Source: a virus | Length of the DNA stretch: 64,000 nucleotides | Reading direction: 5' to 3' (one strand) | IMG/VR virus record: IMGVR_UViG_3300036861_000632 | Coordinates: 1 to 64,000 of that record | In this document: one piece after another, positions 1 to 64,000 of the stretch | Layout of the letters: every line of letters starts with the position of its first letter | How positions within the stretch are numbered: the first letter of the stretch is position 1 | Made by a program: the position numbers and the translations under genes | The notes under the pieces: generated by a model | Told to the model about the DNA's origin: nothing | The model's database searches: none | What the model saw: the letters and a program-made list of their open reading frames with translations, nothing else

Positions 1-862
1 TTTGCTGCCGGCGTTGCTCGCGGTTAAAGTCGTCTGCCTTGGCCTTGGCATCGGCTTCCTGCTTGTCCCTTCCAGCAAAGACGGTTGATCCTTTCTCGGC
101 ACGAGCCTGTTCAAGCCGGGCTTTCTCGGCCGCTGCCGCTGCCGCCTGAGATTCCTCATCCGCCTTGCGTACCTTGTTCGCGGCAATGATTTTCTCGTCA
201 TAGCGGCGCATCTGGCCTGCGGCCACTTCGAGATTCTTGGATTCCTGCTCCGCCGTGATCTTGTTCTTGTGCGACTCGCTTTCAGTCAGTCCCTTGATCT
301 GGTTGGAGCGAAACTTGTAATAGTTGGCCCAAGCGTCCAGACGCTTTGCCGGGTCAGATCCGGCCAACTTCAAGTCGGCCGCCAGCAGCTTCTCGGATTC
401 CCGCATCTGTTCGTTGATGGCATTCTTGAGCGCCTTGCGTCCGACAATCTGGGATCGGATGTCGCCTTCGCCTTTCGGTCTGGTTTCAACTTCCCCTGGC
501 GCGACCTCAACCTGCCTTGAAGTTTCAAGGCCAGCCTTCTTGTTGATGAGGACGACACGCTCGGCCTCAATCGTTGGTGCCGCCGACGTGGCGGCCGAAG
601 ACGTGGCCGCTGTCTCGACCGGCGTGCGCCCCGGCTTGGCGGTTGGAACGGGGACCGATCCAAGCTCGCGCCCCTTGGACAACAGCCGGTCGTAATTTCC
701 TTGAGCCTGCCGCAGAAGATCATTGATCGTCCGCAGCCGGTTGATGGCATACGCCAGCCCGTTGTTCTCGCCCTGCAACGGCGCGAGCGGCGCATCGACG
801 AGCAGATTTACGCGCTCGACGTGCGGCGTGCTGCCACCGGACTCTGGAGTTCCTTCAGGCAT
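1..862 (-). CDS. Tape measure-like protein, partial (continues past left edge)
   Basis: An open frame of 287 codons runs from the ATG at 862 to the window edge with no stop, so only the N-terminal part is seen. The first ~75 residues are ordinary. Residues ~75-100 are a Thr/Ala/Pro-rich linker, and the rest is charged and Ala/Gln-rich, typical of long coiled coil. Its ATG overlaps the stop of the preceding chaperone extension (TAATG). A long helical gene directly after a frameshifted tail chaperone pair is the standard position of the tape measure, which sets tail length. The call is by position and composition; no family motif was recognised. Confidence 0.72.
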   Translation of the reverse strand, partial: MPEGTPESGGSTPHVERVNLLVDAPLAPLQGENNGLAYAINRLRTINDLLRQAQGNYDRLLSKGRELGSVPVPTAKPGRTPVETAATSSAATSAAPTIEAERVVLINKKAGLETSRQVEVAPGEVETRPKGEGDIRSQIVGRKALKNAINEQMRESEKLLAADLKLAGSDPAKRLDAWANYYKFRSNQIKGLTESESHKNKITAEQESKNLEVAAGQMRRYDEKIIAANKVRKADEESQAAAAAAEKARLEQARAEKGSTVFAGRDKQEADAKAKADDFNREQRRQQ

Positions 863-1134
863 TACAAATTCCGTCTCCGCATTTCCTCATACCGGGCTTC
901 GTTTTCTTCGCCCTTGATTGAACCGCTCATTTTCTCAGTGATGTATGCCTCGCGCTTGTTGTGATACAGGAAATGCGCGATGCACTTCGCTTTGTTCACC
1001 AGACTCTCCGCCTGCCACTCGCCCATCTTGTATCCCCGGAACCGCGCCGCCTCGTCTTCCATGTAACCATCCGGCGGACTGCCCAGCGGCGAGGATTTCG
1101 ACTTCCAGCTTCGGAGCTTCGGCTCCCCCCGCAA
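862..1134 (-). CDS. Tail assembly chaperone, -1 frameshift extension (lambda T-like)
   Basis: Ninety codons from a TTG at 1134, but the frame is open further upstream to the slippery site at 1149-1155. It is exactly the -1 frame of the preceding chaperone gene. It has no ATG near its start and no ribosome binding site. It is therefore most likely made only as the C-terminal part of a longer chaperone form, as lambda G-T is. The product is charged and ends in an Arg/Glu-rich helix. An independent short protein from TTG is the alternative. Confidence 0.7.
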   Translation of the reverse strand: MRGEPKLRSWKSKSSPLGSPPDGYMEDEAARFRGYKMGEWQAESLVNKAKCIAHFLYHNKREAYITEKMSGSIKGEENEARYEEMRRRNL

Positions 1135-1155
1135 AAGCTGGGTCAGGTAAAATTT
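1113..1155 (-). promoter_or_regulatory. Candidate programmed -1 frameshift site with downstream hairpin
   Basis: On the minus strand the heptamer A AAT TTT (1155-1149) lies in the correct X XXY YYZ phase, two codons before the chaperone stop (1145-1143). About 22 nt further on, GGAGC-CGAA-GCTCC (1126-1113) can form a 5-bp hairpin. Slipping back one base joins the chaperone to the open frame ending at 862. The spacing to the hairpin is longer than usual, so the heptamer is the stronger evidence. Confidence 0.7.
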
Positions 1156-1613
1156 ACCAGTTCAGCAATCGTGACACCTCCTTGCCGGATGGCGTTGTAA
1201 AGGATGTTGAGAATCTGGTCGTTCAACTTCGACTGGATGAACGCCACGATCTCCTCGCGCTTTTCCAACCCCGGCTTCTCCGCGCCGAACACGGGCACGC
1301 ACCAGTAGAGCGCGAGCGCCCGCGCGATGATGGCCGCTTGATTCTTTTTCTGGATGAACTCCAGATTGGTAACGTCGGGCCGGTCGTCCTCCATCTGTTT
1401 GCCGCGGATCATCGGCGGCACGATCAGGTCAAGAATCTCCGCGAGCTTTGCGTCCTGTGCCGGAGTGAGTCGCCGCGCTTCCATCTGGAACTTCTTGCCG
1501 TCGTAATCGAATTCGATTTTGAGGTTGCGCTCGCATTCCTTTTGAAGCTGTTCGAGTGACGTGACGACGGTGAGCTTGGGGGGTGCGGCGGGCGGTTTGA
1601 CTGCTTTCGGCAT
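1143..1613 (-). CDS. Tail assembly chaperone (lambda G-like)
   Basis: A 156-aa protein directly upstream of the tape measure gene. Small acidic/helical proteins here bind the tape measure and recruit tail tube subunits. The sequence starts with a Pro/Ala/Lys-rich stretch, then a compact alpha/beta part (F-D-Y-D-G-K-K-F near residues 36-42). It ends ...ELVNFT just after a slippery heptamer that would extend it by about 97 residues in the -1 frame. ATG at 1613 is preceded by a TATAAT-like box at 1631-1636. The call rests on gene order plus the frameshift signal rather than on sequence identity. Confidence 0.72.
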   Translation of the reverse strand: MPKAVKPPAAPPKLTVVTSLEQLQKECERNLKIEFDYDGKKFQMEARRLTPAQDAKLAEILDLIVPPMIRGKQMEDDRPDVTNLEFIQKKNQAAIIARALALYWCVPVFGAEKPGLEKREEIVAFIQSKLNDQILNILYNAIRQGGVTIAELVNFT

Positions 1614-1630
1614 GGGCCGTGTTTATCAGC

Positions 1631-1671
1631 ATTATAGTAGGGCGTCAACCATTGCCCACTACAGGTAGTGG
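1631..1671 (-). promoter_or_regulatory. Palindrome and TATAAT-like box before tail chaperone
   Basis: In the 59-bp gap after the stop of the preceding gene, CCACTAC-AG-GTAGTGG (1656-1671) is a perfect 7-bp inverted repeat with a 2-nt centre. A TATAAT hexamer lies at 1636-1631 on the minus strand, 17 nt before the chaperone ATG. No good -35 sits at 16-18 nt. The palindrome has no U-tract, so it reads better as an operator or processing site than as a terminator. Confidence 0.35.
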
Positions 1672-1672
1672 C

Positions 1673-2293
1673 CTACGCGCCAACCAGCACATGCCCTGAG
1701 CCAACGACCTCCGAACCGGAGCCGACAACGATCTGCTCCGTGACCGGGAAATGGAGTTGCATCCGGCAGGACAGGCCGCGCGTCGGGTAATCGCCGCTGG
1801 TAATCCAGCGCGGGGGCCGCGGGCGGATGGCCAGTACCCCGGCGCGGTTCAATGGCATGAGCTTCGGCTTGTTGAGCAGCAGGGAGTAGAGCAGATCGGA
1901 GCCAAGCCGGCAGAGTGATTTTGAGTTCTGCCCGTCATCGCGCTTGGCCTTGACCACGGCCCGGATGATGAACTCCATCCGCAACCAGTTGCGCAGATGC
2001 CGGTGTGATTTGTCAGGCTCGGAGTCTTCCCATACCGGACGGGTCATGTCGTTGTTGGGCAGGACGACGCTGATGCCCAATCCCTCAAGGCCCGTCTTCG
2101 ATTCCATCTCCTGAAACGCGAGTGTGGCGGCGGGGAACCTCACGTCCACGTCTTCCTGCAATTCGTGTGACGAATCGCTGAACCAACCGGCGAGGAATTC
2201 CTGCCAGAGTTTCATCAACGATTCCTCGTAGCCGATGCCGCTCAAACTGAGCGTCGGCAGGATGGCGTTGGATTCAGGGGTCCACATGGTCAT
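1673..2293 (-). CDS. Putative tail completion/terminator protein
   Basis: 206 aa, no recognised motif. It lies between a head-tail region protein and the tail chaperones, the usual place of the tail terminator or completion protein that caps the tail tube. The middle part contains alternating beta-rich and aromatic segments (LPNNDMTRPVWED, then a basic helix). The last ~20 residues are Gly/Val/Ser repeats. It overlaps the previous gene by 4 bp (ATGA at 2293-2290). Function is inferred from position only. Confidence 0.55.
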   Translation of the reverse strand: MTMWTPESNAILPTLSLSGIGYEESLMKLWQEFLAGWFSDSSHELQEDVDVRFPAATLAFQEMESKTGLEGLGISVVLPNNDMTRPVWEDSEPDKSHRHLRNWLRMEFIIRAVVKAKRDDGQNSKSLCRLGSDLLYSLLLNKPKLMPLNRAGVLAIRPRPPRWITSGDYPTRGLSCRMQLHFPVTEQIVVGSGSEVVGSGHVLVGA

Positions 2294-2919
2294 TCCTTGA
2301 AAGCCTGTCTGATCTGGTAGCCGATGGCTTGCGGCATCATTTCGCGGGTGAAGTTCACCCAGGCATAAAGCACCGCCCGGAGCATACGGTCAACCTTGGC
2401 GACGGGCATGTTGACGATGCCGGCGATGTGGGCGAGGCCCGTCGGGTCGAGTGCGCCTCTGCCGGCTTCATCCGTGCGGAACCACAGTTTCGGATCGGCG
2501 GTGAAAGCGGCGATGACGCGAGAAGTGAGCATCTCATAGCCAGAGGTCGCATCGCCTTCGAGCAACTTCTTGTCCTTCGGTTTCAATTCCTTGAAGTTGC
2601 GCACCCAATTCTCCACGGCATCACGATCAATCCGGCGCGCGACCTCTCCCGGTTCAAGATCGAAATGCTCGATGGACGTGCCGCCCATTCCGAACTCCAT
2701 CCCGCCCGCCGTCCGGTTGCCGGTCATGGTCGAGAGGATGCCCGGAATGGCCGCGCGTTCCTCATCCGTATCAGCAATGGATTGCATCGTTAGTTCCGCG
2801 AGGAATCGCAACTGCTCCCGGTAGCGGTCGGGATTTGTGGCGATCTTCACCTTGGCTGGAATCTTCGCCTGCGCCTTTTGCAGCCGACCCATCACGCCGA
2901 TGACGTTGCTGCTAATCAT
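2290..2919 (-). CDS. Putative head-tail joining / minor tail protein
   Basis: 209 aa. I place the start at the ATG at 2919, which overlaps the stop of the upstream gene as ATGA; the frame stays open further upstream but would bury that gene. The N-terminal 40 residues are basic ('KIPAKVKIATNPDRYREQL'), followed by a mixed region and a C-terminal aromatic helix. Its position between head and tail genes suggests an HK97 gp10-type connector role, but no diagnostic motif was seen. Confidence 0.6.
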   Translation of the reverse strand: MISSNVIGVMGRLQKAQAKIPAKVKIATNPDRYREQLRFLAELTMQSIADTDEERAAIPGILSTMTGNRTAGGMEFGMGGTSIEHFDLEPGEVARRIDRDAVENWVRNFKELKPKDKKLLEGDATSGYEMLTSRVIAAFTADPKLWFRTDEAGRGALDPTGLAHIAGIVNMPVAKVDRMLRAVLYAWVNFTREMMPQAIGYQIRQAFKE

Positions 2920-3479
2920 GGCGAGGGCAAACCGGGGAAGCGCCGAATCAGAATCGACCGCGCGAACTTCGTCTGGCCGAAGATCGAATCCCAGGCCCGC
3001 GCCAATTGCTCGCCGATCTTCGCCTGAACCCATTTGCGGCCGTCGATGACAAAGGCCAGTTGCTCCAGGTCTTCAAGCTCAACCGCTGACGCCGTGGCCG
3101 CCGTGTCGCCGTCCTCAAGCTCGCGATTCACCTCGTTGAACTCAAACTGGCCAAGCACATCGCCAACCTCAAGGTCGGTGTCTCCAACCGCCCTCACGCG
3201 CACGAGGCCGGAGAGGAAATCGAGGATCGCATCGCCCACCTGAATCTCGGCGTACATTCGGGCTTCCGTCCTCGTGGGTTGGGCGGAATGGAACAGTGCC
3301 TTGACGGAGCACGATTTCTGGACGGGTTCGCTGTCGTCGGTCGAAGGCGAGGCGCCCGTGGTTGGATCAACGTCCGGTTTGCCGTCCGGCCATTCGATCC
3401 ATTGCAACGTGATGGGCGTTGGCGCTCCAACCTGAATTGCGAGCGCGTGGGATTCACGGCTGATGGATGCGAGGTTCAT
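2916..3479 (-). CDS. Virion structural protein, head-tail region
   Basis: 187 aa, ATG at 3479. The first ~60 residues are Pro/Thr/Asp-rich ('DPTTGASPSTDDSEP'), the middle is acidic beta-type, and the C-terminus is basic. No family recognised. It is translationally coupled to the next gene (ATGA, 2919-2916). Its own start lies within the readthrough of a 32-bp duplicated scrap of the response-regulator gene (3485-3516), so its present 5' neighbourhood is the product of a rearrangement. Confidence 0.6.
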   Translation of the reverse strand: MNLASISRESHALAIQVGAPTPITLQWIEWPDGKPDVDPTTGASPSTDDSEPVQKSCSVKALFHSAQPTRTEARMYAEIQVGDAILDFLSGLVRVRAVGDTDLEVGDVLGQFEFNEVNRELEDGDTAATASAVELEDLEQLAFVIDGRKWVQAKIGEQLARAWDSIFGQTKFARSILIRRFPGLPSP

Positions 3480-3484
3480 TCCAC

Positions 3485-3516
3485 TTGTCTTCGATGAGCA
3501 GGAGGATCAACATGGC
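3485..3516 (-). repeat. Duplicated 5' scrap of the response-regulator gene
   Basis: These 32 bases match 26883-26914, the first ten codons of the response-regulator gene, at 30 of 32 positions. Read leftwards from the ATG at 3513 they encode MLILLLIEDK, against MLILLLIEDN in the intact gene. After that the frame runs WNEPRIHQP and stops inside the next gene. Similarity ends at GCC upstream of the ATG. This looks like the remains of a second copy deleted after its tenth codon, or of an ectopic recombination. Confidence 0.8.
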
Positions 3517-3623
3517 TTCAATCGGTCAGCCACAAATTGCAACAGCCGCAGGCAGCCGGCGATGAACGCGATGAAGATAAGGCTGACCATAAGCGACGTC
3601 ACGATTTGTTGTCTGGTGGGCAT
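3507..3623 (-). CDS. Very small membrane protein
   Basis: 38 aa with one hydrophobic helix covering about residues 7-27 (IVTSLMVSLIFIAFIAGCL). The ATG at 3623 lies 25 bp inside the end of the preceding gene. Its stop overlaps the ATG of the response-regulator scrap. Its size and single helix would fit a small holin, a spanin component or a virion membrane peptide. Nothing decides between these, but the frame, the helix and tight packing support a real gene. Confidence 0.5.
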   Translation of the reverse strand: MPTRQQIVTSLMVSLIFIAFIAGCLRLLQFVADRLKPC

Positions 3624-3871
3624 GATTTGAACGTGATGTTGAAAGTGCGACCGCATTGCGGGCATTGATGTTCGCCGCGCACGCGGAAGATCAAACGGTT
3701 GAACGCGGCGCGATCTTTGGCCGCGCAGACTGGACACAGCGGATTCAGCATGGTGCTGGGATTTGAACAAGGCTCGTCCATAAAGGGCGCGAGCACGGCC
3801 CCCAAGGCACACGCCGCGAGACAGACGAGCGCGAGCAAGACGAGGCCGGCATGGAGGCAGAATCGTTTCAT
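3599..3871 (-). CDS. Membrane-anchored zinc-ribbon protein
   Basis: 90 aa. Residues ~7-30 are a hydrophobic segment (HAGLVLLALVCLAACALGAV) with a possible lipobox-like LAAC. The rest carries two cysteine pairs, CPVC and CPQCG, typical of a zinc ribbon, and ends in a short basic tail with another Cys. The soluble part could face either side of the membrane. It sits among structural genes beside a signal-peptide LamG protein, so it may belong to the same exported group. No named family recognised. Confidence 0.6.
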   Translation of the reverse strand: MKRFCLHAGLVLLALVCLAACALGAVLAPFMDEPCSNPSTMLNPLCPVCAAKDRAAFNRLIFRVRGEHQCPQCGRTFNITFKSCPPDNKS

Positions 3872-3914
3872 ATTTGGGCATCAACCAGCCACCTTCCGAA
3901 CGCGGTGATGGTTT

Positions 3915-4643
3915 TCACCTTATACCTCTCTGGTTACTCAGAAGCCGGATTTGTTCGCTGTTCAGAGCGTTGTTGTAAATGCGAAGGTCGTCAATGATTC
4001 CCATGAAATGACGGTCTTGGGTTTGAACCCTTTCATCGCCGAGACACACCTTGTTATTGTTGGTATTGACAGCCAAGACGATGGCCTTGTTGGTGCTTGA
4101 GATACCGTTGGTGTAAAGGTAAGCCACTCCGGCATTGTAAATGAAAGCCAGATGAACCCAAGTGTTTGATGGAAGCACCAGAGAATCAACTTCATCATAC
4201 GTGCCACCCGTGTTCATTGCAAAAACAGCCTTGAGAGTTGAACCGTTTCCATCAACCCTGGCCGCCCACCCTTTTTTCCCCCCCGCATTGTCTTCGTTCC
4301 CCAAAATGCCCATCGGGTGATTGAGTGGAGACGTGGGATAAACCCAGACCGCCACACTGAAATTGGTCGAGAAGTTAAAGGCGTTTCCATTCGTCATCAA
4401 ACCGCCCTGATTGGTCCCGTTGAATTGCAGCGCCGATGCAATTTTGCCCGTTTTCCAGGTGGGGGAGTTTGTCAGATTTGCAACGTTCGTTCCTGCATAA
4501 TCTCCAGCCACCGCCCCGCTCCCCTCATTCAGTGTCCACCAGTTGATGAGGTTCGTTCCGTCAACGCGCGCGTCCATGAATCCCATCGGCGCCGCGAAGG
4601 CCGCAAGGCAGCTCAAGATCAAAATGGAAAGGGTGCGCGTCAT
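3915..4643 (-). CDS. Exported LamG/concanavalin-like lectin protein
   Basis: 242 aa. Residues 1-18 are a clean signal peptide (basic MTRT, then ILILSCLAAFAA). The rest follows the LamG/laminin-G-like pattern: 'WWTLNEGSG', 'ALQFNGTN', 'FSVAVWVYP', 'NTWVHLAFIYN', 'LYTNG', 'GIIDDLRIYNNAL'. Such jelly-roll domains bind glycans or form surface adhesins. It is Asn/Thr-rich like many Verrucomicrobiota exported proteins. It is coupled by ATGA to another signal-peptide protein. Its place inside the tail gene cluster suggests a virion-associated or secreted carbohydrate binder acquired from a host. Confidence 0.8.
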   Translation of the reverse strand: MTRTLSILILSCLAAFAAPMGFMDARVDGTNLINWWTLNEGSGAVAGDYAGTNVANLTNSPTWKTGKIASALQFNGTNQGGLMTNGNAFNFSTNFSVAVWVYPTSPLNHPMGILGNEDNAGGKKGWAARVDGNGSTLKAVFAMNTGGTYDEVDSLVLPSNTWVHLAFIYNAGVAYLYTNGISSTNKAIVLAVNTNNNKVCLGDERVQTQDRHFMGIIDDLRIYNNALNSEQIRLLSNQRGIR

Positions 4644-5548
4644 TGGAAATTGAGGACTTCGACCACGGCAACGTTGGTGTTTCCGCGCGGGTCGGCTTTG
4701 AGCGAGAGCACGCTCCAGGCGTTCGCGTTGGTCGTGATGGTGAGTTGCTGCAAGCTGGCAAACTTCCAGAAGTTCGTGTTGTAGGTGACTGACCGTGTGC
4801 CCGTCGTGTCCTGAACGATGTCCAGCATCGCATCCCAGCCCGCCGGCACGTTCGTCGGCTGCACGAGGAAGACGTTGTTCGTGGCGAGAATATAGAACCG
4901 GTTGCCTGTTGCTCCGTTCACCAGATAGTTCGTCGCGCTGGTCGGCGCGAGCGTGGTTTGCAAGAAGTTTACGATCACCGCATTGGTCTGTGCAACCTTG
5001 GCGTCCGCGTTGTTGCTGATCGTCACCGAGTTCGCAATCATGGTCGTCAGCGCCGATACGTTCGTGTTGAACATGTCCAGCCTGACGGCGTGATCGTTGC
5101 TCGATGCGACCGGAGCCGAAAGGAAACCGGAGATCGTCAGGTTCGTTCCCGTGCCGTTGCTCTTGGGAATCTTCCCATCGGCATTGTTGCTGGTTGTTAC
5201 TCCGTTCGCGATGGCCGTCGTGAGCGCCGCCGCGTTCGTGCCAAGCTGATCCATCCGCGCCGCGTGGTCGTTGCTGCTGCCAGCGGGGATGGAATTGAAT
5301 CCAGACACCGTGAGGTTGACCGCCGTAGCATTAGTCGTGTTGAGCTTGAAGCTCGTAGCCGTGGCGAGATCGTTGCTGCCCGCCAGCGTCGTGTAATTGT
5401 TCGTCGCCACTGCACTACCACCAGCGGAAATCTTCACGTCCAGCGCATTGCTGACGCCGTTCACGTAGTCACGAGTTGCGACCACCTTTGAGTCAGCGGC
5501 GAATCCGCGCAGAGCGAGAACCAAGAACAAGATGAGGAATGTTTTCAT
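4640..5548 (-). CDS. Exported repeat protein with signal peptide, tail-fibre neighbour
   Basis: 302 aa from the ATG at 5548, two bases after the upstream stop. Residues 1-18 form a signal peptide (MKTFLILFLVLALRGFAA). The body is Asn/Thr/Ala-rich. It contains two ~55-residue repeats, each with a SGF...SSNDHA.R.D...TN..ALTT.IAN.VT.SNNAD pattern, roughly at residues 75-130 and 132-190. Such repeats resemble beta-helical fibre shafts. The C-terminal ~90 residues look globular ('GNRFYILATNNVFLVQPTNV'). It may form a surface fibre together with the next gene's LamG product, but an exported phage fibre would be unusual. Confidence 0.65.
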   Translation of the reverse strand: MKTFLILFLVLALRGFAADSKVVATRDYVNGVSNALDVKISAGGSAVATNNYTTLAGSNDLATATSFKLNTTNATAVNLTVSGFNSIPAGSSNDHAARMDQLGTNAAALTTAIANGVTTSNNADGKIPKSNGTGTNLTISGFLSAPVASSNDHAVRLDMFNTNVSALTTMIANSVTISNNADAKVAQTNAVIVNFLQTTLAPTSATNYLVNGATGNRFYILATNNVFLVQPTNVPAGWDAMLDIVQDTTGTRSVTYNTNFWKFASLQQLTITTNANAWSVLSLKADPRGNTNVAVVEVLNFQ

Positions 5549-5550
5549 AA

Positions 5551-6807
5551 TCAGGAAGCGGGAATGATGTTCACCCAGCCGGTGTTTGCGATGGTGCCGG
5601 AGCAATTCATCCACACATCGCCGGTAACGGTGTCGCGATACGTCACACCGTCCGCGCGAGTAACGACGCCTTCCGGGGAGCCGGTGCCGCTGGCCGGCAG
5701 ATAGGGCGCGATGGCGTCCGCAACCGCAGCCGCAGCACCAGCTACTTCCGCGCCGATGTCCGCCGCGGCGAGCGCGGTGCCGTTCAAGAAGTAGCCCAAA
5801 GCATCAATCCCGTTATCGCTCATTTGAACCGCTGTGGTATCATTACCTGGATTAAAACTGAGCGTGTTAGCTTGCGACACCAGTTGCCACAATCTGCCCC
5901 CGGCAGTGGCCCGATTGTCCAGCGATAGAACCGCCAGCACGCCATCCGGCGGAACGACGCTGAGTTCCTTCAGATTCGTCAGCGTCTTCCCGTTTCCGTT
6001 TACATCGAATGACCATGTTTGCACGCTGTCCGCCAGCAGCTTCTCGGTCGGGTAGTGCGTGTCGTCCGGCGTGCCTTGGAAGGCCGTGACGCGGTTGGCC
6101 ACATCCTCCGGCGTGAAGCCAAGTGCGGCCTGCTTCGAGTCGGCGTAAGTCTTGACCGCCTTTTGTGTGGCGATGAGCGTGTCACTGTTCGCCGCCAGCG
6201 TCCCGTCGGTGTCAATGTTCTTGCTCGCGGCCGTACCGGCATCGCTGATCGTCGAGAGCGCCTGCGTGCCGGTATGATTCGCGCGCTGAATGGCTGAAGC
6301 CAGCACGGCAGCATCCGCCGCGGCTTGCGCCGTGCTCACCGGCTTGCCCACGTCCGTCGTGTTGTCGCAATTACCCAGTCCCACGTCGGATTTGGTCAAT
6401 GAGAGGTCGGTCTTGAGTTGCGCCGGTGTCCGGTTCGTCCACGCGCCCGCCTTGCGCTGGATCACGTCGTCATTGGATGCTGACAGGGCGGCAATCGCCG
6501 TCAGGTCGGCGTCCACCGGCTGACTCGCCGCCTGCGCCGATGCCGCCGCGCCGGCTGCATCGAAGGCCGAAGTGTTCGCGGTAGCCGCCGTCCCCAATCC
6601 AAGATTCGTCCTCGCCGTGGCGATGTTGTCCAGATCGCTGAGATTATTGGCCGCCAGCAAATCGCCTGAGCCGCCTCCGCCACCAGCAGGAAGATTCTCG
6701 GCAAGGATGTGAGACAGCGTGCCGTTGGCTTTCTCGACCAGCAACACGTCGTCATCCGCCAGCGAGGTGACAGCAGGCGTGAATTGGCTTGGCTTTTTGA
6801 CGTTCAA
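5551..6807 (-). CDS. Tail fibre / receptor-binding protein
   Basis: 418 aa. The N-terminal part has the common fibre head phrase 'LADDDVLLVEKANGTLSHI', a Gly linker, then 'NNLSDLDNIATARTNLGLGTAA', a hallmark of phage tail fibre shafts. 'LTKSDVGLGNCDNTTD..KPVST' follows, with 'ATQKAVKTYADSK', also typical. The C-terminus ('VTRADGVTYRDTVTGDVWMN..GT..NTGW') resembles tip domains. It overlaps the upstream gene by ATGA at 6807. It acts outside the cell as part of the adsorption apparatus. Confidence 0.85.
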   Translation of the reverse strand: MNVKKPSQFTPAVTSLADDDVLLVEKANGTLSHILAENLPAGGGGGSGDLLAANNLSDLDNIATARTNLGLGTAATANTSAFDAAGAAASAQAASQPVDADLTAIAALSASNDDVIQRKAGAWTNRTPAQLKTDLSLTKSDVGLGNCDNTTDVGKPVSTAQAAADAAVLASAIQRANHTGTQALSTISDAGTAASKNIDTDGTLAANSDTLIATQKAVKTYADSKQAALGFTPEDVANRVTAFQGTPDDTHYPTEKLLADSVQTWSFDVNGNGKTLTNLKELSVVPPDGVLAVLSLDNRATAGGRLWQLVSQANTLSFNPGNDTTAVQMSDNGIDALGYFLNGTALAAADIGAEVAGAAAAVADAIAPYLPASGTGSPEGVVTRADGVTYRDTVTGDVWMNCSGTIANTGWVNIIPAS

Positions 6808-7253
6808 GCGAGCGTAGCCTCCTGTATCTCGACCGCCACGAGTCCAGCTTGGCTTATGGAAATCTTGTCGAAGAAAATGAACTGGTCAGTGCCGGCGGGA
6901 ATCGCATCATCTTCAACGGCGGTAGAGACGGCGAAAATGCCATCCTGCGACAGTGCCGCCAGCAATTCGGCCACCCCGCCTTCTTCGCGCATGAATTCCA
7001 ATCGCGGTTGCGGTGCCCAAAATTCGCTCAACTGCTCAACCACGAGCACACCATCTGCATCCACCGACGCGGCCAGTTCGCCGCCGATGACGAAATTGCC
7101 ACCCATGAACGTCACGTCCAACTCCGCGGCAAAGGCCGTGGCGGTGAAGACGTGCGTATCCCGGTCGTAATCGAACACGCGCCGCCGCCCCGTCGAATCC
7201 ACGTAGTCAACGTAGAAGGTCGCCGGCAACGGTGCTGGCTTGATGCAGGTCAT
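6804..7253 (-). CDS. Virion structural protein, unknown
   Basis: 149 aa, beta-rich and acidic, with 'FYVDYVDSTGRRRVFDYD' near the start. No family recognised. It is coupled on both sides by 4-bp overlaps (7253-7250 and 6807-6804), placing it firmly in the morphogenesis operon just before the tail fibre gene. A fibre-associated or baseplate role is possible, but nothing in the sequence proves it. Confidence 0.55.
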   Translation of the reverse strand: MTCIKPAPLPATFYVDYVDSTGRRRVFDYDRDTHVFTATAFAAELDVTFMGGNFVIGGELAASVDADGVLVVEQLSEFWAPQPRLEFMREEGGVAELLAALSQDGIFAVSTAVEDDAIPAGTDQFIFFDKISISQAGLVAVEIQEATLA

Positions 7254-7705
7254 TCGGGTTCCCCCCAGCCGGAGTCTTCCACCATATACTGCGCCTCGAA
7301 CGCCCGGTCGCCCAGGAACTCCATCATATCCCGGCTGTTCAGATTCAGGCTGTCATGCGTGACGCCGTGGTAGGTCCGGCGAACCCAGCGACGCGGATCG
7401 GCTTCCTCGCGGAACGTAATGACCATCGTGTAAAGCTGGTTGCGCTGGGGCACGAACGTCAGCGCCGCGCCCGTGGGCGTCTCCGGGTGCTCCACCATCC
7501 AGACCGAGCCGAGTTCGATGATGTGCGTCTCGCCGACGTGATGCGGGATGGGATAACGCGCGCCCGACGGCCGGCTCATGCGCTTCTCCAAAGCCGTTGA
7601 CATGCGGATCGTCTCGGCACAGTGATTGTGCCAGACCTCGATCTCGCCCGCGAACAGGCAGATTGTGCCTTCCTCAACGACATGGACAGTTTCAATGGTC
7701 ATCAC
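7250..7705 (-). CDS. Virion morphogenesis protein, unknown
   Basis: 151 aa. It starts 'MMTIETVHVVEEGTICLFAG' and ends with an aromatic helix. The middle has the phrase 'IPHHVGETHIIELGSVWMVE', followed by a beta-rich stretch. No known motif. ATGA overlaps on both sides tie it to the neighbouring structural genes. A role in joining head and tail is plausible from position. Confidence 0.5.
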   Translation of the reverse strand: MMTIETVHVVEEGTICLFAGEIEVWHNHCAETIRMSTALEKRMSRPSGARYPIPHHVGETHIIELGSVWMVEHPETPTGAALTFVPQRNQLYTMVITFREEADPRRWVRRTYHGVTHDSLNLNSRDMMEFLGDRAFEAQYMVEDSGWGEPE

Positions 7706-8070
7706 ACGCCTATCATTTCGCCGCTTTCGAGCCGGTAAGCCTCCGCCAGCACGTCATGGATCAAATCGCCCGGAGATCCAAAGCTGGCGGACAAAGCCCG
7801 CGTGCCGATGGATCGGCGGGTCATTGGTGTCACCAGCCGCTTCGCCGCCTGAAAGACGATCATCCCGTACTCCGCCGTGTTCGCCGCGGCGAGCGCCGGT
7901 TCGATCTCCGTCTCGTCATCGTTCAGGGCAAACCCCTCGATGCGCCCCAGCTTGAACGGCAGCCGCAAGACTTCGTTGAGCTTGTCATCGCGGAACAGCG
8001 GGATGTCGGGATCATCGTCGGCGACGATGGCCCGGAGCATTGAATGAAAAGTTGTGAGCGCGGTGCCCAT
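7702..8070 (-). CDS. Structural-region protein, unknown
   Basis: 122 aa from the ATG at 8070; an alternative ATG lies at 8040. It contains 'DDDPDIPLFRDDKLNEVLRLPF' split over two acidic segments and a helix-rich C-terminus. The start lies directly after the U-tract of an intrinsic terminator. Expression therefore depends on readthrough or an unseen promoter. No ribosome binding site is visible. It could be a head-completion (connector) protein by position. Confidence 0.55.
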   Translation of the reverse strand: MGTALTTFHSMLRAIVADDDPDIPLFRDDKLNEVLRLPFKLGRIEGFALNDDETEIEPALAAANTAEYGMIVFQAAKRLVTPMTRRSIGTRALSASFGSPGDLIHDVLAEAYRLESGEMIGV

Positions 8071-8112
8071 ACAAAAAACCGAGGCGGCCAACGCTTTGAG
8101 ACGTGGCCGCCT
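8071..8112 (-). terminator. Intrinsic terminator after the capsid genes
   Basis: On the minus strand a perfect 9-bp stem AGGCGGCCA...TGGCCGCCT (8112-8104 with 8090-8082) with a 13-nt loop is followed by CGG and then TTTTTT (8078-8073). This is a textbook factor-independent terminator. It lies between the 275-aa structural protein and the next gene, so abundant capsid-type messages can end here. Confidence 0.85.
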
Positions 8113-8150
8113 GTTCGGAATTAACCGCACAAGGCGGCAAGACACGAAAG

Positions 8151-8978
8151 TTACGGCGCCGGCAACACGGCGAATTGCGAATACATGCCGGACGCGGAAG
8201 CCTTGCTCTCGCCTTCGCCTTCGGGGTGATCCTGGTCGAGCGTCGGCGTCCAGTCGATGCAGAACTCGCGGCTGCGCACCAGTTCATCCTCGGCGTTATC
8301 GACGATCATCGCCACGACGTTCTGGCCGGCGATGGAGTTCAAGCCCTCATCCGGGCCGAAGTCCAGCGATTCGACCGTCAGTTCCGGCACGACGGTTTCA
8401 CCGGGCTTGACCCACCGGGCCGTCTTGAGGCCGCAACGGATCGGCTTGGATTTGCGCGACGGCAGCTTGTTCTTCTTCGTGTTCGTGCAGCCGACGTGAT
8501 CGAAGTCCGCGAGCACGGGCATTTCCCACAGGGCAATGCGGCAACCGCGCTTGGCGTTCGTGATGGTGGCCACGCCGGTCGAAGTGGGGGCGACATACGT
8601 GCCGGTCAACTCGACGGCCCGGCCGGAACCGAAGTTCGCCCGCAACGGCGTCTTGGACCACGCGGGACGCTGGAACGTGCCGGACAAGCCGGCGAAGTTC
8701 ACCACGGCATAGGCTTCGTCATCCGCGCGAATCTTGTTGTCCACCACGGCGATGATCGGGCCGACTGGAGCACTGGTCGGCAGGGCCACGAACGTCCACT
8801 CAACGATGTCGGCGTCGGGCGTGCCCGTGGCATCCTCCATCAACGTCGTGTAACCCAGCAACCGCGCCGGGACGAGTGACGCATACACATCGCGCTCTCC
8901 GCCCAGGGCCGGCTTTTGGATGATCGGATAATCCTCCGATTCAATCGCGACCGGCGTAAGATTGGTTTCAACAGCCAT
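8151..8978 (-). CDS. Major virion protein, candidate tail tube protein
   Basis: 275 aa, beta-rich. It follows the capsid gene and ends just before a strong terminator, as expected for an abundantly made protein. The C-terminal half ('PGETVVPELTVESLDFGPDEG', then an acidic linker, then 'SGMYSQFAVLP') is reminiscent of siphovirus major tail proteins. The resemblance is loose. The leader before the ATG is A-rich (ACAAAACT) without Shine-Dalgarno. The alternative is a capsid accessory protein. Confidence 0.6.
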   Translation of the reverse strand: MAVETNLTPVAIESEDYPIIQKPALGGERDVYASLVPARLLGYTTLMEDATGTPDADIVEWTFVALPTSAPVGPIIAVVDNKIRADDEAYAVVNFAGLSGTFQRPAWSKTPLRANFGSGRAVELTGTYVAPTSTGVATITNAKRGCRIALWEMPVLADFDHVGCTNTKKNKLPSRKSKPIRCGLKTARWVKPGETVVPELTVESLDFGPDEGLNSIAGQNVVAMIVDNAEDELVRSREFCIDWTPTLDQDHPEGEGESKASASGMYSQFAVLPAP

Positions 8979-9002
8979 AGTTTTGTGGGTTGAGGTTCGA
9001 GA

Positions 9003-10247
9003 TTAGACGTAGGTGATCTTGAGCGCGGAGGGCCGGAACTGGCTCACGATGTAGGGAGCGCACATGCGTTGCTGCGAGCGTTCTTCCCAGTTCTCCCGCT
9101 CATTGCGCTCCACGATCTCCTTCGACCAGATCGGCTTGTTGTAGCTGCGACCGGGCTTGAGGTTGAACACCGGGTAGCAGGTGCCCTTGACGAGCGTGGC
9201 ATCGCCGATGAAACGCCAGTCCTTGCCGAGCCGGCGCAACGACGTGTAACCGTTCTCCTGCACCTGTTGCTGCAAGGAGGTCGAATTCGTGTTGTTTTCC
9301 AGCAACAGCGTCTTGGCGATGTTGATGATGTCCGACGGCGGGCAGATGATGTCGCCCGTGGCCATCAGCCGGCCGCGGCCACCGGGCAGGTAATTGCCCC
9401 AGGAATCCTGATAGTCCACGATCGCGTCGAGCACGGCCGGGCGCAGGCCCGTGGAAGCCGTCGTCTCATAATCGGTCAACTTCATCGCCGCCCGCACCGT
9501 CGAGGTCGCCGAAGCCGGCGTGCCCGTGCTGTTCAGGATGATGTTCGTGGACGGCAAATGGATCGTCTTGATGGCGGAGTGCGCGACGAAAATGCGCTGC
9601 TCAACCTTGGTCCGGGCCTGCTCGTAGCTGAAGGCACCGAAGGCACCGCCGGAAGCGAGCGCGGCGGAGAGCAGGTTGAAATGCACCTTGTCGTACTGAA
9701 TCTGGAGATCGCGCCCGATGTCGAACGTGGCCTTCGCCACGCCATCCACCCGGCCCGCGATGATGTCGAGCGTCACATAACGCACGATGTCGGACGTGAT
9801 GATCGCCAGCCCGATGTCCTGCTTGGAGTTGGGCTTCACCACGCGCACGCGGTCAGGCGTGCCATCGGGCGAGACATTGCCCACGCGCACTTCCTGCTTC
9901 GAGTCGTTGAGGATCTTGGGTTCCTCGTCGTCCTTGAGTGTGACTTGCTCGAAATAGGCGGCGCCAAACGTGGAATCCGAAGCGATGAAATTACCGACCG
10001 TCTCGACGCGCACCGCGTTAAGGGCGCGCTGCTTGTCGCCGGTTTTGTCGTTCCACGCCTCGATAATCATCTCGGACTGCTTCTTCGGGTCCGGCTCGAT
10101 GCCGGCGAGCATCCGCAGGAATTCCTTGTTGGCCTTGTCCGCATCGACTTCGACGAGGTTGCCGGTTTCATCCTTGGCCAGCGTGTAGCCGTGAAGCGTG
10201 ATGGACCGCTTCACCATTCCGTCAAGTTGCTCTTTGATCGACTTCAT
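9003..10247 (-). CDS. Major capsid protein (HK97-fold type, probable)
   Basis: 414 aa, a typical length for an unprocessed or mildly processed capsid protein. Upstream are a decoration-like protein and a helical scaffold-like protein; downstream is another abundant structural protein and a terminator. Sequence features fitting the fold include an N-terminal charged helix, an E-loop-like region near 'VTLKDDEEPKIL', a long central 'spine' helix region and a C-terminal beta strand 'SALKITYV'. The leader ACAAAATCT precedes the ATG, with no Shine-Dalgarno. The call rests mainly on order, length and expression layout. Confidence 0.78.
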   Translation of the reverse strand: MKSIKEQLDGMVKRSITLHGYTLAKDETGNLVEVDADKANKEFLRMLAGIEPDPKKQSEMIIEAWNDKTGDKQRALNAVRVETVGNFIASDSTFGAAYFEQVTLKDDEEPKILNDSKQEVRVGNVSPDGTPDRVRVVKPNSKQDIGLAIITSDIVRYVTLDIIAGRVDGVAKATFDIGRDLQIQYDKVHFNLLSAALASGGAFGAFSYEQARTKVEQRIFVAHSAIKTIHLPSTNIILNSTGTPASATSTVRAAMKLTDYETTASTGLRPAVLDAIVDYQDSWGNYLPGGRGRLMATGDIICPPSDIINIAKTLLLENNTNSTSLQQQVQENGYTSLRRLGKDWRFIGDATLVKGTCYPVFNLKPGRSYNKPIWSKEIVERNERENWEERSQQRMCAPYIVSQFRPSALKITYV

Positions 10248-10275
10248 AGATTTTGTTTGTATTGCGGTGAATGAA

Positions 10276-10797
10276 TCAGGCAGTCAGGTCGCCCTTCAGA
10301 ATCTCGACCGAGATGCGAACCGCGCCGGACGTGTTCGGCGTGAGTTGGGCCACGAGCCGGTATTGCGCGCGTTGAGTGGACTGGACCTGGCAGAACTTGC
10401 CGGCCGTGAAACTGAGCAGCGTGTCGGCGGCTGTCCCTGCGTAAATCGCACCCGTGCCCGTGCTGACGATGTAGTCAGAGCCTTCGACTTCCAGCGCCTC
10501 GGCCATTTCGATTGAGCCGTGGAAACCGGCCCGGTACGGAATCTGGCCGCCGGAATCATCCGGGGCGAGGCCATAAAGCTGTTCGGTGTCAGTCCGGCCG
10601 ATGGCCGTGCTGTCCTCGCGGATGGCCTTCATGCAGAAGCCGTCGGCCCAGCCGTCGGCGACCACGAAAGTCTTCTCGCCCGTGTCGGCATCAATTGCCG
10701 AGATTTTCAGTGGCCGACCGATGGGATGAGTGGCGGAAGGAAGAACGCCGGAAACAGTGCCGGGACCGCCGCGAAGGATTTCAAAGTTGGACTTCAT
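10276..10797 (-). CDS. Head decoration protein (probable)
   Basis: 173 aa, beta-rich. It has the phrase 'HPIGRPLKISAIDADTGEKT' near the start and a C-terminal part rich in Thr/Gly/Ala. Small beta-rich proteins immediately before the major capsid gene usually bind the outside of the mature head, like lambda gpD. The ATG at 10797 follows CTCAAAAC without Shine-Dalgarno, matching the leaders of the two next genes. Confidence 0.65.
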   Translation of the reverse strand: MKSNFEILRGGPGTVSGVLPSATHPIGRPLKISAIDADTGEKTFVVADGWADGFCMKAIREDSTAIGRTDTEQLYGLAPDDSGGQIPYRAGFHGSIEMAEALEVEGSDYIVSTGTGAIYAGTAADTLLSFTAGKFCQVQSTQRAQYRLVAQLTPNTSGAVRISVEILKGDLTA

Positions 10798-10828
10798 GTT
10801 TTGAGTGGTGCGTTATGGTTGACGAAAT

Positions 10829-11659
10829 TCAGATGACGCCCGGATGATTGGTGGTGACTTCTTTCTTTTCATCGCCCGGCTTGGGCGTCCCACCCGCGAA
10901 CGGATGGCCGGCGGACTTGGGCTTCTGCGCGGTCATCAGGCTGATAACCTTGTCGAAGCCGGCATCGGGTTCGACCCAAGCCAGTTCAACCGTCTGCGCG
11001 GAGGCCAGCGTGAAGCCCTTGAGCTTCGGGAGCCGGTTCTTGGCGCGCGACAACAGATCGGTGAACACCTTTTCCTCGCCCGTGAGCACTTCATCGGCCG
11101 GGGCAGGGATGCCCAGTTCAGCCGCCTTCGTGCGCCGCTCGCTGAGAGTCTTAAGTTCGGCGCTGAACAGGGCGCGGGAATTCTTCTCGGCCTCTTGGAC
11201 TGCCGCCGTGTGATCCTCCTTCTTGAACAACTCGCCGGCCTTGATCTTCCCGTCGATGGCCTTGTCGATCTCGCCGCCCATGCTGGCGCGAACCGTCGCG
11301 ACCTCGCTCTTGGCGTCCTTGGCTATGCCGGCAATCCGGCCGATGGTGTCCTGCGCGGATCGGAAAGCCCAGAGCAACTGGCGGAGGGCGCTCCCGGCAT
11401 CGAGCGCGGCGGGAACCTTGTCGGTTTCGGGCAACGCGGCCAATGCTCGGTTGATGGTGTCTTTGGCCTGCTTGAACTGACCCTTGAGCGGTTCATCGAG
11501 CAGATCGTCCAGCGAATTGAGGCTCTTGGAAATATCCGTCAGACCGGCGCGCAATTCGCTCATTTCCGTCTGCGTGATTTCGCCAACCGGATCGGCGGCG
11601 TGAAAACTTCGGGCGATGTGGCCTTCGGCGGAATCCGGTGCGAGCAAAATGTTTTTCAT
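10829..11659 (-). CDS. Capsid scaffold-like coiled-coil protein
   Basis: 276 aa from the ATG at 11659. Residues ~30-200 are highly helical, rich in Leu/Lys/Glu/Ala. The C-terminal ~40 residues are Pro/Gly/Lys-rich, a layout seen in internal scaffolding proteins that template the capsid shell and then leave. It precedes the decoration and capsid genes. A promoter-like TTGACA-N16-TATACC stands 26 nt before its start. No protease domain is seen in it. Confidence 0.65.
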   Translation of the reverse strand: MKNILLAPDSAEGHIARSFHAADPVGEITQTEMSELRAGLTDISKSLNSLDDLLDEPLKGQFKQAKDTINRALAALPETDKVPAALDAGSALRQLLWAFRSAQDTIGRIAGIAKDAKSEVATVRASMGGEIDKAIDGKIKAGELFKKEDHTAAVQEAEKNSRALFSAELKTLSERRTKAAELGIPAPADEVLTGEEKVFTDLLSRAKNRLPKLKGFTLASAQTVELAWVEPDAGFDKVISLMTAQKPKSAGHPFAGGTPKPGDEKKEVTTNHPGVI

Positions 11660-11685
11660 AGCATCATTGTGTCTCAGTTGTCGGC

Positions 11686-11713
11686 GGTATAGATATTCTC
11701 CCGGCCATGTCAA
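11686..11713 (-). promoter_or_regulatory. Promoter candidate TTGACA-N16-TATACC (scaffold)
   Basis: TTGACA at 11713-11708 and TATACC at 11691-11686, 16 nt apart, in the 63-bp gap before the scaffold gene. This is one of three matching sites before head genes in this window (also 12579-12606 and 31415-31442). Confidence 0.6.
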
Positions 11714-11722
11714 CAGCGAAGA

Positions 11723-12571
11723 TCACTTTTTGAGAAATAGTTTTTCCATCGTTTCCGCCACAATTTGAACGTTGGCGACAAACTTGGCCACATGATCGCC
11801 GCTGGCCGTGAGCCGTTGAATCTTCGCCGTTGGTTCCGCGCCATACTTCACGAGGCCGAGTCCGCAGTAGTGAACCGAGCCATCAAGTCCGCCCATGAGC
11901 ATCGTGACCTCCTGTCCTTTGTAGCCCGCGACCACGCGATCAACCTTCGTCGAGAACGTCGCCTGCAAATCAGCGGGTGCGCTTGCCCACGGCCAGTACT
12001 CGAATCCCGCCGCGCGAATGTCGTCGGGCGTGAATTCGCTTTTCAGTTTGCCGTTCGGATTGGCGACCGCGAGGCCGGACTTGGACACGGGATATTCGAC
12101 TTCCATCGAGACGGTGTACTTGTGGCGGCCGGTGGAATGATCGCCGACGATCTTCGCCATGCCCTGAGAGCGTTTGGCGTAACTCGCCACGCCATCAATC
12201 GCCGGCATGGAATCCTTGCTGATCTTCCAGCCGCCAATCGGGGCGTCGGGGAATTTAGTCGCAACCACCATGCCGATGATCCGGTCATTCATCGTGCTGG
12301 CTTCGCCGGGCTTCTTGTAATACTCGGCGACGTGATGTTCCCAGTTGAGATTCTGGTGAAGCAGCGAATTGAAGGATTTGCCAGCCACGATGGGATGAAT
12401 GCCGGTGCCCCAATGCGTGCGTACCGGGAAGGCGTGCGACATGGAGAAATGGAAGTACCCCTTGCTGTCGTCCGGCGTGAATTTCTGCCCGAAGAAATCG
12501 AGCACGTTGTCCGCGTGCAGCGTCATGGCCTTGTCCGAAACAATCGGACTGACGGCGAAATCTTTGCTCAT
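11723..12571 (-). CDS. Head morphogenesis protein, possibly a prohead protease
   Basis: 282 aa from the ATG at 12571. It is the first minus-strand gene after the plus-strand island and heads the scaffold-decoration-capsid run, where the maturation protease often lies. It has His-rich spots ('HWGTGIHP', 'LLHQNLNWEHH') and 'IVGDHSTGRHKYTVSMEVEY'. I cannot assign a catalytic triad, so protease remains a positional guess. A promoter-like element ends only 7 nt before the ATG, so the message may be leaderless. Confidence 0.55.
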   Translation of the reverse strand: MSKDFAVSPIVSDKAMTLHADNVLDFFGQKFTPDDSKGYFHFSMSHAFPVRTHWGTGIHPIVAGKSFNSLLHQNLNWEHHVAEYYKKPGEASTMNDRIIGMVVATKFPDAPIGGWKISKDSMPAIDGVASYAKRSQGMAKIVGDHSTGRHKYTVSMEVEYPVSKSGLAVANPNGKLKSEFTPDDIRAAGFEYWPWASAPADLQATFSTKVDRVVAGYKGQEVTMLMGGLDGSVHYCGLGLVKYGAEPTAKIQRLTASGDHVAKFVANVQIVAETMEKLFLKK

Positions 12572-12578
12572 GGGGCGG

Positions 12579-12606
12579 GGTATAGCGAGCCAAGTAGCGG
12601 AGTCAA
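12579..12606 (-). promoter_or_regulatory. Promoter candidate TTGACT-N16-TATACC
   Basis: TTGACT at 12606-12601 and TATACC at 12584-12579 with a 16-nt spacer, in the divergent gap between the head operon and the plus-strand island. The -10 box is followed by 7 nt and then the ATG at 12571, which would put transcription start at or next to the start codon. The remaining ~140 bp of this gap hold no other clear signal; no promoter for the plus-strand side was identified. Confidence 0.55.
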
Positions 12607-12745
12607 CGCTGCAATCAGCCCATTCACTCAGCGAAGAATCCTCTTGCACTCCTCGCGGTTTATGATTATGAGGATTGGCAGCAATGAATATCGAGTTTCC
12701 GAACGACGAACTGAAGCACGGCGGGTAAAACCAACGACTCAAGAT

Positions 12746-13186
12746 ATGAAAACAGCGACCGAACAACCACCGACTCCGCCAACTGCAACGGCTCTAGCCG
12801 TTGCTTCCAGTGATGGGTTCTCTGGCGTCGAACTCATCGCCCGCGAACGCGCTCGACAAATCAGCGTGGAAGGATGGACGCCCGAACACGATGACAGCCA
12901 CGACAAAGGCGAACTGCTCGAAGCCTCCTACGCCTACGCGAAAGCCGCCATCAAATGTATCAAGCATGAATACTACCGCATCATCAACGACCCGCCTCCT
13001 GAATGGCCGTGGGAAAGTGAATGGTGGAAGCCGAGTCCCGATGCCATCCGAAATCTGGAAAAGGCCGGTGCGCTGCTCGCCGCTGAAATAGACCGGCTAA
13101 AACGCGCTCAAGGCAAGCCGGACGAAAAGATGAGCCACTGCGAGCCGGAAGCGGCGCATGGCTCGCACGAGAAAGGTTCAAAATGA
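12746..13186 (+). CDS. Conserved phage protein (ARERARQ-EGW type)
   Basis: 146 aa. After a Pro/Thr-rich N-terminus it has 'LIARERARQISVEGWTPEHD' and 'HDKGELLEASYAYAKAA'. This resembles a widespread small phage protein family of unknown role. The region 'PPPEWPWESEWWKP' is rich in Trp/Pro. I use the ATG at 12746; the frame is open upstream to an ATG near 12661, giving a possible 28-residue extension. It is the first gene of the plus-strand island and is coupled to the next by ATGA. Confidence 0.7.
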   Translation: MKTATEQPPTPPTATALAVASSDGFSGVELIARERARQISVEGWTPEHDDSHDKGELLEASYAYAKAAIKCIKHEYYRIINDPPPEWPWESEWWKPSPDAIRNLEKAGALLAAEIDRLKRAQGKPDEKMSHCEPEAAHGSHEKGSK

Positions 13187-13446
13187 AATCAAAACTCAAA
13201 TCGAAAACCCGCGCTGCTCGCAGTTGCGCTCCATCGCCTGGTTCGGCGCACGTTGACGCGCTCTACAAAGCGGTCGCGAATTACGTGAAAGCCAACGGCG
13301 GGAAGTTGGTGGTGGTTGGTGGTGTGAGAATCGAAGAATGGCCGGGCGAGCCTGACCTCGTGTTTCACGTCGCCATCAAGTGCATGGGGCGGAAGCCGGT
13401 CTTCGTTGCGCCGAACGATGAAGTCAGCGAAGTGGCGGGTCGCTGA
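13183..13446 (+). CDS. Small conserved phage protein
   Basis: 87 aa, start overlapping the upstream stop (ATGA at 13183). A basic N-terminal ~20 residues (KSKLKSKTRAARS) precede a small alpha/beta unit with 'VDALYKAVANYVKANGGKLV' and 'EWPGEPDLVFHVAIKCMG'. This type is common in phage accessory regions; function is unknown. Confidence 0.6.
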   Translation: MKSKLKSKTRAARSCAPSPGSAHVDALYKAVANYVKANGGKLVVVGGVRIEEWPGEPDLVFHVAIKCMGRKPVFVAPNDEVSEVAGR

Positions 13447-13500
13447 CGTTGAAATTAACCCGTGGCGTTCGCCCCGCCACTTTCGCTGAACTGAATTGTT

Positions 13501-13698
13501 ATGTCCTGGCAACTACAAACCAAACACATCGGCTCGGTGCTCACCATCCAAGAATGGAATGAGCGCATGAAAGAGGAACTGCGGGCGGCGGAAACCTGCT
13601 CACCGCATATCGTAGAGCAAATCAAGCAGGTGGACGCTCTAGTGCGCAATGAAGTGCGCCGCACCACCTTCGCCATGCGTATGCCACGCACTGTCTGA
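13501..13698 (+). CDS. Small protein, 3' end reads into an integrase remnant
   Basis: 65 aa from ATG 13501. The first ~50 residues look like a normal helical protein ('VLTIQEWNERMKEELRAAE'). The last ~15 (EVRRTTFAMRMPRTV) are read in a different frame from the tyrosine-recombinase remnant that begins at 13653. The gene was therefore probably altered at its 3' end by the arrival of that fragment. The 54-bp gap before it contains a GTGGCG...CGCCAC stem. Confidence 0.4.
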   Translation: MSWQLQTKHIGSVLTIQEWNERMKEELRAAETCSPHIVEQIKQVDALVRNEVRRTTFAMRMPRTV

Positions 13699-13820
13699 AT
13701 GCTGGCCAAAATCCTCGCGCCATTCAGCAGGCGATGGGGCATAGCCAGCTTGAAACCACAATGGGGTATATGCACGCAGAGGCATTGAACGTAAAAAGCC
13801 CACTGGAATTTCAAGCATGA
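13653..13820 (+). pseudogene. C-terminal remnant of a tyrosine recombinase (integron/Xer-like)
   Basis: A 55-codon frame, without a start codon and preceded by a stop (TGA 13650-13652), encodes the catalytic C-terminus of a tyrosine recombinase. The HxxR box 'HHLRHAYATH' has its Arg at 13671-13673; the 'MGHS' box and the nucleophile in 'TTMGYMHAEAL' follow. The end 'NVKSPLE' resembles integron integrases and Xer-like proteins. About 250 N-terminal residues are missing, so it cannot be active. Its stop overlaps the next gene's ATG as ATGA, the pattern of a once-functional operon member. Confidence 0.8.
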
Positions 13821-13954
13821 AAGAACACCGACTCATCTGTCAGCGTCGCTGTCTCCCAGGTGGTGGCTTCTACAAATGGACGCCCCGTAAGCCGCATCCC
13901 GTCGAATGCCCGAATTGCAAATCCCGAAACTGGAACCGCAAGAAAGCCGCCTGA
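13817..13954 (+). CDS. Small zinc-binding protein
   Basis: 45 aa, ATG overlapping the stop of the recombinase remnant (ATGA at 13817-13820). It has Cys at residues 8 and 12 and a CPNC pair near the end ('PVECPNCKSRNWNRK'), so one zinc site is likely. Basic residues suggest nucleic-acid binding. Only two bases separate its stop from the glycosyltransferase ATG, so the two are probably co-translated. Confidence 0.6.
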   Translation: MKEHRLICQRRCLPGGGFYKWTPRKPHPVECPNCKSRNWNRKKAA

Positions 13955-13956
13955 CT

Positions 13957-16317
13957 ATGTTCAAGAACCTCCTCGCGCTGACCCATTCGCCCACGATTGA
14001 AACCGGCATCGGGCGCGTCACGCAGAACCTCTTTTCGCGCTTCAAACCGCACTTCGAGTCCATCGACATTTTCGCCATCAACTACAACGGGATGCCGCAC
14101 GCGATGCAAAAGGAATACACCCTCTATCCTCCGCCCCGTGGTGACGAGTGGGCGAGCCGGGATGGGCTGGGAGCGTTCTGCGACCGGATCAGGGTGGCCT
14201 TCGAGAATGGGCGCGGCTATTCGCACGTCTGGATGTGCGAGGAACCGCGCAGTCTTTCGCAGTGGAACTTTCCACAGACCATCAATCGCGCGGGCAGCCA
14301 TTTCGGATTCGTGACGGCGGGTTACTTCCCCGTGTGCTCGCAGATGGACGACAAGTGGCTGGACATCATCCGGGCGGTCGATTGCCCGGTGGCGTACACG
14401 AACTACGGTCTGACCGAGATGTTGCGCGGCAAGCGGGAACTGCTGTTCAAGGGACGCTCCAAGCCGGCGATCATCCCGCACGGCGTCAACCCGGAGATTT
14501 ATCACCCGGTCAAGCCGGAAGCGAGAATCGCCATGCGCTCGCGTCTCCAACTCGCCGAAAAGGATTTCGTCCTGCTTAACGTCAACCAGAATCAGCGCCG
14601 CAAAGGGCTGGTGAACTCGTTTCAAATCCTCGCCCTGCTCCGTTCAATGAACGTGCCGGCCGTGCTCATCATGCACATGCCGGATGGCAACGAGATTGAG
14701 GGCACGTCCATCAGCGCGATGGCGGATCAGCTTGGCGTCTTGCCGGCATGGTGGCGTTCGTCGGATGATCTTTTCCTCAACGGCCACGCGCGCATGGCGG
14801 AGACTTCGTTGAACCTCGTTTACAACTGCGCCGATCTCGTGCTGTCCACGACCTACGGTGAAGGCTTCGGCCTGAGTTTGATCGAGGGAGTGGCGGCGGG
14901 CTGCTGTGCCGCCATGCCGGACCACACGGCCTGCGCCGAGATTGCCGACGCCATCAACGCTTCACAGCCGGGCCGTGTCCTCAAGCTGCCGGTGTCTGAC
15001 ATCGCCATCGTCAACATGCGGGACGATTCGCGCGTGCGTTATCCGGTGGATGTGAAGGCGTCTGCCTTTGCCATTGCCGACCTGTACGGCAAAGAGAAGT
15101 GGCGCATCCGCGAACCGCTCTCACCCGCCATCCGCAACTGGCTTGATTGGGACCGCATCGCAAAGCAGTGGCTCAAATTTATGGACATTGAGAAGCCCGC
15201 GGTGCCGGAGTCCTACACCATCGAATCGTCGAGGCGGGTGATGATTCCGCACAGCGAATGCGTGGCGCCAACTCCGAGCTTTCAGAGGCAGACACCGTGG
15301 CCGAGTGGATTGGTCCCGCTGCCTGTCACTAAGGACATGGCTTACTTCAATTCGGGGCTGGTGCGCGGGCCGGATGCTCAACTGTGGCTGGTTTCACGGA
15401 AGGCGGTGCGGGTGAACCATCCGAAGCTGCTAGACCATAGTAATCTGGCGGCGATTGCCTTAAACGAGAACATGGAGCCGCGCCACGGATATTCGCTTGC
15501 ACAGCTACTCGCCGGGGACACGCAAGCGGATAGAGTGGATCGGGCAATCGAAAAAATGCTCGACCTTCCAAACCGCGAAACCGAACAGCACGAAGACCCG
15601 CGCGTCGTTTTTCACGCCGGCATGTTCTATGTCGCCTACGCCTCGTGGTCGCGAGAGACATGCATCCCGAACAGCAAGCAGCGCATGGCGGCGTTCAAGG
15701 ATTGGAACAGTCAGCCGATCGTTGGCCGCGAAATATTCTACGGCAACAACGACTCCGCCAATCCGGGCACGGAAAAGAACTGGCTGCCGTTCTTCCATGA
15801 TGGCGTCCTGCATCTGGTCTATCGGTTCGCGCCGCACATCGTCATCGCGCCCTACGCGCAAAACGGCGTCGCGCTGGTCGAATACCGGACGGCCACGAAT
15901 GACACCTGGAAATGGGGCGAGATTCGCGGCGGCACTCCGCCTGTCCGCGTGGGCGACGAATACATTTCGTTCTTCCATTCCTCAACGCCGTGGCGCGGGC
16001 CGTTCCGCCGCTATTACATGGGCGCGTATGCGTTCGCTGCCAAGCCGCCGTTCAACGTCACGCGCATCAGTCCGAAGCCGATCCTCGCCGGGAGCGATGA
16101 GGACTCGCGGTTGTGGGGCAAGAACAAGCCGGCGGTGATCTTCCCGTCCGGGGCGTTGCTTGAGAAGGAGGAGTGGCTGGTGACGGGCGGCTGCAATGAT
16201 GAGGCGACTTTCTGGATTCGGATTCCGCACAAGGAATTGGAGATGCGGGAGTGCTCCACGAACGATGAAGTCAGCCACACGGCTGGCCGAAAACCAGAAA
16301 GTGAAGGAATGAAATGA
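13957..16317 (+). CDS. Fusion: GT4 glycosyltransferase plus GH130-like propeller domain
   Basis: 786 aa from the ATG at 13957. The N-terminal half is a GT-B glycosyltransferase: 'AIIPHGVNPEIYHP', 'LLNVNQNQRRKG', and the GT4 nucleotide-sugar motif 'STTYGEGFGLSLIEGVAAG' around residues 300-318. From about 450 the sequence follows GH130 mannoside phosphorylase/mannosidase blades: 'EDPRVVFHAGMFYVAY', 'NWLPFFHDGVLHLVYRFAPH', 'YISFFHSST', then 'VIFPSGALLEKEEWLVTGG'. One polypeptide would thus join sugar transfer to a mannoside-acting propeller. It probably acts in the cytoplasm on host glycan or polysaccharide. Catalytic competence of the second domain was not established residue by residue. Confidence 0.8.
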   Translation: MFKNLLALTHSPTIETGIGRVTQNLFSRFKPHFESIDIFAINYNGMPHAMQKEYTLYPPPRGDEWASRDGLGAFCDRIRVAFENGRGYSHVWMCEEPRSLSQWNFPQTINRAGSHFGFVTAGYFPVCSQMDDKWLDIIRAVDCPVAYTNYGLTEMLRGKRELLFKGRSKPAIIPHGVNPEIYHPVKPEARIAMRSRLQLAEKDFVLLNVNQNQRRKGLVNSFQILALLRSMNVPAVLIMHMPDGNEIEGTSISAMADQLGVLPAWWRSSDDLFLNGHARMAETSLNLVYNCADLVLSTTYGEGFGLSLIEGVAAGCCAAMPDHTACAEIADAINASQPGRVLKLPVSDIAIVNMRDDSRVRYPVDVKASAFAIADLYGKEKWRIREPLSPAIRNWLDWDRIAKQWLKFMDIEKPAVPESYTIESSRRVMIPHSECVAPTPSFQRQTPWPSGLVPLPVTKDMAYFNSGLVRGPDAQLWLVSRKAVRVNHPKLLDHSNLAAIALNENMEPRHGYSLAQLLAGDTQADRVDRAIEKMLDLPNRETEQHEDPRVVFHAGMFYVAYASWSRETCIPNSKQRMAAFKDWNSQPIVGREIFYGNNDSANPGTEKNWLPFFHDGVLHLVYRFAPHIVIAPYAQNGVALVEYRTATNDTWKWGEIRGGTPPVRVGDEYISFFHSSTPWRGPFRRYYMGAYAFAAKPPFNVTRISPKPILAGSDEDSRLWGKNKPAVIFPSGALLEKEEWLVTGGCNDEATFWIRIPHKELEMRECSTNDEVSHTAGRKPESEGMK

Positions 16318-16529
16318 GCGCAACCGATAACCAGAAACCGTCCGCCGAAGCCCAACGCGAAGCCGTGTTGTGCTGCACTGATTTGTTAGGCTGCCCGAAT
16401 TGCAAAAGCACAAACATCATAAAACTCTGGCGGGCCGAGATCGTCCTGCCCGGTGACAACTCAGACAACTCAACCAAAGGATACCGATATGGATGCCATG
16501 ACTGCGACTCAATCTTCTACGCCCGTTAA
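16314..16529 (+). CDS. Small zinc-ribbon protein
   Basis: 71 aa, coupled to the glycosyltransferase by ATGA at 16314. 'CPNCKS' near residue 27 and 'CHDCDS' near residue 61 form a two-knuckle zinc ribbon. Such small proteins are frequent between phage genes and often bind nucleic acid, but no specific role can be given. Its 3' end overlaps the next gene by 41 bp. Confidence 0.6.
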   Translation: MSATDNQKPSAEAQREAVLCCTDLLGCPNCKSTNIIKLWRAEIVLPGDNSDNSTKGYRYGCHDCDSIFYAR

Positions 16530-16845
16530 GTGGCGCCCCGAACACGGCGGCGCATACCGCTGCCTGCGTGCCAACGAAGAGCATGGCACGAAGAAGGGTA
16601 AAATCTACATCTACGAAACGACCTTCTACCCTCAAGGCGAAATCTGCCACTACAACTCGCGCTGGCAAACGCGACTGCTCGGCGGATGCAACTCGCTTCG
16701 ACAACCCGGCGCGTTCGAGACGGTGACAATCTGCCCGTTCTGCGGCGCGACCATGTATAAACCGGAAGCCGATGCCAGCGGCTTCTTCCCGCTCGCCCAC
16801 GATGCTGCTGAGTGCGCGAAGAAAACCGGAGACTCGTCAGCCTAA
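16489..16845 (+). CDS. Cysteine-containing small phage protein
   Basis: 118 aa from the ATG at 16489, preceded by AAGGAT at a usable distance; an ATG at 16498 is the alternative. Contains 'VKWRPEHGGAYRCLRANEEH', a beta-rich middle ('GKIYIYETTFYPQGEICHYN') and a 'CPFCGA' knuckle near the C-terminus. Function unknown. The stop is immediately followed by a stem-loop. Confidence 0.6.
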   Translation: MDAMTATQSSTPVKWRPEHGGAYRCLRANEEHGTKKGKIYIYETTFYPQGEICHYNSRWQTRLLGGCNSLRQPGAFETVTICPFCGATMYKPEADASGFFPLAHDAAECAKKTGDSSA

Positions 16846-16857
16846 CGCAAAGTTAGG
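16841..16857 (+). other. Short stem-loop CCTAAC-GCAAA-GTTAGG
   Basis: A perfect 6-bp inverted repeat with a 5-nt loop overlaps the stop codon of the preceding gene. It lacks a U-tract, so it is not an obvious terminator. Its arms resemble integron core sites, but the spacing is far too short for attC. Confidence 0.35.
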
Positions 16858-16885
16858 GCATTGCCACCGGACGGAAGCGAACTCG

Positions 16886-17038
16886 ATGACCCACAACCAC
16901 AACACCACGAAGACTAAATATGCACTACAAAGCGACTTAGAAGCGATTTCCTTCGCGCAATTGATGAATGTTGCGCTAAACGAAAACATCCATGTTGACC
17001 ATCTGCCTGACAACCTGCCGGCCCGAACCGAAGTTTGA
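16886..17038 (+). CDS. Possible small protein
   Basis: 50 codons from an ATG at 16886, polar N-terminus (THNHNTTKTK) followed by a helix ('LQSDLEAISFAQLMNVALNE'). It overlaps the next glycosyltransferase by 47 bp. Composition of the helix is protein-like, but the long overlap and lack of motif make it uncertain. Confidence 0.3.
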   Translation: MTHNHNTTKTKYALQSDLEAISFAQLMNVALNENIHVDHLPDNLPARTEV

Positions 17039-17975
17039 TTACTTCTTCGACTCATTGCATCGGGAACTGTGCGGCGATTACAGGGGCGTCACTATTGTCA
17101 TCGTGGATGCGCTCCTGAATCAGCGCCCTCCGAACCTTGCAATCCAGCGGTCGGTTGCTGGCAGTGCGACACTTCACTGTGCAGACCCGAAACCGACGCT
17201 TCACTGGATAGAGCCGAAGCCGAACTTGTGGCAGGGCGTCCATCGCCTCACGAGCCAAGACTACTGGGCGAAGTGCAACGCGCTCAACACGGCGCTCTGC
17301 TACGCTCCCGATGGTTGGTTCACCGTCATGGACGATCTTGGTGTGCTAATTCCCGGCTGGGGCAAGGCGCTCAAACGCGCGATGGTAGATGACAAGATCA
17401 TCACCCTGGGCGCTTACAAGAAGGTGAAGGAATTGGAGATTGAGGACGGGGCGGTGATTTCATTCAAGCCCCACTTGAACGACAGGGGCGAAGATGTTGG
17501 CCGGGATTCCCGCTGGTCGCGCGGAAGTTTTGAAGGTCCAGTACCTGCCGTGGGCGACATGATGTTCGGCCACGTCACCGCGCCAGTTGAAGCCTTCCTC
17601 AAGATCAATGGCTACCCGGAACTCCTGTGCGATTCGCTTGGATTCGAGGATGTCATCACCGGCATCACGCTCGAAAAGGCGGGCTACAAGTTTGTGTACG
17701 ATCGGACGATGCTCGTGTTTGAGAGCGAGGAACTGCATCATCTGGTGCAAGCGGGGAACGTCAAGATGACGACGGTGAAGCGGATCGACAAAGGTTGTAG
17801 CCCCAAGGACAAATCGAACGAGGTTCTTCGCCGCGCTCGCGCTGGCGACTACTCCATCTGGAACAATTACGATTTGCGGGAGTTGAGGCAGGGCATTCTC
17901 AACGGGGGAGAATTTCCTGTGCCGCTTTCCCCTGTCGTAGATTGGTACGACGGGATGGCCTTGAATCAGATGTGA
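16992..17975 (+). CDS. GT2-like glycosyltransferase
   Basis: 327 aa, GT-A-like. It begins with the strand 'MLTICLTTCRPEPKFDYF', has a 'YAPDGWFTVMDDLGVLIPGW' segment where the DxD-type metal site lies (MDD), and a late acidic motif 'GFEDVITGITLEKAGYKFV', typical of the catalytic-base region in GT2/galactosyltransferase-type enzymes. It would transfer a nucleotide-activated sugar in the cytoplasm. Its stop overlaps the following ATG (TGATG at 17973-17977). The specific donor cannot be read from sequence. Confidence 0.75.
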   Translation: MLTICLTTCRPEPKFDYFFDSLHRELCGDYRGVTIVIVDALLNQRPPNLAIQRSVAGSATLHCADPKPTLHWIEPKPNLWQGVHRLTSQDYWAKCNALNTALCYAPDGWFTVMDDLGVLIPGWGKALKRAMVDDKIITLGAYKKVKELEIEDGAVISFKPHLNDRGEDVGRDSRWSRGSFEGPVPAVGDMMFGHVTAPVEAFLKINGYPELLCDSLGFEDVITGITLEKAGYKFVYDRTMLVFESEELHHLVQAGNVKMTTVKRIDKGCSPKDKSNEVLRRARAGDYSIWNNYDLRELRQGILNGGEFPVPLSPVVDWYDGMALNQM

Positions 17976-18700
17976 TGCCCGTCGTAACCGTCAGCCTGCT
18001 TGGTCGTCTGGGGAACAATTTATTTTCCTACGCCTACGCCCGCGCCTACGCCGAACGTCACGGCTTTGAGTTTCAGTGTGACCCGTGGATCGGGCAGAAG
18101 ATTTTCCAGATCAACGATACTCCCGTCCACGAGAAGAATCGGGCTATGGCGCGAAGAACCGAATTGGATGTCCGCGATGGCGAAAGCAACATCGAGTTCC
18201 GCACTTACGCGCAGAGTCAGGCGGCGATGATTTACACGCGGACGCAAGCGCGAGCATGGTTCAGGTTTCGCGAGGAACATCAGTATTTGATGCCACCTCC
18301 AGATGATCTGCTGGCACACCATCGCGTCGGCGACATGCAAGGCTATGGGTACCCACAAATCCGTCGCGCATCATACCTGACCGCCTGCGAGAAGTTCGGT
18401 TTCGACCCCAAGCTTCTTCGGTTTGTAACCGAGGAACATCCAACCGATGTGCCGGGCCTGACGAAGATGGGCCTTGGGTTCCTGCCCGACTTCTACCGGC
18501 TTGCAAACGCCCGAATTCTGTTTCGCGCAAATTCATCGTTCAGCTTTTGGGCATCCATCATCGGGAAGGCTGAGAGAGTGTTCAGCCCGGTCATCCGGGG
18601 ACTCGAAGGCGGACGTGAACATGATGTGAATTTCATTGAAGGATTATGGCCGCGCTTGGCCGATCTCGATGGAGTGACCGACTTACACCTACCAACATGA
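17975..18700 (+). CDS. Fucosyltransferase-like (GT11) enzyme
   Basis: 241 aa from the ATG at 17975. The N-terminus 'LLGRLGNNLFSYAYARAYAE' matches the characteristic GxGNqlFqyAfarala opening of alpha-1,2-fucosyltransferases. 'HHRVGDMQGYGYPQ' could correspond to the HxRrgDy donor motif, with Val for the second Arg and Met for Tyr. The C-terminus 'FSFWASIIG' resembles the SsFSwWaa motif. It should use GDP-fucose or a similar donor. It is coupled to both neighbours. Confidence 0.75.
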   Translation: MPVVTVSLLGRLGNNLFSYAYARAYAERHGFEFQCDPWIGQKIFQINDTPVHEKNRAMARRTELDVRDGESNIEFRTYAQSQAAMIYTRTQARAWFRFREEHQYLMPPPDDLLAHHRVGDMQGYGYPQIRRASYLTACEKFGFDPKLLRFVTEEHPTDVPGLTKMGLGFLPDFYRLANARILFRANSSFSFWASIIGKAERVFSPVIRGLEGGREHDVNFIEGLWPRLADLDGVTDLHLPT

Positions 18701-19281
18701 AACCTTTCGAGGAGCGAATGCGCTACGAGTATAACCTGACGCCCGACAGCGTGGTCATCGACGCGGGCGGGTATGAGGGGAACTTCGCCAAGATGATTGC
18801 TGACAAATACGGATGCAAGGTGTTCGTGTTTGAGCCGGTGTCCCGGTTCGCTGAAATCATCGAGAAGAAGCTGTCCCACTACCAGAATATCGACGTATTC
18901 CGATTTGGCATCGGTGCCGTAACAGGCCCGAAGAAATTTCATGTCCAGAACGATTCGACGGGCGAATTCGCCGGGAGCACTGACACCGAGATCGTCCAGC
19001 TTTTCAGCATAGATGAAATTGATGATGCACTTGGGTTCCCGCTGTTCGAGGATGACGTTTCACTTTTCAAGTTAAACGTGGAAGGGAACGAGTTTTGCAT
19101 TTTGGAGCGCGCCCTAGAAACAGGACTGGTCACTCACTGGCGCAACATCCAAGTCCAATTTCATCCAATCGTCCCTGACTACGAAGCCCGCTATCAACGC
19201 ATCCGCGAAGGCTTGCTCAAGACGCACGAGTTTACGTTTGACGAACCTTGGATCTGGCAGAATTTTGAATTACGCAAATGA
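18697..19281 (+). CDS. FkbM-family methyltransferase
   Basis: 194 aa from the ATG at 18697 (ATGA overlap). The SAM-binding fold is visible: 'VVIDAGGYEGNFAKMIADKYG' (motif I, with GGYEG in place of GANVG), 'VFVFEPVSRFAEII' (acidic end of strand 2), and 'LFKLNVEGNEFCIL', the 'lKiDvEGaE' signature of FkbM proteins with Asn for Asp. FkbM enzymes O-methylate sugars or small molecules, here probably a glycan made by the neighbouring transferases. Confidence 0.85.
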   Translation: MKPFEERMRYEYNLTPDSVVIDAGGYEGNFAKMIADKYGCKVFVFEPVSRFAEIIEKKLSHYQNIDVFRFGIGAVTGPKKFHVQNDSTGEFAGSTDTEIVQLFSIDEIDDALGFPLFEDDVSLFKLNVEGNEFCILERALETGLVTHWRNIQVQFHPIVPDYEARYQRIREGLLKTHEFTFDEPWIWQNFELRK

Positions 19282-19451
19282 AGACGTTGCTCACCAAGCT
19301 CAAAGCAAAACTGCGCGACTGGCTTTTTGCGGATTACAAATGGGTGACGCGCGCACAAGTGCAGCGTGAAATCTGTGCGGCACGGTGGGAATACCGAAAC
19401 TATCCACTCGTGCAGCGCGTTCTCTCGGAACTTCAAGAAACGATAAAATGA
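19278..19451 (+). CDS. Small basic protein
   Basis: 57 aa, ATG at 19278 overlapping the FkbM stop, and its own stop overlapping the next ATG (ATGA twice). The N-terminus is strongly basic (KTLLTKLKAKLRDWLF), followed by helical 'VTRAQVQREICAARWEY'. The coupling on both sides is the best evidence that it is real. Function unknown. Confidence 0.6.
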   Translation: MKTLLTKLKAKLRDWLFADYKWVTRAQVQREICAARWEYRNYPLVQRVLSELQETIK

Positions 19452-19627
19452 ATACCTCACACGAACCACATTCCGGCATGTTCCTGATCGTGCCGTCCAG
19501 TCTGCGGGCCTTCACCGGCATGGATTGCTACTGGGTTTTGCCGCTGACTCTTTCCGGCAATCCGGCGTTCAGCCACATCAATTACCTGACCGCTGAAGAA
19601 GTCGGGCAGGAGTTCGGAGGAAACTGA
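19448..19627 (+). CDS. Small protein of the glycan island
   Basis: 59 aa, ATGA-coupled to the previous gene and ending one base before the GT25 gene. Contains 'FLIVPSSLRAFTGMDCYWVL' and 'HINYLTAEEVGQEFGGN'. The 3' end AGTTCGGAGGAAACTG supplies a good Shine-Dalgarno (GGAGGA) for the following ATG. No recognised family. Confidence 0.55.
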   Translation: MNTSHEPHSGMFLIVPSSLRAFTGMDCYWVLPLTLSGNPAFSHINYLTAEEVGQEFGGN

Positions 19628-19628
19628 C

Positions 19629-20312
19629 ATGCACATCGGAAAATACTTCGACCAAATCATTTGCATCAACCGCGTTTCCCGTACTGACAGAAGGCGGCAC
19701 GCCGCGGCTCAGGCGATCCGTTGTGAACTGTTCGACCATGACAACTTTCAGTTCTTCACAGCCCATGATGGCCACATGCTCGACGGCACGTTCAATGGCA
19801 ACTTTGGATGCACCGCCTCTCACCGCGGCGTCCTTGAACTCATCGCGCATCACGGCTGGGAACGGACACTTGTGCTCGAAGACGACTTTGACGTGGTTGA
19901 ACCTGGCCGTTACGCCGACCACGCGAAGAACCGCCTGCCGTTCAACGAGCAATGGGCGAAGATGATCGGCGAAGTGCCGGACGATTGGGAGATGCTCTAT
20001 CTCGGCGGGCATTACGCGGAGGCACCGATTGCGCGGGTGTCCGAGCACGTCATCCGCATTGGCCGGATGCTGACCACGAGCAGCTACGGCATCACCGCGA
20101 AGTTCGCCCGCAAGATTGCGCCTCATATTTCCGGCATCGGCCCCATCGACGTGCTCTACGGCGGGTTCCACCGCGAGAACCGCTGCTACTGCTTCACGCC
20201 GCGCTTGATGGTACAGTATGAAAATCTAAGCGACCTCCAGCATCGCAAAATGGATAACTCTCAATGTATGCTGGACCCGAACCACGAGGCGATGGTGCCG
20301 TTCAGCGACTAA
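19629..20312 (+). CDS. GT25-family glycosyltransferase (LPS type)
   Basis: 227 aa, ATG at 19629 with a strong GGAGGA upstream. The pattern is that of GT25 enzymes acting on lipooligosaccharide: 'IICINRVSRTDRR' at the N-terminus, 'FGCTASHRGVLELI' (the cxxSHxxvl motif), 'TLVLEDDFDVV' (metal-binding EDD), 'LYLGGHY' and 'TSSYGITAKFARKI'. It probably transfers galactose or another hexose to a host surface glycan. It ends the plus-strand island and overlaps the convergent minus-strand gene by 11 bp, with no terminator visible. Confidence 0.88.
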   Translation: MHIGKYFDQIICINRVSRTDRRRHAAAQAIRCELFDHDNFQFFTAHDGHMLDGTFNGNFGCTASHRGVLELIAHHGWERTLVLEDDFDVVEPGRYADHAKNRLPFNEQWAKMIGEVPDDWEMLYLGGHYAEAPIARVSEHVIRIGRMLTTSSYGITAKFARKIAPHISGIGPIDVLYGGFHRENRCYCFTPRLMVQYENLSDLQHRKMDNSQCMLDPNHEAMVPFSD

Positions 20313-20946
20313 AGCCTGCATCGTTTGTATTCATGCGCCCTGTCGCGCCATCCAGTTGCTCCTTCTTTGCGAAGATTTGCAACTTGGGCGTCGGCACCGT
20401 GTAGAGCGACCGCGCTTGCAGGCGAAAGTAACCATCAGGCAGGTTGGTCACATAGACGGGGATCGTGATGATGCCGTTCGTCATGCTGTCCTCCCACTCG
20501 CAGCGGCCAGAACGAGAACCCAAATCATCGGTTGGCGGATAATAAGTGGCGTGCATGTTTGACCGGCCTACTGCGGTTCCGATTATACGGTTGGTCATCT
20601 CCGTTCCCGGCGCGTAGAACAAATCGCCCCGCCATATTTCCGTGTAAGGCTTCCGCAAGTCGGTCGTGAATCCGATGGTGTAAAAGGTGTTTGTCACAGC
20701 ATACCACGAGAGCGTCAGCTTGTTCGTAGCGACCACAGTGACGACCAGTTCGCCCGGCACCATCCGCTTGCCGGCGCGCGAACCAGCCTTGATGGACTCG
20801 ATGACCTTCGGCAGTTGCGGCGTCGCAACGCAGCCGACCAGAATGCCGACGAAGGCGGCGACCAGCCAGTTGCCCACCGCCATTTTGGCGGGAATTTGGA
20901 TTTCAGGTTTGCGGTCGGGCCAAGTAGTTGATGGTGGGCGTTTCAT
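20302..20946 (-). CDS. Exported lipoprotein-like protein, paralogue 1 beside subtilisin
   Basis: 214 aa from the ATG at 20946, which overlaps the protease stop. An internal ATG at 20883 would give a cleaner lipoprotein signal (VAAFVGILVGC). The mature part aligns by eye with the product at 23291-23785: both have GKR...PG, then 'FYTIGFTTDL..PYTEIWRGDL' and 'GRSNMHATYYPPTDDLGS'. The two paralogues flank the subtilisin gene, so they probably act with it at the cell surface. The fold resembles fibronectin/PEP-type domains of Verrucomicrobiota exported proteins, an inference. Confidence 0.7.
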   Translation of the reverse strand: MKRPPSTTWPDRKPEIQIPAKMAVGNWLVAAFVGILVGCVATPQLPKVIESIKAGSRAGKRMVPGELVVTVVATNKLTLSWYAVTNTFYTIGFTTDLRKPYTEIWRGDLFYAPGTEMTNRIIGTAVGRSNMHATYYPPTDDLGSRSGRCEWEDSMTNGIITIPVYVTNLPDGYFRLQARSLYTVPTPKLQIFAKKEQLDGATGRMNTNDAGFSR

Positions 20947-23294
20947 GGTGTGTTGGTGATGATGACTGGAAAAGGGGTGGACATCTCCACGTTCGTCCCC
21001 CGGAACACTTTTGCGAAAATCGTCTGAGACCCGCTGGCATTCGTGCCGGGGTTGAACCGGATGGCATAGGGCGGATTCGAGGCGATACCCAGCAGTGTCG
21101 CATTGCCCAGCCAGAATTCGACGCGCGGCACGGGCGGCAGGGCACTCAGGAATACCAGCGATGCGTCACTCGTGCGCTCTTGGTCGTCGAACACCACGAC
21201 CTCAAAGGCGCTGGTGCCGGGCGTTTCCAGCACGATATTCCTACGGCCTTCCAACATGTCGCTGACGCGCCCTTGGTGAAGCCACGGCTGCACGGCGTAC
21301 GACGTGGGCCGGTTGCTGGGATTCGAGGCCGTCAGATCAAAGGTGACGGTGTGTGGAGCCGGCCCGCGATTCGTGCTCATGGAGAACGCGAGTCGAGGCA
21401 CGTAGGTCGATGGATTGATGCGGATGACCGCCGTGGTCGAGACCCCAAAGTTGCCGGAGCGGTCGAACACGAACGCGCGGCCCGTCGTGGCGTTCGTCAC
21501 CGCCAGCACCGAAACGAAGTAGGGATTCGTGCGGCCGTCCGGCACCTGGTTGAATGTCCACCACGAGTTCGGCCCCACGTCCATCTGGAAAACATACGAG
21601 CACGTCTGCGGGTCGAGCCGGTTGGTATCCACCGAGAGCGTATGTTCAAACCAGCCGGCGGCATTCGTCTGAAAAGTCCAGTGGGTGATGAACTGCGAGA
21701 GGTTGGTCCGGGCTTTCTCATCCCGATACACGAACGCCGTGCGCGCCACCGACGAAATGCCGGCGTGACTGTCGAGCGCGTGGAAGGTGAACCAAGCTTG
21801 GTCATCGTAAGCCCACGGCGCGGCGGTCAGCGTGAAATCGTTGCTGGCGGTGCCCGCGGCGAAGCGATGGCTGCCAAACAGGGCGGAGACGCCCTCTCCA
21901 AAACCTGAAAGATCGAAGCCGCTTTGGAGCCGGTAGGTGATCGCGTCGCCATCCGGGTCGGTGGCGTTCGCGCGCCAGCGCACGGATTGCCCTGCGTTCA
22001 ACACCGCATTCGCACCGTTGACGGTGAGCGTGGGCGGATGGTTCGCGAACGGATGGAGCACTTCGGGATTGTTGACGAGCTTGTTGAGATTCAGCCGGCC
22101 ACCGCTGAAGCACGGCAGGTTGCGCGCATCAAGGCTGGCCTGCGAGAGCAACAACTGCTTCACCTGAAGTGGAGCGAGTGCCGGGTTGAGCGCGAATAGC
22201 AACGCGGCGGCGCCAGTGACGTGTGGCGCAGCCATCGAGGTTCCACTCAGGAACTTGTAGCCGGACGGATCGCACAATGAGCCTGAGCCGGTGCACACGG
22301 TGGAGTAAATCGAAACGCCCGGCGCGGCAAGGTCGGTGCCAAACCAACCGTAATTGCTGAACGTCGCCCGCGCGTCCTGATCGTCGGTCGCCATGACCGA
22401 AATGATCTGGTCCACCGGGATGCTCGCCGGCCAGAATTGGTAAATGTCCAGATCGCCACCGTTGTTGCCCGCCGCGCAGACGATCAACAGGCCGGCGTCC
22501 CCGGCGGCTTGCATCGCGTCGGCCAGCGCCTGATCTGGTCCACCCCCGCCCCACGAACAGTTGATGGCGCGGATGTTCACGCCGGCTTGTTTCAGATCAA
22601 CGGCCTTTTCGATCATCAACATCCCGTCGCTGATCTGCCCGCTGCCCGTTTCGTTGAGGAACTTGAGGTCGATGATCCTGAGTCCACTCCAAGCGAGGCC
22701 GGCCACGCCGACGCCGTTGTTGCCGACCGCGCCGATGATCCCGGAGCAGTGCGAGCCGTGCCCATGCTGGTCGCCGGTCGTGGTTCGGATGAGACCGAAC
22801 TGGGCTTGGTAGCCGTGCTCGCCATTTGTGCCCGTCCACGCAACGGGCGCGAGGTCAGGATGAGTAAAGTCCACGCCGGTATCGCATACGGCGATGATGA
22901 CGTTCGTGGCGTGCGTGAGGCGGTCCCATGCGAGCGGCGCTTCGATCTTCACCGGCCCCCACTGCTGGTTGAACAGCGGATCGTTTGGCACCGCCTGAGT
23001 CGTCACGATGCGGTCCTCTTGAACCGCGTCGAAGAGCGGCGAGTTTAGATAAGCGGCGAGAGCGCGCTTGGCGGCGGCATCATTCGATGGCAGCCGGACG
23101 ACATGCCAGCGGACGTACTTGAACTGGTGAACCTTTTGCGCGCCGTGCTGGCCGTGGAATTTATCCGCGTCGATTTCCGACCCCTTCTTGACCCGCACTA
23201 GGATCGTCGCCCCAGCGGGATTTACGAAGCGTTGATACGGTGCCGCGCCCAGTGACAGCGTGACCGCCAGAAGAATGAGCGCGACCAGATTCAC
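20943..23294 (-). CDS. Secreted subtilisin-like serine protease (S8)
   Basis: 783 aa. Signal peptide at 1-18 (NLVALILLAVTLSLGAA), then a propeptide-like region. The S8 domain has all catalytic elements: Asp138 in 'VCDTGVDFTHPDL', His179 in 'HGHGSHCSG', oxyanion Asn277 in 'AAGNNGG', and Ser353 in 'LSGTSMAAPHVTGAAA'. From ~410 the sequence is beta-sandwich/PKD-like ('HPPTLTVNG...TDPDGD'), with Asn/Thr-rich segments to the end. It should act outside the host cytoplasm. It is coupled by ATGA to a lipoprotein on each side. A phage-borne secreted subtilase is unusual; possible roles are virion-access proteolysis, host surface shaving or late lysis. Confidence 0.92.
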   Translation of the reverse strand: MNLVALILLAVTLSLGAAPYQRFVNPAGATILVRVKKGSEIDADKFHGQHGAQKVHQFKYVRWHVVRLPSNDAAAKRALAAYLNSPLFDAVQEDRIVTTQAVPNDPLFNQQWGPVKIEAPLAWDRLTHATNVIIAVCDTGVDFTHPDLAPVAWTGTNGEHGYQAQFGLIRTTTGDQHGHGSHCSGIIGAVGNNGVGVAGLAWSGLRIIDLKFLNETGSGQISDGMLMIEKAVDLKQAGVNIRAINCSWGGGGPDQALADAMQAAGDAGLLIVCAAGNNGGDLDIYQFWPASIPVDQIISVMATDDQDARATFSNYGWFGTDLAAPGVSIYSTVCTGSGSLCDPSGYKFLSGTSMAAPHVTGAAALLFALNPALAPLQVKQLLLSQASLDARNLPCFSGGRLNLNKLVNNPEVLHPFANHPPTLTVNGANAVLNAGQSVRWRANATDPDGDAITYRLQSGFDLSGFGEGVSALFGSHRFAAGTASNDFTLTAAPWAYDDQAWFTFHALDSHAGISSVARTAFVYRDEKARTNLSQFITHWTFQTNAAGWFEHTLSVDTNRLDPQTCSYVFQMDVGPNSWWTFNQVPDGRTNPYFVSVLAVTNATTGRAFVFDRSGNFGVSTTAVIRINPSTYVPRLAFSMSTNRGPAPHTVTFDLTASNPSNRPTSYAVQPWLHQGRVSDMLEGRRNIVLETPGTSAFEVVVFDDQERTSDASLVFLSALPPVPRVEFWLGNATLLGIASNPPYAIRFNPGTNASGSQTIFAKVFRGTNVEMSTPFPVIITNTP

Positions 23295-23785
23295 CGTCTG
23301 ATCTCCACCGTTGGCTTTGCTCCATTGCTCCCGACGCGCCAGAATCCCATCACTCCGCTATCCGTCACTCTCACACGGACGGTCCCGTTCGTGATGCCCG
23401 GCCACGACGCGCCAATGGCCCACGCCGATCCGGCATCACTCGTCGGCGGGTAAAGCGCCAGCGTAACGTTCGTGCGCCCCGTGGCCATGCCCAGCGACGG
23501 CGGCGGGCTGCCCGGTGGATTCGCCAGACTCCCGCGCCAGACTTCGGTGTAGGGCGCGAGCAAGTCTGGCGTGAAGGCCAGGGAGTAAAAGTCGTTGCTC
23601 GACGCCGGCCATGAGATTGTAAATACGTCTGGTGCGGCTGCGGTGATTTGCACGCCCGGCGCAACGCGCTTCCCGACGCGGGCGCTCGGCGTTGGCTCCG
23701 GTGAGTAGCGCATACGGGGTAGCTGATTCTGGATCGTGCAACCAGCAACAGCGCACAGCGCGAGTGAGAGCAGGATGTTTTTCAT
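23291..23785 (-). CDS. Lipoprotein, paralogue 2 beside subtilisin
   Basis: 164 aa from the ATG at 23785. Residues 1-15 are a lipoprotein signal ending in the lipobox AVAGC (Cys16). The mature region shares with the product at 20302-20946 the order 'GKRVAPG', 'FYSLAFTPDL..PYTEVWRGSL', 'GRTNVTLALYPPTSDAGS'. It would sit on the outer face of the inner membrane or in the outer membrane. It precedes and overlaps the protease gene by 4 bp. A chaperone, inhibitor or anchor for the protease is a reasonable idea; the sequence does not say which. Confidence 0.75.
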   Translation of the reverse strand: MKNILLSLALCAVAGCTIQNQLPRMRYSPEPTPSARVGKRVAPGVQITAAAPDVFTISWPASSNDFYSLAFTPDLLAPYTEVWRGSLANPPGSPPPSLGMATGRTNVTLALYPPTSDAGSAWAIGASWPGITNGTVRVRVTDSGVMGFWRVGSNGAKPTVEIRR

Positions 23786-24006
23786 AAGTTGGGACGCCAC
23801 ATTTTCGGCACGTCCATCGGAAGGTTGCAGTCGGTCTCAGTGCCGTCAGTTGCCCATCCAGCGGGGAATACTCCACACCTGGAGCCGAGCATACACACGG
23901 GACGGTCTGACCACATGATTGCAGCTTCATCGCCGTCGTCATACAGTCCGATGATGCTTGAGCCATCGCGCGGTGCCTTTTCCATCGGTAGCCATGCTGG
24001 TTTCAT
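23782..24006 (-). CDS. Small conserved phage protein (APxDGs type)
   Basis: 74 aa. The start 'WLPMEKAPRDGSSIIGLYDD' matches a common short phage family with a WxPxxxAPxDG opening, followed by 'AAIMWSDRPVC' and ending 'KMWRPNL'. Role unknown. The ATGA overlap at 23785-23782 couples it to the lipoprotein. Confidence 0.65.
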   Translation of the reverse strand: MKPAWLPMEKAPRDGSSIIGLYDDGDEAAIMWSDRPVCMLGSRCGVFPAGWATDGTETDCNLPMDVPKMWRPNL

Positions 24007-24009
24007 ACA

Positions 24010-24465
24010 TCAACCCCAACGCATGTGGTAAATCGACGCAGCCTCGCGTGGACTCAATGTGATGATCTGCTCCATCTGAGGTTCGTAGAAAAAGACGACG
24101 GGCACAATCTCTGCGCCCTCCGGCTTTGTGTCACAGAACGCATTCGCTCCATGATCCAGCCCGTCATCACGAAAATACCAGAACTCGGCCACGGCTGCCG
24201 CACTGTCACCGTCGTAAGATAACTCGCCTGCATGTTCACGCGCTACGAAACAAGCAAACTCGCGCTCCATATCATCACAATCAGATTTGCCACGCTTGTA
24301 AACGATCTTGTTACGCTTCTTGTATTCAACCCATCTGTCAGACAGCGTGCCGGACACGAACGCAGCCGGAATCGGAAGGTAGCTTTCGTCTGCCGGAAGA
24401 ATCTTTTCTTCTGGACAAGTGATGCCAGCGGCACGGCAGGCGGAAAGAATTTGGTCAAAGGTCAT
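24010..24465 (-). CDS. Phage protein with DCD...HGAN motifs, possible papain-like fold
   Basis: 151 aa. 'GKSDCDDMEREFACFVA' contains a Cys in a D-C-D setting. Further on come 'AEFWYFRDDG', 'DHGANAF' and 'VFFYEPQ'. This order resembles a small phage family in which a Cys and a His-x-x-Asn could form a transglutaminase- or papain-like site. Sited next to membrane proteins and lipoproteins, an enzyme acting on host wall or surface is possible. The activity is not shown by sequence alone. Confidence 0.5.
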   Translation of the reverse strand: MTFDQILSACRAAGITCPEEKILPADESYLPIPAAFVSGTLSDRWVEYKKRNKIVYKRGKSDCDDMEREFACFVAREHAGELSYDGDSAAAVAEFWYFRDDGLDHGANAFCDTKPEGAEIVPVVFFYEPQMEQIITLSPREAASIYHMRWG

Positions 24466-24668
24466 TTCGTAGCCCTCAACGTTCGCTGCCTTAGCTTCAT
24501 CGCTTCACGGATCAGGTATTGCGTGTCGGCGTATTGTTGCGCATCCGAACGGCGGTCATCGGTTCGTGCTTCGATACGGAGCTTTTGAAGTGTCGCGTGG
24601 GCGGCCTCCAATTCGGTCAACACAGCGGCTGGCATTGCCAGTCGGATTGATTCACGCTTGGAAGCCAT
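24462..24668 (-). CDS. Small helical protein
   Basis: 68 aa from the ATG at 24668. Entirely helical and charged, with 'LTELEAAHATLQKLRIEA' and 'RREDAQQYADTQYLIREAM'-like pattern (exact: RRSDAQQYADTQYLIREAM). It is coupled by ATGA to the following gene. It may regulate or assemble with neighbours; no family recognised. Confidence 0.5.
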   Translation of the reverse strand: MASKRESIRLAMPAAVLTELEAAHATLQKLRIEARTDDRRSDAQQYADTQYLIREAMKLRQRTLRATK

Positions 24669-24675
24669 GTTGGAT

Positions 24676-24870
24676 TCAGACAAATTCAGCACGCTTCAAA
24701 CCTTCACGAGCGATTTCGCGCATGGTCGTCGCCGCTCCAGCCGGATCGGTTGCAATCGGATAATCCCTGATGCGCTGCAACGTGGCTTTGTAATTCAACT
24801 CCCGTGCTGTTTCCGCCGTCACCACTTGCGAGAGTTCCAAAAACAGTTTGTTCGTGATTTCGAGATTCAT
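24676..24870 (-). CDS. Small helical protein
   Basis: 64 aa, ATG at 24870 ('MNLEITNKLFLELSQVVTAE'). Amphipathic helices throughout. Its stop is a few bases before the next ATG. Function unknown; kept as real because of tight packing in a gene series. Confidence 0.5.
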   Translation of the reverse strand: MNLEITNKLFLELSQVVTAETARELNYKATLQRIRDYPIATDPAGAATTMREIAREGLKRAEFV

Positions 24871-24874
24871 AAAA

Positions 24875-25042
24875 TCATGTCGAGGCGATGATGGTCAGTG
24901 GATTTTGCCCGGTCTTCTGCTGATAGCAGACGCACAGCGCCGCCGCCTGCTTCGCCAGCGTTCGTTTCCGCCGGAGCGTCATGGCCGCGTCCTTTTGCGC
25001 CCACTTTGTTTTGATACGTTGAAGTAGCGTGCAGCTTTTCAT
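24875..25042 (-). CDS. Very small basic protein
   Basis: 55 aa from the ATG at 25042, with GAGGA just upstream as ribosome binding site. Highly basic (LQRIKTKWAQKDAAMTLRRK) with a CVCY element near residue 37. It fills most of an otherwise empty 200-bp stretch and ends 4 bp before the next start. Function unknown. Confidence 0.5.
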   Translation of the reverse strand: MKSCTLLQRIKTKWAQKDAAMTLRRKRTLAKQAAALCVCYQQKTGQNPLTIIAST

Positions 25043-25072
25043 CGCGTCCTCGCTTCCTTCAACTGCGTCTGC

Positions 25073-25384
25073 TTATTTGACAACTTTTCCAAGGATTGAG
25101 TCGATGGCCTGAAGCGCCTGCACGGCATTCGTCGTGCTGGATTCCTGACCCAGTGAGCCGATGCCTACGCCCTGCGTCTTGTCCGTCTGTGTGGTCTTGA
25201 ATTTTGCCAGTTCGTTGTGGGCGTCGAACACGGTGAACACATGCGTCTTGGTGGTGACGCGCTCCGTGAATTTTCCAGTGGCATCAACCTTCTCGTTGAC
25301 TTGCATGGTCGAAAGACTGCCACACCCACAGAGCAGCGCGACAGTGACCGGGGCAATGGTGAAGTAACGGCGGATGGTGTTCAT
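25073..25384 (-). CDS. Small lipoprotein
   Basis: 103 aa from the ATG at 25384 (ATGA overlap with the gene before). Signal peptide with lipobox LLCGC ('ALLCGCGSLSTMQVNEKVD'). The mature part is Thr/Gln/Lys-rich with alternating beta character. In phage lysis regions a small lipoprotein is often the outer spanin, but no matching inner spanin was identified, so this remains a possibility. Confidence 0.6.
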   Translation of the reverse strand: MNTIRRYFTIAPVTVALLCGCGSLSTMQVNEKVDATGKFTERVTTKTHVFTVFDAHNELAKFKTTQTDKTQGVGIGSLGQESSTTNAVQALQAIDSILGKVVK

Positions 25385-25614
25385 GCGGATTTCTTCCTTC
25401 GGGTTCTGGTTTTGGGACGGTTGGTGAAAAAGAAGTTGCCGGTGCGGATGCTCTGGATGAAGCAATCCAGACTTCGCATAAATGCTCCGGGGCGTTCGTG
25501 CCCCTCGCTGTGGAAATAAATATTCCCGGCGCGCACTACGCGGCAAAAGATGTCACCGCGCCCATCCTTGAGGATTACGAATTCGGTGGGGACTTTCTGG
25601 CCGCGTCGAGGCAT
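25381..25614 (-). CDS. Small protein, DUF1508/YegP-like pattern
   Basis: 77 aa. 'PTEFVILKDGRGDIFCRVV' followed by 'GNIYFHSEGHERPGAFMRSL' has the strand-strand-helix order of YegP/DUF1508 units (f.. k..nGeil. ... seg y..k..a...I). The C-terminal end is strongly basic. Function in phages is unknown. Coupled to the lipoprotein by ATGA. Confidence 0.5.
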   Translation of the reverse strand: MPRRGQKVPTEFVILKDGRGDIFCRVVRAGNIYFHSEGHERPGAFMRSLDCFIQSIRTGNFFFTNRPKTRTRRKKSA

Positions 25615-25685
25615 GGGCCACTATCAACACTTTGCACCACCAGAGTCAATGACGGATTTCTGTGGTGGTGCAATCAGTGCGCGAT

Positions 25686-25864
25686 TCAAGCGGCAGGCTT
25701 GTGGCTGTAGTGGCTCCAGATGAGTCCGGCGATGAGCACGATGGCCCCCTCACATCCTCGCCGTTGAGGACGTTGGCGGCAGTGGTTGCCCCGTGGGTAA
25801 TCAAAGCCGTGCCGATGACTTTGAGGGCGGTGCGGACGAGCGAGGTGAGTTGGTCTTGGTTCAT
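25686..25864 (-). pseudogene. Holin-like small membrane protein, split by a -1 frameshift
   Basis: The frame from ATG 25864 reads 'NQDQLTSLVRTALKVIGTAL' and continues to VLNGEDVRG. There a run of five G (25749-25745 on the minus strand) shifts the natural continuation 'AIVLIAGLIWSHYSHKPAA' into the -1 frame, ending at 25686. Together this gives a 59-aa protein typical of small phage holin-like proteins (LVRTaLk...GaliaGLiwSHysHKp). Without the shift the frame runs on as non-membrane sequence to 25646. Causes could be a programmed slip, a real mutation or a homopolymer error. Confidence 0.7.
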
Positions 25865-26262
25865 GGTGTTTTGGGAGGTTCGATGTTTGTTGCTGGAGAT
25901 GAAGCATCATCCGCCTTGAAAAGTTTCTGGTCAAGCACCCGCTTGAGAACCTTTGCGTGCAATGCCCATGTCCCGCACGCAAGCAGGAAGCCCTGCATGT
26001 AAACCTGAAGATACATGGCCACTTCCGGGCAGCAGAGCTTCGGATCGAAATCCGCGATGCACGGCCAGCCGAGGAAGAACGGGCCGAGGATCGTGCCCGC
26101 CGGAACCGTCACGAGCGGGATGAACTTGTTCGGGAAGAAACGTTGAGGCACAATCTTCAGACCGTAGCCAACTGCCAGCAATGTCACGATGAGCAGCTTC
26201 GGGCCGGTGAGCGTGATGATGGAAACGATGAGTTGGTCGATTACTTCCAACGGTGAATTCAT
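25861..26262 (-). CDS. Membrane protein, candidate holin
   Basis: 133 aa with hydrophobic helices at about residues 10-35 ('IVSIITLTGPKLLIVTLLAV'), 45-68 and 83-102, and a charged, Pro/Ala-rich C-terminal tail. Size, topology and the neighbourhood of two further small membrane proteins suggest a holin that permeabilises the inner membrane at lysis. Coupled by ATGA to the frameshifted gene. Confidence 0.5.
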   Translation of the reverse strand: MNSPLEVIDQLIVSIITLTGPKLLIVTLLAVGYGLKIVPQRFFPNKFIPLVTVPAGTILGPFFLGWPCIADFDPKLCCPEVAMYLQVYMQGFLLACGTWALHAKVLKRVLDQKLFKADDASSPATNIEPPKTP

Positions 26263-26265
26263 AGG

Positions 26266-26493
26266 TCAGTGTTTCGTCAGGTGTGTGCCAAGGTCATAAA
26301 GCAGCTTCAAGAAATCCAGCACGGCGATGAGTCCGATCCACTTGACCAGCCCGATGATCGCCTTGGCCCCAAGCCACCAGTCGCGCATCTCCTTGTGCTC
26401 GACAACCAGATCGTGCAGGACCTCATCCTGCAAGCAGCGGCGTTCGTTGAGCAACTTTTCCAGATCATCCCGGTCGCGTTTCGGTGGCGGCAT
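26266..26493 (-). CDS. Small membrane protein with cytoplasmic coiled coil
   Basis: 75 aa. The first ~40 residues are charged and helical ('RDDLEKLLNERRCLQDEVLH'). Residues ~43-66 form a single transmembrane helix ('AKAIIGLVKWIGLIAVLDFL'). It overlaps the response-regulator gene by 29 bp, so the two are translated together. It could be an antiholin or inner spanin-like protein. Confidence 0.5.
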   Translation of the reverse strand: MPPPKRDRDDLEKLLNERRCLQDEVLHDLVVEHKEMRDWWLGAKAIIGLVKWIGLIAVLDFLKLLYDLGTHLTKH

Positions 26494-26911
26494 AAGCGGA
26501 AATGGCGGCGGTGAGCGATCTCAATTTGGTGAGCTTTTCTTCCAGCGGAACATTTGGCCGGGTTACGCGCGCGAGCCGCCGCACGAAATCCGGCCCCTTG
26601 TTGAGCAGCCCGAGCGAGCCGGAAACCATGTCCTTCGCGCCCCCGATGCCCGTGATGACCACGATGGGGGTTCCGCGCGCCGTCGCCACAATCTCGAACA
26701 TTTTCCCGAGCGTTTCCGCGCTGGTCGAATCCTCCAGGGTCAGATCGAGCAGGATGAGGTCGAAATGTTTCTGGCTCAGGACGGCCAGCGCGTCCTTGAG
26801 CCGGGCGCAGTCCGTGAACTGCACATGGTCAGTGCCGTATGCCTGCTCAAACTCGTGATGGATGAGCAGCACGTCCTGCGGATTGTCTTCGATGAGCAGC
26901 AGAATCAACAT
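26465..26911 (-). CDS. Stand-alone response-regulator receiver (CheY-like)
   Basis: 148 aa. All receiver-domain landmarks are present: acidic pair Glu8-Asp9 ('LLLIEDN'), phospho-acceptor Asp56 ('DLILLDLTL'), Thr87 ('PIVVITG') and Lys105 ('LLNKGP', CheY Lys109 equivalent with the usual Pro one residue further on). No DNA-binding or enzymatic output domain follows; the last ~30 residues are a basic helix. No histidine kinase is in the window, so it would have to use or disturb host phosphorelay. The first ten codons are duplicated at 3485-3516. Confidence 0.9.
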   Translation of the reverse strand: MLILLLIEDNPQDVLLIHHEFEQAYGTDHVQFTDCARLKDALAVLSQKHFDLILLDLTLEDSTSAETLGKMFEIVATARGTPIVVITGIGGAKDMVSGSLGLLNKGPDFVRRLARVTRPNVPLEEKLTKLRSLTAAISAYAATETRPG

Positions 26912-26977
26912 GGCCGGTTGGTCTTTCTTTTAGTTCGTTTACGTACAGTTCACAATGTTTTCTCGTAGCCGTTCATA
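26912..26977 (-). promoter_or_regulatory. AT-rich gap before the receiver gene, possible promoter
   Basis: The 66-bp gap between the fibre stop and the receiver ATG is AT-richer than its surroundings. It contains 'TTGTGAACTGTACGTAAAC' with a TACGTA dyad. No consensus pair of boxes at a good distance was found, and no Shine-Dalgarno is seen. Confidence 0.25.
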
Positions 26978-29899
26978 TCATGGAACAAGCGTTACCGCGG
27001 TAATCAGTCCGTTCAACACGGTGATGGTGGCGACATCGCCAGATCCGCCACCGCCAAAGCTATAGGTGCCATCGGCTGTGGGGTCTGGCGCAAGGTAATC
27101 CGTGCCGGCCGCCGCTGCCGAAATTGCCCCGGCTCCGTCCGCCTTCACGATACCATTGACGGCACCAACAACCGGGTCCAGTTCGGTATCGACGTAATCC
27201 GTCCCCGGCGTGGCGGCGGAAATTGCCCCGGCTCCGTCGGCTTTCACAAGGCCGGTGATTGCACCGACAATCGGATCGGTTTCCGCAGTGACAACGCCTG
27301 TCAGCCCCGAACCATCACCGTCGGGTGCCAGATAATCGGTTCCGGCAGCAGCCGCCGAAATTGCGCCCGCGCCGTCTGCTTTCACGAGGCCAGTGACCGC
27401 GCCAACGATGGGGTCGGTTTCGGTGGCCACATAGTCGGTTCCGGCAACCGCCGCCGAGATGTTCCCCGCGCCGTCCGCCATGACAATCCCCGTGATGGCA
27501 CCAACCACCGGATCGGTTTCCGACCCTGCGGTTGCCGACAAGGCTCCGGCGGAAAACGTAAGCCCGGCGCCAACCGTGATTTCCTCGATGGCCCCCGTGC
27601 TCGCCGTGGTCCGGCCAAGCAACCGCGCCGTGCTCATGGTCAGGCCGGATGAACCCACCGCGCCGGAACCGGCCGCCGCCAGATTCGTGCGCGCATTCGC
27701 CGCCGTGCTCGCGCCTGTGCCGCCGTCCGCGACTGCGAGATCGGTGATGCCCGCGACGGTTCCGCCCGTGATGGCGACCGCACTGGCGGCTTGCGTGGCC
27801 ATCGTGCCGAGGCCGAGATTGGTTCGCGCGCCCGTCGCATCGCTCGCCCCGGTCCCGCCATCCGCAAGGGCGAGGTCGGTGATGCCAGTGATGGTTCCGC
27901 CGGTAATCGCCACGGCACTGGCCGCCTGCGTCGCCAGTGTATCCAATCCGAGCGTGGTTCGCGCCGCCGCCGCGTTGGCGTCATCCACCAGCGTCAGAAT
28001 GAACGCCGAGACAGTGACGCCGCCAATCTTGTTCACCGTGGCGGCGGAGGCCGTGCCCGACAGATCGCCGCCGAGAGTGGGGTCGTCGTCGCCCGGTTCG
28101 CCTTTGTATTCAAACCACAAGCCGGTGAAATCGCCGGCCGACGGACTGGCAATCACCGTCGTCGAATTCTTGAACGCGATGAAATTCTTCTCGACGCTCG
28201 TGCTGAACCCGGTGCCGATGTCGTCATCCGCCCACGCGATGTAGAGGTAGGCATTCGCGCCATTGGTGCCGTTGGTTCCGGCTTGGGCGAGCTTCCACCA
28301 GTAGGTCGTATTCGAGACGGCCTGATTGGAATGCTCCACCTTGGCCATGTAGAGCGAACCGGAGTCCGTGACCATGTGGCCGGGCAGGTAGGTGTCCGAC
28401 GTGTTGTGCGCGCCCTTGACCTGGGTGGCCAGCAGCTTGAACAGGTTCTCACAAGTGATCTGTTTCAGGGCCGGAGTCGTCTCCGGGTTCTGAAGCAGCA
28501 TCAGCATGTCGCTCGCGGCAATGGACGTGGTTTCGGCCAGTGCCTCCACGGTTGTCTGCAAGTCCTCCGCCTCGGATTCCTCGATTGCGTCAATGCGCGC
28601 CTCGTGATCCTCCAGCATCGTGATCTGCGCCGCCGAAGCGAATCCCGCCGTGGAATTGGTCGCGTTGGAATGCGTGTGGCCGATGACCGAAACAACACTC
28701 GTGTCGATCTTGACGCCGTTGCTGTCGGAGGTCAGGCCGTTGCCCAGCCGCACATTGCCGCTGAATTCCGAGCCGGTGAGAATCAGGTCCAGCGTGTCCG
28801 TGTCGGCAACGGTCGGGCTGGCGAGCGCGGCAAGCTTGGTGAAATCCGCAATCGACATGAAACCGGCAGCCGACCCGGATGCTTCATCGTGCGTGTGGTC
28901 GATGGCCGGCACGACCGCCGGATCAACCTTGAGGCCGTCGGCATCGGAGGTTACTCCCCCGCCTGTTTTGAGCCGGACATCCGCGGTGATCTGGCCGGCG
29001 GTGATCGTCAGATCGACCGTCGCCGTGTCCGCCACGGTGACATCCTCCAGGGTATTGAGCTTCGTCTTGTCGGCGGCCGACATGAAGCCGGCAACCGATT
29101 CCGTCGCGTCGTCATGCGTGTGGTCAATCGCTGGAACCACCGCCGTATCAATTTTCAGCCCATCGGAATCCGAAGTGACGCCACCGCCCGACTTGACCCG
29201 CGCGCTCGCGGTCAATTGCTGATTCGCCTGCACGGCCAGGGTGACGGTCGTTGACGACAACGCTGAAAGCGCCGGGTGATCGTTCGTGTGATGATGGTCG
29301 CCGGCCGCCGCGGTGTCCCGCGTCGTGCCGATCTTGGCCGCCAATCCGTCCACCGTGCTTTCCAGTGCCGGGCCGGAATTGATCTGCGCGCAGTTGTAAG
29401 TCGCATAGACTTCCTGCGCGCCGCTGGCGGTGATGAGATTCGAGCCGGTAAGGATGTGGACGATGCCCAGCCGCCCATCGAGGTAATAGTCCGTGCCGGC
29501 AACCCCTGTTGCAATCGTCGTGCCGCCGCCCGCCGGCCGGCGAATAAGAACAACCGAGGAAACTATTTCCCGCTCAAGATCGAGACTGCCTCCGGCTGCC
29601 ACCGGATGATCGAACACCATCGTCAACCCGGTGCCTGCCGCTTGAACCTCAACGTCGTCGGGAATGATGACTTCGCCGGTCAACGCCTGTTCATCGAGCG
29701 CCAGCGCGAGCGTTTGGTTCGTGGCGGGCACAGTCACGGGTCCGTGAGTCTCGGCCGTAATCAACGCCTCGACTTCGGCTGTCGTTGGCCGTGTGGCAAT
29801 ATCCGCGTCATGCTCGCCTTTGCGAATGCAGTCCTCATCCGCCGTCGCCGGGCCGGACGAGGTGAACTTCGGAGCGGTTGTGGCTTTCAGGTCGGCCAT
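26978..29899 (-). CDS. Long tail fibre with HxH repeats
   Basis: 973 aa. Four metal-type sites of the HxH class recur at about residues 203 (GDHHHTNDH), 258 (IDHTHDD), 333 (IDHTHDE) and 406 (IGHTHSN). Each leads into 'AGFMS.AD..KL', as in phage fibres that bind iron through His-x-His, the T4 gp37 principle. From about 640 come 'ARTTLGLDTLATQAASAVAI' shaft repeats. Residues ~790-960 contain five copies of an ETDPIVGA.TGLVKADGAGAI unit. It would form a long trimeric fibre. It lies directly after the portal gene. Confidence 0.88.
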   Translation of the reverse strand: MADLKATTAPKFTSSGPATADEDCIRKGEHDADIATRPTTAEVEALITAETHGPVTVPATNQTLALALDEQALTGEVIIPDDVEVQAAGTGLTMVFDHPVAAGGSLDLEREIVSSVVLIRRPAGGGTTIATGVAGTDYYLDGRLGIVHILTGSNLITASGAQEVYATYNCAQINSGPALESTVDGLAAKIGTTRDTAAAGDHHHTNDHPALSALSSTTVTLAVQANQQLTASARVKSGGGVTSDSDGLKIDTAVVPAIDHTHDDATESVAGFMSAADKTKLNTLEDVTVADTATVDLTITAGQITADVRLKTGGGVTSDADGLKVDPAVVPAIDHTHDEASGSAAGFMSIADFTKLAALASPTVADTDTLDLILTGSEFSGNVRLGNGLTSDSNGVKIDTSVVSVIGHTHSNATNSTAGFASAAQITMLEDHEARIDAIEESEAEDLQTTVEALAETTSIAASDMLMLLQNPETTPALKQITCENLFKLLATQVKGAHNTSDTYLPGHMVTDSGSLYMAKVEHSNQAVSNTTYWWKLAQAGTNGTNGANAYLYIAWADDDIGTGFSTSVEKNFIAFKNSTTVIASPSAGDFTGLWFEYKGEPGDDDPTLGGDLSGTASAATVNKIGGVTVSAFILTLVDDANAAAARTTLGLDTLATQAASAVAITGGTITGITDLALADGGTGASDATGARTNLGLGTMATQAASAVAITGGTVAGITDLAVADGGTGASTAANARTNLAAAGSGAVGSSGLTMSTARLLGRTTASTGAIEEITVGAGLTFSAGALSATAGSETDPVVGAITGIVMADGAGNISAAVAGTDYVATETDPIVGAVTGLVKADGAGAISAAAAGTDYLAPDGDGSGLTGVVTAETDPIVGAITGLVKADGAGAISAATPGTDYVDTELDPVVGAVNGIVKADGAGAISAAAAGTDYLAPDPTADGTYSFGGGGSGDVATITVLNGLITAVTLVP

Positions 29900-29902
29900 G
29901 CG

Positions 29903-31402
29903 TCAGGAATTATGCTGGCCTCCGGCGGGTGTGCCCGGACTGCCTGATGGAGCCTTGACACCGGCCTGTTTCTGGAACGTTGATTCGCCAAGGGCCGGGT
30001 GCATTCCCTGCGCGACGGCGTAAAGTGGGCTGAATTTCTTGACCGCATCAGGATCATCGGCTTCTTCCACCTTCCGGTCGCCCTCCTGATCGTCCAAACC
30101 AAATTCCTTGTTCGTCGTGGCGACGCTGCTCAATCCATTCTGATAGGCGAATTTCAGCATCTCCATCATCAACCGGGCCTCGTTGAAGATCAGGTTGGAC
30201 CAGACCACGTTGACCTCTACCGGCGGATGCCATGCCGCATTGATGATGAACGTCAGGTAGGAACCCATCTCGTTTCGGGCATCGAACGCCTCGCCCTTTA
30301 CCATGCTCGTGAGATAGGGTGCCACGCCCTTCGCTTGGAGCATCTTCGCGATGCTGCCGCCCCAATCGTTGAGCCGCTTATCCGTACCGCGCCACGCGAG
30401 ATCGTCGAAGCGTTTGAGATCGGGCCACGGAAAATCAATGGCATGGTCGAAGTTCGCGGTGACATCGTTGACGCCCTCGACATTCAGGAACTTGTCCTTC
30501 ACACCCTTGTCGCGCGTCGGGTTCCACATATAGGTGGACTTGCCTGCATGGACGCCGCTTTTGATCTCATGGCCAAGCTGGTGAAACCGCGTGACATTGC
30601 GGAGCAGGAACGATTCGCGCGCGAATCCGATCTCCTTGTCCTCCACTTCGCCAAGGAGGCGAAAAATGCTGAACAGCCTCGGCACGCCCAGTCCGTCACC
30701 AACGGCCGCCTGCTTCAACACCTTGAAGTGTTCGCCCTCTTTTGGGTTGAGGAATATTTCCGCCCGCGCGAAACGCTGCGCTTGTTCCGGCAACAATTGG
30801 GCGATCTCTGCCTGCGTCAGTCCGTGCTGGTACTTCAGCGTCTCGACGGCGAACTTGTCCGAGTACGTGCAGACATCCGGGGCGAGCGTCAGGGCGATGT
30901 CGCGGTCGTCCAGCCACATCGAGATCACACTGTCGTACAGAAGGAACCGGCTCCAAGCGTCCTTGGCGAACTTTGCCAGTTGCTCGCCGAACTTCGCATT
31001 GCTCTCGATTTCGATTTCCTCCTGCGTTTGCGGATCGGTGATGGTTTTTACGAGCGGGTCCGCCTGTTTGGCCAGCCACTCGTCGAGCTTCTTGAGCGCG
31101 TTCTTCTTGCTGGCATCCTTGCCGGCGGGAACGACGTGAAACTCGTAATTGAGGATCGAAAGCTTGAGCGGCAGGAAAGAGGACAGGAACGATGATTCCT
31201 GCGCGTAGTAGCGGCACTTGGCGAAGACGCTGGAAAGGTCGCTGACGCCCGGTTTCTTCGTGCGCTCCGACTGGACCCATTCGAGCTTTTGGAGTTGGGC
31301 GAGATTGCCCGCGTGCTTCGTCATCGCGACGTACATCGCGTTGGCTGAACGGGTCAAGGCCCGGTTCTCGGAAGCTGTTGCCCGGCGGGTTGCATTCTTC
31401 AT
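29903..31402 (-). CDS. Portal protein (probable)
   Basis: 499 aa, right after the terminase gene on the same strand, the standard place of the portal that forms the DNA channel at one capsid vertex. Length fits the SPP1/HK97 class. Visible features are an N-terminal basic part, a helical/beta core ('ILNYEFHVVPAG') and a long C-terminal helical segment ('FNEARLMMEMLKFAYQNGL'), followed by a Gly/Pro tail. A promoter-like TTGCCA-N16-TATACC is 12 nt before its ATG. Confidence 0.75.
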   Translation of the reverse strand: MKNATRRATASENRALTRSANAMYVAMTKHAGNLAQLQKLEWVQSERTKKPGVSDLSSVFAKCRYYAQESSFLSSFLPLKLSILNYEFHVVPAGKDASKKNALKKLDEWLAKQADPLVKTITDPQTQEEIEIESNAKFGEQLAKFAKDAWSRFLLYDSVISMWLDDRDIALTLAPDVCTYSDKFAVETLKYQHGLTQAEIAQLLPEQAQRFARAEIFLNPKEGEHFKVLKQAAVGDGLGVPRLFSIFRLLGEVEDKEIGFARESFLLRNVTRFHQLGHEIKSGVHAGKSTYMWNPTRDKGVKDKFLNVEGVNDVTANFDHAIDFPWPDLKRFDDLAWRGTDKRLNDWGGSIAKMLQAKGVAPYLTSMVKGEAFDARNEMGSYLTFIINAAWHPPVEVNVVWSNLIFNEARLMMEMLKFAYQNGLSSVATTNKEFGLDDQEGDRKVEEADDPDAVKKFSPLYAVAQGMHPALGESTFQKQAGVKAPSGSPGTPAGGQHNS

Positions 31403-31414
31403 CGCTTCCGCCGG

Positions 31415-31442
31415 GGTATAACCGCCCTTGACGCCGTGGCAA
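31415..31442 (-). promoter_or_regulatory. Promoter candidate TTGCCA-N16-TATACC (portal)
   Basis: TTGCCA at 31442-31437 and TATACC at 31420-31415, spacer 16 nt, in the 49-bp gap between terminase and portal genes. It matches the two boxes before the other head genes in spacing and -10 sequence. The predicted leader would be only about 5 nt. Confidence 0.55.
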
Positions 31443-31451
31443 GGCTAAAGC

Positions 31452-33281
31452 CTACCCGCACATCGCCGCGCTCTCCTCCGGCACATCGTTCCCGCCCTCG
31501 GACATCTGCTCCTTCAACCACTCCCGAAACGCCACATACGCATACATGCCCGCGTAGGCGAAGTCCTTGTTGCCGCGCGCCGAGTAGAGCCGTGCCCCGT
31601 GCGCCGACGTGAACGTGGTCCCGTTCTCGTTCGTCTTCACGAAGACGCGCGTCAACTGGATCGCCATTTTTTGCAGCAGCCGGTTGGCGTGTTTGCGTTC
31701 CTCGGTCCATTCGGCGGTTTGTTGCTGCGGCCGGTCATTCAACCGCTCCGGCAGTCCGATGAGCCTGTTGGAGATGGCCTCGTGGAACTCCGAGTGCGCC
31801 AGATCGTACAGGTTGTCATCGTGCCGGCGCGGGCATTCGCTCCACAACTCGCTGATCCGGGTGTCCTGCCACGAGAACATGGAGAGGATGAATTCCGAGT
31901 TCATCGGCAGCTTTTCCTCGTCCTCGATGCAGGCGATGGGGCGCACACGCACGTTCTCTCCTGGCACTTCACGGCGGGCCTTGGCCAGTTCGGGACGAAT
32001 CCACTGACCGCCGCCGTTCGGGTCCATCACAATCCGCGAGAATCCGAAGTGGAGATGCTTGCGTTGCAGAATCGCCGCCCATTGTTCGCCGTCCGCTCCG
32101 CGCACCTGATAGGCCCAGATGAAGTCCAGTTCCATGTCCCGCAGATCGAGGATGGATTCGCCGACCTGTCGCGCCCGCAGCACGACCACGGCGCCGTCAT
32201 CGGATTTGCGCGAGTCGGACTTGGCCGGGTCAATGCCGCAGAAATAGAACGTGGGCCTTGCGCCGATCAAGTTCGTCGGTGATCGGTGCCCCGTGATGGG
32301 CAGGACGTTCCGTTCCTTGCCGAGATTGTAGGCGGCCTTGATGAGTTCCGGCGTGTACAGCCCGCGGCCATTGTCAGACCAGATGCCCAGCAATTCCTCG
32401 CGCACCTTGGCCCGGCCTTTGCGGCGCATGTCGGCAATGTTGTCGTCATCGCGCAACTTTTCGCGGAACGACTTGCCATCGCGATACTGGAAATGGCTCC
32501 AGTCCTTGTACGAGTATTGCAGGATGGCGAAGTTCGGATCACCCGCGGCAACGCGGCGCTTGAAGTAAAGCCACCGATCGTACCCCGGATGGACGGCATC
32601 CTCGGCGGTGCCCAGGAACATCTGGTGGTTGGTCCAGAACGGGTGTTCCTTGTTGAAATTCTCGCGGTTCGTCCGGCCAATGAGTTGATCGTCGATGCCG
32701 GTTGATCCGGTCGCGTCGATCTTCGGCCATTCGTCGATGCCAAGAAAGTTGAAGCGCAGACCGGCTTGGTTTTTAGAGTCCTGCAAGAACGAACCGGCCG
32801 GCATGAGGATTTTCGATTGGTTGAGGAAATCGACCGCGTAACACGACGGGTTCTTGCTCGCCCCCTTGCTCACGTCCTCCTCAACGCCATCGAGGCCGAC
32901 CACGCGCGGTTTGCCCACCTGTGCGCGGAAGAAATCCGACTGCGCGGCGTAGCGCGAGAAGTAGGGGTAGAACGCCTGCTGCATGGTCGGGAACGACTGA
33001 AAGTAGATGGCGGCGACGTGATCGGGGATGACGATGCAGCGGAGGACGGATACCCAAAACAGGTTGACCGTCTTGGCGGAATTGTAGCCCGACGAATCCA
33101 TGACGCGCGGCACCCACCAACTGATTTTGAACCGGCTCTTTTGGAACTCGTCCATCTTGATCTTGAAGGTGAACTCGGCGAGGCGCGTCACGTCGTCCGT
33201 CATCGCGTCCTCGATCATCGTCTGAGTGATCTTCAGATGCTTGGGGACGGAGGGGATGAGGATTTGCGGGCCGTCGGTCAT
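31452..33281 (-). CDS. terL: Terminase large subunit
   Basis: 609 aa. The ATPase part has a degenerate P-loop GYNSAKT (residues 65-71, Ala for the usual Gly) and a Walker B-like 'FNFLGIDEWPK' (177-187). The nuclease part has an RNase H-like opening 'FYFCGIDPAKSD' (Asp351), the following 'RIVMDPNGGGQW' and an acidic 'DDNLYDLAHSEFHE' near the C-terminus. It cuts concatemers and drives packaging through the portal encoded next. Coupled by ATGA to the upstream methyltransferase. Confidence 0.9.
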   Translation of the reverse strand: MTDGPQILIPSVPKHLKITQTMIEDAMTDDVTRLAEFTFKIKMDEFQKSRFKISWWVPRVMDSSGYNSAKTVNLFWVSVLRCIVIPDHVAAIYFQSFPTMQQAFYPYFSRYAAQSDFFRAQVGKPRVVGLDGVEEDVSKGASKNPSCYAVDFLNQSKILMPAGSFLQDSKNQAGLRFNFLGIDEWPKIDATGSTGIDDQLIGRTNRENFNKEHPFWTNHQMFLGTAEDAVHPGYDRWLYFKRRVAAGDPNFAILQYSYKDWSHFQYRDGKSFREKLRDDDNIADMRRKGRAKVREELLGIWSDNGRGLYTPELIKAAYNLGKERNVLPITGHRSPTNLIGARPTFYFCGIDPAKSDSRKSDDGAVVVLRARQVGESILDLRDMELDFIWAYQVRGADGEQWAAILQRKHLHFGFSRIVMDPNGGGQWIRPELAKARREVPGENVRVRPIACIEDEEKLPMNSEFILSMFSWQDTRISELWSECPRRHDDNLYDLAHSEFHEAISNRLIGLPERLNDRPQQQTAEWTEERKHANRLLQKMAIQLTRVFVKTNENGTTFTSAHGARLYSARGNKDFAYAGMYAYVAFREWLKEQMSEGGNDVPEESAAMCG

Positions 33282-33937
33282 GTGGCTACCAAGGTGTGTT
33301 GCTTCACGCCGGGCATTATGGCACGACCGATGTATTCCGTGTAGGCTGGCGGTATTGCTTCCTTGAGTCCGTCACTGGACATCCATCCAATGCCATAGGC
33401 TTGCGGCGCGTTCTTCACGGACTTCGGCTGGATGCCGAGGGCGTGGCGTTTGGCGCGGCTTGCTTTGCTGGCGGTCGTCACCAGCAGCGGAAGATTTGAG
33501 TGGTCGCACTTGCACGGAGCGGCGACTTGGATATTCGTCTCGAAGTAGCGATGCCGTTGCGTCCGCAGCCCGAACATTGAGCCGCAGAGCATCACCGGGT
33601 TTTCCAGTTCGTGCCGTGCGCCCGCCACATTCTCGATGACGTAGGGCTTGTCGAGACGCTTAACCAGTTCACGCACGGCGGGTATCAGCTTCGCGTGGTC
33701 GCCGCGATTCTTGGCGGGCGTCAGGTGCGAATAGCCTTGGCATGGCGGAGAGGCGTGTATCAGGTCGTATTCGTGGCCGTGCGCTTCGAGGTATTCGAGA
33801 GCATCACCGAGCACGAACGAGAACGGGTAGCGCGGACGCGGCATGATGTCCACGCCCGTCACTTCGTAGCCCGCGAGCGCGTAGCCCATGCCTGCGCCAC
33901 CTTCGCAGCAGAACAAATCCAAAAGGCGGATGCTCAT
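33278..33937 (-). CDS. C5-cytosine DNA methyltransferase
   Basis: 219 aa. Motif I 'LLDLFCCEGGAGMGYALAG', motif IV 'ASPPCQGYS' with nucleophile Cys66, motif VI 'VIENVAGA' (ENV 102-104) and motif VIII QRHR (127-130) are all visible. The part after motif VIII is short, with a small target-recognition region and no separate long motif X, as in many compact phage enzymes. It would methylate cytosine in phage DNA, probably to escape host restriction. Coupled to terL. Confidence 0.93.
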   Translation of the reverse strand: MSIRLLDLFCCEGGAGMGYALAGYEVTGVDIMPRPRYPFSFVLGDALEYLEAHGHEYDLIHASPPCQGYSHLTPAKNRGDHAKLIPAVRELVKRLDKPYVIENVAGARHELENPVMLCGSMFGLRTQRHRYFETNIQVAAPCKCDHSNLPLLVTTASKASRAKRHALGIQPKSVKNAPQAYGIGWMSSDGLKEAIPPAYTEYIGRAIMPGVKQHTLVAT

Positions 33938-33938
33938 A

Positions 33939-35135
33939 TCAAGTCGCTCTTACCGGATTGTTGTCTATCGACACACACGCTTCCGGCGCGGCGATGTCTT
34001 CCTCCTCGTCCGGCACAAACAACGGCGGGAACTCGCCTTCCGGCCCGGCCGCCTCAAGGTCAATCACGATGCCATGTCGCTCGCGCAATTTCGCCTGCGC
34101 CTCGCGGAAGCCTTCATCCATCGCGCGCAGATGCGACACCGGCAGCTTGGACTTGAACGCCGGATCGAACAGTCCCGCCTTCGCCTCAAGAATGGCCGCT
34201 ACCAATCCAGGCCGGTAACGCACGGGCAGTTGCTCGCTTTCCCGCAACTCGACTTGGATCTCGAATGCGGAGAAGAACCCGTCGATGAGCGGGTCTTTCT
34301 TCGTCAGCCGGCCAAGGGCGGCATTACGCACGATTTCCACCAGTTGCGAAAAACAGCCGGTGACATTGACCTTGTTGCGCGCGGCCTTGAGGTAGGGGCA
34401 GCTTTCCTCCAGTTGCTCCCACTGCTTCTGATACATGGATTCGATGGTGTTCTGCGTCTTTTGAATCCGCTCGAAGTCCTTCGACAAAACCGGCGTCGAG
34501 CACGATTCGTTGTCGAGCCGCCGCATCTGGAGTTCGTTGATGATGATGCGCCGGGCATTGCCGCTGGCATTGGTCTGGTGCAATGCCTGCCCGATTTCTC
34601 CAAGCCGCTTGGCGAACCACCGGATTTCATCCGTGCGTTCAAGGTCGTCCTTCCGCTCCACATCGAACATCTTCATCGTGAAGCCGTGATCGGTGATGAT
34701 CTTGGACAGCTTCTCGTATTCTTCCGGCCCGATCTCCGGCGTGAGTGGCGCGGGCACGACGGCTTCAGCGACGGCCAGTTCGTTGTCCGCCGGCCGGTCC
34801 CGCGTGTATTCGTTCCATTTGAACGCGAGGAAGTCGAGTTGATCCTCGATGACGGCGACCTCGACATTGCTGATTTTGGCGATTTCCTCGACCTCGAAGC
34901 ACTTGAGGAATTCGACATCGGAATCCGCCTTGGGCACGAGCGGGTTGATGCCATACATCATTCGGCACATGCGCCACTGGGTCGGATGGCCCTGCGCCAT
35001 CGTGTGCAGTTGCGCGAGGTCTTTGGGGAACAGTTTGCCAAAGCGATCCTGCATAGGGCCGAAACGGTCGATGCGCCAGATGCGGTCTTCCTCGATGGTG
35101 CGGTATTCTTCGATGTCGTTTTTTTTGCGGGCCAT
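33939..35135 (-). CDS. Packaging-region protein, possible small terminase
   Basis: 398 aa, mostly helical. An early segment 'FEVEEIAKISNVEVAVIEDQ' could be a helix-turn-helix. The C-terminus is acidic ('FVPDEEEDIAAPEACV'). It precedes terL with only the methyltransferase between, so it may be the DNA-recognising terminase subunit, though it is longer than most of them. The ATG is preceded by TTGACCT, without Shine-Dalgarno. Confidence 0.5.
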   Translation of the reverse strand: MARKKNDIEEYRTIEEDRIWRIDRFGPMQDRFGKLFPKDLAQLHTMAQGHPTQWRMCRMMYGINPLVPKADSDVEFLKCFEVEEIAKISNVEVAVIEDQLDFLAFKWNEYTRDRPADNELAVAEAVVPAPLTPEIGPEEYEKLSKIITDHGFTMKMFDVERKDDLERTDEIRWFAKRLGEIGQALHQTNASGNARRIIINELQMRRLDNESCSTPVLSKDFERIQKTQNTIESMYQKQWEQLEESCPYLKAARNKVNVTGCFSQLVEIVRNAALGRLTKKDPLIDGFFSAFEIQVELRESEQLPVRYRPGLVAAILEAKAGLFDPAFKSKLPVSHLRAMDEGFREAQAKLRERHGIVIDLEAAGPEGEFPPLFVPDEEEDIAAPEACVSIDNNPVRAT

Positions 35136-35138
35136 AGG

Positions 35139-35378
35139 TCAATGGATTCTGGAAAGCTGGGCACGCCAAGCGTTCGCCATATCCAACAAGGCGTTCACGT
35201 CTTCATCGGAACCCGTGCGTGCCTGCGCCATGTGATAGCCGTGGCGACGTTGGAATTCGGCTCCGGCGATGAGGAGGTTGTGGCGCAGCACCTCGGCCGG
35301 CATCTCGTCAATGGATGCGTAGTGGTTCCCGGTGCGGCAGCATTTCAGCGGGTGAAGATTACATCTGACGTTTTTCAC
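35139..35378 (-). CDS. Small protein, unknown
   Basis: 79 aa from a GTG at 35378 that overlaps the methyltransferase stop (GTGA). Contains 'CNLHPLKCCRTGNHY' near the N-terminus with three Cys and a helical remainder ('DVNALLDMANAWRAQLSRI'). Unknown function. Confidence 0.55.
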   Translation of the reverse strand: MKNVRCNLHPLKCCRTGNHYASIDEMPAEVLRHNLLIAGAEFQRRHGYHMAQARTGSDEDVNALLDMANAWRAQLSRIH

Positions 35379-36124
35379 AGCTTCAGGTATTCGGCATTCA
35401 CGTCATTGAGCCACGCCCGTCGTCCGTTGGCGATGGCTTCACGCCCGGTTGTACCACTGCCCGCGAACGGGTCAGCCACAAGGTCGCCGGGATTCGACCA
35501 CGAAAGTATCAGGTCACGCGCCAGCCATTTCGGCATCATCGCCGGATGCTTCAATTCGACGCACATTTCCTCCTGTCCGCGAGTGTTGCCAAGCCAGACG
35601 TTGTGGCGCATTCCGAACTCAGCGTTGATCTTCTTTGCGCGAACCGATTTGCTGCCATTCCGCTCCGTGAACGTGTTGACTCCAAGGTTGCCGACGCATC
35701 CCGCCGTGAGGTTCTTGCGATCTTTTATGGGGTTGAAAACCCGCGGGGCACCTTTTGACAGGATGAACACATACTCAAAGACTTGGTGATACCGCGTGCG
35801 CTCCGGGTGACTGAAATTCCGCTTCTGATAGATCATCGTGTCATGCACGCGAAAGCCGCATACGTCAGCGAAATAGATTTTCTGGCGGCATGAGGTCAGC
35901 GTTTCTGAACCTTTCACCACCGCGTCGTTCACGTTCCAACAAACTATCCCGCCTTTGCATAGCACACGGTAAAGCTCGCGCGCTGTTCCCTCAAAGTCCC
36001 ATTCGCATCCTGTGTAATCCCGTAAATTGTCGTAGGGAGGAGAAGTACAGACCAGTTGCACGCTGCCTTGCTCAAGCGTTTTCAGGGCCGCCACGGAGTC
36101 TTTGTTCTCAATGATCTTTGTCAC
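35375..36124 (-). CDS. N6-adenine/N4-cytosine DNA methyltransferase (beta class)
   Basis: 249 aa from a GTG at 36124 (GTGA overlap). Motif IV TSPPY (27-31, 'LVCTSPPYDNLRDY') precedes motif I 'DPFAGSGTTGREA' (about 218-230), the permuted order of the beta class. 'WNVNDAVV' and 'ILSKGAPRVF' are typical connecting segments. SPPY is used by both N4-C and N6-A enzymes, so the target base is not decided. It probably protects or marks phage DNA together with the cytosine methyltransferase 1.5 kb downstream. Confidence 0.92.
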   Translation of the reverse strand: MTKIIENKDSVAALKTLEQGSVQLVCTSPPYDNLRDYTGCEWDFEGTARELYRVLCKGGIVCWNVNDAVVKGSETLTSCRQKIYFADVCGFRVHDTMIYQKRNFSHPERTRYHQVFEYVFILSKGAPRVFNPIKDRKNLTAGCVGNLGVNTFTERNGSKSVRAKKINAEFGMRHNVWLGNTRGQEEMCVELKHPAMMPKWLARDLILSWSNPGDLVADPFAGSGTTGREAIANGRRAWLNDVNAEYLKL

Positions 36125-36870
36125 AGCTTCAAAATCCCTTCCATCGGACAAACCTGCGCGGCCACATCACCAAACTGTTTGAGCAGCATCTCGGTCTGTG
36201 ATGGAATCACGGTATCGGGCATGTGTCGCCCGCGAGTCTTACCATAGAGTCGCATGGCCAGACCACACAGAATTATCTCCAGCTTGGCATCGGTCAGTTC
36301 CGAAGTGACCCGGTGGGCATCGGCGATCAACCCCGTCTCATACTGGTCAATGTCGCGCGGTTCCGGCCGCTTGAGGATTTGGTCCACGGTGCGAATAAGC
36401 ACGACGGCGCGGTTCATCTCGCTGGGCGTCATGCGGCTGCCATCGCCCTTTTCCCAGATGGCCGGCGGAAGCTCCTCCACGAGCCGCGCCGTGCCCAGGA
36501 TGATCTTCTTTGGGTTCACCAGCGAGTAGAATTGCTTGCGGTAATCGCCGCGCTCGCGATGGTTGGCGTCGAGTTCAAGGTTCTCCTGCCGGAACCATTT
36601 GCAGAGCCAATAGTCGGGGTCGGGATCGTCCACGAGCAGGCGCGCGGATTGGAGCGCCGTGATTGGAAGATCGGTGTCGGCCTTGAGCCAGCGCGAGAAG
36701 TTCGCCGCCTGATCTTTGAGGAAGCCACCCGCGCGCCCGTGCAACTCGGCCTGATAATCGAGTTGGACCCACAAGCCGATGAAGATGTGCGTGGCCATCG
36801 GCTCATTGCCGATCCGGGCGACGAGGTTTTGGAACGACGGATGGGATTGGAAATCACGAGGGAGATTCAT
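36121..36870 (-). CDS. Unknown phage protein
   Basis: 249 aa from the ATG at 36870, overlapping the upstream gene by 17 bp. Helical, with 'NEPMATHIFIGLWVQLDYQ' and 'WLCKWFRQENLELD' segments. No motif seen. It immediately precedes the DNA methyltransferase, to which it is coupled, so a DNA-related role is possible. Confidence 0.55.
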   Translation of the reverse strand: MNLPRDFQSHPSFQNLVARIGNEPMATHIFIGLWVQLDYQAELHGRAGGFLKDQAANFSRWLKADTDLPITALQSARLLVDDPDPDYWLCKWFRQENLELDANHRERGDYRKQFYSLVNPKKIILGTARLVEELPPAIWEKGDGSRMTPSEMNRAVVLIRTVDQILKRPEPRDIDQYETGLIADAHRVTSELTDAKLEIILCGLAMRLYGKTRGRHMPDTVIPSQTEMLLKQFGDVAAQVCPMEGILKL

Positions 36871-37099
36871 CTCTGAGGTTCCTTGCTTCTGACGTGTCGT
36901 GGCCTTCCTGCCGAAATATCTCGACGAGTTCCATCCCGCAATAGATGGCGTGCTCGAATAGAATCTGGATGCCGCCAAGCTGAAGCGAGTCGAGGCGGTG
37001 CGCCTTGCCGATTTCAAACGCCTTCTTGCGGGCGTGATCCTCCGCCCATTGCCGGAATTTCTCCTTTGGAACCTTGAATTTTTCTTGCGATGCCTTCAT
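36854..37099 (-). CDS. Small helical protein
   Basis: 81 aa, very basic N-terminus (KASQEKFKVPKEKFRQWAED), then a helix with 'LDSLQLGGIQILFEHAIYC'. Coupled upstream by ATGA (37099-37096). Unknown. Confidence 0.55.
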   Translation of the reverse strand: MKASQEKFKVPKEKFRQWAEDHARKKAFEIGKAHRLDSLQLGGIQILFEHAIYCGMELVEIFRQEGHDTSEARNLRDESPS

Positions 37100-37383
37100 G
37101 TCAAAATTTTATGGGTTAGTAGTTCGCTAGTAATTGGAGCGCGTTTCCTCCGCTGATAGAACACGGCCACGTCGGATACTCCAAGCTGCCGGGCAATCGC
37201 CATGTTCGTCTTGCGCCAATCCACGGCGGCCCACAGCGCGCGGCGGGTCAGCTTGGCTCCGGTGAGTCCATATTTAACAAGGTGAACCAAGCAGTAAACA
37301 CCGCCCGCGTAAGCCTCGTTCGGGCAAAGGACGCACAGCCCGGCGGCCCGGTGTCTCAACTGGTAGTCCTGCTGGCGGCTCAC
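37096..37383 (-). CDS. Phage protein with zinc-ribbon-like N-terminus and HTH
   Basis: 95 aa from a GTG at 37383 (GTGA with the previous stop). 'AGLCVLCPNEAYAGGVYCLVH' is split by a C-x2-C...C-x2-H pattern, a zinc site. 'ALWAAVDWRKTNMAIARQLGVSDVAVFYQRRKR' is split over a helix-turn-helix whose recognition helix follows the Gly-Val turn. Such proteins are common in phages and probably bind DNA as small regulators. Confidence 0.7.
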   Translation of the reverse strand: MSRQQDYQLRHRAAGLCVLCPNEAYAGGVYCLVHLVKYGLTGAKLTRRALWAAVDWRKTNMAIARQLGVSDVAVFYQRRKRAPITSELLTHKILT

Positions 37384-40300
37384 AACTCAACTCCGTGGTT
37401 CATTACCAGCCAGAATCGCTCATCGGTATCCGCTGAGAGCACGGTGATGTCCTGCGCCACGACAATCTGCGGGTCGGTCTTCTCGACGTGAATGGTTTCG
37501 CCGACGTTGCCGTTGCCATCGAGCGGGCCTTCCGTGCCGCCCGTGCCGGCGGAGACAGCGCCGACCTTGCGTTCATAGCTGGAAGTCCAGTCATCCGTGA
37601 GCCGCGTCCAGAACGGGCGCGGAAACAGGAAGCATTGCTGCTCGCCGCGTGAGATGACGGCGAGGTTTAGCACTTCGCTCAAGGCCCATTGGTGCCACGT
37701 TTCATCGTCGGGGCCATCGGTGAAGGTGAGCACGGCGGAGGCCCACTGGCCGGCTGGTGAAGTTGTGACTGGGTTTCCAGATGTGAACGCATTGCTGGTG
37801 AGGTCTTGTATTCCTGCCCAATTCGGAACGAAGTTCACCGTCCTGAGATCGTAATTTCCAAACCCGGCTTGAAATGCAACGTAGCCGAACCCACCGGCAC
37901 CAGAAACAATTTGGTGTGGGCCGTGATAGTCAGAGTTGTCAATTGCCAGATATGCGGCGGCCATCAAATGCTCGCGCGGAAAGTCCAGCCGGTCAGTGAT
38001 GTTCCAAATTTCCGGGCGCGAGTTGACAAGATTGGACCCACGCACTTTCCACATGGCTGAATCTGAATCGGCAGCGACCGCGAAAACGAGCAGCTTGGTG
38101 AAACGGGTCAGCGATATTTCATCATCAAACAGGAGGATGGCTCGCGCTGGATAGGCTTCATGCCCGTAAGTCTCGCCGGCTGGCGGTGATGTGATCGTGA
38201 TGGCGGGCCGTGTCACTTCGTCGTAATCGCCGCCCTTGGTGGATGGCAGGCTGACCATGCGGCCATTGCTGCCGCTGAACTTGAAGGTGAATCCAGCGGT
38301 CAATGTTTGGATGCCATCGTTGGCGGTAACAGCCGTGCCGGTGTAGCCCCATCCGCCATCGGTGACAATGAACCTGCCGCGGTGTGTGCCCGGCCACGCG
38401 CCATTCCTGCCCACCCGGCCGGCGCGAAACAGAGAGCCATTAAGAGAGTCCAGCACGCGCTCCACGGCATCGGTTCGCAGCGCCCCGACTTCATCGTAGT
38501 AGTCGGTCGGCAGTGACCCGCTGACCGATACAGCTTGGTTGAAGTTGAATGGTTCAACTTCCACATCCGCAGCCTTCTCCAAGTATGCGAGTGATAGCGG
38601 ACGGCAGACTTCCGTGTAATCGAATTCAACCGCGAGGTCCAAGTCGTCAAGGAACTGCTCCATTGCCGTTCCTACATCCTCGATTGTCACCCATCGGATG
38701 TTTCCGTAAACGGCGCGCAAATCAACCTCAACGCAACCTCCGGGCAGGTTGAGCGTCGAAAAGAAATCAGCGCCGCGATCCCGGTTGTAGCTGTTCTGTG
38801 GAGCCTTGAAGTGGGCGATACCCTTCCGCCCGTGCTCGAAGCGGTCCAATTCGGAGAAGTCAACCGAACAGGCCGCATTCCCGCTGAAGGTCAAATCCCA
38901 ATGCGCAGAGATTGTGCCGGGTGGAATCAACGTCTGACTCGTCACGCTCAGACCGCCAACCGCCCCCATCTTCGCCACGATGACTTGGATTTCATTCTTC
39001 AAGTCAAACTTCGCCAGTTCATCCGGGTCGAAATCGTCCATCGTCTTGATCGGGATGCCCAGCAGTTCGCAGAGCAGTTCCATGTTCGACCCGGACTCGA
39101 ACACGGCGAAGGCGTTCATGGGGATCGGGACTTCCGTGCCGCCGTTGGCGACGCCGTGAAAGCCGGTCGCATCCGCCGTCACGCCCCACTTGGAACTGGT
39201 GTCGAGCGAGACGTAGGTGAAGTTGTCCGGCGTGGGTTCGATGAGGAACTTGATGAACCGCCAGTCGAGCACCTGACCCGTCTTGCGCGCGTTGATCTCA
39301 CGGGCGATGGCGTTGTAGTGCTCGGCACAGAGCGCCATTGATTCGGGCGCGGGTGAATAATTGGTGGGCAGTTCTGTGGCCGCAAAGCCGACACGGTAAA
39401 GATTGTAGAACAGGATGTTCTCGGTCGCGCCGATGTAGGGTGCCAGCAGTGTGAACACATCGTTGTGATGCACCATGATCGAATCGTTGAACTTGGTGAG
39501 TTCTTCGCCGCGAATGCGTTTGAGGATTTGGTACGGGCTACGGCTCAACCGCAGCGGGTTTGCTTTGAAGTCGAGTGAGAAGTCCCTGCCGTCCCATTGC
39601 TCGACGTAACCGCGACAGGGATGCCGGTGATATTTCGGCAGATGGAACGCGGCGCGTCCGGCGTCGGTTTGCAATTCCCCCCAACCGTGGCCGCGGAAGG
39701 TGATCTTGCCTTTGCGCGTGAAGAACTCGCCGTTGATTCCGTCAAGGTTGACCGGGTGAAGGGTGCCTTGCTCAAACACCGCTCCCGTCACGGGCCGGTG
39801 GGCGTAAAGCTTGAACGCGCCGGTTGAGCCGTCTTGGTTCCAGGCGGAGAAAAGGAAGCCGTAACCGTTTACCGTGGTGTCGATTTCAAACGCATCGGCC
39901 AGCACGCTTTCCGTGTAGCGCAACACGAGGCCGGATGGGGTCATGCGGAGCGATTTGTCAGTGTATCCGCTGTACGCTGAGTTCTGTGGACCGCCACGGA
40001 CGCCGAAGTGTTCCAAAGTCGCCAGCAAGGTCGCAACCGTTGTCGATTGCGGCGTGGTGATCGGCAGTGCTCCGCCATTCGTGCCCGTGTAGTAAGTGCG
40101 GGCGACGCCACGAAGTTCGTAAACGTCCGCCGATACTGGAACTGCCGTGTCGCCGGGAATCAGATGGTAGGTGCGATTCTGCGTCGTGGTCGCCCGCACG
40201 ATTGGCCCGCCGATGAAGCGGCGCGAGGAATTGGAGAGAGCATAATCGGCTGTCGTCGTGAGTCGCCAGTAATCGGGGTTTTGCAATGGCGGTTTGTTCA

Positions 40301-41834
40301 GGCTCGCCTGCATGGCTTCCCAGTAAAGTTCGTGGTCGAAAACGACTGCGCCGAGGCCGTAATTGATGACCGAACTCCAATCTTCCACGGCGACCGGATT
40401 GCCCTCGAATATAGCCGACTCCAGCAAATAGGGTGAAGTGATGTCCAGCACGACCGCAGGAACGTCATTGCCGCGCTTGAGCAGGTTGGTGGACAGCGAA
40501 ATCAAATCGACGTGCGAGTAGAGCGCGTCCGGCGGGTAGCTCAACTTGAGCGGCCCGCTCGCATCCGCAACCACGGTGATGCCCTTGGCCGCGAAGTCGG
40601 CCACGATAGTTTCGTAGCCGTTGAACGTCACCTTCTCGAAGATCGTGCGCTTCGTGCCCGTCGGATAACCTTCCACGTCGGCCGCGAGCACCTTGGCCAG
40701 AAGCAGGTCGCCCTTGTGATGAATCAGGTCGCCAATCAACGTCGCCGGATTGTCCGCCGCGCCGAATTGCGGGTTGGCCGGGCCGCAATCGGTTTGCTCG
40801 TGTTCATCCTCGAAGAAATACGCCCGCTTGATCGTGTTGTCGGGCGGTTGATTCTGGCCGGTGTTGGTGAAGTGCTTGCACCATTGGCCGAGGATTTGCG
40901 GGTTGGCCAGATTGTTCGCCCACGAGGAACCACTGACTGAGTTAGGGCCGGGCCACCAGAACGAACGCGGATCGCCCGGCTCGAACAACCAGAAGTAGGG
41001 CAACTGCAACCGGGCGTTCTGGCCGTCGGGATCGCGCCGCACGCACATGCAGCGGAGCGGCGGCAGGTCGAACACGAGCGCGCCGAATTGCACCGTCAGC
41101 TTGAACAGCGACAGGTTGTGGACCCGGAAGAAGTTGTACTTGGTCCACGCGGAATCGCATTCCCAAGTGCCGTCTTCTTCAAGGCCGTCCACGATGATCT
41201 CGGCCACGGCGAAGTTGTGGCGGCGTTCCGCCTGGCCATAAACTTTGACCGGCCAATCGGATACAGGTTCGCCCGCGAACTGCTGCCGGAAATAATAGGG
41301 CACCGGCTCGTCATCGGCCTCGCCCTGGAACTCGACGTAGTGCGCCTCCAGTGAATCATCGAACGTCAGGGTGGTATCCGTGATGGCGAGATGCCGGTCT
41401 TCGTCGTGTTCGATGACGTTGGCCGCGGCGGCGAGGGCCGTGAAGGGAGCGTGATCGTAACTGCGACCGAGATAGGGCGGCACGTAGGGAACGGCGTCCT
41501 GATTGTCAACATCGGTGCGGTCCACTCCGCCCCAGTTGACCGGCACGGTGTTGAGCACGGCATAGCCCGGAAAGGCCGTCGCGTAAAGGGTTGGCTTTCC
41601 GTTCAGGAAGAAGAAGTTCTTGCCGAGCAAATCAGCCGGCAATCGAGCGCAACGAAGCTTGTCCGAGCTTGTGGCGAACCCGCCGCTGATGGCATCGAAG
41701 TAGGTGGTGGGTTGAGCAACAGCCGGCGACAGCCCAAACAGCAGCTTGGCCAGCTTGTCGTTCAACTCGCGCACGAGCAGGTTCATCCGCACGTAGTCGG
41801 GGCGTTCTCCGCCGGTGAGGTAGGCGATGCTCAC
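37380..41834 (-). CDS. Very large virion protein (tail/adsorption apparatus)
   Basis: 1484 aa, the largest product of the window, coupled by ATGA to the preceding 827-aa protein. Beta-rich, with many aromatic and Asp/Gly-Tyr segments, and no enzymatic motif that I recognise. Size and coupling suggest the distal tail part (central fibre, baseplate or wedge component). It could also have depolymerase activity, but I see no signature for that. Confidence 0.65.
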   Translation of the reverse strand: MSIAYLTGGERPDYVRMNLLVRELNDKLAKLLFGLSPAVAQPTTYFDAISGGFATSSDKLRCARLPADLLGKNFFFLNGKPTLYATAFPGYAVLNTVPVNWGGVDRTDVDNQDAVPYVPPYLGRSYDHAPFTALAAAANVIEHDEDRHLAITDTTLTFDDSLEAHYVEFQGEADDEPVPYYFRQQFAGEPVSDWPVKVYGQAERRHNFAVAEIIVDGLEEDGTWECDSAWTKYNFFRVHNLSLFKLTVQFGALVFDLPPLRCMCVRRDPDGQNARLQLPYFWLFEPGDPRSFWWPGPNSVSGSSWANNLANPQILGQWCKHFTNTGQNQPPDNTIKRAYFFEDEHEQTDCGPANPQFGAADNPATLIGDLIHHKGDLLLAKVLAADVEGYPTGTKRTIFEKVTFNGYETIVADFAAKGITVVADASGPLKLSYPPDALYSHVDLISLSTNLLKRGNDVPAVVLDITSPYLLESAIFEGNPVAVEDWSSVINYGLGAVVFDHELYWEAMQASLNKPPLQNPDYWRLTTTADYALSNSSRRFIGGPIVRATTTQNRTYHLIPGDTAVPVSADVYELRGVARTYYTGTNGGALPITTPQSTTVATLLATLEHFGVRGGPQNSAYSGYTDKSLRMTPSGLVLRYTESVLADAFEIDTTVNGYGFLFSAWNQDGSTGAFKLYAHRPVTGAVFEQGTLHPVNLDGINGEFFTRKGKITFRGHGWGELQTDAGRAAFHLPKYHRHPCRGYVEQWDGRDFSLDFKANPLRLSRSPYQILKRIRGEELTKFNDSIMVHHNDVFTLLAPYIGATENILFYNLYRVGFAATELPTNYSPAPESMALCAEHYNAIAREINARKTGQVLDWRFIKFLIEPTPDNFTYVSLDTSSKWGVTADATGFHGVANGGTEVPIPMNAFAVFESGSNMELLCELLGIPIKTMDDFDPDELAKFDLKNEIQVIVAKMGAVGGLSVTSQTLIPPGTISAHWDLTFSGNAACSVDFSELDRFEHGRKGIAHFKAPQNSYNRDRGADFFSTLNLPGGCVEVDLRAVYGNIRWVTIEDVGTAMEQFLDDLDLAVEFDYTEVCRPLSLAYLEKAADVEVEPFNFNQAVSVSGSLPTDYYDEVGALRTDAVERVLDSLNGSLFRAGRVGRNGAWPGTHRGRFIVTDGGWGYTGTAVTANDGIQTLTAGFTFKFSGSNGRMVSLPSTKGGDYDEVTRPAITITSPPAGETYGHEAYPARAILLFDDEISLTRFTKLLVFAVAADSDSAMWKVRGSNLVNSRPEIWNITDRLDFPREHLMAAAYLAIDNSDYHGPHQIVSGAGGFGYVAFQAGFGNYDLRTVNFVPNWAGIQDLTSNAFTSGNPVTTSPAGQWASAVLTFTDGPDDETWHQWALSEVLNLAVISRGEQQCFLFPRPFWTRLTDDWTSSYERKVGAVSAGTGGTEGPLDGNGNVGETIHVEKTDPQIVVAQDITVLSADTDERFWLVMNHGVEL

Positions 41835-44314
41835 GGCAACCAGATGGGTTCTTGTTCCACCGCCGCCGATGCCCCCAGCCGCACGAGAATCAGCTTGATC
41901 GCATCGTCCTCGATCTCTTGCAGGGCCGTGCCCACGCTGGGCGTGCCGTCCGCCGCGAGATAGCCGGTGCCATCCGGCCCGCGTCCAATCGGATCGTTCG
42001 CCTCAATCGGGCCTTGGACTTGGGCCAACGCTTCGCCGTGGTCAATCGTCGGAATCGTCGCATCGGACGGCTCCTGATGCCGCGTCGTGACGCCCGCGAA
42101 GATCGTGTGATCCGGCGTCGTGTTGGCCGGAAGCACGGGGCGGCTTTCGCGGTCAGTTTCTTCCTCCTCCGGCAGCTTGCGCTTTTTCCATAGTGGTACA
42201 CCGACCAGCAACTTCGTATCCGCATCCCCATCCTTGAGCGTGACGTGCTTTGTCGGCGTCTGCGTCAGGCCGATGAACCCACGGAAGGCATTCGTCAGCG
42301 TCTTGCGCGCCTTCGAGTCCTGATTCAACGCCGCCGCCGTCAGCTTGTGAATGTTGGCCGTCGCGCGAAGTTGCTCCTGTCCGGGCAACAGCGTGTTCAA
42401 CCGCGAGGTCCGGTCAAGATGTCGTTCCGGCACGTAGGTAGCACGCGGTTTCTCGGATGTGAACTGAACCGTCTCCTGCCCGCCATCCGGGGACACTTGC
42501 ACGACGATCCGGTCCATCTGCGTCGTCAACGCCGTGCCCGCCGGATAATTGCCGCTCTCATCCGGCGTCGGGTAGTTGACGTGCCGGCCACAGCGATACA
42601 CGAACTGGCCGTTGAGCAGCGCGTTGGCGATGTCTTGGGCCTTCGCGCTGGCCAGATCACCGTCCGCATAGGGAATCTCCGCCGGGATGAAGCCAACGGC
42701 CCCGGCGAACTCCGCGCACAACCCGGAGACATTCTCACAGCCATCGCGCGTGCCCACGCCCACGACGTAGCTGAATATTTCCGCCTCGAAGACGAGCGCC
42801 GCGCGCACATTGGGAATGCCAATCGTGGGTCGCGCCTTGAACACCGCGTAGCCATCAATGAGATCCACCAAATCCTCTGACCTGATGATCGGCTCGGCAA
42901 ACAGCAGGTAGCCCACCTCGCCATCGCCGCTGTCGTCGATTTGGAACTCGTGATGTTCCCACACGTCCTGAGTGTTCTTCCAGTCGGCGATCTTGAACCG
43001 TTCGGGCCGGATGGTGGCGAACAAATCCTTGCCCACCTGATAGCCCCGCACGATGGCGTAACCGTTCCCCGCGGGCGGGTCCGCGGGAAACCACGACATG
43101 AGGCCGGTGGACGGATCGTGAGTGACGGAGGCCACCATCCGGTCAGAGATCGACAGGGACTGTTGCGGGATCAGCCGGCCGTAGCCGTTGAGCAGGTTGT
43201 AATTGGACGGCACGCGGAAGGCGCGAAAGAGGATGGCGTTGATGTAGAGAGCGGCCGGCATGTCGAGCCGCGACTTGCCGGCGAATCGCCGGTAGTCATC
43301 CCAAGTGTTGTGGTTGCCGCGCAATTCCGCGTATTCCCAGACGGTAATCTCCGCCGCCCGCGCCGCCGCAAGTTGCTGCGTAATGAGCCGGTCGGGATCG
43401 TCGTCATCGCTGACGGCCGTAAAGAGCGTGCCGGCGGCATAGTTCGTTGAACCGATCGTCATGCCAGAGGTCAACTTCCCGCGAGCATAGATGTCATCCT
43501 GAAACACGTAGAAGTCATAGAAGGCTTCCCAAGCGCCGTTCCAATCCGGCACCAGATTGAGGTTGTGAACCTGGTAGCGGTTGCGTTCGCCCAGCACCCG
43601 GATGCGCGTCGGGTTGGTGGACATCGCCCCGCCATCCTCGCGATGGTCGCTCGTGGCCGGAAACGTGATCGCTGTGCCTTCGCCTTTACGGCCCCAAGTG
43701 AGATGGAAATAATCCGAGAGCGTGAACGTCAATCCCTGCTTGTCGCTCACTTCCTGCAAGGCTTGGCGCAAGGACGGCCCGCCGAGGAAGTCCAGATTGT
43801 AAACCGGCTGGTTTTGGTCGGCATGATAGGACGTGATCCAGAGGTCTTCGGTCGTCGGCGCCGAGAGCAGGAAGTTGATGATCTGCGAGGCGGTATAGGG
43901 GTCGGTCGTGAAGGTCTTGGTTAGCGTGTTGAAGTTGACCGGCAGGACGTGCCAGTAGCGGCGCGTCAGGACGCCATTAACCAGTTTGATTTCTTCCTTG
44001 TTGAACGCGCAGTAGGCACGGTCCCATTCGAGGTAGTCGCGCAGATCAACGAAGCTCAGGGTTTTGTCCTTGCCCTGCGAACTGTTCACATCCTTCACTT
44101 GCCGGCATGAACCCCAAAACGTGTGGCCGAGCAATTCGATCTTGAGGATGCTCGCTTCCGGCACGGCATCGCCCACATAGACGATCTCCGCCGTGCCCGG
44201 CTCGCTGCCCCACGCCTTCACGAACGTCGCCGACTGCGCGTAATAGACCGTGCTGACTCCGCCGCCGCCACGGTGGCCGAGGATGGGCAGGACGTTGATC
44301 TTGGCGCGGGGCAT
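41831..44314 (-). CDS. Large tail protein, possible baseplate hub
   Basis: 827 aa. The N-terminus ('GGVSTVYYAQSATFVKAWGS', then 'ILGHTFWGSCRQVKDV'-type strands) is beta-rich, and the segment 'LSFVDLRDYLEWDRAY' resembles tail hub proteins that ring the tail end. It starts two bases after an unknown 104-aa gene and is followed by the 1484-aa protein. Hub assignment is by pattern and order only. Confidence 0.6.
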   Translation of the reverse strand: MPRAKINVLPILGHRGGGGVSTVYYAQSATFVKAWGSEPGTAEIVYVGDAVPEASILKIELLGHTFWGSCRQVKDVNSSQGKDKTLSFVDLRDYLEWDRAYCAFNKEEIKLVNGVLTRRYWHVLPVNFNTLTKTFTTDPYTASQIINFLLSAPTTEDLWITSYHADQNQPVYNLDFLGGPSLRQALQEVSDKQGLTFTLSDYFHLTWGRKGEGTAITFPATSDHREDGGAMSTNPTRIRVLGERNRYQVHNLNLVPDWNGAWEAFYDFYVFQDDIYARGKLTSGMTIGSTNYAAGTLFTAVSDDDDPDRLITQQLAAARAAEITVWEYAELRGNHNTWDDYRRFAGKSRLDMPAALYINAILFRAFRVPSNYNLLNGYGRLIPQQSLSISDRMVASVTHDPSTGLMSWFPADPPAGNGYAIVRGYQVGKDLFATIRPERFKIADWKNTQDVWEHHEFQIDDSGDGEVGYLLFAEPIIRSEDLVDLIDGYAVFKARPTIGIPNVRAALVFEAEIFSYVVGVGTRDGCENVSGLCAEFAGAVGFIPAEIPYADGDLASAKAQDIANALLNGQFVYRCGRHVNYPTPDESGNYPAGTALTTQMDRIVVQVSPDGGQETVQFTSEKPRATYVPERHLDRTSRLNTLLPGQEQLRATANIHKLTAAALNQDSKARKTLTNAFRGFIGLTQTPTKHVTLKDGDADTKLLVGVPLWKKRKLPEEEETDRESRPVLPANTTPDHTIFAGVTTRHQEPSDATIPTIDHGEALAQVQGPIEANDPIGRGPDGTGYLAADGTPSVGTALQEIEDDAIKLILVRLGASAAVEQEPIWLP

Positions 44315-44316
44315 GG

Positions 44317-44631
44317 TCAGGCCGTTTTAGGCAATCGCTGAACCCAGCCCGGATGGGCGTTGTGGCCACGGAACCGCGTGGCGATGAAGTTGTGCGAATT
44401 CCGAAAGTGATTCGGAGTATATGCGCCTTTCTTTTTTGCCTTCATCATTCTGGTCAGCTTGTTCGCGTATTCCGCCTTCGCCGCCTTCACCTTGAGAATC
44501 GCCTCGCGCCGGTTTGGCTCAGGTATCCTGCTGCAATCAATCACCACGCCGTAGTAATCCTCCAGCCGCCACGCCCACTTGCCAGTACTAAGCTGGCGGA
44601 CGATACCGCGAACTTCAGTTGGTTCACTCAT
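44317..44631 (-). CDS. Small basic protein, unknown
   Basis: 104 aa with a strongly basic helix ('KAAKAEYANKLTRMMKAKKK') in the middle. No motif. ATGA links it to a possible mini-gene upstream (44628-44631). Its stop is two bases from the start of the hub-like gene. Confidence 0.55.
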   Translation of the reverse strand: MSEPTEVRGIVRQLSTGKWAWRLEDYYGVVIDCSRIPEPNRREAILKVKAAKAEYANKLTRMMKAKKKGAYTPNHFRNSHNFIATRFRGHNAHPGWVQRLPKTA

Positions 44632-44714
44632 TCAATGGGCGGTTGCATTTCTATCGAATACCCGTTCTTTAGGCCGCTTGCAATCTCGGCGTCAAGTTGC
44701 TCCAACAAAGTCAA
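44628..44714 (-). CDS. Possible mini-gene, 28 codons
   Basis: Between the VRR-NUC gene and the next, a short frame from a TTG at 44714 reads 'TLLEQLDAEIASGLKNGYSI' and on to a stop overlapping the next ATG (ATGA). Composition is protein-like and it explains an otherwise unused 60-bp gap, but the TTG start is weak. Confidence 0.35.
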   Translation of the reverse strand: MTLLEQLDAEIASGLKNGYSIEMQPPIE

Positions 44715-45069
44715 GGAACTCTTGGAACGAGTAAACCACGCGATGCTTATGCTCTAAGGCCAGCAGAACGTGCCGCGTGATGGCTTGGTCTTTTGTAAGC
44801 TTGGCACCGCGCCGCTTCACCTCAACCCAATAGACAACACCACCGGGAGCCGCACAGATAAAATCGCAGACCCCGCTTTGGGTCGTCGTCGCCTGATCCA
44901 TGCGCGAATGCACGGCATACCAGCGGCGTCTCTGCAACTCGGCCGCGATTTGCTCATGCAGCTTGGATTCTCGCTCGCAGCCCTCTTTCGCGGCAACCGG
45001 CTGTCCACGATTTGTCTTGGCCAGTTGCCGGGCTTGCATGGCCTCGAATTGGGCGGGGGAGATTCCCAT
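44692..45069 (-). CDS. VRR-NUC nuclease
   Basis: 125 aa. The PD-(D/E)XK fold of the VRR-NUC type is readable: a conserved Glu ('ESKLHEQIAAEL', Glu34), 'QSGVCDFICA' with Asp69, 'VYWVEVKRRGAKLTKDQ' with Glu83, Lys85 and Gln95. Such phage nucleases act on branched or single-strand/double-strand junction DNA during recombination or late processing. It lies at the end of the recombination gene block. Confidence 0.88.
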   Translation of the reverse strand: MGISPAQFEAMQARQLAKTNRGQPVAAKEGCERESKLHEQIAAELQRRRWYAVHSRMDQATTTQSGVCDFICAAPGGVVYWVEVKRRGAKLTKDQAITRHVLLALEHKHRVVYSFQEFLDFVGAT

Positions 45070-45072
45070 TTA

Positions 45073-45276
45073 TTATTTAGAGCTTAGATGCCACTGGCTA
45101 CAGTAGTAACACAGGTAAACCCTGAATGCTCTGACGCTACAGTCAGGCTCAGAGAGAATCCGCGCAGCCCGGACGTTGGCCGCTTCAGCGGTCTTGAAGC
45201 AGACCTTTTTGGTTGGTCCACATCTAAGAAACTGCGCGCTTTTTTGCTCGTTCTTCCATTTTACGTTACCGCGCAT
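45073..45276 (-). CDS. Small zinc-type protein
   Basis: 67 aa. Cys-x-x-Cys in 'YLCYYCSQWHLSS' at the C-terminus and two earlier Cys (about residues 19 and 26). The C-terminal phrase CxxCxxWHLt is common in small phage proteins. Function unknown. Confidence 0.6.
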   Translation of the reverse strand: MRGNVKWKNEQKSAQFLRCGPTKKVCFKTAEAANVRAARILSEPDCSVRAFRVYLCYYCSQWHLSSK

Positions 45277-45288
45277 GGCAATGCCTTG

Positions 45289-45585
45289 TCATTGGCAGGC
45301 CCGGTCACGCTTTGTGTATTTTCTAGGTTCTTCGTATTCGCTCGCATGAGTCCACGACCACCAGACCTTGCCGGTGCGGTCGGTATATTTGAGCAGCGCA
45401 CACCGTCCGCGACGGTAGAGCTTTTCGATTTCTACCACCGTGCCGGATTTGATGACGACACCCGGCTTGAACAGGTCGTCATCCTCATTGCCGCGCCGAA
45501 GATAAAACATCGAGTCTTTCTCGACCTGCCACCGCCCGATGCGCTTGGCGTCTCTCAGGTCTTGCATTGTTATCTTTGTTCTCAC
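45289..45585 (-). CDS. Small beta-rich protein, unknown
   Basis: 98 aa from a GTG at 45585 (GTGA with the nuclease stop); an ATG at 45567 is the alternative. 'FKPGVVIKSGTVVEIEKLYR' followed by 'CALLKYTDRTGKVWWSW' suggests an SH3-like or KOW-like small barrel. Unknown function. Confidence 0.55.
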   Translation of the reverse strand: MRTKITMQDLRDAKRIGRWQVEKDSMFYLRRGNEDDDLFKPGVVIKSGTVVEIEKLYRRGRCALLKYTDRTGKVWWSWTHASEYEEPRKYTKRDRACQ

Positions 45586-46607
45586 ACTTTGATTTCCACC
45601 CTTTCCTCTTTTTCTTCCTCCGGCTCCGGCTCGTGAAACACAGCCATCTGATCCACGGTTCCAAGGATCATCCATGGTTCCGGCGCGCACAGTGTCCAGC
45701 CGTTGATGCCATTCGTGGAATCATCGTAGCCCGGCCAGCGGTCCTCCGCCAGACAGCGCGCGTACAGCTTGAGGGCGAGGCGATAGTTCGCGCGCCCGAT
45801 CTGCACGTATTCATCCGTGGCCAGTTCCCGTCCCGGCTCGAAGGGCCGTTTGTTTTCCTGAATGGCCCATGCCCAGTCAATCCGGTTCTCGCCCGTCGCC
45901 TTGTTGTAAACGTCCAGATAGAGCGCCGCCTGCGTATGGTAGTGGTAATCGAACACGGAACGTTTCCAGCGCCGGGGATTGACGCTCTTGGCCGTCTTGT
46001 AATCCGCCAGCCGCCGCCCGAATTCGGGATGCTTCACGTCCGGCTTGAGGTCGATCAATGTCTTGATGGGGATGGTCAGCCCGGTGGCCTTGTCCACGTA
46101 TTCCGCCGTGCAATAGACCTGACGCTCGGAACAGTCGATCAACTCTTTGATCTTCGCGTCGTTCAACAGTGCGGTGCGGGCGTCGAGCGCGTCCTTCTTG
46201 AGCTTCGTGTTGACGACCGTGCGCCCGGCTTCCTTCTGTTCGGCTTTCCACGCCTTGCAGACGTTCGCGTTGCCGGACCAGTCCTTGATCTCGCCTTTGT
46301 CGTTCCGGTACGTCAGCGGCGTCTCGACGAACTTCTTGACGAACTGTTCCGGGGTGATGATGAGGCAGTCGAGGCAGTTGCCAAACACCAGCGAGGGCGA
46401 TTCCTTTTCGTCCTCGTCTTCCTCCACTTCACCAACCCGCCAGCGATGCGGGCATTCGAGGAAGTCCATCAACTCGCCGCGCGACATGACGAACTCTTTG
46501 TCGCCGCGTCGGGCGGTCTGCTTGTGGTAAACCGCCGGGTCGAAGTTCGCGCCGACGACCTTGGCGGTGACGAACGGGCTGGGGAGTTCGGTGGGTGGGG
46601 CGCTCAC
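45582..46607 (-). CDS. RecE-like PD-(D/E)XK exonuclease
   Basis: 341 aa from a GTG at 46607 (GTGA overlap). The N-terminal 'FVMSRGELMDFLECPHRWRV' resembles the RecB-type entry helix with a Cys-Pro. The core 'TIPIKTLIDLKPDVKHPEFG' carries the catalytic Asp, and 'LADYKTAKSVNP' the D-x-K. 'YHTQAALYLDVYN' supplies the Q-x3-Y motif seen in RecE/Exo VIII nucleases. Paired with the Sak4-like ATPase two genes upstream it forms a phage recombination module that resects double-strand ends. Confidence 0.85.
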   Translation of the reverse strand: MSAPPTELPSPFVTAKVVGANFDPAVYHKQTARRGDKEFVMSRGELMDFLECPHRWRVGEVEEDEDEKESPSLVFGNCLDCLIITPEQFVKKFVETPLTYRNDKGEIKDWSGNANVCKAWKAEQKEAGRTVVNTKLKKDALDARTALLNDAKIKELIDCSERQVYCTAEYVDKATGLTIPIKTLIDLKPDVKHPEFGRRLADYKTAKSVNPRRWKRSVFDYHYHTQAALYLDVYNKATGENRIDWAWAIQENKRPFEPGRELATDEYVQIGRANYRLALKLYARCLAEDRWPGYDDSTNGINGWTLCAPEPWMILGTVDQMAVFHEPEPEEEKEERVEIKV

Positions 46608-47806
46608 AGCAACCCCGCTCTCTTTTCGACCCATGCGGCAAACGCTTCCACCTTCGCCGTGATCTCCGCCATTGCGGCCAGTCCCTTCTCGGTTTCGAGC
46701 GTCGGCAGTTGGATCATGCGGATGGCCACGGCCAGCACCATGAGCTTGTCCTTTTCCGGTGCCATCTTCGCCGCCTCGGCGGCAGCGCGGGCTTTTTTCT
46801 TCGCCTCGTCCTCGGCCCGTTTACGCTCGGCGAGTTCCGCCTCGGCCTTCTCGCGGGCTTCCCGCTCCGCTTTGTTCTTCGCCTCAATCGCCTCGCGTTC
46901 TTTGACAGCAAGTTCCATCGCAGCGTCGCGTTCAGCTTTCACCTTTTTCTCGGCGGCTTCCATTGCGGCCCTCGCCTTCGCCAGTTCCCGTTGCAACAGC
47001 GCGGCGGCTTCGGCCTCGGCGGCGGCACGCTCCTTGTCGGCCTTCTCTTTCGCTTCGCGCGCGGCTTTGGCATCGGCTTCACGTTGCGCCTTCGCTGCCG
47101 CCTCAATCGCCTCGCGTTCGACACGGGCCTTCTCGGCGGCGATGGCGGCGGCTTCTTCGGCGGCCTTGCGGTCGGCGGCAGCCTTTTCCAATTCCGCCTT
47201 CAACCGTTCGTTCTCGATGCGCTGGGCTTCGATGCGGTCGGCTTCCGCCTTGGCCGCCGCCTCGGCATCCTGCTTTTCCTTCAACTCTCGTGCCAGCCGG
47301 ACAGACTGGGCATCCTTCGCGTCCTGCAACACTTTGGCGTATTCCGCGTCGGGCATCTTGCCGAGATCAATCAGGATCGGCCCGCTCAACAGCGGCGTGA
47401 TCTCCGCCGTTCGGGCCACGCGCTTTTCTTCCTCGATGCGCGCCTGTTCGCGTTCCTCGAATTGTTCCTGCTCCAACAGCCGCGTCTCCAGAGGCTCGAT
47501 GGCTTCCTTGAGCTTCTTGGCCGCGCCATCAATCCGCTGCTTCTCGCGCAGGGCGGCTTCGCCAAGCTCCCGGCGCCGGTTCTCGATCTCGACCCGGAGG
47601 TCTTTGAGCGCGAGCCGGGTCTGCCGGGCGAGCTTCATCTCGGCCTTCTGCGTTACGTCCGTGACGGTCAACGTCTCGGCGGTGAGTTTGAATTTCGCGA
47701 CCTTCTGCTCGAAGGATTGCCAGATGTCCGGCAGATCGGCGCGTTTGGTGGGGAGTTCGGCGTCCTTGGGGACGAGTTCAACGGGGGCTTGTTCGGTTGC
47801 GGTCAT
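46604..47806 (-). CDS. Coiled-coil protein of the recombination operon
   Basis: 400 aa. Residues ~50-130 are helical ('ALKDLRVEIENRRRELGEAA') and resemble DUF1351-type phage proteins that accompany recombinases. Residues ~170-360 are an extreme Ala/Glu/Lys/Arg coiled coil (repeats of AEAEAA, KAEREA, EEAAA). The length of the coil suggests a rod or scaffold that spaces partners. Located between the ATPase and the nuclease, so a shared role in recombination is likely. Confidence 0.6.
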   Translation of the reverse strand: MTATEQAPVELVPKDAELPTKRADLPDIWQSFEQKVAKFKLTAETLTVTDVTQKAEMKLARQTRLALKDLRVEIENRRRELGEAALREKQRIDGAAKKLKEAIEPLETRLLEQEQFEEREQARIEEEKRVARTAEITPLLSGPILIDLGKMPDAEYAKVLQDAKDAQSVRLARELKEKQDAEAAAKAEADRIEAQRIENERLKAELEKAAADRKAAEEAAAIAAEKARVEREAIEAAAKAQREADAKAAREAKEKADKERAAAEAEAAALLQRELAKARAAMEAAEKKVKAERDAAMELAVKEREAIEAKNKAEREAREKAEAELAERKRAEDEAKKKARAAAEAAKMAPEKDKLMVLAVAIRMIQLPTLETEKGLAAMAEITAKVEAFAAWVEKRAGLL

Positions 47807-47809
47807 AGG

Positions 47810-48826
47810 TCATGTGTGTTTTTCGATTTGGGAAATCAACTCCAACAGGGCGGGTCTGCTGGTCGGAACCTTAGAGAGCGCCCAAGCTTCCAAGGGCTGA
47901 TCCGGCATTATGAATCCCTTGTCGATCGCGTATTGGAACGCCCGATCCTTAAAGGGTTGCAGTTGCGCGATGAACCATGTGCGGGTTGCTTCCGTGGCTT
48001 CTTTGGGCGGGGCGGGCGTTGATGCGGCGGGTTGTGCGGTGGGCGCGGAGGTTGGTGGTTTGCCAGCGTTATTGCACCAAGCGGCGATGGCCGCGCCGTG
48101 AGCTTGCGACATTCTCTCTGTTTCCGGCTTTGGCAGAATCGCACCCAGACTCGGATGGGAAATCTTGGCGTGCGGGTAGGGCATCCGAATCAATCCGCCC
48201 CTGCCTTCTTCCTGATAAGTCTCGAAGGCAATTAAGGCTTCAAAGATCAGCTTTTTGTCGAAAATCGGAAGCGTCGTTTTGCTCGTGACGATCTGCGACT
48301 TGCCCTTGTCGTCTTTGATGAGTTGTGATTTTTCCTCGCCGCGAAAGCAGCCGATGATCGGTATTTTTGCGCGCATCAGCTTGTCTTTGAAAACTTGCAG
48401 TCGCGCCTTGGGTTCTTTCCACGCGCGCCAGCTTGCCGCCTCGCGCTTGGCCCAATCGTTGCCAACCATGCGGTCAAGAATCTCCTCGTGCATCTCAAGG
48501 ACTCCATCGGGGCCGGACCAGAGATGGCTGAGAGAGTCTATGACACCAACGTCGGCGTTGTTCTCCATCGTTTCAATCAGTTCGCAATACCGTTCCGGTG
48601 TGAACGGCGGCTGGAAATCAATGTGGCTGAATCCGCCATCGACCTGATCGGCGCAAAGCAAAGCCCTTCCGTTTTCCGTGTCGCCACAAACAACCCGGCC
48701 CTTGGGTCCGGCCATTCCGCGGGCCATCAAGAGTGCGCTCAGGCTTTTGCCGCCGCCTGTGCCGCCCCAAATGAAGATGAGCGGGATGATCCCCTTGCGA
48801 GCGGCGGGTGTTATTGTGAATGGCAT
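47810..48826 (-). CDS. Sak4-like RecA-fold recombination ATPase
   Basis: 338 aa. Walker A GGTGGGKS (21-28) follows the typical N-terminus 'FTITPAARKGIIPLIFIWGG'. Walker B 'DVGVIDSLSHLW' lies around 92-103. The C-terminal ~100 residues are a Pro/Ala-rich linker and a helical domain that may bind single-strand binding protein. Sak4-type proteins anneal or load strands during phage recombination; the RecE-like nuclease two genes on fits that. It overlaps the preceding HNH gene by 16 bp. Confidence 0.8.
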   Translation of the reverse strand: MPFTITPAARKGIIPLIFIWGGTGGGKSLSALLMARGMAGPKGRVVCGDTENGRALLCADQVDGGFSHIDFQPPFTPERYCELIETMENNADVGVIDSLSHLWSGPDGVLEMHEEILDRMVGNDWAKREAASWRAWKEPKARLQVFKDKLMRAKIPIIGCFRGEEKSQLIKDDKGKSQIVTSKTTLPIFDKKLIFEALIAFETYQEEGRGGLIRMPYPHAKISHPSLGAILPKPETERMSQAHGAAIAAWCNNAGKPPTSAPTAQPAASTPAPPKEATEATRTWFIAQLQPFKDRAFQYAIDKGFIMPDQPLEAWALSKVPTSRPALLELISQIEKHT

Positions 48827-49494
48827 GAATTTATTGGGGTTGTGAGTGTCCGGGTGTCAGCCCAGCCACGGTAGCTGCGCGCCAGAATCGTCCCGGCTCC
48901 AATTCCTGTTTTGCGCCCCCACTCCGCCGCGGAAAGGGTAACTCCATTCAGCGTGAACAAGTGGTTCGACCGACGGTTGTTGGCTTGAGCCGTGCGGGTG
49001 GCCCATTCGCAATTATCAGGGTTGTATCCGTCATTGTTGTTCTTACGCTCGATGGTGTGTTTTGGGGTTGGCCTCGTTCCCATGTCGGCGAGAAAAGCGG
49101 CGAATGATTTCTGCCATCGGTCGCAAACCGTAATGCCCCTGCCTCCGTAGCGATGATAAACCGGGTTTCTTTTGTCCTGACACCTTTGCCGCATTGATGA
49201 CCAAACCTTCCATTCCGCAGACTTGCCGTTTCTCCTTGAGCAGCAACCGTGAATCAGCTTTCGACTTGACGAGAGTTCGCTCTGGAGGCATCCGCAACTT
49301 GCGATCCTGCCAGATTTTATGTGATCCACGCGGATGAATTTTTCGGTGCCGCAATCGCATCGGCATTTGACCTTTTTCCGCCATGCGGCATCCTTTGTGA
49401 ATTCCCGCAAGATCGTAAGGCGTCCAAATTTACCCTCAATCAACGGTTTAACCCCCGCGCGAGTGGCCGGCTTGATGGTGAATGATTCGCTCAT
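48811..49494 (-). CDS. HNH-type endonuclease with an ATPase-like N-terminal tag
   Basis: 227 aa from the ATG at 49494 (ATGA). The body is a free-standing HNH/zinc-binding phage endonuclease: 'KFGRLTILREF', 'KCRCDCGTEKFI', 'ASCGCLQSE', 'YHRYGGRGITVCDRW', and the core 'TIERKNNNDGYNPDNCEWAT' ending '..ANNRRSN'. The first ~18 residues ('ESFTIKPATRAGVKPLI') instead match the N-terminus of the Sak4-like ATPase encoded next ('FTITPAARKGIIPLI'). It therefore looks like a mobile endonuclease inserted at the start of an ATPase gene. Confidence 0.85.
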   Translation of the reverse strand: MSESFTIKPATRAGVKPLIEGKFGRLTILREFTKDAAWRKKVKCRCDCGTEKFIRVDHIKSGRIASCGCLQSELSSSRKLIHGCCSRRNGKSAEWKVWSSMRQRCQDKRNPVYHRYGGRGITVCDRWQKSFAAFLADMGTRPTPKHTIERKNNNDGYNPDNCEWATRTAQANNRRSNHLFTLNGVTLSAAEWGRKTGIGAGTILARSYRGWADTRTLTTPINSCHSQ

Positions 49495-49970
49495 CGCCTG
49501 GCTCCTTTCTTCCGTTTCTCCTGCAACTCGACGACGCGCTTGGTCAGCTTTTCGACCTTCTCGCATTCGTGATTCAGCCGTGCCCGAAACACGGCGTTCT
49601 CGGCAATCAGTTCGTCGGCGCGGTTGCGGTTCAGCGCGATTTCATGCCGGAGCGTTTCCACGATGTCGCTGTGCCGCCGTTGGAAGAACGGCAGCGTTTC
49701 GTGGAGCAGCAGGAACCGGCGCGCGAATTCGGTGCGCAAGTGTTCCGAGACGGCATCAATCTGTTTCAGGTCGGCTGCCGATGTCTGGTCGCGGGATTCA
49801 TCGGCGAGGTAGGCGTAGAGTTCTTCGGAGGTGATGAAGGGTTGCATTTGCGGCTTTGACAGTTGCGTGGTTGCGTAGCACTCGTCTGGATTCATGGCTG
49901 CTTTGGGTTTTGGTTCAAAAAGCGTTTGGTCGTTCCAGATTCCGATGTATTTCACTGGTGGGGTTCGCAT
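49491..49970 (-). CDS. Helical phage protein, unknown
   Basis: 159 aa. The first ~45 residues are polar; the rest is a charged coiled coil ('HSDIVETLRHEIALNRNRAD', 'NHECEKVEKLTKRVVELQEK'). Unknown, but its position in the DNA-recombination block suggests a DNA-linked role. Confidence 0.5.
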   Translation of the reverse strand: MRTPPVKYIGIWNDQTLFEPKPKAAMNPDECYATTQLSKPQMQPFITSEELYAYLADESRDQTSAADLKQIDAVSEHLRTEFARRFLLLHETLPFFQRRHSDIVETLRHEIALNRNRADELIAENAVFRARLNHECEKVEKLTKRVVELQEKRKKGARR

Positions 49971-49971
49971 G

Positions 49972-50166
49972 TCAGGTTGCTGACTGTAATACGGACGACC
50001 CGTTCCTGGCTACTTCTTTCGCAAACAAAACGGCAGGCTTGAGGCGATTTGCATTCTTCACCACGTCGCCAGCCGTATCAACCACGCAATAACGGCCAGA
50101 TCGCCTGGGTTTCACGTTCTCGCGCAGGCAGATGTTGAGCTTGCCGATGGTGCGGATGATTTTCAT
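49972..50166 (-). CDS. Small basic protein
   Basis: 64 aa from the ATG at 50166 (ATGA). Basic and beta-rich: 'IGKLNICLRENVKPRRSGRY' then 'VVKNANRLKPAVLFAKEVA'. Unknown. Confidence 0.55.
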   Translation of the reverse strand: MKIIRTIGKLNICLRENVKPRRSGRYCVVDTAGDVVKNANRLKPAVLFAKEVARNGSSVLQSAT

Positions 50167-50612
50167 GTGGCTGGTTCGCCCACCGACCAGTCCGGGTCGC
50201 CATTGGCGTCCGTCTTGATGCCTGGACGGCCGGGGTAATCCGCAAAGGCCGCCCGGCTGTTTTCGGAGAGCGTAAGGCACTCGATGTTGTCCAGCGTGTA
50301 GCCCTTGGTACTATCCTTGCGGTTGATGGAAAAACAGTGGGCCTTCTTGCCGGACATGATCCGGTAGCCCGTGTCGTGCGCGAACTTCTCGAATTGCTCG
50401 CGGGTCAGCTTGAAGTCGTGCCCGCGTTCCTTCGCGCGATTGCGCAGCTTGGCGAAGGCATAGGAGAGCGGATGATTCTCGCGCCACTGACGCGCGCGAC
50501 ATTTGCCGCATTTGGGCGACTTCTCGGACAACTGCACGATGTTCCGGCAGTACTTCGTGCAACACTTCTTGGGGAAGGTTGAGCGGGGGAGATGGATCAG
50601 GGGGCGGGTCAT
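50163..50612 (-). CDS. HNH-like zinc protein
   Basis: 149 aa. Cys pairs in 'KKCCTKYCRN' and 'SPKCGKCRARQWR' bind zinc. The C-terminal part 'CFSINRKDSTKGYTLDNIEC' and 'LTLSENSRAAF' follows the His-Asn-His scaffold (N-RxD...GYt.dNi..Lt..eN.r), though the first His is replaced in this phrase by Phe/Ser. It may be an endonuclease or a DNA-binding relative. Coupled to the helicase-side gene by ATGA. Confidence 0.65.
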   Translation of the reverse strand: MTRPLIHLPRSTFPKKCCTKYCRNIVQLSEKSPKCGKCRARQWRENHPLSYAFAKLRNRAKERGHDFKLTREQFEKFAHDTGYRIMSGKKAHCFSINRKDSTKGYTLDNIECLTLSENSRAAFADYPGRPGIKTDANGDPDWSVGEPAT

Positions 50613-50806
50613 GCGGCTTCTTTCGATCTCGCCAGAATGCGTTGAATGTCCAGATCGTTCGCGCAGGCCGCGAGCATCACCCCATCCGCCTCCGTCAAGT
50701 CGCCGTGCGGTGCTTCGAGCAGTTCAAAATAAAGTCGCGCCTTTGCCAGCACGATTTTTTCTCGCGGGGTCATCTCGGCCATTTGTTTGCGGAAAAAGTC
50801 GGGCAT
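50609..50806 (-). CDS. Small helical protein after the helicase
   Basis: 65 aa from the ATG at 50806, one base after the helicase stop. Helical, acidic ('MTPREKIVLAKARLYFELLE', 'LTEADGVMLAACANDLDIQR'). Possibly a helicase accessory factor, on position only. Confidence 0.5.
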   Translation of the reverse strand: MPDFFRKQMAEMTPREKIVLAKARLYFELLEAPHGDLTEADGVMLAACANDLDIQRILARSKEAA

Positions 50807-50807
50807 G

Positions 50808-52238
50808 TCAGATGTCACTAGGCACATCGTCGCTGGAGACTTTGGAGGCTGTCTCGAAGCGGGTGAAACTTTTGAGGAAGGTGAAATGCAGGTCGCCACA
50901 GCAGCCATTTCTTTGCTTCGCTATCAGAAGGTTCACCTGCTCGGTGTCACTGTAAATGTCGCCTTCCTCTGCGTTTGGCCGGTACAGCAACCCTACCAAA
51001 TCAGCATCCGCTTCAATCTGGCCAGATTGACGCAAATCGCTGAGTTTCGGCTTTGCGCCCGCCTCTCGTTTTTCGATCTCCCGGTTTAGCTGGCAGAGAA
51101 CCACCACTGGAATATTGAGTTCCTTGGCGAGTCCCTTGATCCCGCGGGAGATGTCGGCGGTTTCCTGCTCCTTGTTCTCGGCACGCCGGTCTGTCGAGTG
51201 CAACAGTTGCAGGTAGTCAACGACGAGCAGCTTGATTCCGTGCTGCTGCTGCATTCTGCGGGCCTTGGCGCGAAGTTGCAGGATGGAAAGCCCGCTGGAG
51301 TCGTCGATGTAGATGGGTGATTCGCCGATCTTTCCGGCGGCGTTGGTGATCCGAGGAAAATCCCGCTCCGCGAGGAATCCTTCGCGCACGTTGCGCACGT
51401 TCACCCGGCCGCAGGAACAGATCATCCGCAGGACAAGTGAATCCGCGGTCATTTCGAGGCTGAAAATTCCGACGGGGAGCTTGAGTTCAAGGGCGACGTG
51501 CTCGGCGATATTCATTGCCATCGAAGTTTTTCCAAGACCGGGCCTCGCCGCTATCACAATCATGTCCCCCGGATGCAGTCCCGTCGTGATCTTGTCGAAA
51601 TCGCTGAACCCGGTGGACAACCCCGTGACGGCGCCTTGGTTCTGGTGATACTTCTCAATCGTATCGACGGCCTTGTGGACGAGTAGTTTGATGGGCAGGG
51701 TGCCGGTGCCGCGATCGCGCTCCTGACTCAGCTTGAGCACATCGGTTTCAAATTCGTCCAGCACTTCGTCCGTCTCGCCCTGATACTCGTAAGCCCGGCC
51801 CACGAACTCCGTGCATACGCGGATGGATTTTCGCAGGACGTACTTGTCCCATACGATGTCGAGATAGTATTCAATGGATGATGCCGACGGCACGGCGTCG
51901 GGCAGGGCGGCGAGATACGAGAGGCCGCCGACGGATTCGAGTTGGTTCTTGTCCTTGAGGCGCTGCGAGAGGGTGACGAGATCAATGGTGATCCGGGCGT
52001 CGAACATGGCGACCAGTTCATCGAAAACGGTTTGGTGTCGAAGGTCGTATAGCTGGTCGCTGTTCTTGATACGCTCGATGGCGATGGGCAGGGAGACGGC
52101 GGGGTCGAGCAAGAGGCAGCCGATCACGGCTTGTTCCGCCTCGGTTGACGATGGGGGAAGTCTTTCAAGGCGCGAGAGATCAATCGGATGATCCCCGCGT
52201 CGGCGCGAGGCTCTAAGGTCTGTGGGTTCGTCGCTCAT
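50808..52238 (-). CDS. dnaB: Replicative DNA helicase (DnaB family)
   Basis: 476 aa from the ATG at 52238 (ATGA). N-terminal 'PPSSTEAEQAVIGCLLLDP' is the DnaB start. Walker A 'ARPGLGKTSMA' around 231-241, 'FSLEMTADSLVLRM' (H1a/H2-linked), Walker B 'KLLVVDYLQLL', 'VVVLCQLNREIE' and 'DLRQSGQIEADADLVGLLYR' are all canonical. It unwinds the fork as a hexamer. The initiator-like gene 1.4 kb upstream probably recruits it. Note the intact 'SGQIEADADLV' motif of the arginine-finger region. Confidence 0.96.
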   Translation of the reverse strand: MSDEPTDLRASRRRGDHPIDLSRLERLPPSSTEAEQAVIGCLLLDPAVSLPIAIERIKNSDQLYDLRHQTVFDELVAMFDARITIDLVTLSQRLKDKNQLESVGGLSYLAALPDAVPSASSIEYYLDIVWDKYVLRKSIRVCTEFVGRAYEYQGETDEVLDEFETDVLKLSQERDRGTGTLPIKLLVHKAVDTIEKYHQNQGAVTGLSTGFSDFDKITTGLHPGDMIVIAARPGLGKTSMAMNIAEHVALELKLPVGIFSLEMTADSLVLRMICSCGRVNVRNVREGFLAERDFPRITNAAGKIGESPIYIDDSSGLSILQLRAKARRMQQQHGIKLLVVDYLQLLHSTDRRAENKEQETADISRGIKGLAKELNIPVVVLCQLNREIEKREAGAKPKLSDLRQSGQIEADADLVGLLYRPNAEEGDIYSDTEQVNLLIAKQRNGCCGDLHFTFLKSFTRFETASKVSSDDVPSDI

Positions 52239-52492
52239 TGCTCTTTCCAATTCCTGATGGACAGGAGCCGCCCGGCACCGTCCATCGTGACCACCTTGGT
52301 CAAGCGCAGGGGTACATGCTGAAACGTCGGCAGGTTTTTGTTTCGTGGTCGTGGCACGTCGAAGGAGAACGTGACGTACCAGCGCCGCCGGGCGGTGTAA
52401 ATTTCTTCCAAGAGCAGGCGGACGCCGGGGAATACATGCCGGCAGTGATGGCGGGCGAGACGAATGAACTTTTTGGATTCAGGGATGGTCAT
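52235..52492 (-). CDS. Small basic protein upstream of DnaB
   Basis: 85 aa from the ATG at 52492. Rich in Arg/Lys/His with 'FIRLARHHCRHVFPGVRLLL' and 'RRRWYVTFSFDVPRPRNKN'. Both ends overlap neighbours by four bases. Could be a helicase-loading or DNA-binding factor, by position only. Confidence 0.55.
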   Translation of the reverse strand: MTIPESKKFIRLARHHCRHVFPGVRLLLEEIYTARRRWYVTFSFDVPRPRNKNLPTFQHVPLRLTKVVTMDGAGRLLSIRNWKEQ

Positions 52493-53394
52493 GGGTTTGT
52501 TTTGGCATTCAGTTTCCGTCGGTCGCTTTTTGCCGCTTCCGAATACCAGTAGGCCGGGGTGTTTCCAGCCCCAGGCCACCAAGGACGGTAGCCTTCCGGC
52601 GCTCTCTGGATTTCCGGCTTAGGTTTGGTGGCGCAGCTTTTCTCCATTCTGCCAAAGCAGTTGAAATCAATGTCCCGCACGTTGGTCGGTCTGAGCAGAT
52701 CCAGGATCGTCGATTTCAAGGCGCGGTCGCACTTTCGTTTGAATGGATTGCCGCGCACTTGCAGTTCCGCCCGGTTCATCTTTGGAAGCACATGGCCGAG
52801 TTTATTGGTTCTGAACTGACGCATCCACCACAGCAGGCCACGGCTCAAGTTGTCGCCACTGTCCTTGTGCTCCGGCCTGCGTTTGTAAAGCCCGAAGATT
52901 CTTCCCTTTTTGTCCGGCCCATAGGCGTACACCAGCGTTTCATCTGGATCATCCTTTTTCGTTGTTCCCAGCGTATAGAGTTTGCCTCCCTCTTGTCGCC
53001 ACCAGCGCAATGTCCCGGCATCCAATCTGCGGATAAATCGCGCCCGGCCAATGTCGCATTCCAGCTTGACGCCAACCGCCTTGGTAAAGCGCACACCAAA
53101 GCTCAGTTCAATCTGATGCGCGGTGCGGCGCTCCGGCCAGCCGCCCAGGTAGGGAGTGACGCCAAGATACAGCCCTTTGATCGGCGTGGTCAGGCACCAC
53201 GACATGAGGTTCTTGTAATCGTCACTGCCCTGGTTCGGCCAGCCAAAGCGGCGCAGCATGTAACAGGCGAGCCACGGGCCGGGCATTTCTTCGCCGAAGA
53301 CTTCCAAGGCCAGCTTCCCGGCGTCTCCCGCGTGGCCGCTGTCCCACCTTGGTTTATCCGGCGCCGAAGTGATGAAGGATGTTTTTTTGTTCAT
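52489..53394 (-). CDS. Unknown protein of the replication block
   Basis: 301 aa, basic and Trp/Arg-rich. 'PWLACYMLRRFGWPNQGSDD' and 'GLYLGVTPYLGGWPERRTAH' may form a compact alpha/beta domain; the C-terminus is basic ('RKLNAKTNP'). It lies between the initiator-like gene and the helicase and is coupled on both sides (ATGA). A role in replication initiation is likely, but no family motif was recognised. Confidence 0.55.
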   Translation of the reverse strand: MNKKTSFITSAPDKPRWDSGHAGDAGKLALEVFGEEMPGPWLACYMLRRFGWPNQGSDDYKNLMSWCLTTPIKGLYLGVTPYLGGWPERRTAHQIELSFGVRFTKAVGVKLECDIGRARFIRRLDAGTLRWWRQEGGKLYTLGTTKKDDPDETLVYAYGPDKKGRIFGLYKRRPEHKDSGDNLSRGLLWWMRQFRTNKLGHVLPKMNRAELQVRGNPFKRKCDRALKSTILDLLRPTNVRDIDFNCFGRMEKSCATKPKPEIQRAPEGYRPWWPGAGNTPAYWYSEAAKSDRRKLNAKTNP

Positions 53395-53621
53395 TGGAAT
53401 TTGCGGTTTAAGGACGCGCCAGTTGAACTTGCCCCCTCAATCAGCCGCACGACCCGCCGCAGGCACCAGACGCAATCGCATTCGCTGAGTTGGCCGAGGT
53501 CTTCCTGCCAGTGCTTGCCGCGCTTGAGCCGTCCGCCGCCGCACAGGGGCAGCCCCGCCTTGGCGATGTGCCGGCGGGCGCGCGGAGAGTTGATACGGCT
53601 GATGAGGTTTAGTCCTGGCAT
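53391..53621 (-). CDS. Small zinc-type protein
   Basis: 76 aa. Only one knuckle ('LSECDCVWCLRRV') is clear, with a further Cys near residue 27. Basic N-terminus (RINSPRARRHIAK). ATG at 53621 is preceded by GGAAAG. Unknown. Confidence 0.5.
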   Translation of the reverse strand: MPGLNLISRINSPRARRHIAKAGLPLCGGGRLKRGKHWQEDLGQLSECDCVWCLRRVVRLIEGASSTGASLNRKFQ

Positions 53622-53622
53622 A

Positions 53623-54525
53623 CTACTTTCCTTTTTTGATGATCTTCTGCCTGAGTTCTTCGATCTGCTTGGATAGCTGTTTGATTTCAGCCGCCGCTTC
53701 CGGTTTTATCATGTCGTGAAAGGTGCCCGCCGGCCGGAATGTCTTTTTTTCCTCAATGGCGATTTGTTCTTTGATGCGCGCGATCTGCGCCTCCATGTCC
53801 CGCACTGTGGTTTCGTATAATCGTGGTGATTGCGCAGACAGTTGTTTCTTTTCGTAATTGATCGTCCACTTGGTCAGCGCGGAGGAAAGTTTGATGTAGT
53901 AACCGCCCACCCGCCAGCCGTGCATGTCGTAGTGCGCGAAGAACAACTTGAGTTCCTGATCCGGCAAATCCTTCGCCTCCGGCATGGCCCTTACCTCGTC
54001 CAGCGTGGGAATGGTGAACGGGTTTACGGTCGCATCCGGCGGAACGTATTTCACATCGTCGAGCACGCCGGGGTAAAGTTCCCTGAAGGTATCCACCAGC
54101 CCGTGCTTGTGGAGCAGGCCGATGACGGGACGGTGCGTGGAACAGGTTTGCGTGAGCTTGCCGACGTTCTTCTCCGCTTCCTGATTCTCGACCTTCCAGG
54201 TCAGCCACACGAAGGGGATGAACTTGATGAGCCACCATTTGTTGCCGCGAATTATCATCACCTGCTTGCGCGCCTCGCATTTCTCCCCGATCAGATGTTC
54301 CGGGGGCGCGTTGAGTTCTTCGAGGAACGCCTTCCAGTCGATCTTGCGGGGCGGGTCCGTGCGGTGGAAGCCACAGCGGAACTCGGCCAGCTTGTAGTTC
54401 GGTTCCCACACGCCCGCGGCGTCGCAGGTGCCGCGGATGTACTTGAGGAGCAACTTGGAGTCCGGCATCAAACCCATGAACCATTCGTCTTCCCACTCCT
54501 CGGTGGCGGTCGGGCGCTTTGGCAT
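53623..54525 (-). CDS. Replication initiator / replisome organiser-like protein
   Basis: 300 aa. The N-terminus 'WEDEWFMGLMPDSKLLLKYI' with 'CDAAGVWEPNYKLAEF' matches the winged-helix start of phage replisome organisers. The later 'LKLFFAHYDMHGWRVGGYYI' with 'LSSALTKWTINYEKK' is the DnaD/initiator C-terminal signature (yyesnGWkvGk..mkdw...w..n). The last ~60 residues are a coiled coil. It probably recognises the origin and recruits DnaB encoded two genes on. A 45-bp gap with a GGCAATGCGTATAGCGTATGCC near-dyad precedes it. Confidence 0.75.
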   Translation of the reverse strand: MPKRPTATEEWEDEWFMGLMPDSKLLLKYIRGTCDAAGVWEPNYKLAEFRCGFHRTDPPRKIDWKAFLEELNAPPEHLIGEKCEARKQVMIIRGNKWWLIKFIPFVWLTWKVENQEAEKNVGKLTQTCSTHRPVIGLLHKHGLVDTFRELYPGVLDDVKYVPPDATVNPFTIPTLDEVRAMPEAKDLPDQELKLFFAHYDMHGWRVGGYYIKLSSALTKWTINYEKKQLSAQSPRLYETTVRDMEAQIARIKEQIAIEEKKTFRPAGTFHDMIKPEAAAEIKQLSKQIEELRQKIIKKGK

Positions 54526-54570
54526 ACGCTATACGCATTGCCGATTTTGGTTGTGTGCGGACATGGCAGC

Positions 54571-54822
54571 TTACGTTGTGATGGCCTTCTTGAAGACCGG
54601 CATGAGTCCGCGCCGGAGATACTTTTCGAGCACGTATTTTTGCGTGACTTTCGGATCGTTGGCGGTCCCGCCCGCCTCGATGTTCTCGTGCTTGAAGGCC
54701 GCGAGCAGCATTTCGCGCACGGGTTCGCTCGCCTCATAGCAGAAGATGAACCGGCCGTCGGGCGTCTTGGAGAACGGCTTTTTGTCGTTGTTGCGGGAAG
54801 ATTTCTCCGAATCGGTTGGCAT
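54571..54822 (-). CDS. Small protein at the start of the replication block
   Basis: 83 aa, ATG at 54822 following AACAAACCC. 'RFIFCYEASEPVREMLLAAF' with 'VTQKYVLEKYLRRGLMPVFK' forms a compact helical domain. It is the first gene after an operator-like dyad, so it may be regulated separately. Unknown. Confidence 0.55.
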   Translation of the reverse strand: MPTDSEKSSRNNDKKPFSKTPDGRFIFCYEASEPVREMLLAAFKHENIEAGGTANDPKVTQKYVLEKYLRRGLMPVFKKAITT

Positions 54823-54830
54823 GGGTTTGT

Positions 54831-54848
54831 TAATACAGTTTTGTATTA
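54831..54848 (-). promoter_or_regulatory. 18-bp operator-like dyad before the replication block
   Basis: TAATACA-GTTT-TGTATTA, a perfect 7-bp inverted repeat with a 4-nt centre, starts 9 bp before the ATG at 54822 in a 48-bp AT-rich gap. On the minus strand a TTGCCT...TATTAA pair overlaps it (spacer 18). A repressor binding here would control genes 54822 to 50.6 kb. Confidence 0.6.
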
Positions 54849-54870
54849 CCAGCAGGCAATCAAATTGTGC

Positions 54871-55098
54871 TCATGCCGGCGGAATTCTCCACGGACCTTC
54901 CGCGCCGCACTGCTCGCAGCGGAAATTATCGTCCGATTGCTTGTGATCGCAGTTCCAGCAGTGGCAGAAGCCGGGGTTGCGGTTGGATGTCCACCTTCCG
55001 GGTGCATCGTCGGATACGAACTCGATGTTCAGCCCTGTCCGCCTTGGAGCGTTCCAGCCCAGCCAGCTTTTCAAGCGATTCAGGAATTCTAGGATCAC
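54871..55098 (-). CDS. Zinc-ribbon protein
   Basis: 75 aa from a GTG at 55098 (GTGA). Two Cys pairs in 'CHCWNCDHKQS' and 'FRCEQCGAEG' form a typical ribbon. Trp-rich N-terminus ('LKSWLGWNAPRR'). Unknown. Confidence 0.6.
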   Translation of the reverse strand: MILEFLNRLKSWLGWNAPRRTGLNIEFVSDDAPGRWTSNRNPGFCHCWNCDHKQSDDNFRCEQCGAEGPWRIPPA

Positions 55099-55361
55099 GG
55101 TTTCGCTCCTGTGTTCAGATGGCTTTCGATGACCACCGGCACGATGTCCGCACCGCGATACTTCCCGTCCGCAATCCGGCTGGCCATCGTGCGGTCGTCG
55201 CGCACGTCGGAAGCTTTGATTGCCTCCGCGGCACCAGTGAACTCCGCCAGTTCCTTCGTGCCGAGATATAGAACGGCAGGCCAGCGTCCGGTGTCGCCGA
55301 AATGGCGGAGTATCCGCTTGTCCACCCGCGAGAAGAATTTTCGGGCTTCGTCGATGGTCAT
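55095..55361 (-). CDS. Small protein, unknown
   Basis: 88 aa. 'DEARKFFSRVDKRILRHFG' and 'YLGTKELAEFTGAAEAIK' suggest an alpha/beta unit. Coupled on both sides (ATGA/GTGA). Resembles small proteins often found in phage early regions; no function known to me. Confidence 0.55.
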   Translation of the reverse strand: MTIDEARKFFSRVDKRILRHFGDTGRWPAVLYLGTKELAEFTGAAEAIKASDVRDDRTMASRIADGKYRGADIVPVVIESHLNTGAKP

Positions 55362-55651
55362 GGGATGAATTGGCTGATGTGGTGCATCGTTACGGGTTCG
55401 TCGTGCGGGTATTCGTGGGCTTTCGCTTCGGCAAAGGTATAGCGGCCCGCCTCATCAATGCGGTCGGTGTAGCCATTGGCGTTTGGGCGATAGAATAGCC
55501 CGCGCTTTCTGACGACGTAGCACCTCCGGCCCCATATTGTAAGTCGCACTCCAAGCATCGGAATCGGGAAGATGTAGAGGGCGCGCTTCTTTGAGTCCCA
55601 GAACAGGCCAACCCAAAAATCGTACCAGCAAAACAGGGGTTTAATCTTCAC
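55358..55651 (-). CDS. Conserved phage protein (KPLFxWYDxWVG type)
   Basis: 97 aa from a GTG at 55651 (GTGA overlap). The opening 'KIKPLFCWYDFWVGLFWDSK' followed by 'RALYIFPIPMLGV' matches a widespread small phage protein of unknown function, rich in Trp/Phe/Tyr. The end has 'RYTFAEAKAHEYPHDEPVTM'. No catalytic residues evident. Confidence 0.65.
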   Translation of the reverse strand: MKIKPLFCWYDFWVGLFWDSKKRALYIFPIPMLGVRLTIWGRRCYVVRKRGLFYRPNANGYTDRIDEAGRYTFAEAKAHEYPHDEPVTMHHISQFIP

Positions 55652-55926
55652 AGCAATTCCTTCTGTTCCATCCTCACCCCCGACCGCTCCAGGCATTTCG
55701 GGTGGAAGCGGGCTTCGAGTCTGCCCTTGGTGAAGCGGACTGGCAGGACATCTGCCGCGATGAGTTTGTGACACCACGAACACCAGCAGCCGTGTCCGCC
55801 CGCTTTGGGGCTGTCGATATACCAGTGAATCTTTTCCTCCTCGATGCACTTCGGGCAGATGGCCCAGTTCGGGCCGCGGACAACGATGAGGACTCCGGTT
55901 TCACGGTTGCATTTTGGACAAGTCAT
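55648..55926 (-). CDS. Zinc-ribbon protein with three Cys knuckles
   Basis: 92 aa from the ATG at 55926 (ATGA). 'TCPKCNRETG', 'AICPKCIEEEK' and 'CWCSWCHKLI' give three CxxC units, so one or two zinc sites. The C-terminus 'RFHPKCLERSG' adds a further Cys. Probably nucleic-acid binding, role unknown. Confidence 0.6.
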   Translation of the reverse strand: MTCPKCNRETGVLIVVRGPNWAICPKCIEEEKIHWYIDSPKAGGHGCWCSWCHKLIAADVLPVRFTKGRLEARFHPKCLERSGVRMEQKELL

Positions 55927-56114
55927 TTTCGCCGGCAGCAGAATTTGAACTTCTTTCCGCTGCCGCAACCGCACGGCGCATACAGGCGAATTTGCATGTT
56001 GGCTTCTTCGCGTTTGGTGAGGTCGCGTTTTACCGGGATGTATTTTGCGCGCTCGGCTGGCGGCATTCGCTCCAGCTTTGAGGCGTTCACGAGTTCTCCT
56101 GTTTCGATGTTCAT
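55923..56114 (-). CDS. SEC-C motif protein
   Basis: 63 aa from the ATG at 56114 (ATGA). It ends in 'APCGCGSGKKFKFCCRRK', the SEC-C zinc motif (CxCxSGxxxKxCC) known from the SecA C-terminus and many small proteins. The rest is basic and helical. SEC-C modules bind zinc and can contact proteins or ribosomes; no specific role assigned. Confidence 0.8.
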   Translation of the reverse strand: MNIETGELVNASKLERMPPAERAKYIPVKRDLTKREEANMQIRLYAPCGCGSGKKFKFCCRRK

Positions 56115-56326
56115 TTGATATGCTTCATCCATTCTTCCTCGCCGCTGGCTTTGATGAGCCATTCCTTGAGGACGTTGATTGCATCGGCACGGTTCATTGA
56201 CGAGATGTAGGTGAGCCGGTTATTGTCGCCTTCGCCGTATGGCGCGACGAGCAATATGAAGCCGTGGTTATCCGGCAGCTTTGCGTTGACCGCCTTTGCT
56301 GCTTCCTTGAGATATTCCCTGTCCAT
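56111..56326 (-). CDS. Small conserved phage protein
   Basis: 71 aa from the ATG at 56326 (TAATG overlap). 'YLKEAAKAVNAKLPDNHGFI' followed by 'YISSMNRADAINVLKEWL' matches a common small phage protein with an alpha/beta fold and a conserved 'NRaDai..lke' end. Function unknown. Confidence 0.6.
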   Translation of the reverse strand: MDREYLKEAAKAVNAKLPDNHGFILLVAPYGEGDNNRLTYISSMNRADAINVLKEWLIKASGEEEWMKHIK

Positions 56327-56742
56327 TATTTCCCCTCCGATGCGGGCGTCTCGGAGGTGATGTTTTCGGCCGCCCACTTTCGCATCCGCACCCAACGCTC
56401 TCCGGGGGTTTCGATCTGGCGGCAGGCTTCATCATTCATGTAGGCAATCTCCGCCGCCATACAGCGGGCGACTCCGATCTTTCGCGCTACTGAATCCTGG
56501 TCTTCGTAATCGACACGGCTCACGTCGATGGCGCGGGCCTTGCAGACTGCTCCAATGGCACAGCATCCGCCCCGCTCATCAATGAGTTCTTGAGCAATCA
56601 ACGCCTTTTCCGGCATGGCGTCCAGCGTCGCGACCAGTTCGCGCAAGAACGCCTGTCCGCGTTGGCCACGCAATGCGCGACTCACGCTGGCGCGATACAG
56701 TTCAACGTTTTCGCAGTCGTCAGAGTATCCACTTCGGCTCAT
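56326..56742 (-). CDS. Conserved phage protein (SRSGYSDD type)
   Basis: 138 aa. The start 'SRSGYSDDCENVELYRASVS' continues with 'ALRGQRGQAFLRELVATLDA', both recognisable in a broad family of phage proteins. 'GCCAIGAVCKARAIDVSRVD' and 'MAAEIAYMNDEA' follow. The Cys pair may bind a metal or be structural. Function unknown. Confidence 0.65.
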   Translation of the reverse strand: MSRSGYSDDCENVELYRASVSRALRGQRGQAFLRELVATLDAMPEKALIAQELIDERGGCCAIGAVCKARAIDVSRVDYEDQDSVARKIGVARCMAAEIAYMNDEACRQIETPGERWVRMRKWAAENITSETPASEGK

Positions 56743-56763
56743 AATTTTGGTCTGGTTTGGGGT

Positions 56764-57051
56764 TTATGCAGGATGCGTTGCCTCGTGAAAACTCATCGCT
56801 GGAAAATGCGGGGGCAGTCCGCCGATGAAGGACAGGAAGATTGGCTGGCCGGCGGCGATCTGAAGTATCTCCTGCGGGGATGGCTGCCACGCGACCACGA
56901 CGATCTCTTTGCCGTCAACACAACCGCCGCGCACTTGTCCGACATAGGCATGGAGCCTTGAGCACTGCGATTCATCGAGGTCGGCCGGCGGGCCGAAGAC
57001 GGTGTTGGATTCGGGAAATTCGGCGGGGTGCATCAGAATTGGAACAGCCAT
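56764..57051 (-). CDS. Conserved phage protein, unknown
   Basis: 95 aa, overlapping the HerA-like gene's end by 19 bp. 'VVVAWQPSPQEILQIAAGQP' and 'IFLSFIGGLPPHFPAMSFHE' give a small alpha/beta unit seen in other phages (W.P..eel..l..G.pi.L...g.lpPh...t). No function known. Confidence 0.6.
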   Translation of the reverse strand: MAVPILMHPAEFPESNTVFGPPADLDESQCSRLHAYVGQVRGGCVDGKEIVVVAWQPSPQEILQIAAGQPIFLSFIGGLPPHFPAMSFHEATHPA

Positions 57052-58820
57052 TCCGCCGCGCGAACGTGGTCCGGCTGCGGATACGTGATGAGTTCCTTCG
57101 AGCGCAGTGCGCCGCGGGGGTTCGTGTAGCCGGTGGACGAATGGCTGTAGCCGGCCAGTGTCGCCGCTTCTTCGTTGGTCATCGTGTTGGGATGTCCGCT
57201 GGCAATGGCGGCAAGAATCCTCCGCTCCGGGCCGCCAAGCTGGCTCAGGACGAAATCAAGGAGCGAACCGTTGAGTTGGAGCGCCGTGTAATTGCCAAGT
57301 CCTTCCTCGGTCAATTGAACCATGTCGGGTTGCGGGTAGTTCACCAAGCCGAGCGACTTGAGGGCACCGCGCGGGTTGGTGTACCCCGTCGAGGTTGGGC
57401 TGTAGCCCGCCAGCCATGCGACCTGACAGTTCGATGGCGCCGGATGCCCCATCGCGCCCCAGGTGGCGAGTGAATTGAGGATGCGTTGGCCGGGGCCGGT
57501 TATCTCCAAGCCTGTTCCATTGTTACCCTCACGCGGGGGAGCCGGCGGCGCGTCGGCCAAGGGCCGCTCTGCACGCACGGTCCCGGCTCCCCTGATTGCT
57601 GGCGTGTATTTGTTCGCCGCAAGATTCGGAAGCTTGGAGAATTTTCCTTCCAACACGGATTTGATCGCAGTCACTTCCGGTTTCAACTCGTTCGTGATGC
57701 GCGAAAGCGTTTCAAGCTTGGAATAGTGGCCTTCCGCAGCGGCGTAAAGATTCTCAAAAGCAGCAACCAGCTTGGTCAGCCGCTTGCGCTCGGAAGCCGT
57801 GAGCACGGGTTCTTTTACGGTCAGTGTCTTCGTCACCACCTTCTCGCCGCCGGCCGCCTTCTCCAGCTTTGACTTTTCGTGCTTGAGCCGCGCGATCTCC
57901 GCCTTCAACTCGCGCGGGTCGTTCGCCTTCGCTTCTTCAATGACCGTGGCCAGCTTTTTACGCACCTCATCGAGATCGACCGCAGACCAACCACTGTCGC
58001 TGACTTTGCGCTGAAGTTGTGGCGGAGCGAACGAATCGAACGTGGTGAACATCGGAAAAATCAACCGCTTCGGCCCGAATCCGATTTCCGGGGACCAGAC
58101 GTAAGCCTCGCCACGCGCCATGCCCGCAAGCGAATTCAAGACTTCTTTGCCCTTGCTGATGTCGCCGCACCCCTCGATCCAGTCCTGAACGGCATCACGA
58201 TCCGCCTTGTGGATCACGCGCATCGCCACAAGTGTTTCACATTGCGTCAAGACATCATTGTGAAGTTTCTGCGGGCGTTGTGTTGCCAGCAAACAGATCA
58301 ACCCAAGCCCGCGCCCCTCGCCAAGCAGGGTGTTCGACCAATGCAGGCACATGCCAGCTTCCGGGCTTAGAATTTTCCCCTTGGGCGCGAAATTGTGAAA
58401 CTCGTCTCCGACAAGATACAATTCGCCGAGCGTTTTGGCGGCGTAAATCCCCTGTGCAAAATCAATCCAGAACCGCGTGCGGTTGCCGACCGTCCAGCCA
58501 CGGAAACCGATTATGCAGGGCCGGTTGCCGGTCACGATCAGTTCCGCAACGAGCTTGCCGGATTGCGCGTTGATGGGAATGTCCGTCGCCTTTGATTCCT
58601 TGAAGTCACCAAAGGCAATCACGTCGAACCCGACCGATTTGCCATCAGCGGATTTTTTCAAACCCCACCAGTCGCCCTTGGGATCTATGATGCAGACGCG
58701 CTTCTTATGGCTCAACAGGTGTTCGACGATGTGGCGCAACGCGGAGGATTTCCCGGCGCCGGTTTTCCCAAGCACGGCGACGTGCTGCTTTAGGGTTTCT
58801 TCGGGGATGCAGAGGGGCAT
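57033..58820 (-). CDS. HerA/VirD4-like ATPase with tandem winged-helix repeats
   Basis: 595 aa. The P-loop GKTGAGKSS (18-26) with 'RVCIIDPKGDWWG' and Walker B 'ELYLVGDEFHNF' (about 133-144), then 'LATQRPQKLHNDVLTQ' (about 190-205), follow the HerA/DUF87 plan, but the N-terminal HAS barrel is missing. A coiled coil covers ~290-330. The C-terminus carries two related units at ~471-507 and ~556-592 sharing 'AGYS..STGYTNPRGAL' and 'NYPQPD/TYPQPD', winged-helix-like. HerA ATPases pump DNA with a nuclease or sit at repair complexes. The gene precedes the family X polymerase's partner and starts 2 nt after the previous stop. Confidence 0.85.
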   Translation of the reverse strand: MPLCIPEETLKQHVAVLGKTGAGKSSALRHIVEHLLSHKKRVCIIDPKGDWWGLKKSADGKSVGFDVIAFGDFKESKATDIPINAQSGKLVAELIVTGNRPCIIGFRGWTVGNRTRFWIDFAQGIYAAKTLGELYLVGDEFHNFAPKGKILSPEAGMCLHWSNTLLGEGRGLGLICLLATQRPQKLHNDVLTQCETLVAMRVIHKADRDAVQDWIEGCGDISKGKEVLNSLAGMARGEAYVWSPEIGFGPKRLIFPMFTTFDSFAPPQLQRKVSDSGWSAVDLDEVRKKLATVIEEAKANDPRELKAEIARLKHEKSKLEKAAGGEKVVTKTLTVKEPVLTASERKRLTKLVAAFENLYAAAEGHYSKLETLSRITNELKPEVTAIKSVLEGKFSKLPNLAANKYTPAIRGAGTVRAERPLADAPPAPPREGNNGTGLEITGPGQRILNSLATWGAMGHPAPSNCQVAWLAGYSPTSTGYTNPRGALKSLGLVNYPQPDMVQLTEEGLGNYTALQLNGSLLDFVLSQLGGPERRILAAIASGHPNTMTNEEAATLAGYSHSSTGYTNPRGALRSKELITYPQPDHVRAAEWLFQF

Positions 58821-58821
58821 A

Positions 58822-59406
58822 TTACTTGGCGGCGACAGGGGCGGCTGGCCCTGTCACGGGCGCGGCGGATGCAGGCGCGGGTCTGGCCGGCACGATCACC
58901 GGCGCGGGCCGTGCGACTGCTGGTTTCGGGCCAGGTTTTGCGCCTGCGGCCGTCCGCGTTTTCGGAATGGGCGGGCGGGTGTCAAGCGTTTCAAACCCGG
59001 AGACGACGAGGAAACCTTCGCCGGCTTCTTCGATCTTGAGCGGGCCATGTCCTTTGACGGTTTGAGCGACCGGGTTGTCGCCGGAAAACCGGAGGCGCAG
59101 GCTCTCGCCGGTTGTTTTATACAGCCGGCAGCCCGGCGCGTTGGCTTCCGCCTTTTGGAACAGGATCATATTTGCCGCCCTGTCGATCCAAGTGGAGATG
59201 ATTTGATCGGACGCGAATTCGGTCTTGCTGATGGCAGTGCCGCGAAACGTAAACGCGATCTTATCGTCCGATCTGCTCACGGATACGGGGATGGAACTGA
59301 TAGCCGGGTTTTCAACCAGTTCAAAGGATGGGCGTTTGGGGTGTGGGGTCATAATTTTACAGTGGGTTGGCGGACATTGATCGTGGTCGCAGGGCGGAAG
59401 GTTCAT
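58822..59406 (-). CDS. Unknown protein with Pro/Ala-rich tail, between PolX and HerA-like
   Basis: 194 aa. The first ~130 residues look beta-rich ('IPVSVSRSDDKIAFTFRGTA', 'LRFSGDNPVAQTVKGHGPLK'). The last ~50 are almost only Pro, Ala, Val and Gly ('PAVARPAPVIVPARPAPAS'), a flexible linker. No motif recognised. It overlaps the polymerase gene by four bases (59406-59403) and abuts the HerA-like gene, so it is probably their partner. Confidence 0.55.
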   Translation of the reverse strand: MNLPPCDHDQCPPTHCKIMTPHPKRPSFELVENPAISSIPVSVSRSDDKIAFTFRGTAISKTEFASDQIISTWIDRAANMILFQKAEANAPGCRLYKTTGESLRLRFSGDNPVAQTVKGHGPLKIEEAGEGFLVVSGFETLDTRPPIPKTRTAAGAKPGPKPAVARPAPVIVPARPAPASAAPVTGPAAPVAAK

Positions 59407-60032
59407 CTGTCTTCGGGTTCGAGATAGGGAATGCCGACGAGTTCAAAAACATGCCGCTCGGAAACGCTCCGTATCTTCGTCTGCTGGTCTTTGGGCAGTT
59501 CCACGAGGCAGCCGTCGGCTTGGACGGTGTGCGTTACGGTCACACCATCCCCGTTCGCATTCAGCGAGCGCCCGATTTTGTTCGCCGAGATCGCGAGCTT
59601 GCGGTTCATCTCGGCGCTGCCCGTGCGGATGACGAGGGCGTTGAACTTTTTGTCGGCGGTCGTGGCGAACAGGTCCACGGGCATTCCGGTCGGGACATGG
59701 ATGGCCAGTTTGTTTTCCGGTCCCCAAGTGAACACGCCGATCTTGCTGGGGCGTTTGGCCAGCGTGCCACCGTCGAGCAATTCCTGAATCCGCCGTTCGG
59801 CCAGATCATCGAATTCGATCTGCTCGAAGGTGCCGAACAATCCGGCCTGCTCTTTCACCTTCTCGGCCAGCTTCGGAATAAAAACGATTTCGGCGTCCCC
59901 AACCTCCTGCTTGCCGCGACGCAACGAGCCGGCGACGATCAGCCATTCCGTGACTGGCTTGAGCGCGTTGCAGATTTCCTCCGCGACCGCCAGCGCGGTT
60001 GCCCGAGGCCATTTTTGTTTGGTCTTGTGCAT
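59403..60032 (-). CDS. Family X DNA polymerase core (PolX/Pol beta-like)
   Basis: 209 aa from the ATG at 60032 (TAATG). Palm motif 'GSLRRGKQEVGDAEIVFIP' (35-53) is the nucleotidyltransferase signature with Asp46 and Glu48 in place of the usual DxD, and 'MPVDLFAT' (117-124) supplies the third carboxylate (Asp120). 'RTGSAEMNRKLAISANKIG' and 'SERHVFELVGIPYLEPEDR' (191-209) match the Pol beta thumb and C-terminal motif. The 8-kDa lyase and PHP domains of bacterial PolX are absent. It would fill short gaps in repair or end joining. The Glu substitution could lower metal affinity. Confidence 0.85.
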   Translation of the reverse strand: MHKTKQKWPRATALAVAEEICNALKPVTEWLIVAGSLRRGKQEVGDAEIVFIPKLAEKVKEQAGLFGTFEQIEFDDLAERRIQELLDGGTLAKRPSKIGVFTWGPENKLAIHVPTGMPVDLFATTADKKFNALVIRTGSAEMNRKLAISANKIGRSLNANGDGVTVTHTVQADGCLVELPKDQQTKIRSVSERHVFELVGIPYLEPEDR

Positions 60033-60352
60033 TACGAGAGCGCCTTCGATATTTGGGGCGTGAAGCCTCCGAAATGGCCGAACAGTCGCGCTTTGAATAC
60101 CTCGGCGAACGGCAGCATGGAGTCGAAGTAAGGATGCCCGGCGGGTGCGAATCGCCAGAGCGAGCACATATCGAAGTGAGACATCTCGTTGATGCGATTG
60201 ATGGTTTGTTGCTGCTCCGCCGTGATTGTTTGGGACGTGCTCATGTTTTTCCTTGCCGCCAGTTCGCCCATCGTCGGGCCGTTCTTCTCGGCGTACAGTC
60301 GCGGTGCCCCCGCGCAGAAATTGTAGTGGTCAGGACTCTCAGTGATTGGCAT
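60032..60352 (-). CDS. Small helical protein, unknown
   Basis: 106 aa. Contains 'EKNGPTMGELAARKNMSTSQ' and a helical middle, and 'FDMCSLWRFAPAGHPYFDSM' near the C-terminus. Its stop overlaps the PolX ATG (TAATG), so it is co-expressed with the polymerase. Unknown. Confidence 0.55.
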   Translation of the reverse strand: MPITESPDHYNFCAGAPRLYAEKNGPTMGELAARKNMSTSQTITAEQQQTINRINEMSHFDMCSLWRFAPAGHPYFDSMLPFAEVFKARLFGHFGGFTPQISKALS

Positions 60353-60361
60353 TGTGGTTCC

Positions 60362-60541
60362 TCAATTCGTCCCGAACATCCGCTTCAATCCATCGGCCCG
60401 CCGGTCAGCGCACCGCCATGCGATGCTCCAGCCAATCGCGGTCAGGATGTAGAACACCGCCGCCCAGTCGTACTGGCACGCGCGGATGACGAGGCACGGA
60501 AGCAAGAGCAGGATGGTGATGGCAACGGCGAGGGTTTTCAT
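60362..60541 (-). CDS. Small membrane protein with two helices
   Basis: 59 aa from the ATG at 60541 (ATGA). Two hydrophobic stretches, about residues 3-20 and 24-43, with Arg/Asp-rich ends. In an early gene block this may act on the inner membrane, but nothing more is known. Confidence 0.55.
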   Translation of the reverse strand: MKTLAVAITILLLLPCLVIRACQYDWAAVFYILTAIGWSIAWRCADRRADGLKRMFGTN

Positions 60542-60735
60542 TCCTTGCCTCCGGCCGGAAAGTGCGCTGGCTTGCTGGCAGTAGATTCGTCCGGCGCCTT
60601 TAATTTGAACTGGTAGCACCAGTCCGTTTTCTTTTTGCCGACCTCGATGGGGTTCAGGCGGCACGCGCCCCGTCCGGTTTTCTTCGTGAGCGGGCCGGCT
60701 TTGAAGCATTGGCAGAGTTCGCAGCGTTCGTTCAT
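60538..60735 (-). CDS. Cys-rich small protein
   Basis: 65 aa from the ATG at 60735. 'CELCQCFK' and 'GACRLNPIEVGKKKTDWCYQ' give five Cys, so a small zinc site is likely. The C-terminal region is Ala/Pro-rich. Unknown. Confidence 0.55.
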   Translation of the reverse strand: MNERCELCQCFKAGPLTKKTGRGACRLNPIEVGKKKTDWCYQFKLKAPDESTASKPAHFPAGGKE

Positions 60736-60749
60736 GTGGGTTTCGTTTG

Positions 60750-61049
60750 TCAATCCGCAACATGGAAGGAATGGCCGCCGTAGTAGCCCGAACCGCTCAG
60801 GGTATAATCCTTTCCCCCGTGTTGGAATTGCTGCCACCAGTCCCACTGCCAGCCATTCGTCTCGAAGCCTTCACCATTGCCCTCGTCCGTTTTCTTCTTT
60901 TCCGTGCCCTTGATGGTCAGCACGGCGTCGATGATCGCCCCGGCCGGATGATGCAGCGTCTTGTCTTCCCACGGCACGCCCGTTTCAAGAACGCGATTGA
61001 TGTTGGACAGCAGCGCGGCCAATTCTTCCTGATTGAGTTCTAATTTCAT
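60750..61049 (-). CDS. Small acidic protein, unknown
   Basis: 99 aa from the ATG at 61049 (ATGA). N-terminal helix 'LNQEELAALLSNINRVLETG', C-terminal aromatic 'GWQWDWWQQFQHGGKDYTLS'. Coupled to the MazG-like gene. Unknown. Confidence 0.55.
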   Translation of the reverse strand: MKLELNQEELAALLSNINRVLETGVPWEDKTLHHPAGAIIDAVLTIKGTEKKKTDEGNGEGFETNGWQWDWWQQFQHGGKDYTLSGSGYYGGHSFHVAD

Positions 61050-61831
61050 ATTGTGTTGAGTTCGGAGACTTTGATCGGCACGCGGCGGATTTCGCAATTC
61101 ATGCCTTGAGCGAATTCTTCGACATGGCAGAGCACCAAGGTTCCGCCCTTGATGTTGAGGCTGATGTAGTCGCTCATCAGGAGGGTTTCCGGTCCAAGCA
61201 AACACCATTCCTGCCCGATCACTCTCACAGTTTCGGACGAGACGGACGAGACGGTTGCCCCACATGGAAGCACCGGGCTGCCGAAGTCATGCGCTTGAAT
61301 CTGTCCACCAGATGATTCAAGCACCGCCCGTTCCTTCGCCAGATCGCGCGTATGCGCGAGGGCGGCGTCGAATTTTTCTGGGTATCTTGCGCGGAGCTTG
61401 TTGATGTTGCGCTCCATCTCGGCCGGGAACGTCGTGCCCAGCGCGTCGAACAGCACGGCGAGATACCAGAGCAGATCGCCGGCTTCTTCCTTGAGGTTGG
61501 TTTCGTCGTGGGGTTCAGCGTTGGATGTCACGGGCCAGTCGGCCATCAACGCCTCGCCAAACTCGCCCGCCTCGGTGATGATGCCTAGCAGTGCGTGAAG
61601 GATGCGGACATCGCGGCCGGCGATGTAGAGTGGGTATATTTCCGCGTCGCCGGTAAACAGAAGTGGCTTGCCGTAAAACAGGTGCTTCTTGATTTGGTCC
61701 AGTTTTTTACCGGCGGCGACAAACTCGCCGATCGCCATGAACGCGGCATGGTTTTGTTTTCCATTCAGCCGCACACACTCCGGCCGGCTCTCCGTCCGCA
61801 GGGCGAGGGGTTGGTATTCTTCAGGCGTCAT
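61046..61831 (-). CDS. MazG-like nucleotide pyrophosphohydrolase with C-terminal extension
   Basis: 261 aa from the ATG at 61831, overlapping the previous gene by 11 bp. The MazG signature is clear: 'ITEAGEFGEAL' (Glu87, Glu90) and 'KEEAGDLLWYLAVL' (Glu116, Asp119), with the helical end 'NINKLRARYPEKFD'. It would hydrolyse dNTPs or related nucleotides in the cytoplasm, perhaps cleaning the pool or lowering (p)ppGpp. From ~175 on there is an unusual, hydrophobic and beta-rich extension of ~85 residues with no known match, possibly a second domain. Confidence 0.85.
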   Translation of the reverse strand: MTPEEYQPLALRTESRPECVRLNGKQNHAAFMAIGEFVAAGKKLDQIKKHLFYGKPLLFTGDAEIYPLYIAGRDVRILHALLGIITEAGEFGEALMADWPVTSNAEPHDETNLKEEAGDLLWYLAVLFDALGTTFPAEMERNINKLRARYPEKFDAALAHTRDLAKERAVLESSGGQIQAHDFGSPVLPCGATVSSVSSETVRVIGQEWCLLGPETLLMSDYISLNIKGGTLVLCHVEEFAQGMNCEIRRVPIKVSELNTI

Positions 61832-62405
61832 GGTGCGTCTCTTTCTCCAGCGCCTCATGCGCGGCCAGCACCGCCGCGCGAGCGTCCTCGGCGTCTTCGA
61901 GTGACCAATAGCGCCCGCCCGCATCCTTGCCGCCGTGTGCGATGGATTTTTTCCTGACGATCTCTGCCAGGGCTTCGGCATCTGCGCGCCAGAGGGCGCG
62001 CTCTTTGCGTTTGGCGGCGCGTTGCTCCAGCCGTTCCAGATTATCGACCCGCCGGCCCTCGGTCATCAGCAGCAGTTCGTATTTCAATCGCACGATCTCA
62101 GCCGCGCGGTCGTCCGCGAGTTTGTGCCAGTCGTCGCGGTCGTGGATTATTCCGTCCTTGGCGGTCAATGAATCAGCGAGCGCACCGTCGCGCTGCCCGG
62201 TCATTTCAGCCAACTCGCGCTCCAGCCGATCGCGTTCCTTCGCCGCACGCTCGATAACCAGCTTCGCTTCGGCGATCCATTCGTTCGCCTGTTCGAGAGT
62301 GCTGGTCGCCGCAATCAGTTCGCACTCAAGCGTGCGGGCCAGATCGGCAACCTCCTGCCATGTGCATTCAGGATTTAACGCATCCGTGCGCGGCGTATCT
62401 CTCAC
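61821..62405 (-). CDS. Coiled-coil protein, phage DTPRTDA type
   Basis: 194 aa from a GTG at 62405 (GTGA overlap). The opening 'RDTPRTDALN' is seen in many phage proteins with a long coiled coil behind it. Here ~35-160 is a Glu/Arg/Ala-rich coil ('IERAAKERDRLERELAEMTG'), and the end has 'YWSLEDAEDARAAVLAAHEA'. Unknown function; perhaps a scaffold in the replication complex. Confidence 0.6.
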   Translation of the reverse strand: MRDTPRTDALNPECTWQEVADLARTLECELIAATSTLEQANEWIAEAKLVIERAAKERDRLERELAEMTGQRDGALADSLTAKDGIIHDRDDWHKLADDRAAEIVRLKYELLLMTEGRRVDNLERLEQRAAKRKERALWRADAEALAEIVRKKSIAHGGKDAGGRYWSLEDAEDARAAVLAAHEALEKETHHDA

Positions 62406-63196
62406 AAAAACGCCTCCTGTTTCGGAATCCGCAAAATCTTCTCCAGCGCGTGCTTTGTGTTCGCCGGGAAGAACCCCTTGTCCAGCATCCAATGTGCGTA
62501 GCCCGGATCGCGCACGACGGGCACGCCGCGGTTGCGCTTGGTGTTGAACACCGGCACGCCTTCTTCATTGAGCACGATGATCCCCGCCAGATCGACGCGG
62601 CCGTGATGCCGGTCGTCGCCGATGCTGAACGCCGCGAGGGCATCAAACGTCATCCCGTCCAGTTCCGGGTAGCGCGCCAGTTGCGCCGCCGCCACGTCAA
62701 TCGTCGCCGTGACATCCGCCGCCGAGCCGTGCGCGCCCGTGTGTTCGCGGGCGCAGTAAAACTTGAGCGCCGCCGACAGATCGCGGCGTTCCATCTTTTT
62801 GAAGATCGACCCGACATCGAGCAGGCGCACGCCCGTCATATCCCAGCGCAGGCCGGCGCGGTGGAATTCCTCGTACAGCAGGGGCACGTCGTAATTGCTG
62901 TGATTGTACCCGGCAAGGTCGCATCCGCGCAGGTTCGCCATGATCTCGGCGGCCAGTTCCTTGAACGCCGGTTTGCCCGCCACGTCCACCTCACTGATGC
63001 CGTGAATGGCGGTGCGGCGCAGGGGCGCTCCGGGGTTGAACCACAGCGTTTCGACAATCGGGATTTCCACCGGCGGCGGCGGCAGTTCGTCCACCTTGCG
63101 GATGGACAGCGTGACGATCCGGTCGGTGGTGACATCCGGTTCGTCGGCGCCATCCGTCTCCAGGTCGAGGAAGGCGAGGGGTTTCGCGAGGGTCAT
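62402..63196 (-). CDS. DEDDh 3'-5' exonuclease
   Basis: 264 aa from the ATG at 63196 (ATGA). ExoI 'LAFLDLETDG' (Asp11, Glu13), ExoII 'LAGYNHSNYDVPLLYEEF' with its Asp, and ExoIII 'HGSAADVTATIDVAA' with the H-x4-D arrangement are present, as in DnaQ-like proofreading enzymes. 'TAIHGISEVDVAGKPAFKEL' is the usual link (i.HGIs..dv...P.f.ev). Acts on 3' ends in replication or repair, perhaps with the family X polymerase that lacks its own proofreading. Confidence 0.93.
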   Translation of the reverse strand: MTLAKPLAFLDLETDGADEPDVTTDRIVTLSIRKVDELPPPPVEIPIVETLWFNPGAPLRRTAIHGISEVDVAGKPAFKELAAEIMANLRGCDLAGYNHSNYDVPLLYEEFHRAGLRWDMTGVRLLDVGSIFKKMERRDLSAALKFYCAREHTGAHGSAADVTATIDVAAAQLARYPELDGMTFDALAAFSIGDDRHHGRVDLAGIIVLNEEGVPVFNTKRNRGVPVVRDPGYAHWMLDKGFFPANTKHALEKILRIPKQEAFL

Positions 63197-63462
63197 AATT
63201 TTTGTTCCCCCCACCGCAGAAACCTTCCGCGCAGGGCGTTGCGGTTCCAAATATCCGGCTCGTTATCCAGCGCGCACTCGGCCCGCGCGCAATCCCACGC
63301 GACCCGCCGGGTGGACGAAACGAGCGTGTGCCACTTCTTCACCGGGGCGTTGCAGAAAAAAAACAGCGGGTAGCGCAGCGCGTGAGAGAAATAGTGCCGC
63401 CAGAAATTCCAGCCGCGCGTCTGCACGACGGCCAGTTCGGGAAAATGGTTGGGAATCATCAC
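63193..63462 (-). CDS. Small aromatic protein, unknown
   Basis: 89 aa from a GTG at 63462 or the adjacent ATG at 63459. Unusually aromatic and basic ('GWNFWRHYFSHALRYPLFFF'). Coupled upstream (TGATG) and downstream to the exonuclease (ATGA). Unknown. Confidence 0.55.
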   Translation of the reverse strand: MMIPNHFPELAVVQTRGWNFWRHYFSHALRYPLFFFCNAPVKKWHTLVSSTRRVAWDCARAECALDNEPDIWNRNALRGRFLRWGEQKL

Positions 63463-63905
63463 TCAATCCTCCAGATGCGGCATTCGGTTTCCGAGATCGC
63501 GCGCACTGTGATCTTCATGCCACAACACCGGGCGGTCGAAGACCATGAATGTTGTTTCTCGCTCGGTATCACGGTTGAATCTCCAATGCTCATGCCTGCC
63601 AGTATTACGGCAGCCGCGCTCTTTTTTCCGCCCTTCGCCGGAATTGGTATTCCTGATTCTATAAGATGGCCAAGGATTTCAACCCGTCCATCTGTTGCCT
63701 GTGGTTCGCCACCCTTACCGTTTTCGTTTTCCCCTTCGTTTCTTTCAATTGACATAAGCGATGCCGCTGTCTGTAATACGGAACCCTCCAAGTCGTCAAC
63801 TTTTATTTTTGCAATGGCGAGAAGAGCCGCCGCCTGGATCGGGCCTCCGACCTCCAGCGCGCGTCCGGTTCCATTGAGGAACTGCGCGAAGAGACGCAGG
63901 TTAAT
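63459..63905 (-). CDS. Unknown protein at the right edge, possible ATT start
   Basis: The frame is clearly protein-like well beyond the first ordinary start codon (TTG at 63791): upstream it reads 'LRLFAQFLNGTGRALEVGGP', then 'AAALLAIAKIKVDD'. An ATT at 63905 stands 4 nt after a strong GGAGAGG and would give 148 aa; otherwise the gene begins outside the window, as the frame stays open to the edge. The C-terminal 'KKSAAAVILAGMSIGDSTVI' part is alpha/beta. No family recognised. Confidence 0.5.
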   Translation of the reverse strand: MNLRLFAQFLNGTGRALEVGGPIQAAALLAIAKIKVDDLEGSVLQTAASLMSIERNEGENENGKGGEPQATDGRVEILGHLIESGIPIPAKGGKKSAAAVILAGMSIGDSTVIPSEKQHSWSSTARCCGMKITVRAISETECRIWRIE

Positions 63906-63925
63906 ATTTCCTCTCCGATTTCGGG

Positions 63926-63955
63926 TCTGGTTAAACCGCGCCCATCTTAACCAGA
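63926..63955. promoter_or_regulatory. 9-bp inverted repeat before the right-edge gene
   Basis: TCTGGTTAA (63926-63934) and its exact complement TTAACCAGA (63947-63955) with a 12-nt spacer lie just upstream of the GGAGAGG ribosome-binding site. This could be an operator, or a hairpin in the leader. There is no U-tract. The rest of the edge (63956-64000) shows nothing further. Confidence 0.45.
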
Positions 63956-64000
63956 TCAGAAAACCGGGGGTGTTCTTTAACCGACGGCGCCGGCCACCCA

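Follow-up and report, generated by a model that had tools for sequence, protein, structure and literature searches.

The window analysed here, 64,000 nt long and covering positions 1 to 64,000 of the virus record IMGVR_UViG_3300036861_000632, raises the question why a short stretch between two gene blocks reads like the beginning of a receiver-domain gene that lies 23 kb away. The initial annotation had noted that thirty of 32 bases at 3485–3516 equal the first ten codons of the receiver gene in the same orientation, after a stop overlap, and that the frame then breaks into the start of the next gene. Alignment within the window bore out the match: 3485–3516 and its twin at 26883–26914, both on the minus strand, are identical at 30 of 32 bases. 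The shared block comprises 3 nt upstream of the ATG, codons 1–9 and two bases of codon 10, reading GCC + ATG TTG ATC CTC CTG CTC ATC GAA GAC AA at 3485–3516 and GCC ATG TTG ATT CTG CTG CTC ATC GAA GAC AA where the intact receiver gene begins. The repeat starts only three bases ahead of the ATG, and this one short element alone links the two loci. Both mismatches in the block, ATC/ATT (Ile) and CTC/CTG (Leu), are silent and occupy third codon positions, and the first mismatch past the block, AAG/AAT (K/N), is at codon position 3 too; this phasing argues for a protein-coding history of the block. When MLILLLIED[NK] was searched at the DNA level with at most two mismatches, these were the only two sites in the record.

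On the minus strand the order of genes at the 3.5-kb locus is tail-fibre genes, a LamG-fold protein, a 90-aa predicted lipoprotein, a 38-aa membrane ORF, the segment, a 187-aa gene and then more structural genes, so that the segment sits at a gene boundary between blocks. The LamG/ConA-like lectin-fold tail protein (3915–4643, minus strand; PF13385, E = 1.1e-25) is encoded by a gene with a GC content of 0.51 and a GC3 of 0.61, and it is chiefly this gene that brings the GC content from about 0.60 in the structural block to 0.50–0.55 just upstream of the segment in the direction of transcription. The 90-aa predicted lipoprotein (3599–3871, minus strand), upstream neighbour of the 38-aa ORF, carries CxxC pairs reminiscent of a zinc ribbon and a lipobox recognized by eye only; its Pfam matches are weak and all under the cut-offs. 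The 38-aa ORF (3507–3623, minus strand; MPTRQQIVTSLMVSLIFIAFIAGCLRLLQFVADRLKPC) resembles a small membrane protein or mini-lipoprotein with a lipobox-like IAGC, likewise judged by eye only, and family searches with it gave no match. As the initial annotation had stated, there is a stop overlap, the 38-aa ORF ending with TGT TGA inside the ATGTTGA of the segment, and the frame opened by the segment does break into the next gene: it ends 10 codons past the block with a TGA at 3454–3456, beyond the ATG of the 187-aa gene at 3479. The resulting predicted ORF of 19 aa (3454–3513, minus strand; MLILLLIEDKWNEPRIHQP, stop TGA) thus runs into the beginning of the 187-aa gene in the structural block (2916–3479, minus strand), whose start codon follows the stop of the 38-aa ORF after 27 nt, a spacer filled by the segment. 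Elsewhere, a plus-strand island at 13906–20312, which starts with glycosyltransferase-like genes, lies inside the minus-strand late operon. A DNA methyltransferase gene at 33278–33937, matching PHROG 363, and a putative second one at 35375–36151, assigned by sequence motif only, are both found upstream of the terminase-like gene. Bases 1–48 of the record recur at record positions 93386 and 93539 with a 153-base period; this 48-bp terminal repeat suggests either that the genome is circular or terminally redundant or that the repeat comes from assembly.

The intact receiver-domain gene (26465–26911, minus strand, 148 aa) matches Response_reg of Pfam and receivers of the PDB by sequence and by fold. 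Against the Pfam profile it scores 29.3 bits (E = 1.1e-6), just under the cut-off of 30.2, and the alignment stops at position 85 of the 111 in the profile. Like CheY-like receivers (PF00072), its product keeps the acidic pair E8/D9, the phospho-acceptor Asp D56, the Thr/Ser position T87 and the Lys K105, and the fold is preserved over its first two thirds. The first part of the product models as a receiver fold similar to solved receivers, the structure model being confident to about residue 60 only, with pLDDT below 50 after residue 86. Unlike PF00072 receivers, the protein has a diverged C-terminal third and no output domain, and its gene lies between tail-fibre and holin genes. A frameshift behind the odd C-terminus was considered and rejected, as no better frame was found. 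Compared with the CheY-like domain, the segment at 3.5 kb holds strand 1 only. Directly upstream of the intact gene, across a 66-nt AT-rich gap, lies a tail-fibre gene (26978–29899, minus strand; PHROG 11393, E = 3.8e-8). The end of the receiver gene is overlapped by 29 nt by the gene of a 75-aa coil-plus-TM membrane protein (26266–26493, minus strand), which had no match in family searches and is XhlA-like by position and appearance only. Next downstream follows a holin-like gene (25861–26262, minus strand; PHROG 1129 holin, E = 3.7e-5; Pfam Hol44, E = 0.0012, below cut-off). A subtilisin-family protease (20943–23294; PF00082, E = 2.4e-46) is encoded near this lysis region.

With only 32 bases in common, coincidence has to be weighed before any history is proposed. 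None of 100 dinucleotide shuffles of the window yielded such a match, and once tandem and terminal repeats are set aside, the pair ranks first among the repeats of the complete 93,586-bp virus record, the next-best dispersed pairs reaching about 25/32. Both results uphold the earlier claim that the match is beyond chance. It had been pointed out as well that the motif might turn out to be a common short sequence in contigs with no receiver nearby. This case was run and a different picture emerged: the exact start block had zero matches in 2.9 million viral contigs and zero in 84,980 bacterial and archaeal species genomes, while among plasmids the closest match spanning most of the query was itself the start of a response regulator. 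As to an assembly artefact, the record is a metagenome assembly, and beyond this nothing specific speaks in its favour; a copy created by mis-assembly would not be expected to depart from its original, yet these two disagree at two bases and in the flanks on either side. With shuffles producing no such match, we regard chance or artefact as very improbable.

The kind of sequence involved is revealed by a 17-base core, CTGCTCATCGAAGACAA, which is common to the starts of unrelated response-regulator genes. Because this core opens such genes, the segment can be taken, from the sequence and beyond reasonable doubt, as the start of a receiver gene. A response-regulator gene on a Rhodanobacter plasmid agrees at its start with the local receiver gene to 87.5% over 32 bases, and a Caballeronia response-regulator start has most of the core. 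Since receiver starts are evidently conserved at the DNA level, identity alone is no proof of a recent copy of the local gene. The segment might instead be a fragment of a different receiver gene, from another phage or from a host, its likeness being due to family conservation and shared codon preference. Besides the Rhodanobacter start and the common core, a calculation lends this some credit: given the same nine residues MLILLLIED and independent codon choice, an identity of at least 25/27 arises in 3.3% of draws (P = 0.033). Such an origin, however, requires the same MLILLLIED, the TTG second codon and the GCC before the ATG to have come together in another gene, and no such exact start occurs in the 84,980 species genomes or in the viral contigs. 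Outside the 17-base core the segment is less similar to the Rhodanobacter and Caballeronia starts, compared with 30/32 for the local gene, and is thus nearer to the local receiver gene than to the unrelated receivers compared. A foreign receiver as the source therefore seems quite unlikely to us, and on these comparisons the segment very probably stems from the lineage of the local receiver gene.

We searched for relatives in which the two loci could be followed. Among the viral contigs no relative was found with the receiver, the 187-aa gene, the PHROG-1366 protein, the terminase-like or the capsid-like proteins as queries; several structural and lysis proteins retrieved no relative among the INPHARED phages, and at the sensitivity of the search no relatives of the receiver were found in bacterial genomes. 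The viral contigs and INPHARED accordingly yielded no related phage with a receiver at the 3.5-kb locus or with an empty site. Receivers in similar company do occur in unrelated viral contigs. In one of them, L011, a single base separates a fibre gene from the receiver behind it; in another, L010, a receiver plus PAS gene overlaps by 4 bases with the start of a weakly XhlA-like membrane protein gene. No second receiver was present in the portion of sequence examined from either contig, and in the literature nothing apposite was found on receivers in phage lysis cassettes.

Taken together, these findings lead us to consider the 32 bases probably a scar that the start of a receiver gene left where gene blocks were joined in the late minus-strand operon of a tailed phage. 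A cassette with a small membrane gene followed by the receiver would have been present, or have come in, at 3.5 kb after the tail-fibre genes, and a deletion, or a crossover joining the cassette to the structural block, would have removed codon 10 and the rest of the receiver. At 26.9 kb, where another tail-fibre gene precedes it, the receiver is now intact. Such a scar is what recombination would leave if short segments shared near the ends of genes served as joints. Two histories would fit, one in which the receiver stood at 3.5 kb and was then lost, and one in which its start came as the end of a cassette. In favour of a junction scar are the rank of the pair among the dispersed repeats, unmatched by shuffles, the ATG of the scar overlapping the stop of the 38-aa ORF, whereas the intact receiver has its 66-nt AT-rich upstream gap, and the like company of the receivers in L011 (after a fibre gene) and L010 (before an XhlA-like protein). 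Against it stand the lack of a relative with either state of the locus among the genomes searched, the link between the two loci through a single short element, a receiver composition that is not foreign, and the lack of any receiver remnant around 3.5 kb apart from the scar, although further pieces were sought there.

How far the homology once extended bears on the first of these histories, in which duplication of the receiver was followed by deletion of all but the first ten codons of the 3.5-kb copy, leaving a gene fossil. The 9-base word CATCCATCA is found in frame past the block at both loci, one codon out of register. Compared with random segments its P is about 0.002–0.004, a post hoc value, and at the peptide level the extension beyond codon 10 is not significant (P = 0.08). 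The word hints that homology may once have run to codon 18, while past codon 10 scar and receiver resemble each other at best marginally, a further point against the junction scar. This word, the high identity and the silent differences would all suit a full second copy, as would the recurrence of receivers behind fibre genes (L011). On the other hand, the locus is without later receiver sequence, no relative was found carrying a receiver there, and a crossover at the junction accounts for the same facts without a whole copy. A complete duplicate is thus a possible history within the junction-scar explanation, though one we would rather doubt than assume. The initial annotation had read the segment as the record of a former second copy, or of an event that moved the receiver together with lysis or membrane genes. 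Its receiver origin and non-chance nature stand. The former copy in its strong form appears plausible, as one of several fitting histories; the joint move gains no support from composition, since the receiver gene is typical in this respect (GC3 0.78). For the same reason a joint low-GC island spanning both receiver loci was rejected.

A scar may also have been kept for a use. The 19-aa ORF could serve to couple translation of the 38-aa ORF to that of the 187-aa gene, replacing a ribosome-binding site, which would be compatible with an origin as a scar. A stop/start overlap lies at its front, the start of the next gene is overlapped at its end, and it bridges exactly the 27-nt gap. Most of the late minus-strand starts checked have no Shine-Dalgarno duplex better than random ATGs, and many genes are packed stop-to-start, with starts -4 to +5 nt from the upstream stop; the overlap of the scar's ATG with the 38-aa stop fits this tight coupling. 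A 27-nt gap is ordinary here, however, as gaps of 24–66 nt occur, and coupling explains retention, not origin. We therefore regard such a coupling role as unlikely, and even more cautiously view the thought that a receiver start was retained as a 19-codon coupling leader, i.e. that a gene-end fragment was recruited to link translation, in a genome in which most starts are without a Shine-Dalgarno site. An antisense or other RNA element was considered too: a plus-strand transcript of 3485–3516 would pair with the start of the receiver mRNA and cover the translation start exactly, all but two positions at most forming Watson-Crick pairs. Close by on the plus strand neither a promoter-like nor a terminator-like site was found, the segment has no stable RNA fold (z about +1), and the differences track codon phase. 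With neither promoter nor fold the idea was rejected as extremely improbable.

A scar at a gene junction has counterparts in known phages. A comparison of the mycobacteriophages Island3 (gene 67/68) and Brujita shows a gene end repeated over about 50 bp at a module insertion, where a gene was gained or lost (PMC3029335), and as in that pair the element described here is a short duplicate of one gene end near gene boundaries. The Island3/Brujita repeat is of a 3' end, adjoins its source and has a relative showing the alternative state, whereas the present scar is of a 5' end 23 kb from its source. Mosaic junctions are also made by Rad52-like phage recombinases, which can use homology that is short or diverged (PMC3945230); short shared stretches near gene ends could likewise be joints of this type, although the homologies tested in that study were hundreds of bases long compared with a block of 32 bases here. 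The segment is genuine, derives from a receiver gene and, as a probable scar, belongs to an ordinary kind, such scars being a common by-product of phage recombination. Taken alone it is a small evolutionary footnote. In this orphan phage, however, the joint can still be read: it marks where blocks met and points to movement of receiver genes among sites that lie behind tail-fibre genes and beside lysis genes. The presence of receivers between tail-fibre and membrane or holin genes in unrelated phages may hold the more lasting interest.

Follow-up and report, generated by a model that had tools for sequence, protein, structure and literature searches.

A phage protein joining a GT4-type glycosyltransferase to a GH130-like domain within a candidate glycan-assembly cassette

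A single phage protein carries a GT4-type glycosyltransferase and a GH130-like domain, and it exemplifies a broader pattern in which GH130-like domains are joined to various glycan enzymes. It is encoded in the window, the whole 64,000-nucleotide stretch analyzed here (positions 1 to 64,000 of IMG/VR record IMGVR_UViG_3300036861_000632), which lies inside a virus record of 93,586 bases. Our preferred reading, to which we assign a probability of roughly 0.5, is that of a bifunctional glycan-assembly enzyme belonging to a phage glycosylation cassette and acting on virion or host-surface glycans.

One reading frame, two domains

The open reading frame containing both halves spans positions 13906-16317 (+). 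Translation likely starts at the ATG at 13957, yielding a protein of 786 amino acids (MFKNLLALTHSPTIETGIGRV; 13957-16317, +) that consists of the GT4 half, a linker of ~20 residues (15214-15275, +), lying between the end of GT4 homology and residue ~440, where GH130-like homology begins, and the GH130-like half. Third-position GC content stays between 0.72 and 0.84 along the whole frame (0.75 at the junction), and both alternative frames contain stops at the junction; a single reading frame therefore runs through both halves. Since the GT4-GH130 pairing was found on one contig only, namely, the window, and the full-length protein matched nothing when used as a query against viral contigs, one might suspect that an assembly or sequencing artifact had joined two adjacent genes. 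However, the uniform composition, the one open frame across the junction and the existence of comparable fusions, involving different enzymes, on several contigs of other phages make such an artifact barely credible. Together with Pfam, PHROG and PDB-profile matches, the intact frame bears out the sequence-only reading in its central point, a GT4 plus GH130-like fusion within one phage protein. Inspection by eye showed no evident N-terminal signal peptide, and the protein is therefore probably cytoplasmic.

The GT4 half (residues 1 to ~419; 13957-15213, +) belongs to the GT-B glycosyltransferases, as indicated by a match to PHROG_2170 (glycosyltransferase; residues 6-407, 9.9e-20) and by a full-length match of a four-sequence GT4 profile to the viral GT4 enzyme B736L (3OY2; 6.2e-34). 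Identity to the glycosyltransferase of Tetrasphaera phage TJE1 amounts to 28%. The Pfam model Glycos_transf_1 scored 21.7 bits, under its cut-off of 26.4, and 28 bits once neighboring stretches were added. Both active-site elements of the family are present: the string GEGFGLSLIEG, earlier proposed as a GT4 motif, indeed corresponds to the EX7E element (E302 and E310, in GEGFGLSLIE; 14860-14886, +) in our alignments and in B736L, while the Arg-Lys pair (R215-K216; 14599-14604, +) is invariant in the four-sequence alignment and kept in B736L. The similarity of the N-terminal half to chlorovirus B736L (3OY2/3OY7), the TJE1 enzyme and the PHROG_2170 proteins covers their full length, but in those proteins nothing follows the GT4 domain, whereas the window protein continues. 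Among 80 phage loci retrieved with the GT4 half, none contained a GH130-like gene within 4 kb, nor was a second GT4-GH130 fusion found.

What follows the linker is a GH130-like domain (residues ~440-761; 15276-16239, +). Pfam model PF04041 (Glyco_hydro_130) matches residues 540-759 with an E value of 8.5e-9 and 35.2 bits, well above the curated cut-off of 26, confirming the GH130 relationship that had been read from the letters, and phage homologues share 31-43% identity with this half. Because a phmmer search of the PDB with the GH130-like half alone returned no match, profiles were needed to reach solved structures; an 18-sequence profile then matched the GH130 enzymes Lin0857 (6.4e-14), Teth514_1789 (2.4e-12) and Uhgb_MS (1.8e-11), with no GT108 chain among its PDB matches at E≤0.01. 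From these relatives, we infer a five-bladed beta-propeller fold.

Recurrent fusions and the glycosylation cassette

GH130-like domains were found joined to several other kinds of enzyme. First, an N-terminal family with the motif WWExDxxP is fused to the domain at six loci representing four nonredundant types (L086, L089/L090, L091/L093 and L097). This family matched neither Pfam nor PHROG, and its profile found no match in the PDB; judging by its motif only, it is probably a GT-A enzyme. Second, L312 and L332 carry a C-terminal Methyltransf_24 domain and, third, L301 and L309 carry an N-terminal domain of ~490 residues without a Pfam match, for which a GT9-like assignment made by eye was unsupported by Pfam or PHROG. 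In bacteria, fusions to GT2 plus TPR (L246, 2109-4259; L251, 2541-4664) and to polysaccharide pyruvyl transferase (L276, 2736-4595; L277, 3786-5717) were observed. The nearest neighbor of the window protein in the tree is L086 (SH-aLRT 91), in which the WWExDxxP domain takes the place of the GT4 domain, and the N-terminal enzymes have thus been exchanged.

Scanning viral contigs with the conserved GH130-like stretch yielded 131 relatives, of which 80 were kept, and nearly all of these are stand-alone genes of ~450-490 codons from stop to stop; a second scan, with an alignment, added more-divergent members. Against cultivated phages, the GH130-like half gave no match at E≤1 and the homologues L022 and L087 gave at most one weak match, to a fecal phage, so that, in that collection of 50,697 phage records and at that search sensitivity, the family is almost absent and has evidently been missed by phage isolation. 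It is a widespread and uncharacterized family of uncultivated phages, usually present as a stand-alone gene in glycosylation cassettes, and a literature search for viral GH130 proteins found nothing relevant. Strong purifying selection acts on the stand-alone phage homologues (median dN/dS of 0.054, range 0.013-0.095, among homologues of equal length, with synonymous sites near saturation at a median dS of 1.08).

Outside viruses, plasmid matches at E values below 1 were confined to the GT4 half, the GH130-like half matching at E≥1 only, while bacterial and archaeal genomes, scanned once, yielded 46 loci, nearly all from metagenome-assembled genomes (MAGs) of Chlamydiae, Verrucomicrobia, Dependentiae and an Acidobacteria bacterium. 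With canonical GH130 enzymes as the outgroup, phage and bacterial members separate in the tree, with moderate support at the deepest forks and with the caution of a long branch leading to the bacterial GT2-fused group; on these sequences, the sister group of the phage family is placed in the Chlamydiae and Verrucomicrobia. Among the bacterial loci (L244-L288), tandem GH130-like genes occur in environmental Chlamydiae, Verrucomicrobia and Dependentiae MAGs, and several of the encoded proteins have, by eye, signal-peptide-like N termini and are possibly secreted or periplasmic glycan enzymes. One locus, L249, has a GH130-like gene spread over two frames by a frameshift (4212-5599) in a MAG named Bordetella parapertussis, a bin that is probably misnamed or mixed, or else phage.

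In the window, the fusion gene is accompanied by a partner gene (16992-17975, +), which encodes a GT-A/GT2-like protein of a family with the motif DD(L/I)S (DDLG here). Its best solved relative is the glycosyltransferase domain of chondroitin synthase (0.0014), which gives a weak lead toward a GT-A fold. Homologues of the partner, at 26-47% identity, adjoin GH130-like genes in otherwise unrelated phages. An independent scan for the partner yielded 44 loci, reduced to 32 nonredundant types; 27 of these 32 had a GH130-like gene within ~6 kb, in 26 cases on the partner's own strand, and four others had one at another place in their record, giving 31/32 in total, counts from which near-copies were removed at 80% identity and which carry no full phylogenetic correction. 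Conversely, in 14 of 16 records with a GH130-like locus but no nearby partner, the partner was absent from the whole record. The linkage is near-obligate from the side of the partner, in contrast to the loci retrieved with the GT4 half, where the count within 4 kb was 0 of 80. Other neighbors of the stand-alone GH130-like genes belong to GT2, GT25 and Methyltransf_24.

Downstream of the partner, the cassette continues with a protein weakly assigned as GT11-like, i.e., fucosyltransferase-like (17966-18700, +; PHROG_2644 glycosyltransferase at 4e-4 over residues 12-37 only, with GT11 judged by eye), an FkbM-family methyltransferase (18646-19281, +; TIGR01444 at 3.4e-13 and PF05050, both over cut-off) and a GT25-family glycosyltransferase (19629-20312, +; PF01755 at 1.2e-6, over cut-off, and PHROG_2835 at 7e-8). 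A 130-residue cassette protein (16453-16845, +) has no family match and contains a zinc-binding-like motif, CPFCGATMY. None of the cassette genes points to an acceptor. When other window open reading frames of at least 120 codons were compared with the fetched loci at E≤1e-4, only the partner gene, a 263-residue gene (DNA methyltransferase-like, judging by its L092 homologue) and frames lying antisense to these genes or overlapping them were matched; since the other frames found no counterpart, it is the cassette, rather than the phage backbone, that these phages have in common. Most structural genes of the window are without a PHROG match, which places this phage far from known ones, and a terminase-large-subunit-like match was found at 57033-58820 (-; phrog_2666, 2.1e-22). 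Elsewhere in the window lie a gene for a 783-residue subtilisin-like serine protease (20943-23294, -; mycosin and PrtP models match below their cut-offs) and a gene (35375-36151, -) that is 79% identical to one of L092, the homologue there scoring as a DNA methyltransferase. L092 is itself a phage contig with a GH130-like gene, and the partner gene is located elsewhere in the same record.

Active site and candidate reactions of the GH130-like half

Residues were mapped onto the PDB sequences of Teth514_1788, Teth514_1789 and Lin0857, with roles taken from PMC4599007 and PMC4264767, and conservation was counted over 95 nonredundant homologues (27 phage and 68 bacterial). The catalytic Asp, D547, lies in the E/Y-D-P-R motif ('EDPR' here; E546-D547, 15592-15597, +) and is present in 95/95 homologues, with E546 in 27/27 phage members. 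The fusion proposal had been left exposed to a second half devoid of this Asp, an objection that an invariant D547 removes. The -1 mannose site is intact as well, with N465 (15349-15351, +; Teth514_1789 Asn28 and BT3780 Asn74; 95/95) and D748 (16198-16200, +; Teth514_1789 Asp287 and BT3780 Asp363), as is the +1 subsite Arg, R481 (15397-15399, +; BT3780 Arg89). K607 (15775-15777, +; 94/95) lines up with the Lys of 'NKD' in beta-1,2-mannoside phosphorylases and may act either as a beta-1,2 determinant, as does BT3780 Lys199, or in phosphate binding. All of these positions, along with R549, H674 and Y686, are kept in 27/27 phage homologues.

The nucleophile side of the pocket is different. Where phosphorylases have the His of their 'HR' motif, the protein has Y622 (15820-15822, +), a Tyr shared by 26/27 phage and 66/68 bacterial homologues. 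Further on (15919-15927, +), E655 replaces a Lys or Arg of the aligned phosphorylases and R657 replaces a Gly. The E655 column is variable, with Glu in 12 of 27 phage homologues, including the window, and His, Pro, Val, Gln, Arg or others in the rest, while R657 is kept in 25/27 phage and 63/68 bacterial homologues. Going by the UhgbMP and BfMGP structures, we take the 'HR' His and the Lys/Arg columns to be phosphate binding.

Given this pocket, an inverting beta-mannosidase of the GH130_NC type, with which the protein would add one sugar and trim a mannoside in a form of editing, is the best placed of the alternatives but still unlikely. The catalytic Asp and the -1 site are intact, and the phage family shares with the beta-1,2-mannosidases BT3780 and BACOVA_03624 a Glu beside the catalytic Asp, the loss of the phosphate His and common catalytic residues (PMC4599007). 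In these hydrolases, the base is a pair of glutamates (E227 and E268 in BT3780), and in BT3780 activity was abolished entirely only with both replaced (PMC4599007). Y622 falls near one of the two and E655 near the other, Glu268, the places being estimated from spacing in the alignment with phosphorylases; the position of E655 makes hydrolysis by the window member possible. On the other hand, with Glu in under half of the phage homologues at one place and Tyr at the other, the base pair seems not to be conserved family-wide, the phage genes are not in a PUL context, and both fusions and neighbors are biosynthetic.

A mannoside phosphorylase, coupling transfer to reversible phosphorolysis as the sequence-only reading had offered, seems improbable. 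In its favor, the PDB entries that the profile ranks best are phosphorylases of beta-1,2-mannobiose and of oligomannan, together with a mannoside synthase; K607 is retained, and GH130 phosphorylases are able to work in synthesis with mannose 1-phosphate (PMC4264767). However, GH130 phosphorylases bind phosphate through three basic residues (PMC4599007). In the phage family, the 'HR' His has become Tyr and the next column, Glu655 in the window, is not basic; phosphorolysis was consequently not upheld. Improbable, too, is a noncatalytic propeller that binds glycans and holds the acceptor for fused or adjacent transferases. The nonconserved nucleophile side and the many different fused enzymes are what one would expect of a binding module, but it is hard to reconcile with a catalytic Asp and an N465 that are invariant across phages and several bacterial phyla and with a nearly invariant K607.

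The preferred reading remains glycan assembly, and we tentatively rank the candidate reactions of the GH130-like half as transfer over hydrolysis over phosphorolysis. Assembly fits better than degradation because the cassette is glycan building and the family occurs in fusions with enzymes of several kinds that build glycans. The earlier suggestion that one protein both makes and breaks mannosides to remodel host glycans found no backing.

Proposed pathway and its place among known systems

In the assembly model, the GT4 half would take a sugar from a nucleotide-sugar and attach it to an acceptor. The GH130-like half would then work on this growing glycan, at a linkage of the beta-mannoside type and most likely in the synthetic direction, by adding a residue or passing one on. 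The cassette enzymes (the partner GT-A-like protein, the GT11-like protein, the FkbM methyltransferase and the GT25 protein) would extend and cap the glycan, and the finished product would decorate either the virion or, inside the cell, a precursor of the host surface glycan. That the sugar may be mannose is read from the conserved -1 site only; the reaction direction, the identity of the acceptor and the targeting of the virion are likewise conjectural. Decoration of the virion is suggested by the cassette together with known phage capsid glycosylation, such as that of mycobacteriophage cluster F1, where a glycan on the capsid protein is reported for Che8 and Rita (cited in PMC11256854). The window resembles such cassettes in grouping several glycosyltransferase genes in a phage genome, but the phage glycosylation cassettes in the literature that we found are described with no GH130-like component.

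Compared with the beta-1,2-mannoside phosphorylases Teth514_1788, Teth514_1789 and Lin0857 and the mannoside synthase Uhgb_MS, to which its domain is homologous by profile (1.9e-11 to 6e-14), the window protein keeps the -1 Asn/Asp/Asp, the Glu beside the catalytic Asp, the +1 Arg and the 'NKD' Lys. The phage family is unlike these phosphorylases in its altered phosphate-side columns and the new conserved Arg, R657, and in being phage encoded and fused to or adjoining glycan-building enzymes. A model for a synthetic role is provided by the dual glycosyltransferase-phosphorylases of GT108 (the MTPs of Leishmania), in which a GH130-like propeller acts as a transferase (PMC8950772).

More tentatively, we consider it possible that a clade of GH130-related propellers, common to phages and Chlamydiae-like bacteria, consists of glycan-building transferases, which would form an exchangeable module for enzymes of the GT4, GT-A, GT2, methyltransferase and pyruvyltransferase kinds and act with an obligate partner transferase; if true, this would amount to a propeller-fold glycosyltransferase class in viruses. 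GH130 enzymes are known mainly from bacterial mannan breakdown. The combination, in a large phage clade, of an intact mannose site, an altered nucleophile pocket and repeated fusions to enzymes of glycan building suggests a use of the GH130 fold by viruses for making glycans instead, which offers a testable route to new mannoside-synthesizing enzymes and to the ways in which uncultivated phages coat themselves or alter the glycans of their hosts.

Follow-up and report, generated by a model that had tools for sequence, protein, structure and literature searches.

What an unclassified phage might do with a subtilisin-family protease encoded exactly between two related lipoproteins is the question raised by a minus-strand locus of IMG/VR record IMGVR_UViG_3300036861_000632. 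The record comprises 93,586 bases (~93.6 kb) and holds the 64,000-nt window analyzed here. A sequence-only reading had placed three ORFs at 20302-23785, and all three are present there: lipoprotein B (164 aa, 23291..23785), subtilase P (783 aa, 20943..23294, GTG start) and lipoprotein A (214 aa, 20302..20946).

Genomic setting of the trio

The record encodes a tape-measure protein, a tail fiber, a DnaB helicase and holin-like proteins, and we therefore assign it to an unclassified tailed phage. Among the remaining large proteins of its structural region, most have no PHROG or Pfam family match, which marks the phage lineage as poorly sampled. Two of the structural-region proteins, of 499 and 609 aa, had no confirmed relative in IMG/VR in a scan requiring near-exact 8-residue matches. 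On L003 (3702-7604), a 1300-aa protein appears to fuse a methyltransferase-like N-terminus to a helicase, with known-phage matches only in the C-terminal helicase part.

The trio constitutes the last genes of a leftward minus-strand block (33937 to 20302) that also encodes a methyltransferase, large structural-region proteins, a tail fiber, a response-regulator-like protein, two holin-like proteins and a small lipoprotein. The tail fiber-like gene (26978..29899; phrog_11393, 3.8e-8) lies upstream of the trio in the same gene run. Between it and the holin-like genes is a response-regulator receiver-like protein (26465-26911; phrog_731, 3.9e-8; PF00072, 1.1e-6, just under the cut-off). An apparent lysis region (25073-26493) contains the two holin-like genes, the small lipoprotein and a 75-aa protein whose C-terminal stretch is hydrophobic; no recognizable endolysin was found in it. 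The larger holin-like protein (133 aa, 25861..26262) matches the holin family phrog_1129 (3.7e-5) and, under the cut-off, Phage_holin_5_2 (1.2e-3). The smaller (72 aa, 25646..25864) matches Phage_holin_10, the Pam3 gp28 family, at E=3.2e-5 and 24.3 of 27 bits, under the curated cut-off. The small lipoprotein (25073..25384, ATG start at 25384, lipobox LCGC) is a third one, unrelated to A and B, and has no family match in PHROG, Pfam or NCBIfam. A 151-aa protein (24010-24465) carries a KSDCDD...DHGANAF...FFYEPQ pattern, which we take to resemble a cysteine-protease-like fold, and has no family or PDB match. The 74-aa ORF immediately upstream of B (23782..24006), for which PHROG and Pfam searches found no family, overlaps B by 4 nt. 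All of these genes are on the minus strand.

We read the block ending in the trio as a late operon from gene position, and late expression of the trio would follow from its place there. A scan of the trio's surroundings found no promoter or terminator above chance expectation that would set it apart. On the minus strand the gene order is B-P-A, and both junctions overlap by 4 nt. ATGA coupling had been described on both sides of the protease gene; this holds for P/A, whereas B/P is GTGA, with P starting at GTG. The 4-nt overlaps behind the proposed co-translation are real, but they are not specific to the trio: in the minus-strand block around it, 7 of 16 tabulated junctions are of this type, and the 74-aa ORF overlaps B in the same way. 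Because such overlaps are general across the operon, coupling is no special mark of the trio and is weak evidence for a B-P-A complex.

Facing the trio on the plus strand is a glycosyltransferase cluster with a methyltransferase (13906-20312; phrog_2170, 2835, 8156), possibly concerned with virion or host surface glycosylation. Just ahead of the cluster lies a plus-strand remnant of a tyrosine integrase C-terminus (13602-13781; PF00589, 46 bits, positions 112-169, one internal stop), possibly a scar left by a temperate ancestor or by an insertion.

The lipoproteins and the protease

The pairwise homology proposed for A and B was borne out. BLASTP aligns them with 37% over 141 aa (E=6e-24), and with signal peptides removed the mature proteins are identical at 49 of 118 positions (41%), with an alignment score of 217 against a shuffled mean of 30.6 (sd 5.3; Z=35). 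This mature-only shuffle test rules out chance or signal-peptide bias as the source of the common motifs, which are as had been described: R.GKR..PG, FY....FT.DL..PYTE(I/V)WRG and GR(S/T)N...YPPT.D.GS. By alignment, A and B are true paralogs, and they are the sole two copies in the 93.6-kb record. Nucleotide identity at codon positions 1, 2 and 3 is 0.53, 0.66 and 0.41; the lower identity at third than at second positions indicates an old duplication with conserved proteins.

Each paralog has a lipobox, LVGC at residues 36-39 of A and VAGC at residues 13-16 of B, and in both the post-lipid linker QLP...R.GKR..PG is kept together with the same domain. Relative to B, A is extended at its N-terminus and has a tail at its C-terminus; B is predicted to consist of a single FN3-like all-beta domain. 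Neither protein exceeded the cut-off of any Pfam, PHROG or NCBIfam family. The A/B fold is likely FN3-like: the best PDB match to the A/B profile was to FN3 monobodies, at the edge of noise (E=0.03), and an AlphaFold model of A, run with B, is all-beta, although its low confidence (mean pLDDT 39) makes it too poor for a fold search. Lipoproteins are present, and Pfam and PHROG searches gave no spanin (Rz/Rz1) family match. Spanins pair a small outer-membrane lipoprotein with an inner-membrane coiled-coil partner, and the FN3-like domain and paralog pairing of A and B differ from this.

P matches Peptidase_S8 (PF00082) at 2.4e-46, with 158.8 bits against a gathering score of 21.8. The catalytic triad D138-H179-S353 noted earlier is intact and is accompanied by the oxyanion residue N277; all four residues are invariant in a 12-sequence alignment. 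The prodomain region (~31-95) is followed by the catalytic domain (~110-410) and an Ig/PKD-like C-terminal region (~415-783). For the putative prodomain the match was Fervidolysin_NPro-like, under the cut-off (0.12), and the C-terminal part gave weak Ig-like matches, also under the cut-off (Big_7, 8e-4; Big_9, 0.04). No tail-attachment domain was found by Pfam or PHROG, and the AlphaFold model of P is of low confidence, too poor for fold searches. The export signals in the sequence-only reading are supported: in addition to the lipoboxes of A and B, P begins with a hydrophobic run (residues 3-17) that has no preceding basic residue and is signal-peptide-like by composition only. P has no lipobox.

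Relatives and comparable systems

The nearest solved structure to P is deseasin MCP-01 (phmmer, 2e-58), and P-like catalytic domains are widespread in bacteria, Verrucomicrobiota among them. The nearest relative found is a 966-aa Acidobacterial protein (L004), which carries PKD and Big_7 domains; it also has a prodomain-like region that aligns with that of P. Its gene neighbors resemble NrdR and HflX, a setting that reads as chromosomal. A tree joins P and L004 (SH-aLRT 97), both on long branches; as the search was short and P branches long, we used its coarse placement alone. Kinship of P with the known phage subtilisins of Bacillus phages and Moorella phage MTATph1 is ruled out by this short-search tree, in which they form a separate clade (SH-aLRT 95-97). 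On these comparisons P is a bacterial-type extracellular subtilase. It shares its catalytic domain with deseasin MCP-01 and the bacterial extracellular S8 subtilases with PKD/Ig tails, and with L004 also the prodomain region and C-terminal Ig/PKD-type domains. P differs from the cellular deseasin-type enzymes in being phage-encoded and flanked by paralogous lipoproteins, and in a C-terminal region that hardly matches theirs. The subtilisins of Bacillus phages SP-15 and Goe3 and of MTATph1 are likewise phage-encoded S8 proteases but, unlike P, are encoded by genes of ~330-375 aa in other settings without annotated lipoprotein neighbors; for that of SP-15 the annotation gives similarity to an intracellular serine protease, in contrast to the extracellular type of P.

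The view that the trio lies outside known phage modules held up: literature searches found no published phage with such a trio, and searches of IMG/VR, GTDB and INPHARED confirmed no relative of either lipoprotein. The IMG/VR scan, which requires near-exact 8-residue matches and misses distant kin, also confirmed no relative of P, and an A/B pattern search of GTDB gave no match. The idea of a Verrucomicrobiota host fared less well. The A/B profile matched 4 of 388 Verrucomicrobiota genomes at E<1e-3 (~0.4 false matches expected) and 0 of 247 Acidobacteriota genomes. One of the four matches crosses stop codons (L091), one covers the N-terminal part only (L093) and two are FN3-like (L090 and L092); the latter are weak profile matches between FN3-like domains and the A/B core. 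No full-length A/B-like lipoprotein was found in the phylum. Given the number of false matches expected, we treat the connection as a lead only. The B-P-A arrangement was not found in the other records searched; with insensitive scans and a rare lineage, "unique" has to be read as "not found here". Proteases of this kind are already known, and it is the B-P-A arrangement in a phage that is new.

The closest architectural parallel we consider is dentilisin of Treponema denticola, PrcB-PrcA-PrtP, in which a subtilisin and two accessory lipoproteins are encoded in a single operon (PMC8167434). The acyl groups of PrcB and PrcA are proposed to anchor PrtP to the outer membrane and their contacts to stabilize it, and PrtP accumulation requires PrcB (PMC8167434). 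The trio likewise has two lipoprotein genes adjoining a subtilisin-family protease gene. However, PrtP is itself acylated while P has no lipobox, the order is prcB-prcA-prtP rather than B-P-A, and PrcA (70 kDa) and PrcB (23 kDa) contrast with the small paralogs A and B. P scored 123.3 bits against the PrtP model NF033595, which requires 300. As to homology with PrcA and PrcB, neither A nor B reached the cut-off of any NCBIfam model. Given the low PrtP score and the lack of a lipobox in P, the parallel is one of "works like", not "is a".

Function of the trio

We tentatively favor a late-made, lipoprotein-tethered extracellular protease, in which A and B would hold P at the envelope to cut host surface proteins. 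After export and lipidation, A and B would sit in the outer membrane of the host; the prodomain of P would be removed, and the FN3-like domains of A and B would then bind soluble P. Held there, P would cut host surface proteins. The likeliest use, as the trio ends a putative late operon beside holin-like genes, may be to weaken the outer envelope for virion release, to strip receptors against re-adsorption by progeny or rivals, or both. The tether is suggested by lipoboxes on A and B with none on P, by the full catalytic apparatus of an extracellular-type subtilase with a prodomain region and Ig-like tail, by the distinctness of P from intracellular-type phage subtilisins, by the place of the trio at the end of a block with a tail fiber and two holin-like genes, and by the dentilisin precedent (PMC8167434). 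A linker and domain kept in both A and B would be expected if both dock on one partner. Against the tether, no relatives carry the same trio, so the association lacks conservation; 4-nt coupling is common in the operon; the P N-terminus is without the usual basic residue; and the AlphaFold models of A and P are of low confidence.

The strongest rival, though on balance an unlikely one, is that P is moron cargo, an acquired bacterial extracellular subtilase secreted to serve the host cell (in nutrition, in biofilms or as a benefit of lysogeny), with A and B as neighbors having their own role. The placement of its catalytic domain among bacterial extracellular subtilases, nearest to an Acidobacterial gene in a chromosomal-looking setting, fits such an origin, as do the position of the trio at the distal operon end facing the glycosyltransferase cluster and the integrase remnant with its hint of temperate ancestry. 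However, no promoter or terminator of its own is evident around the trio, and independent cargo does not predict a protease exactly between duplicated lipoproteins. That duplication around P is also left unexplained if A and B serve to mask receptors or exclude superinfecting phages while P acts as a separate tool, which we consider quite improbable. Receptor blocking by phage-encoded outer-membrane lipoproteins is established (e.g., T5 Llp), and A and B are both small and single-domain, but exclusion lipoproteins are normally made early or by prophages, whereas the A and B genes are in a structural/lysis block.

Slightly more improbable again is a dedicated chaperone or inhibitor role for A and B, whether in folding P or in holding it inactive until it is outside the cell. 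A protease flanked by two paralogs, and the need of PrtP for PrcB in dentilisin (PMC8167434), would agree with this; P, however, comes with a prodomain region of its own, which aligns with the one in a free-standing bacterial relative, so no such need is expected. We consider it very improbable that P belongs to the virion as a tail protease and acts on entry: its gene is downstream of the tail fiber gene, but its N-terminus is signal-peptide-like, its neighbors are exported lipoproteins and the Pfam and PHROG searches gave no tail-attachment domain.

Returning to the tethered protease, the earlier proposal that A, B and P may form one surface complex, with shaving of host proteins, virion release or exclusion of rivals as its role, is made reasonable by the late-operon position next to the holin-like genes and by the likeness in architecture to dentilisin. 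We regard as possible, if somewhat doubtful, that the trio is a phage-encoded, lipoprotein-anchored surface protease complex of dentilisin-like layout, independently evolved, that remodels the infected-cell surface for release or exclusion. Known envelope-breaking tools of phages include holins, endolysins and spanins. If the tether reading is true, an extracellular protease expressed late and tethered to the membrane would bring in proteolysis as an additional step for hosts whose envelopes are rich in protein or, alternatively, would be a new means of receptor removal, an idea directly testable with three genes.
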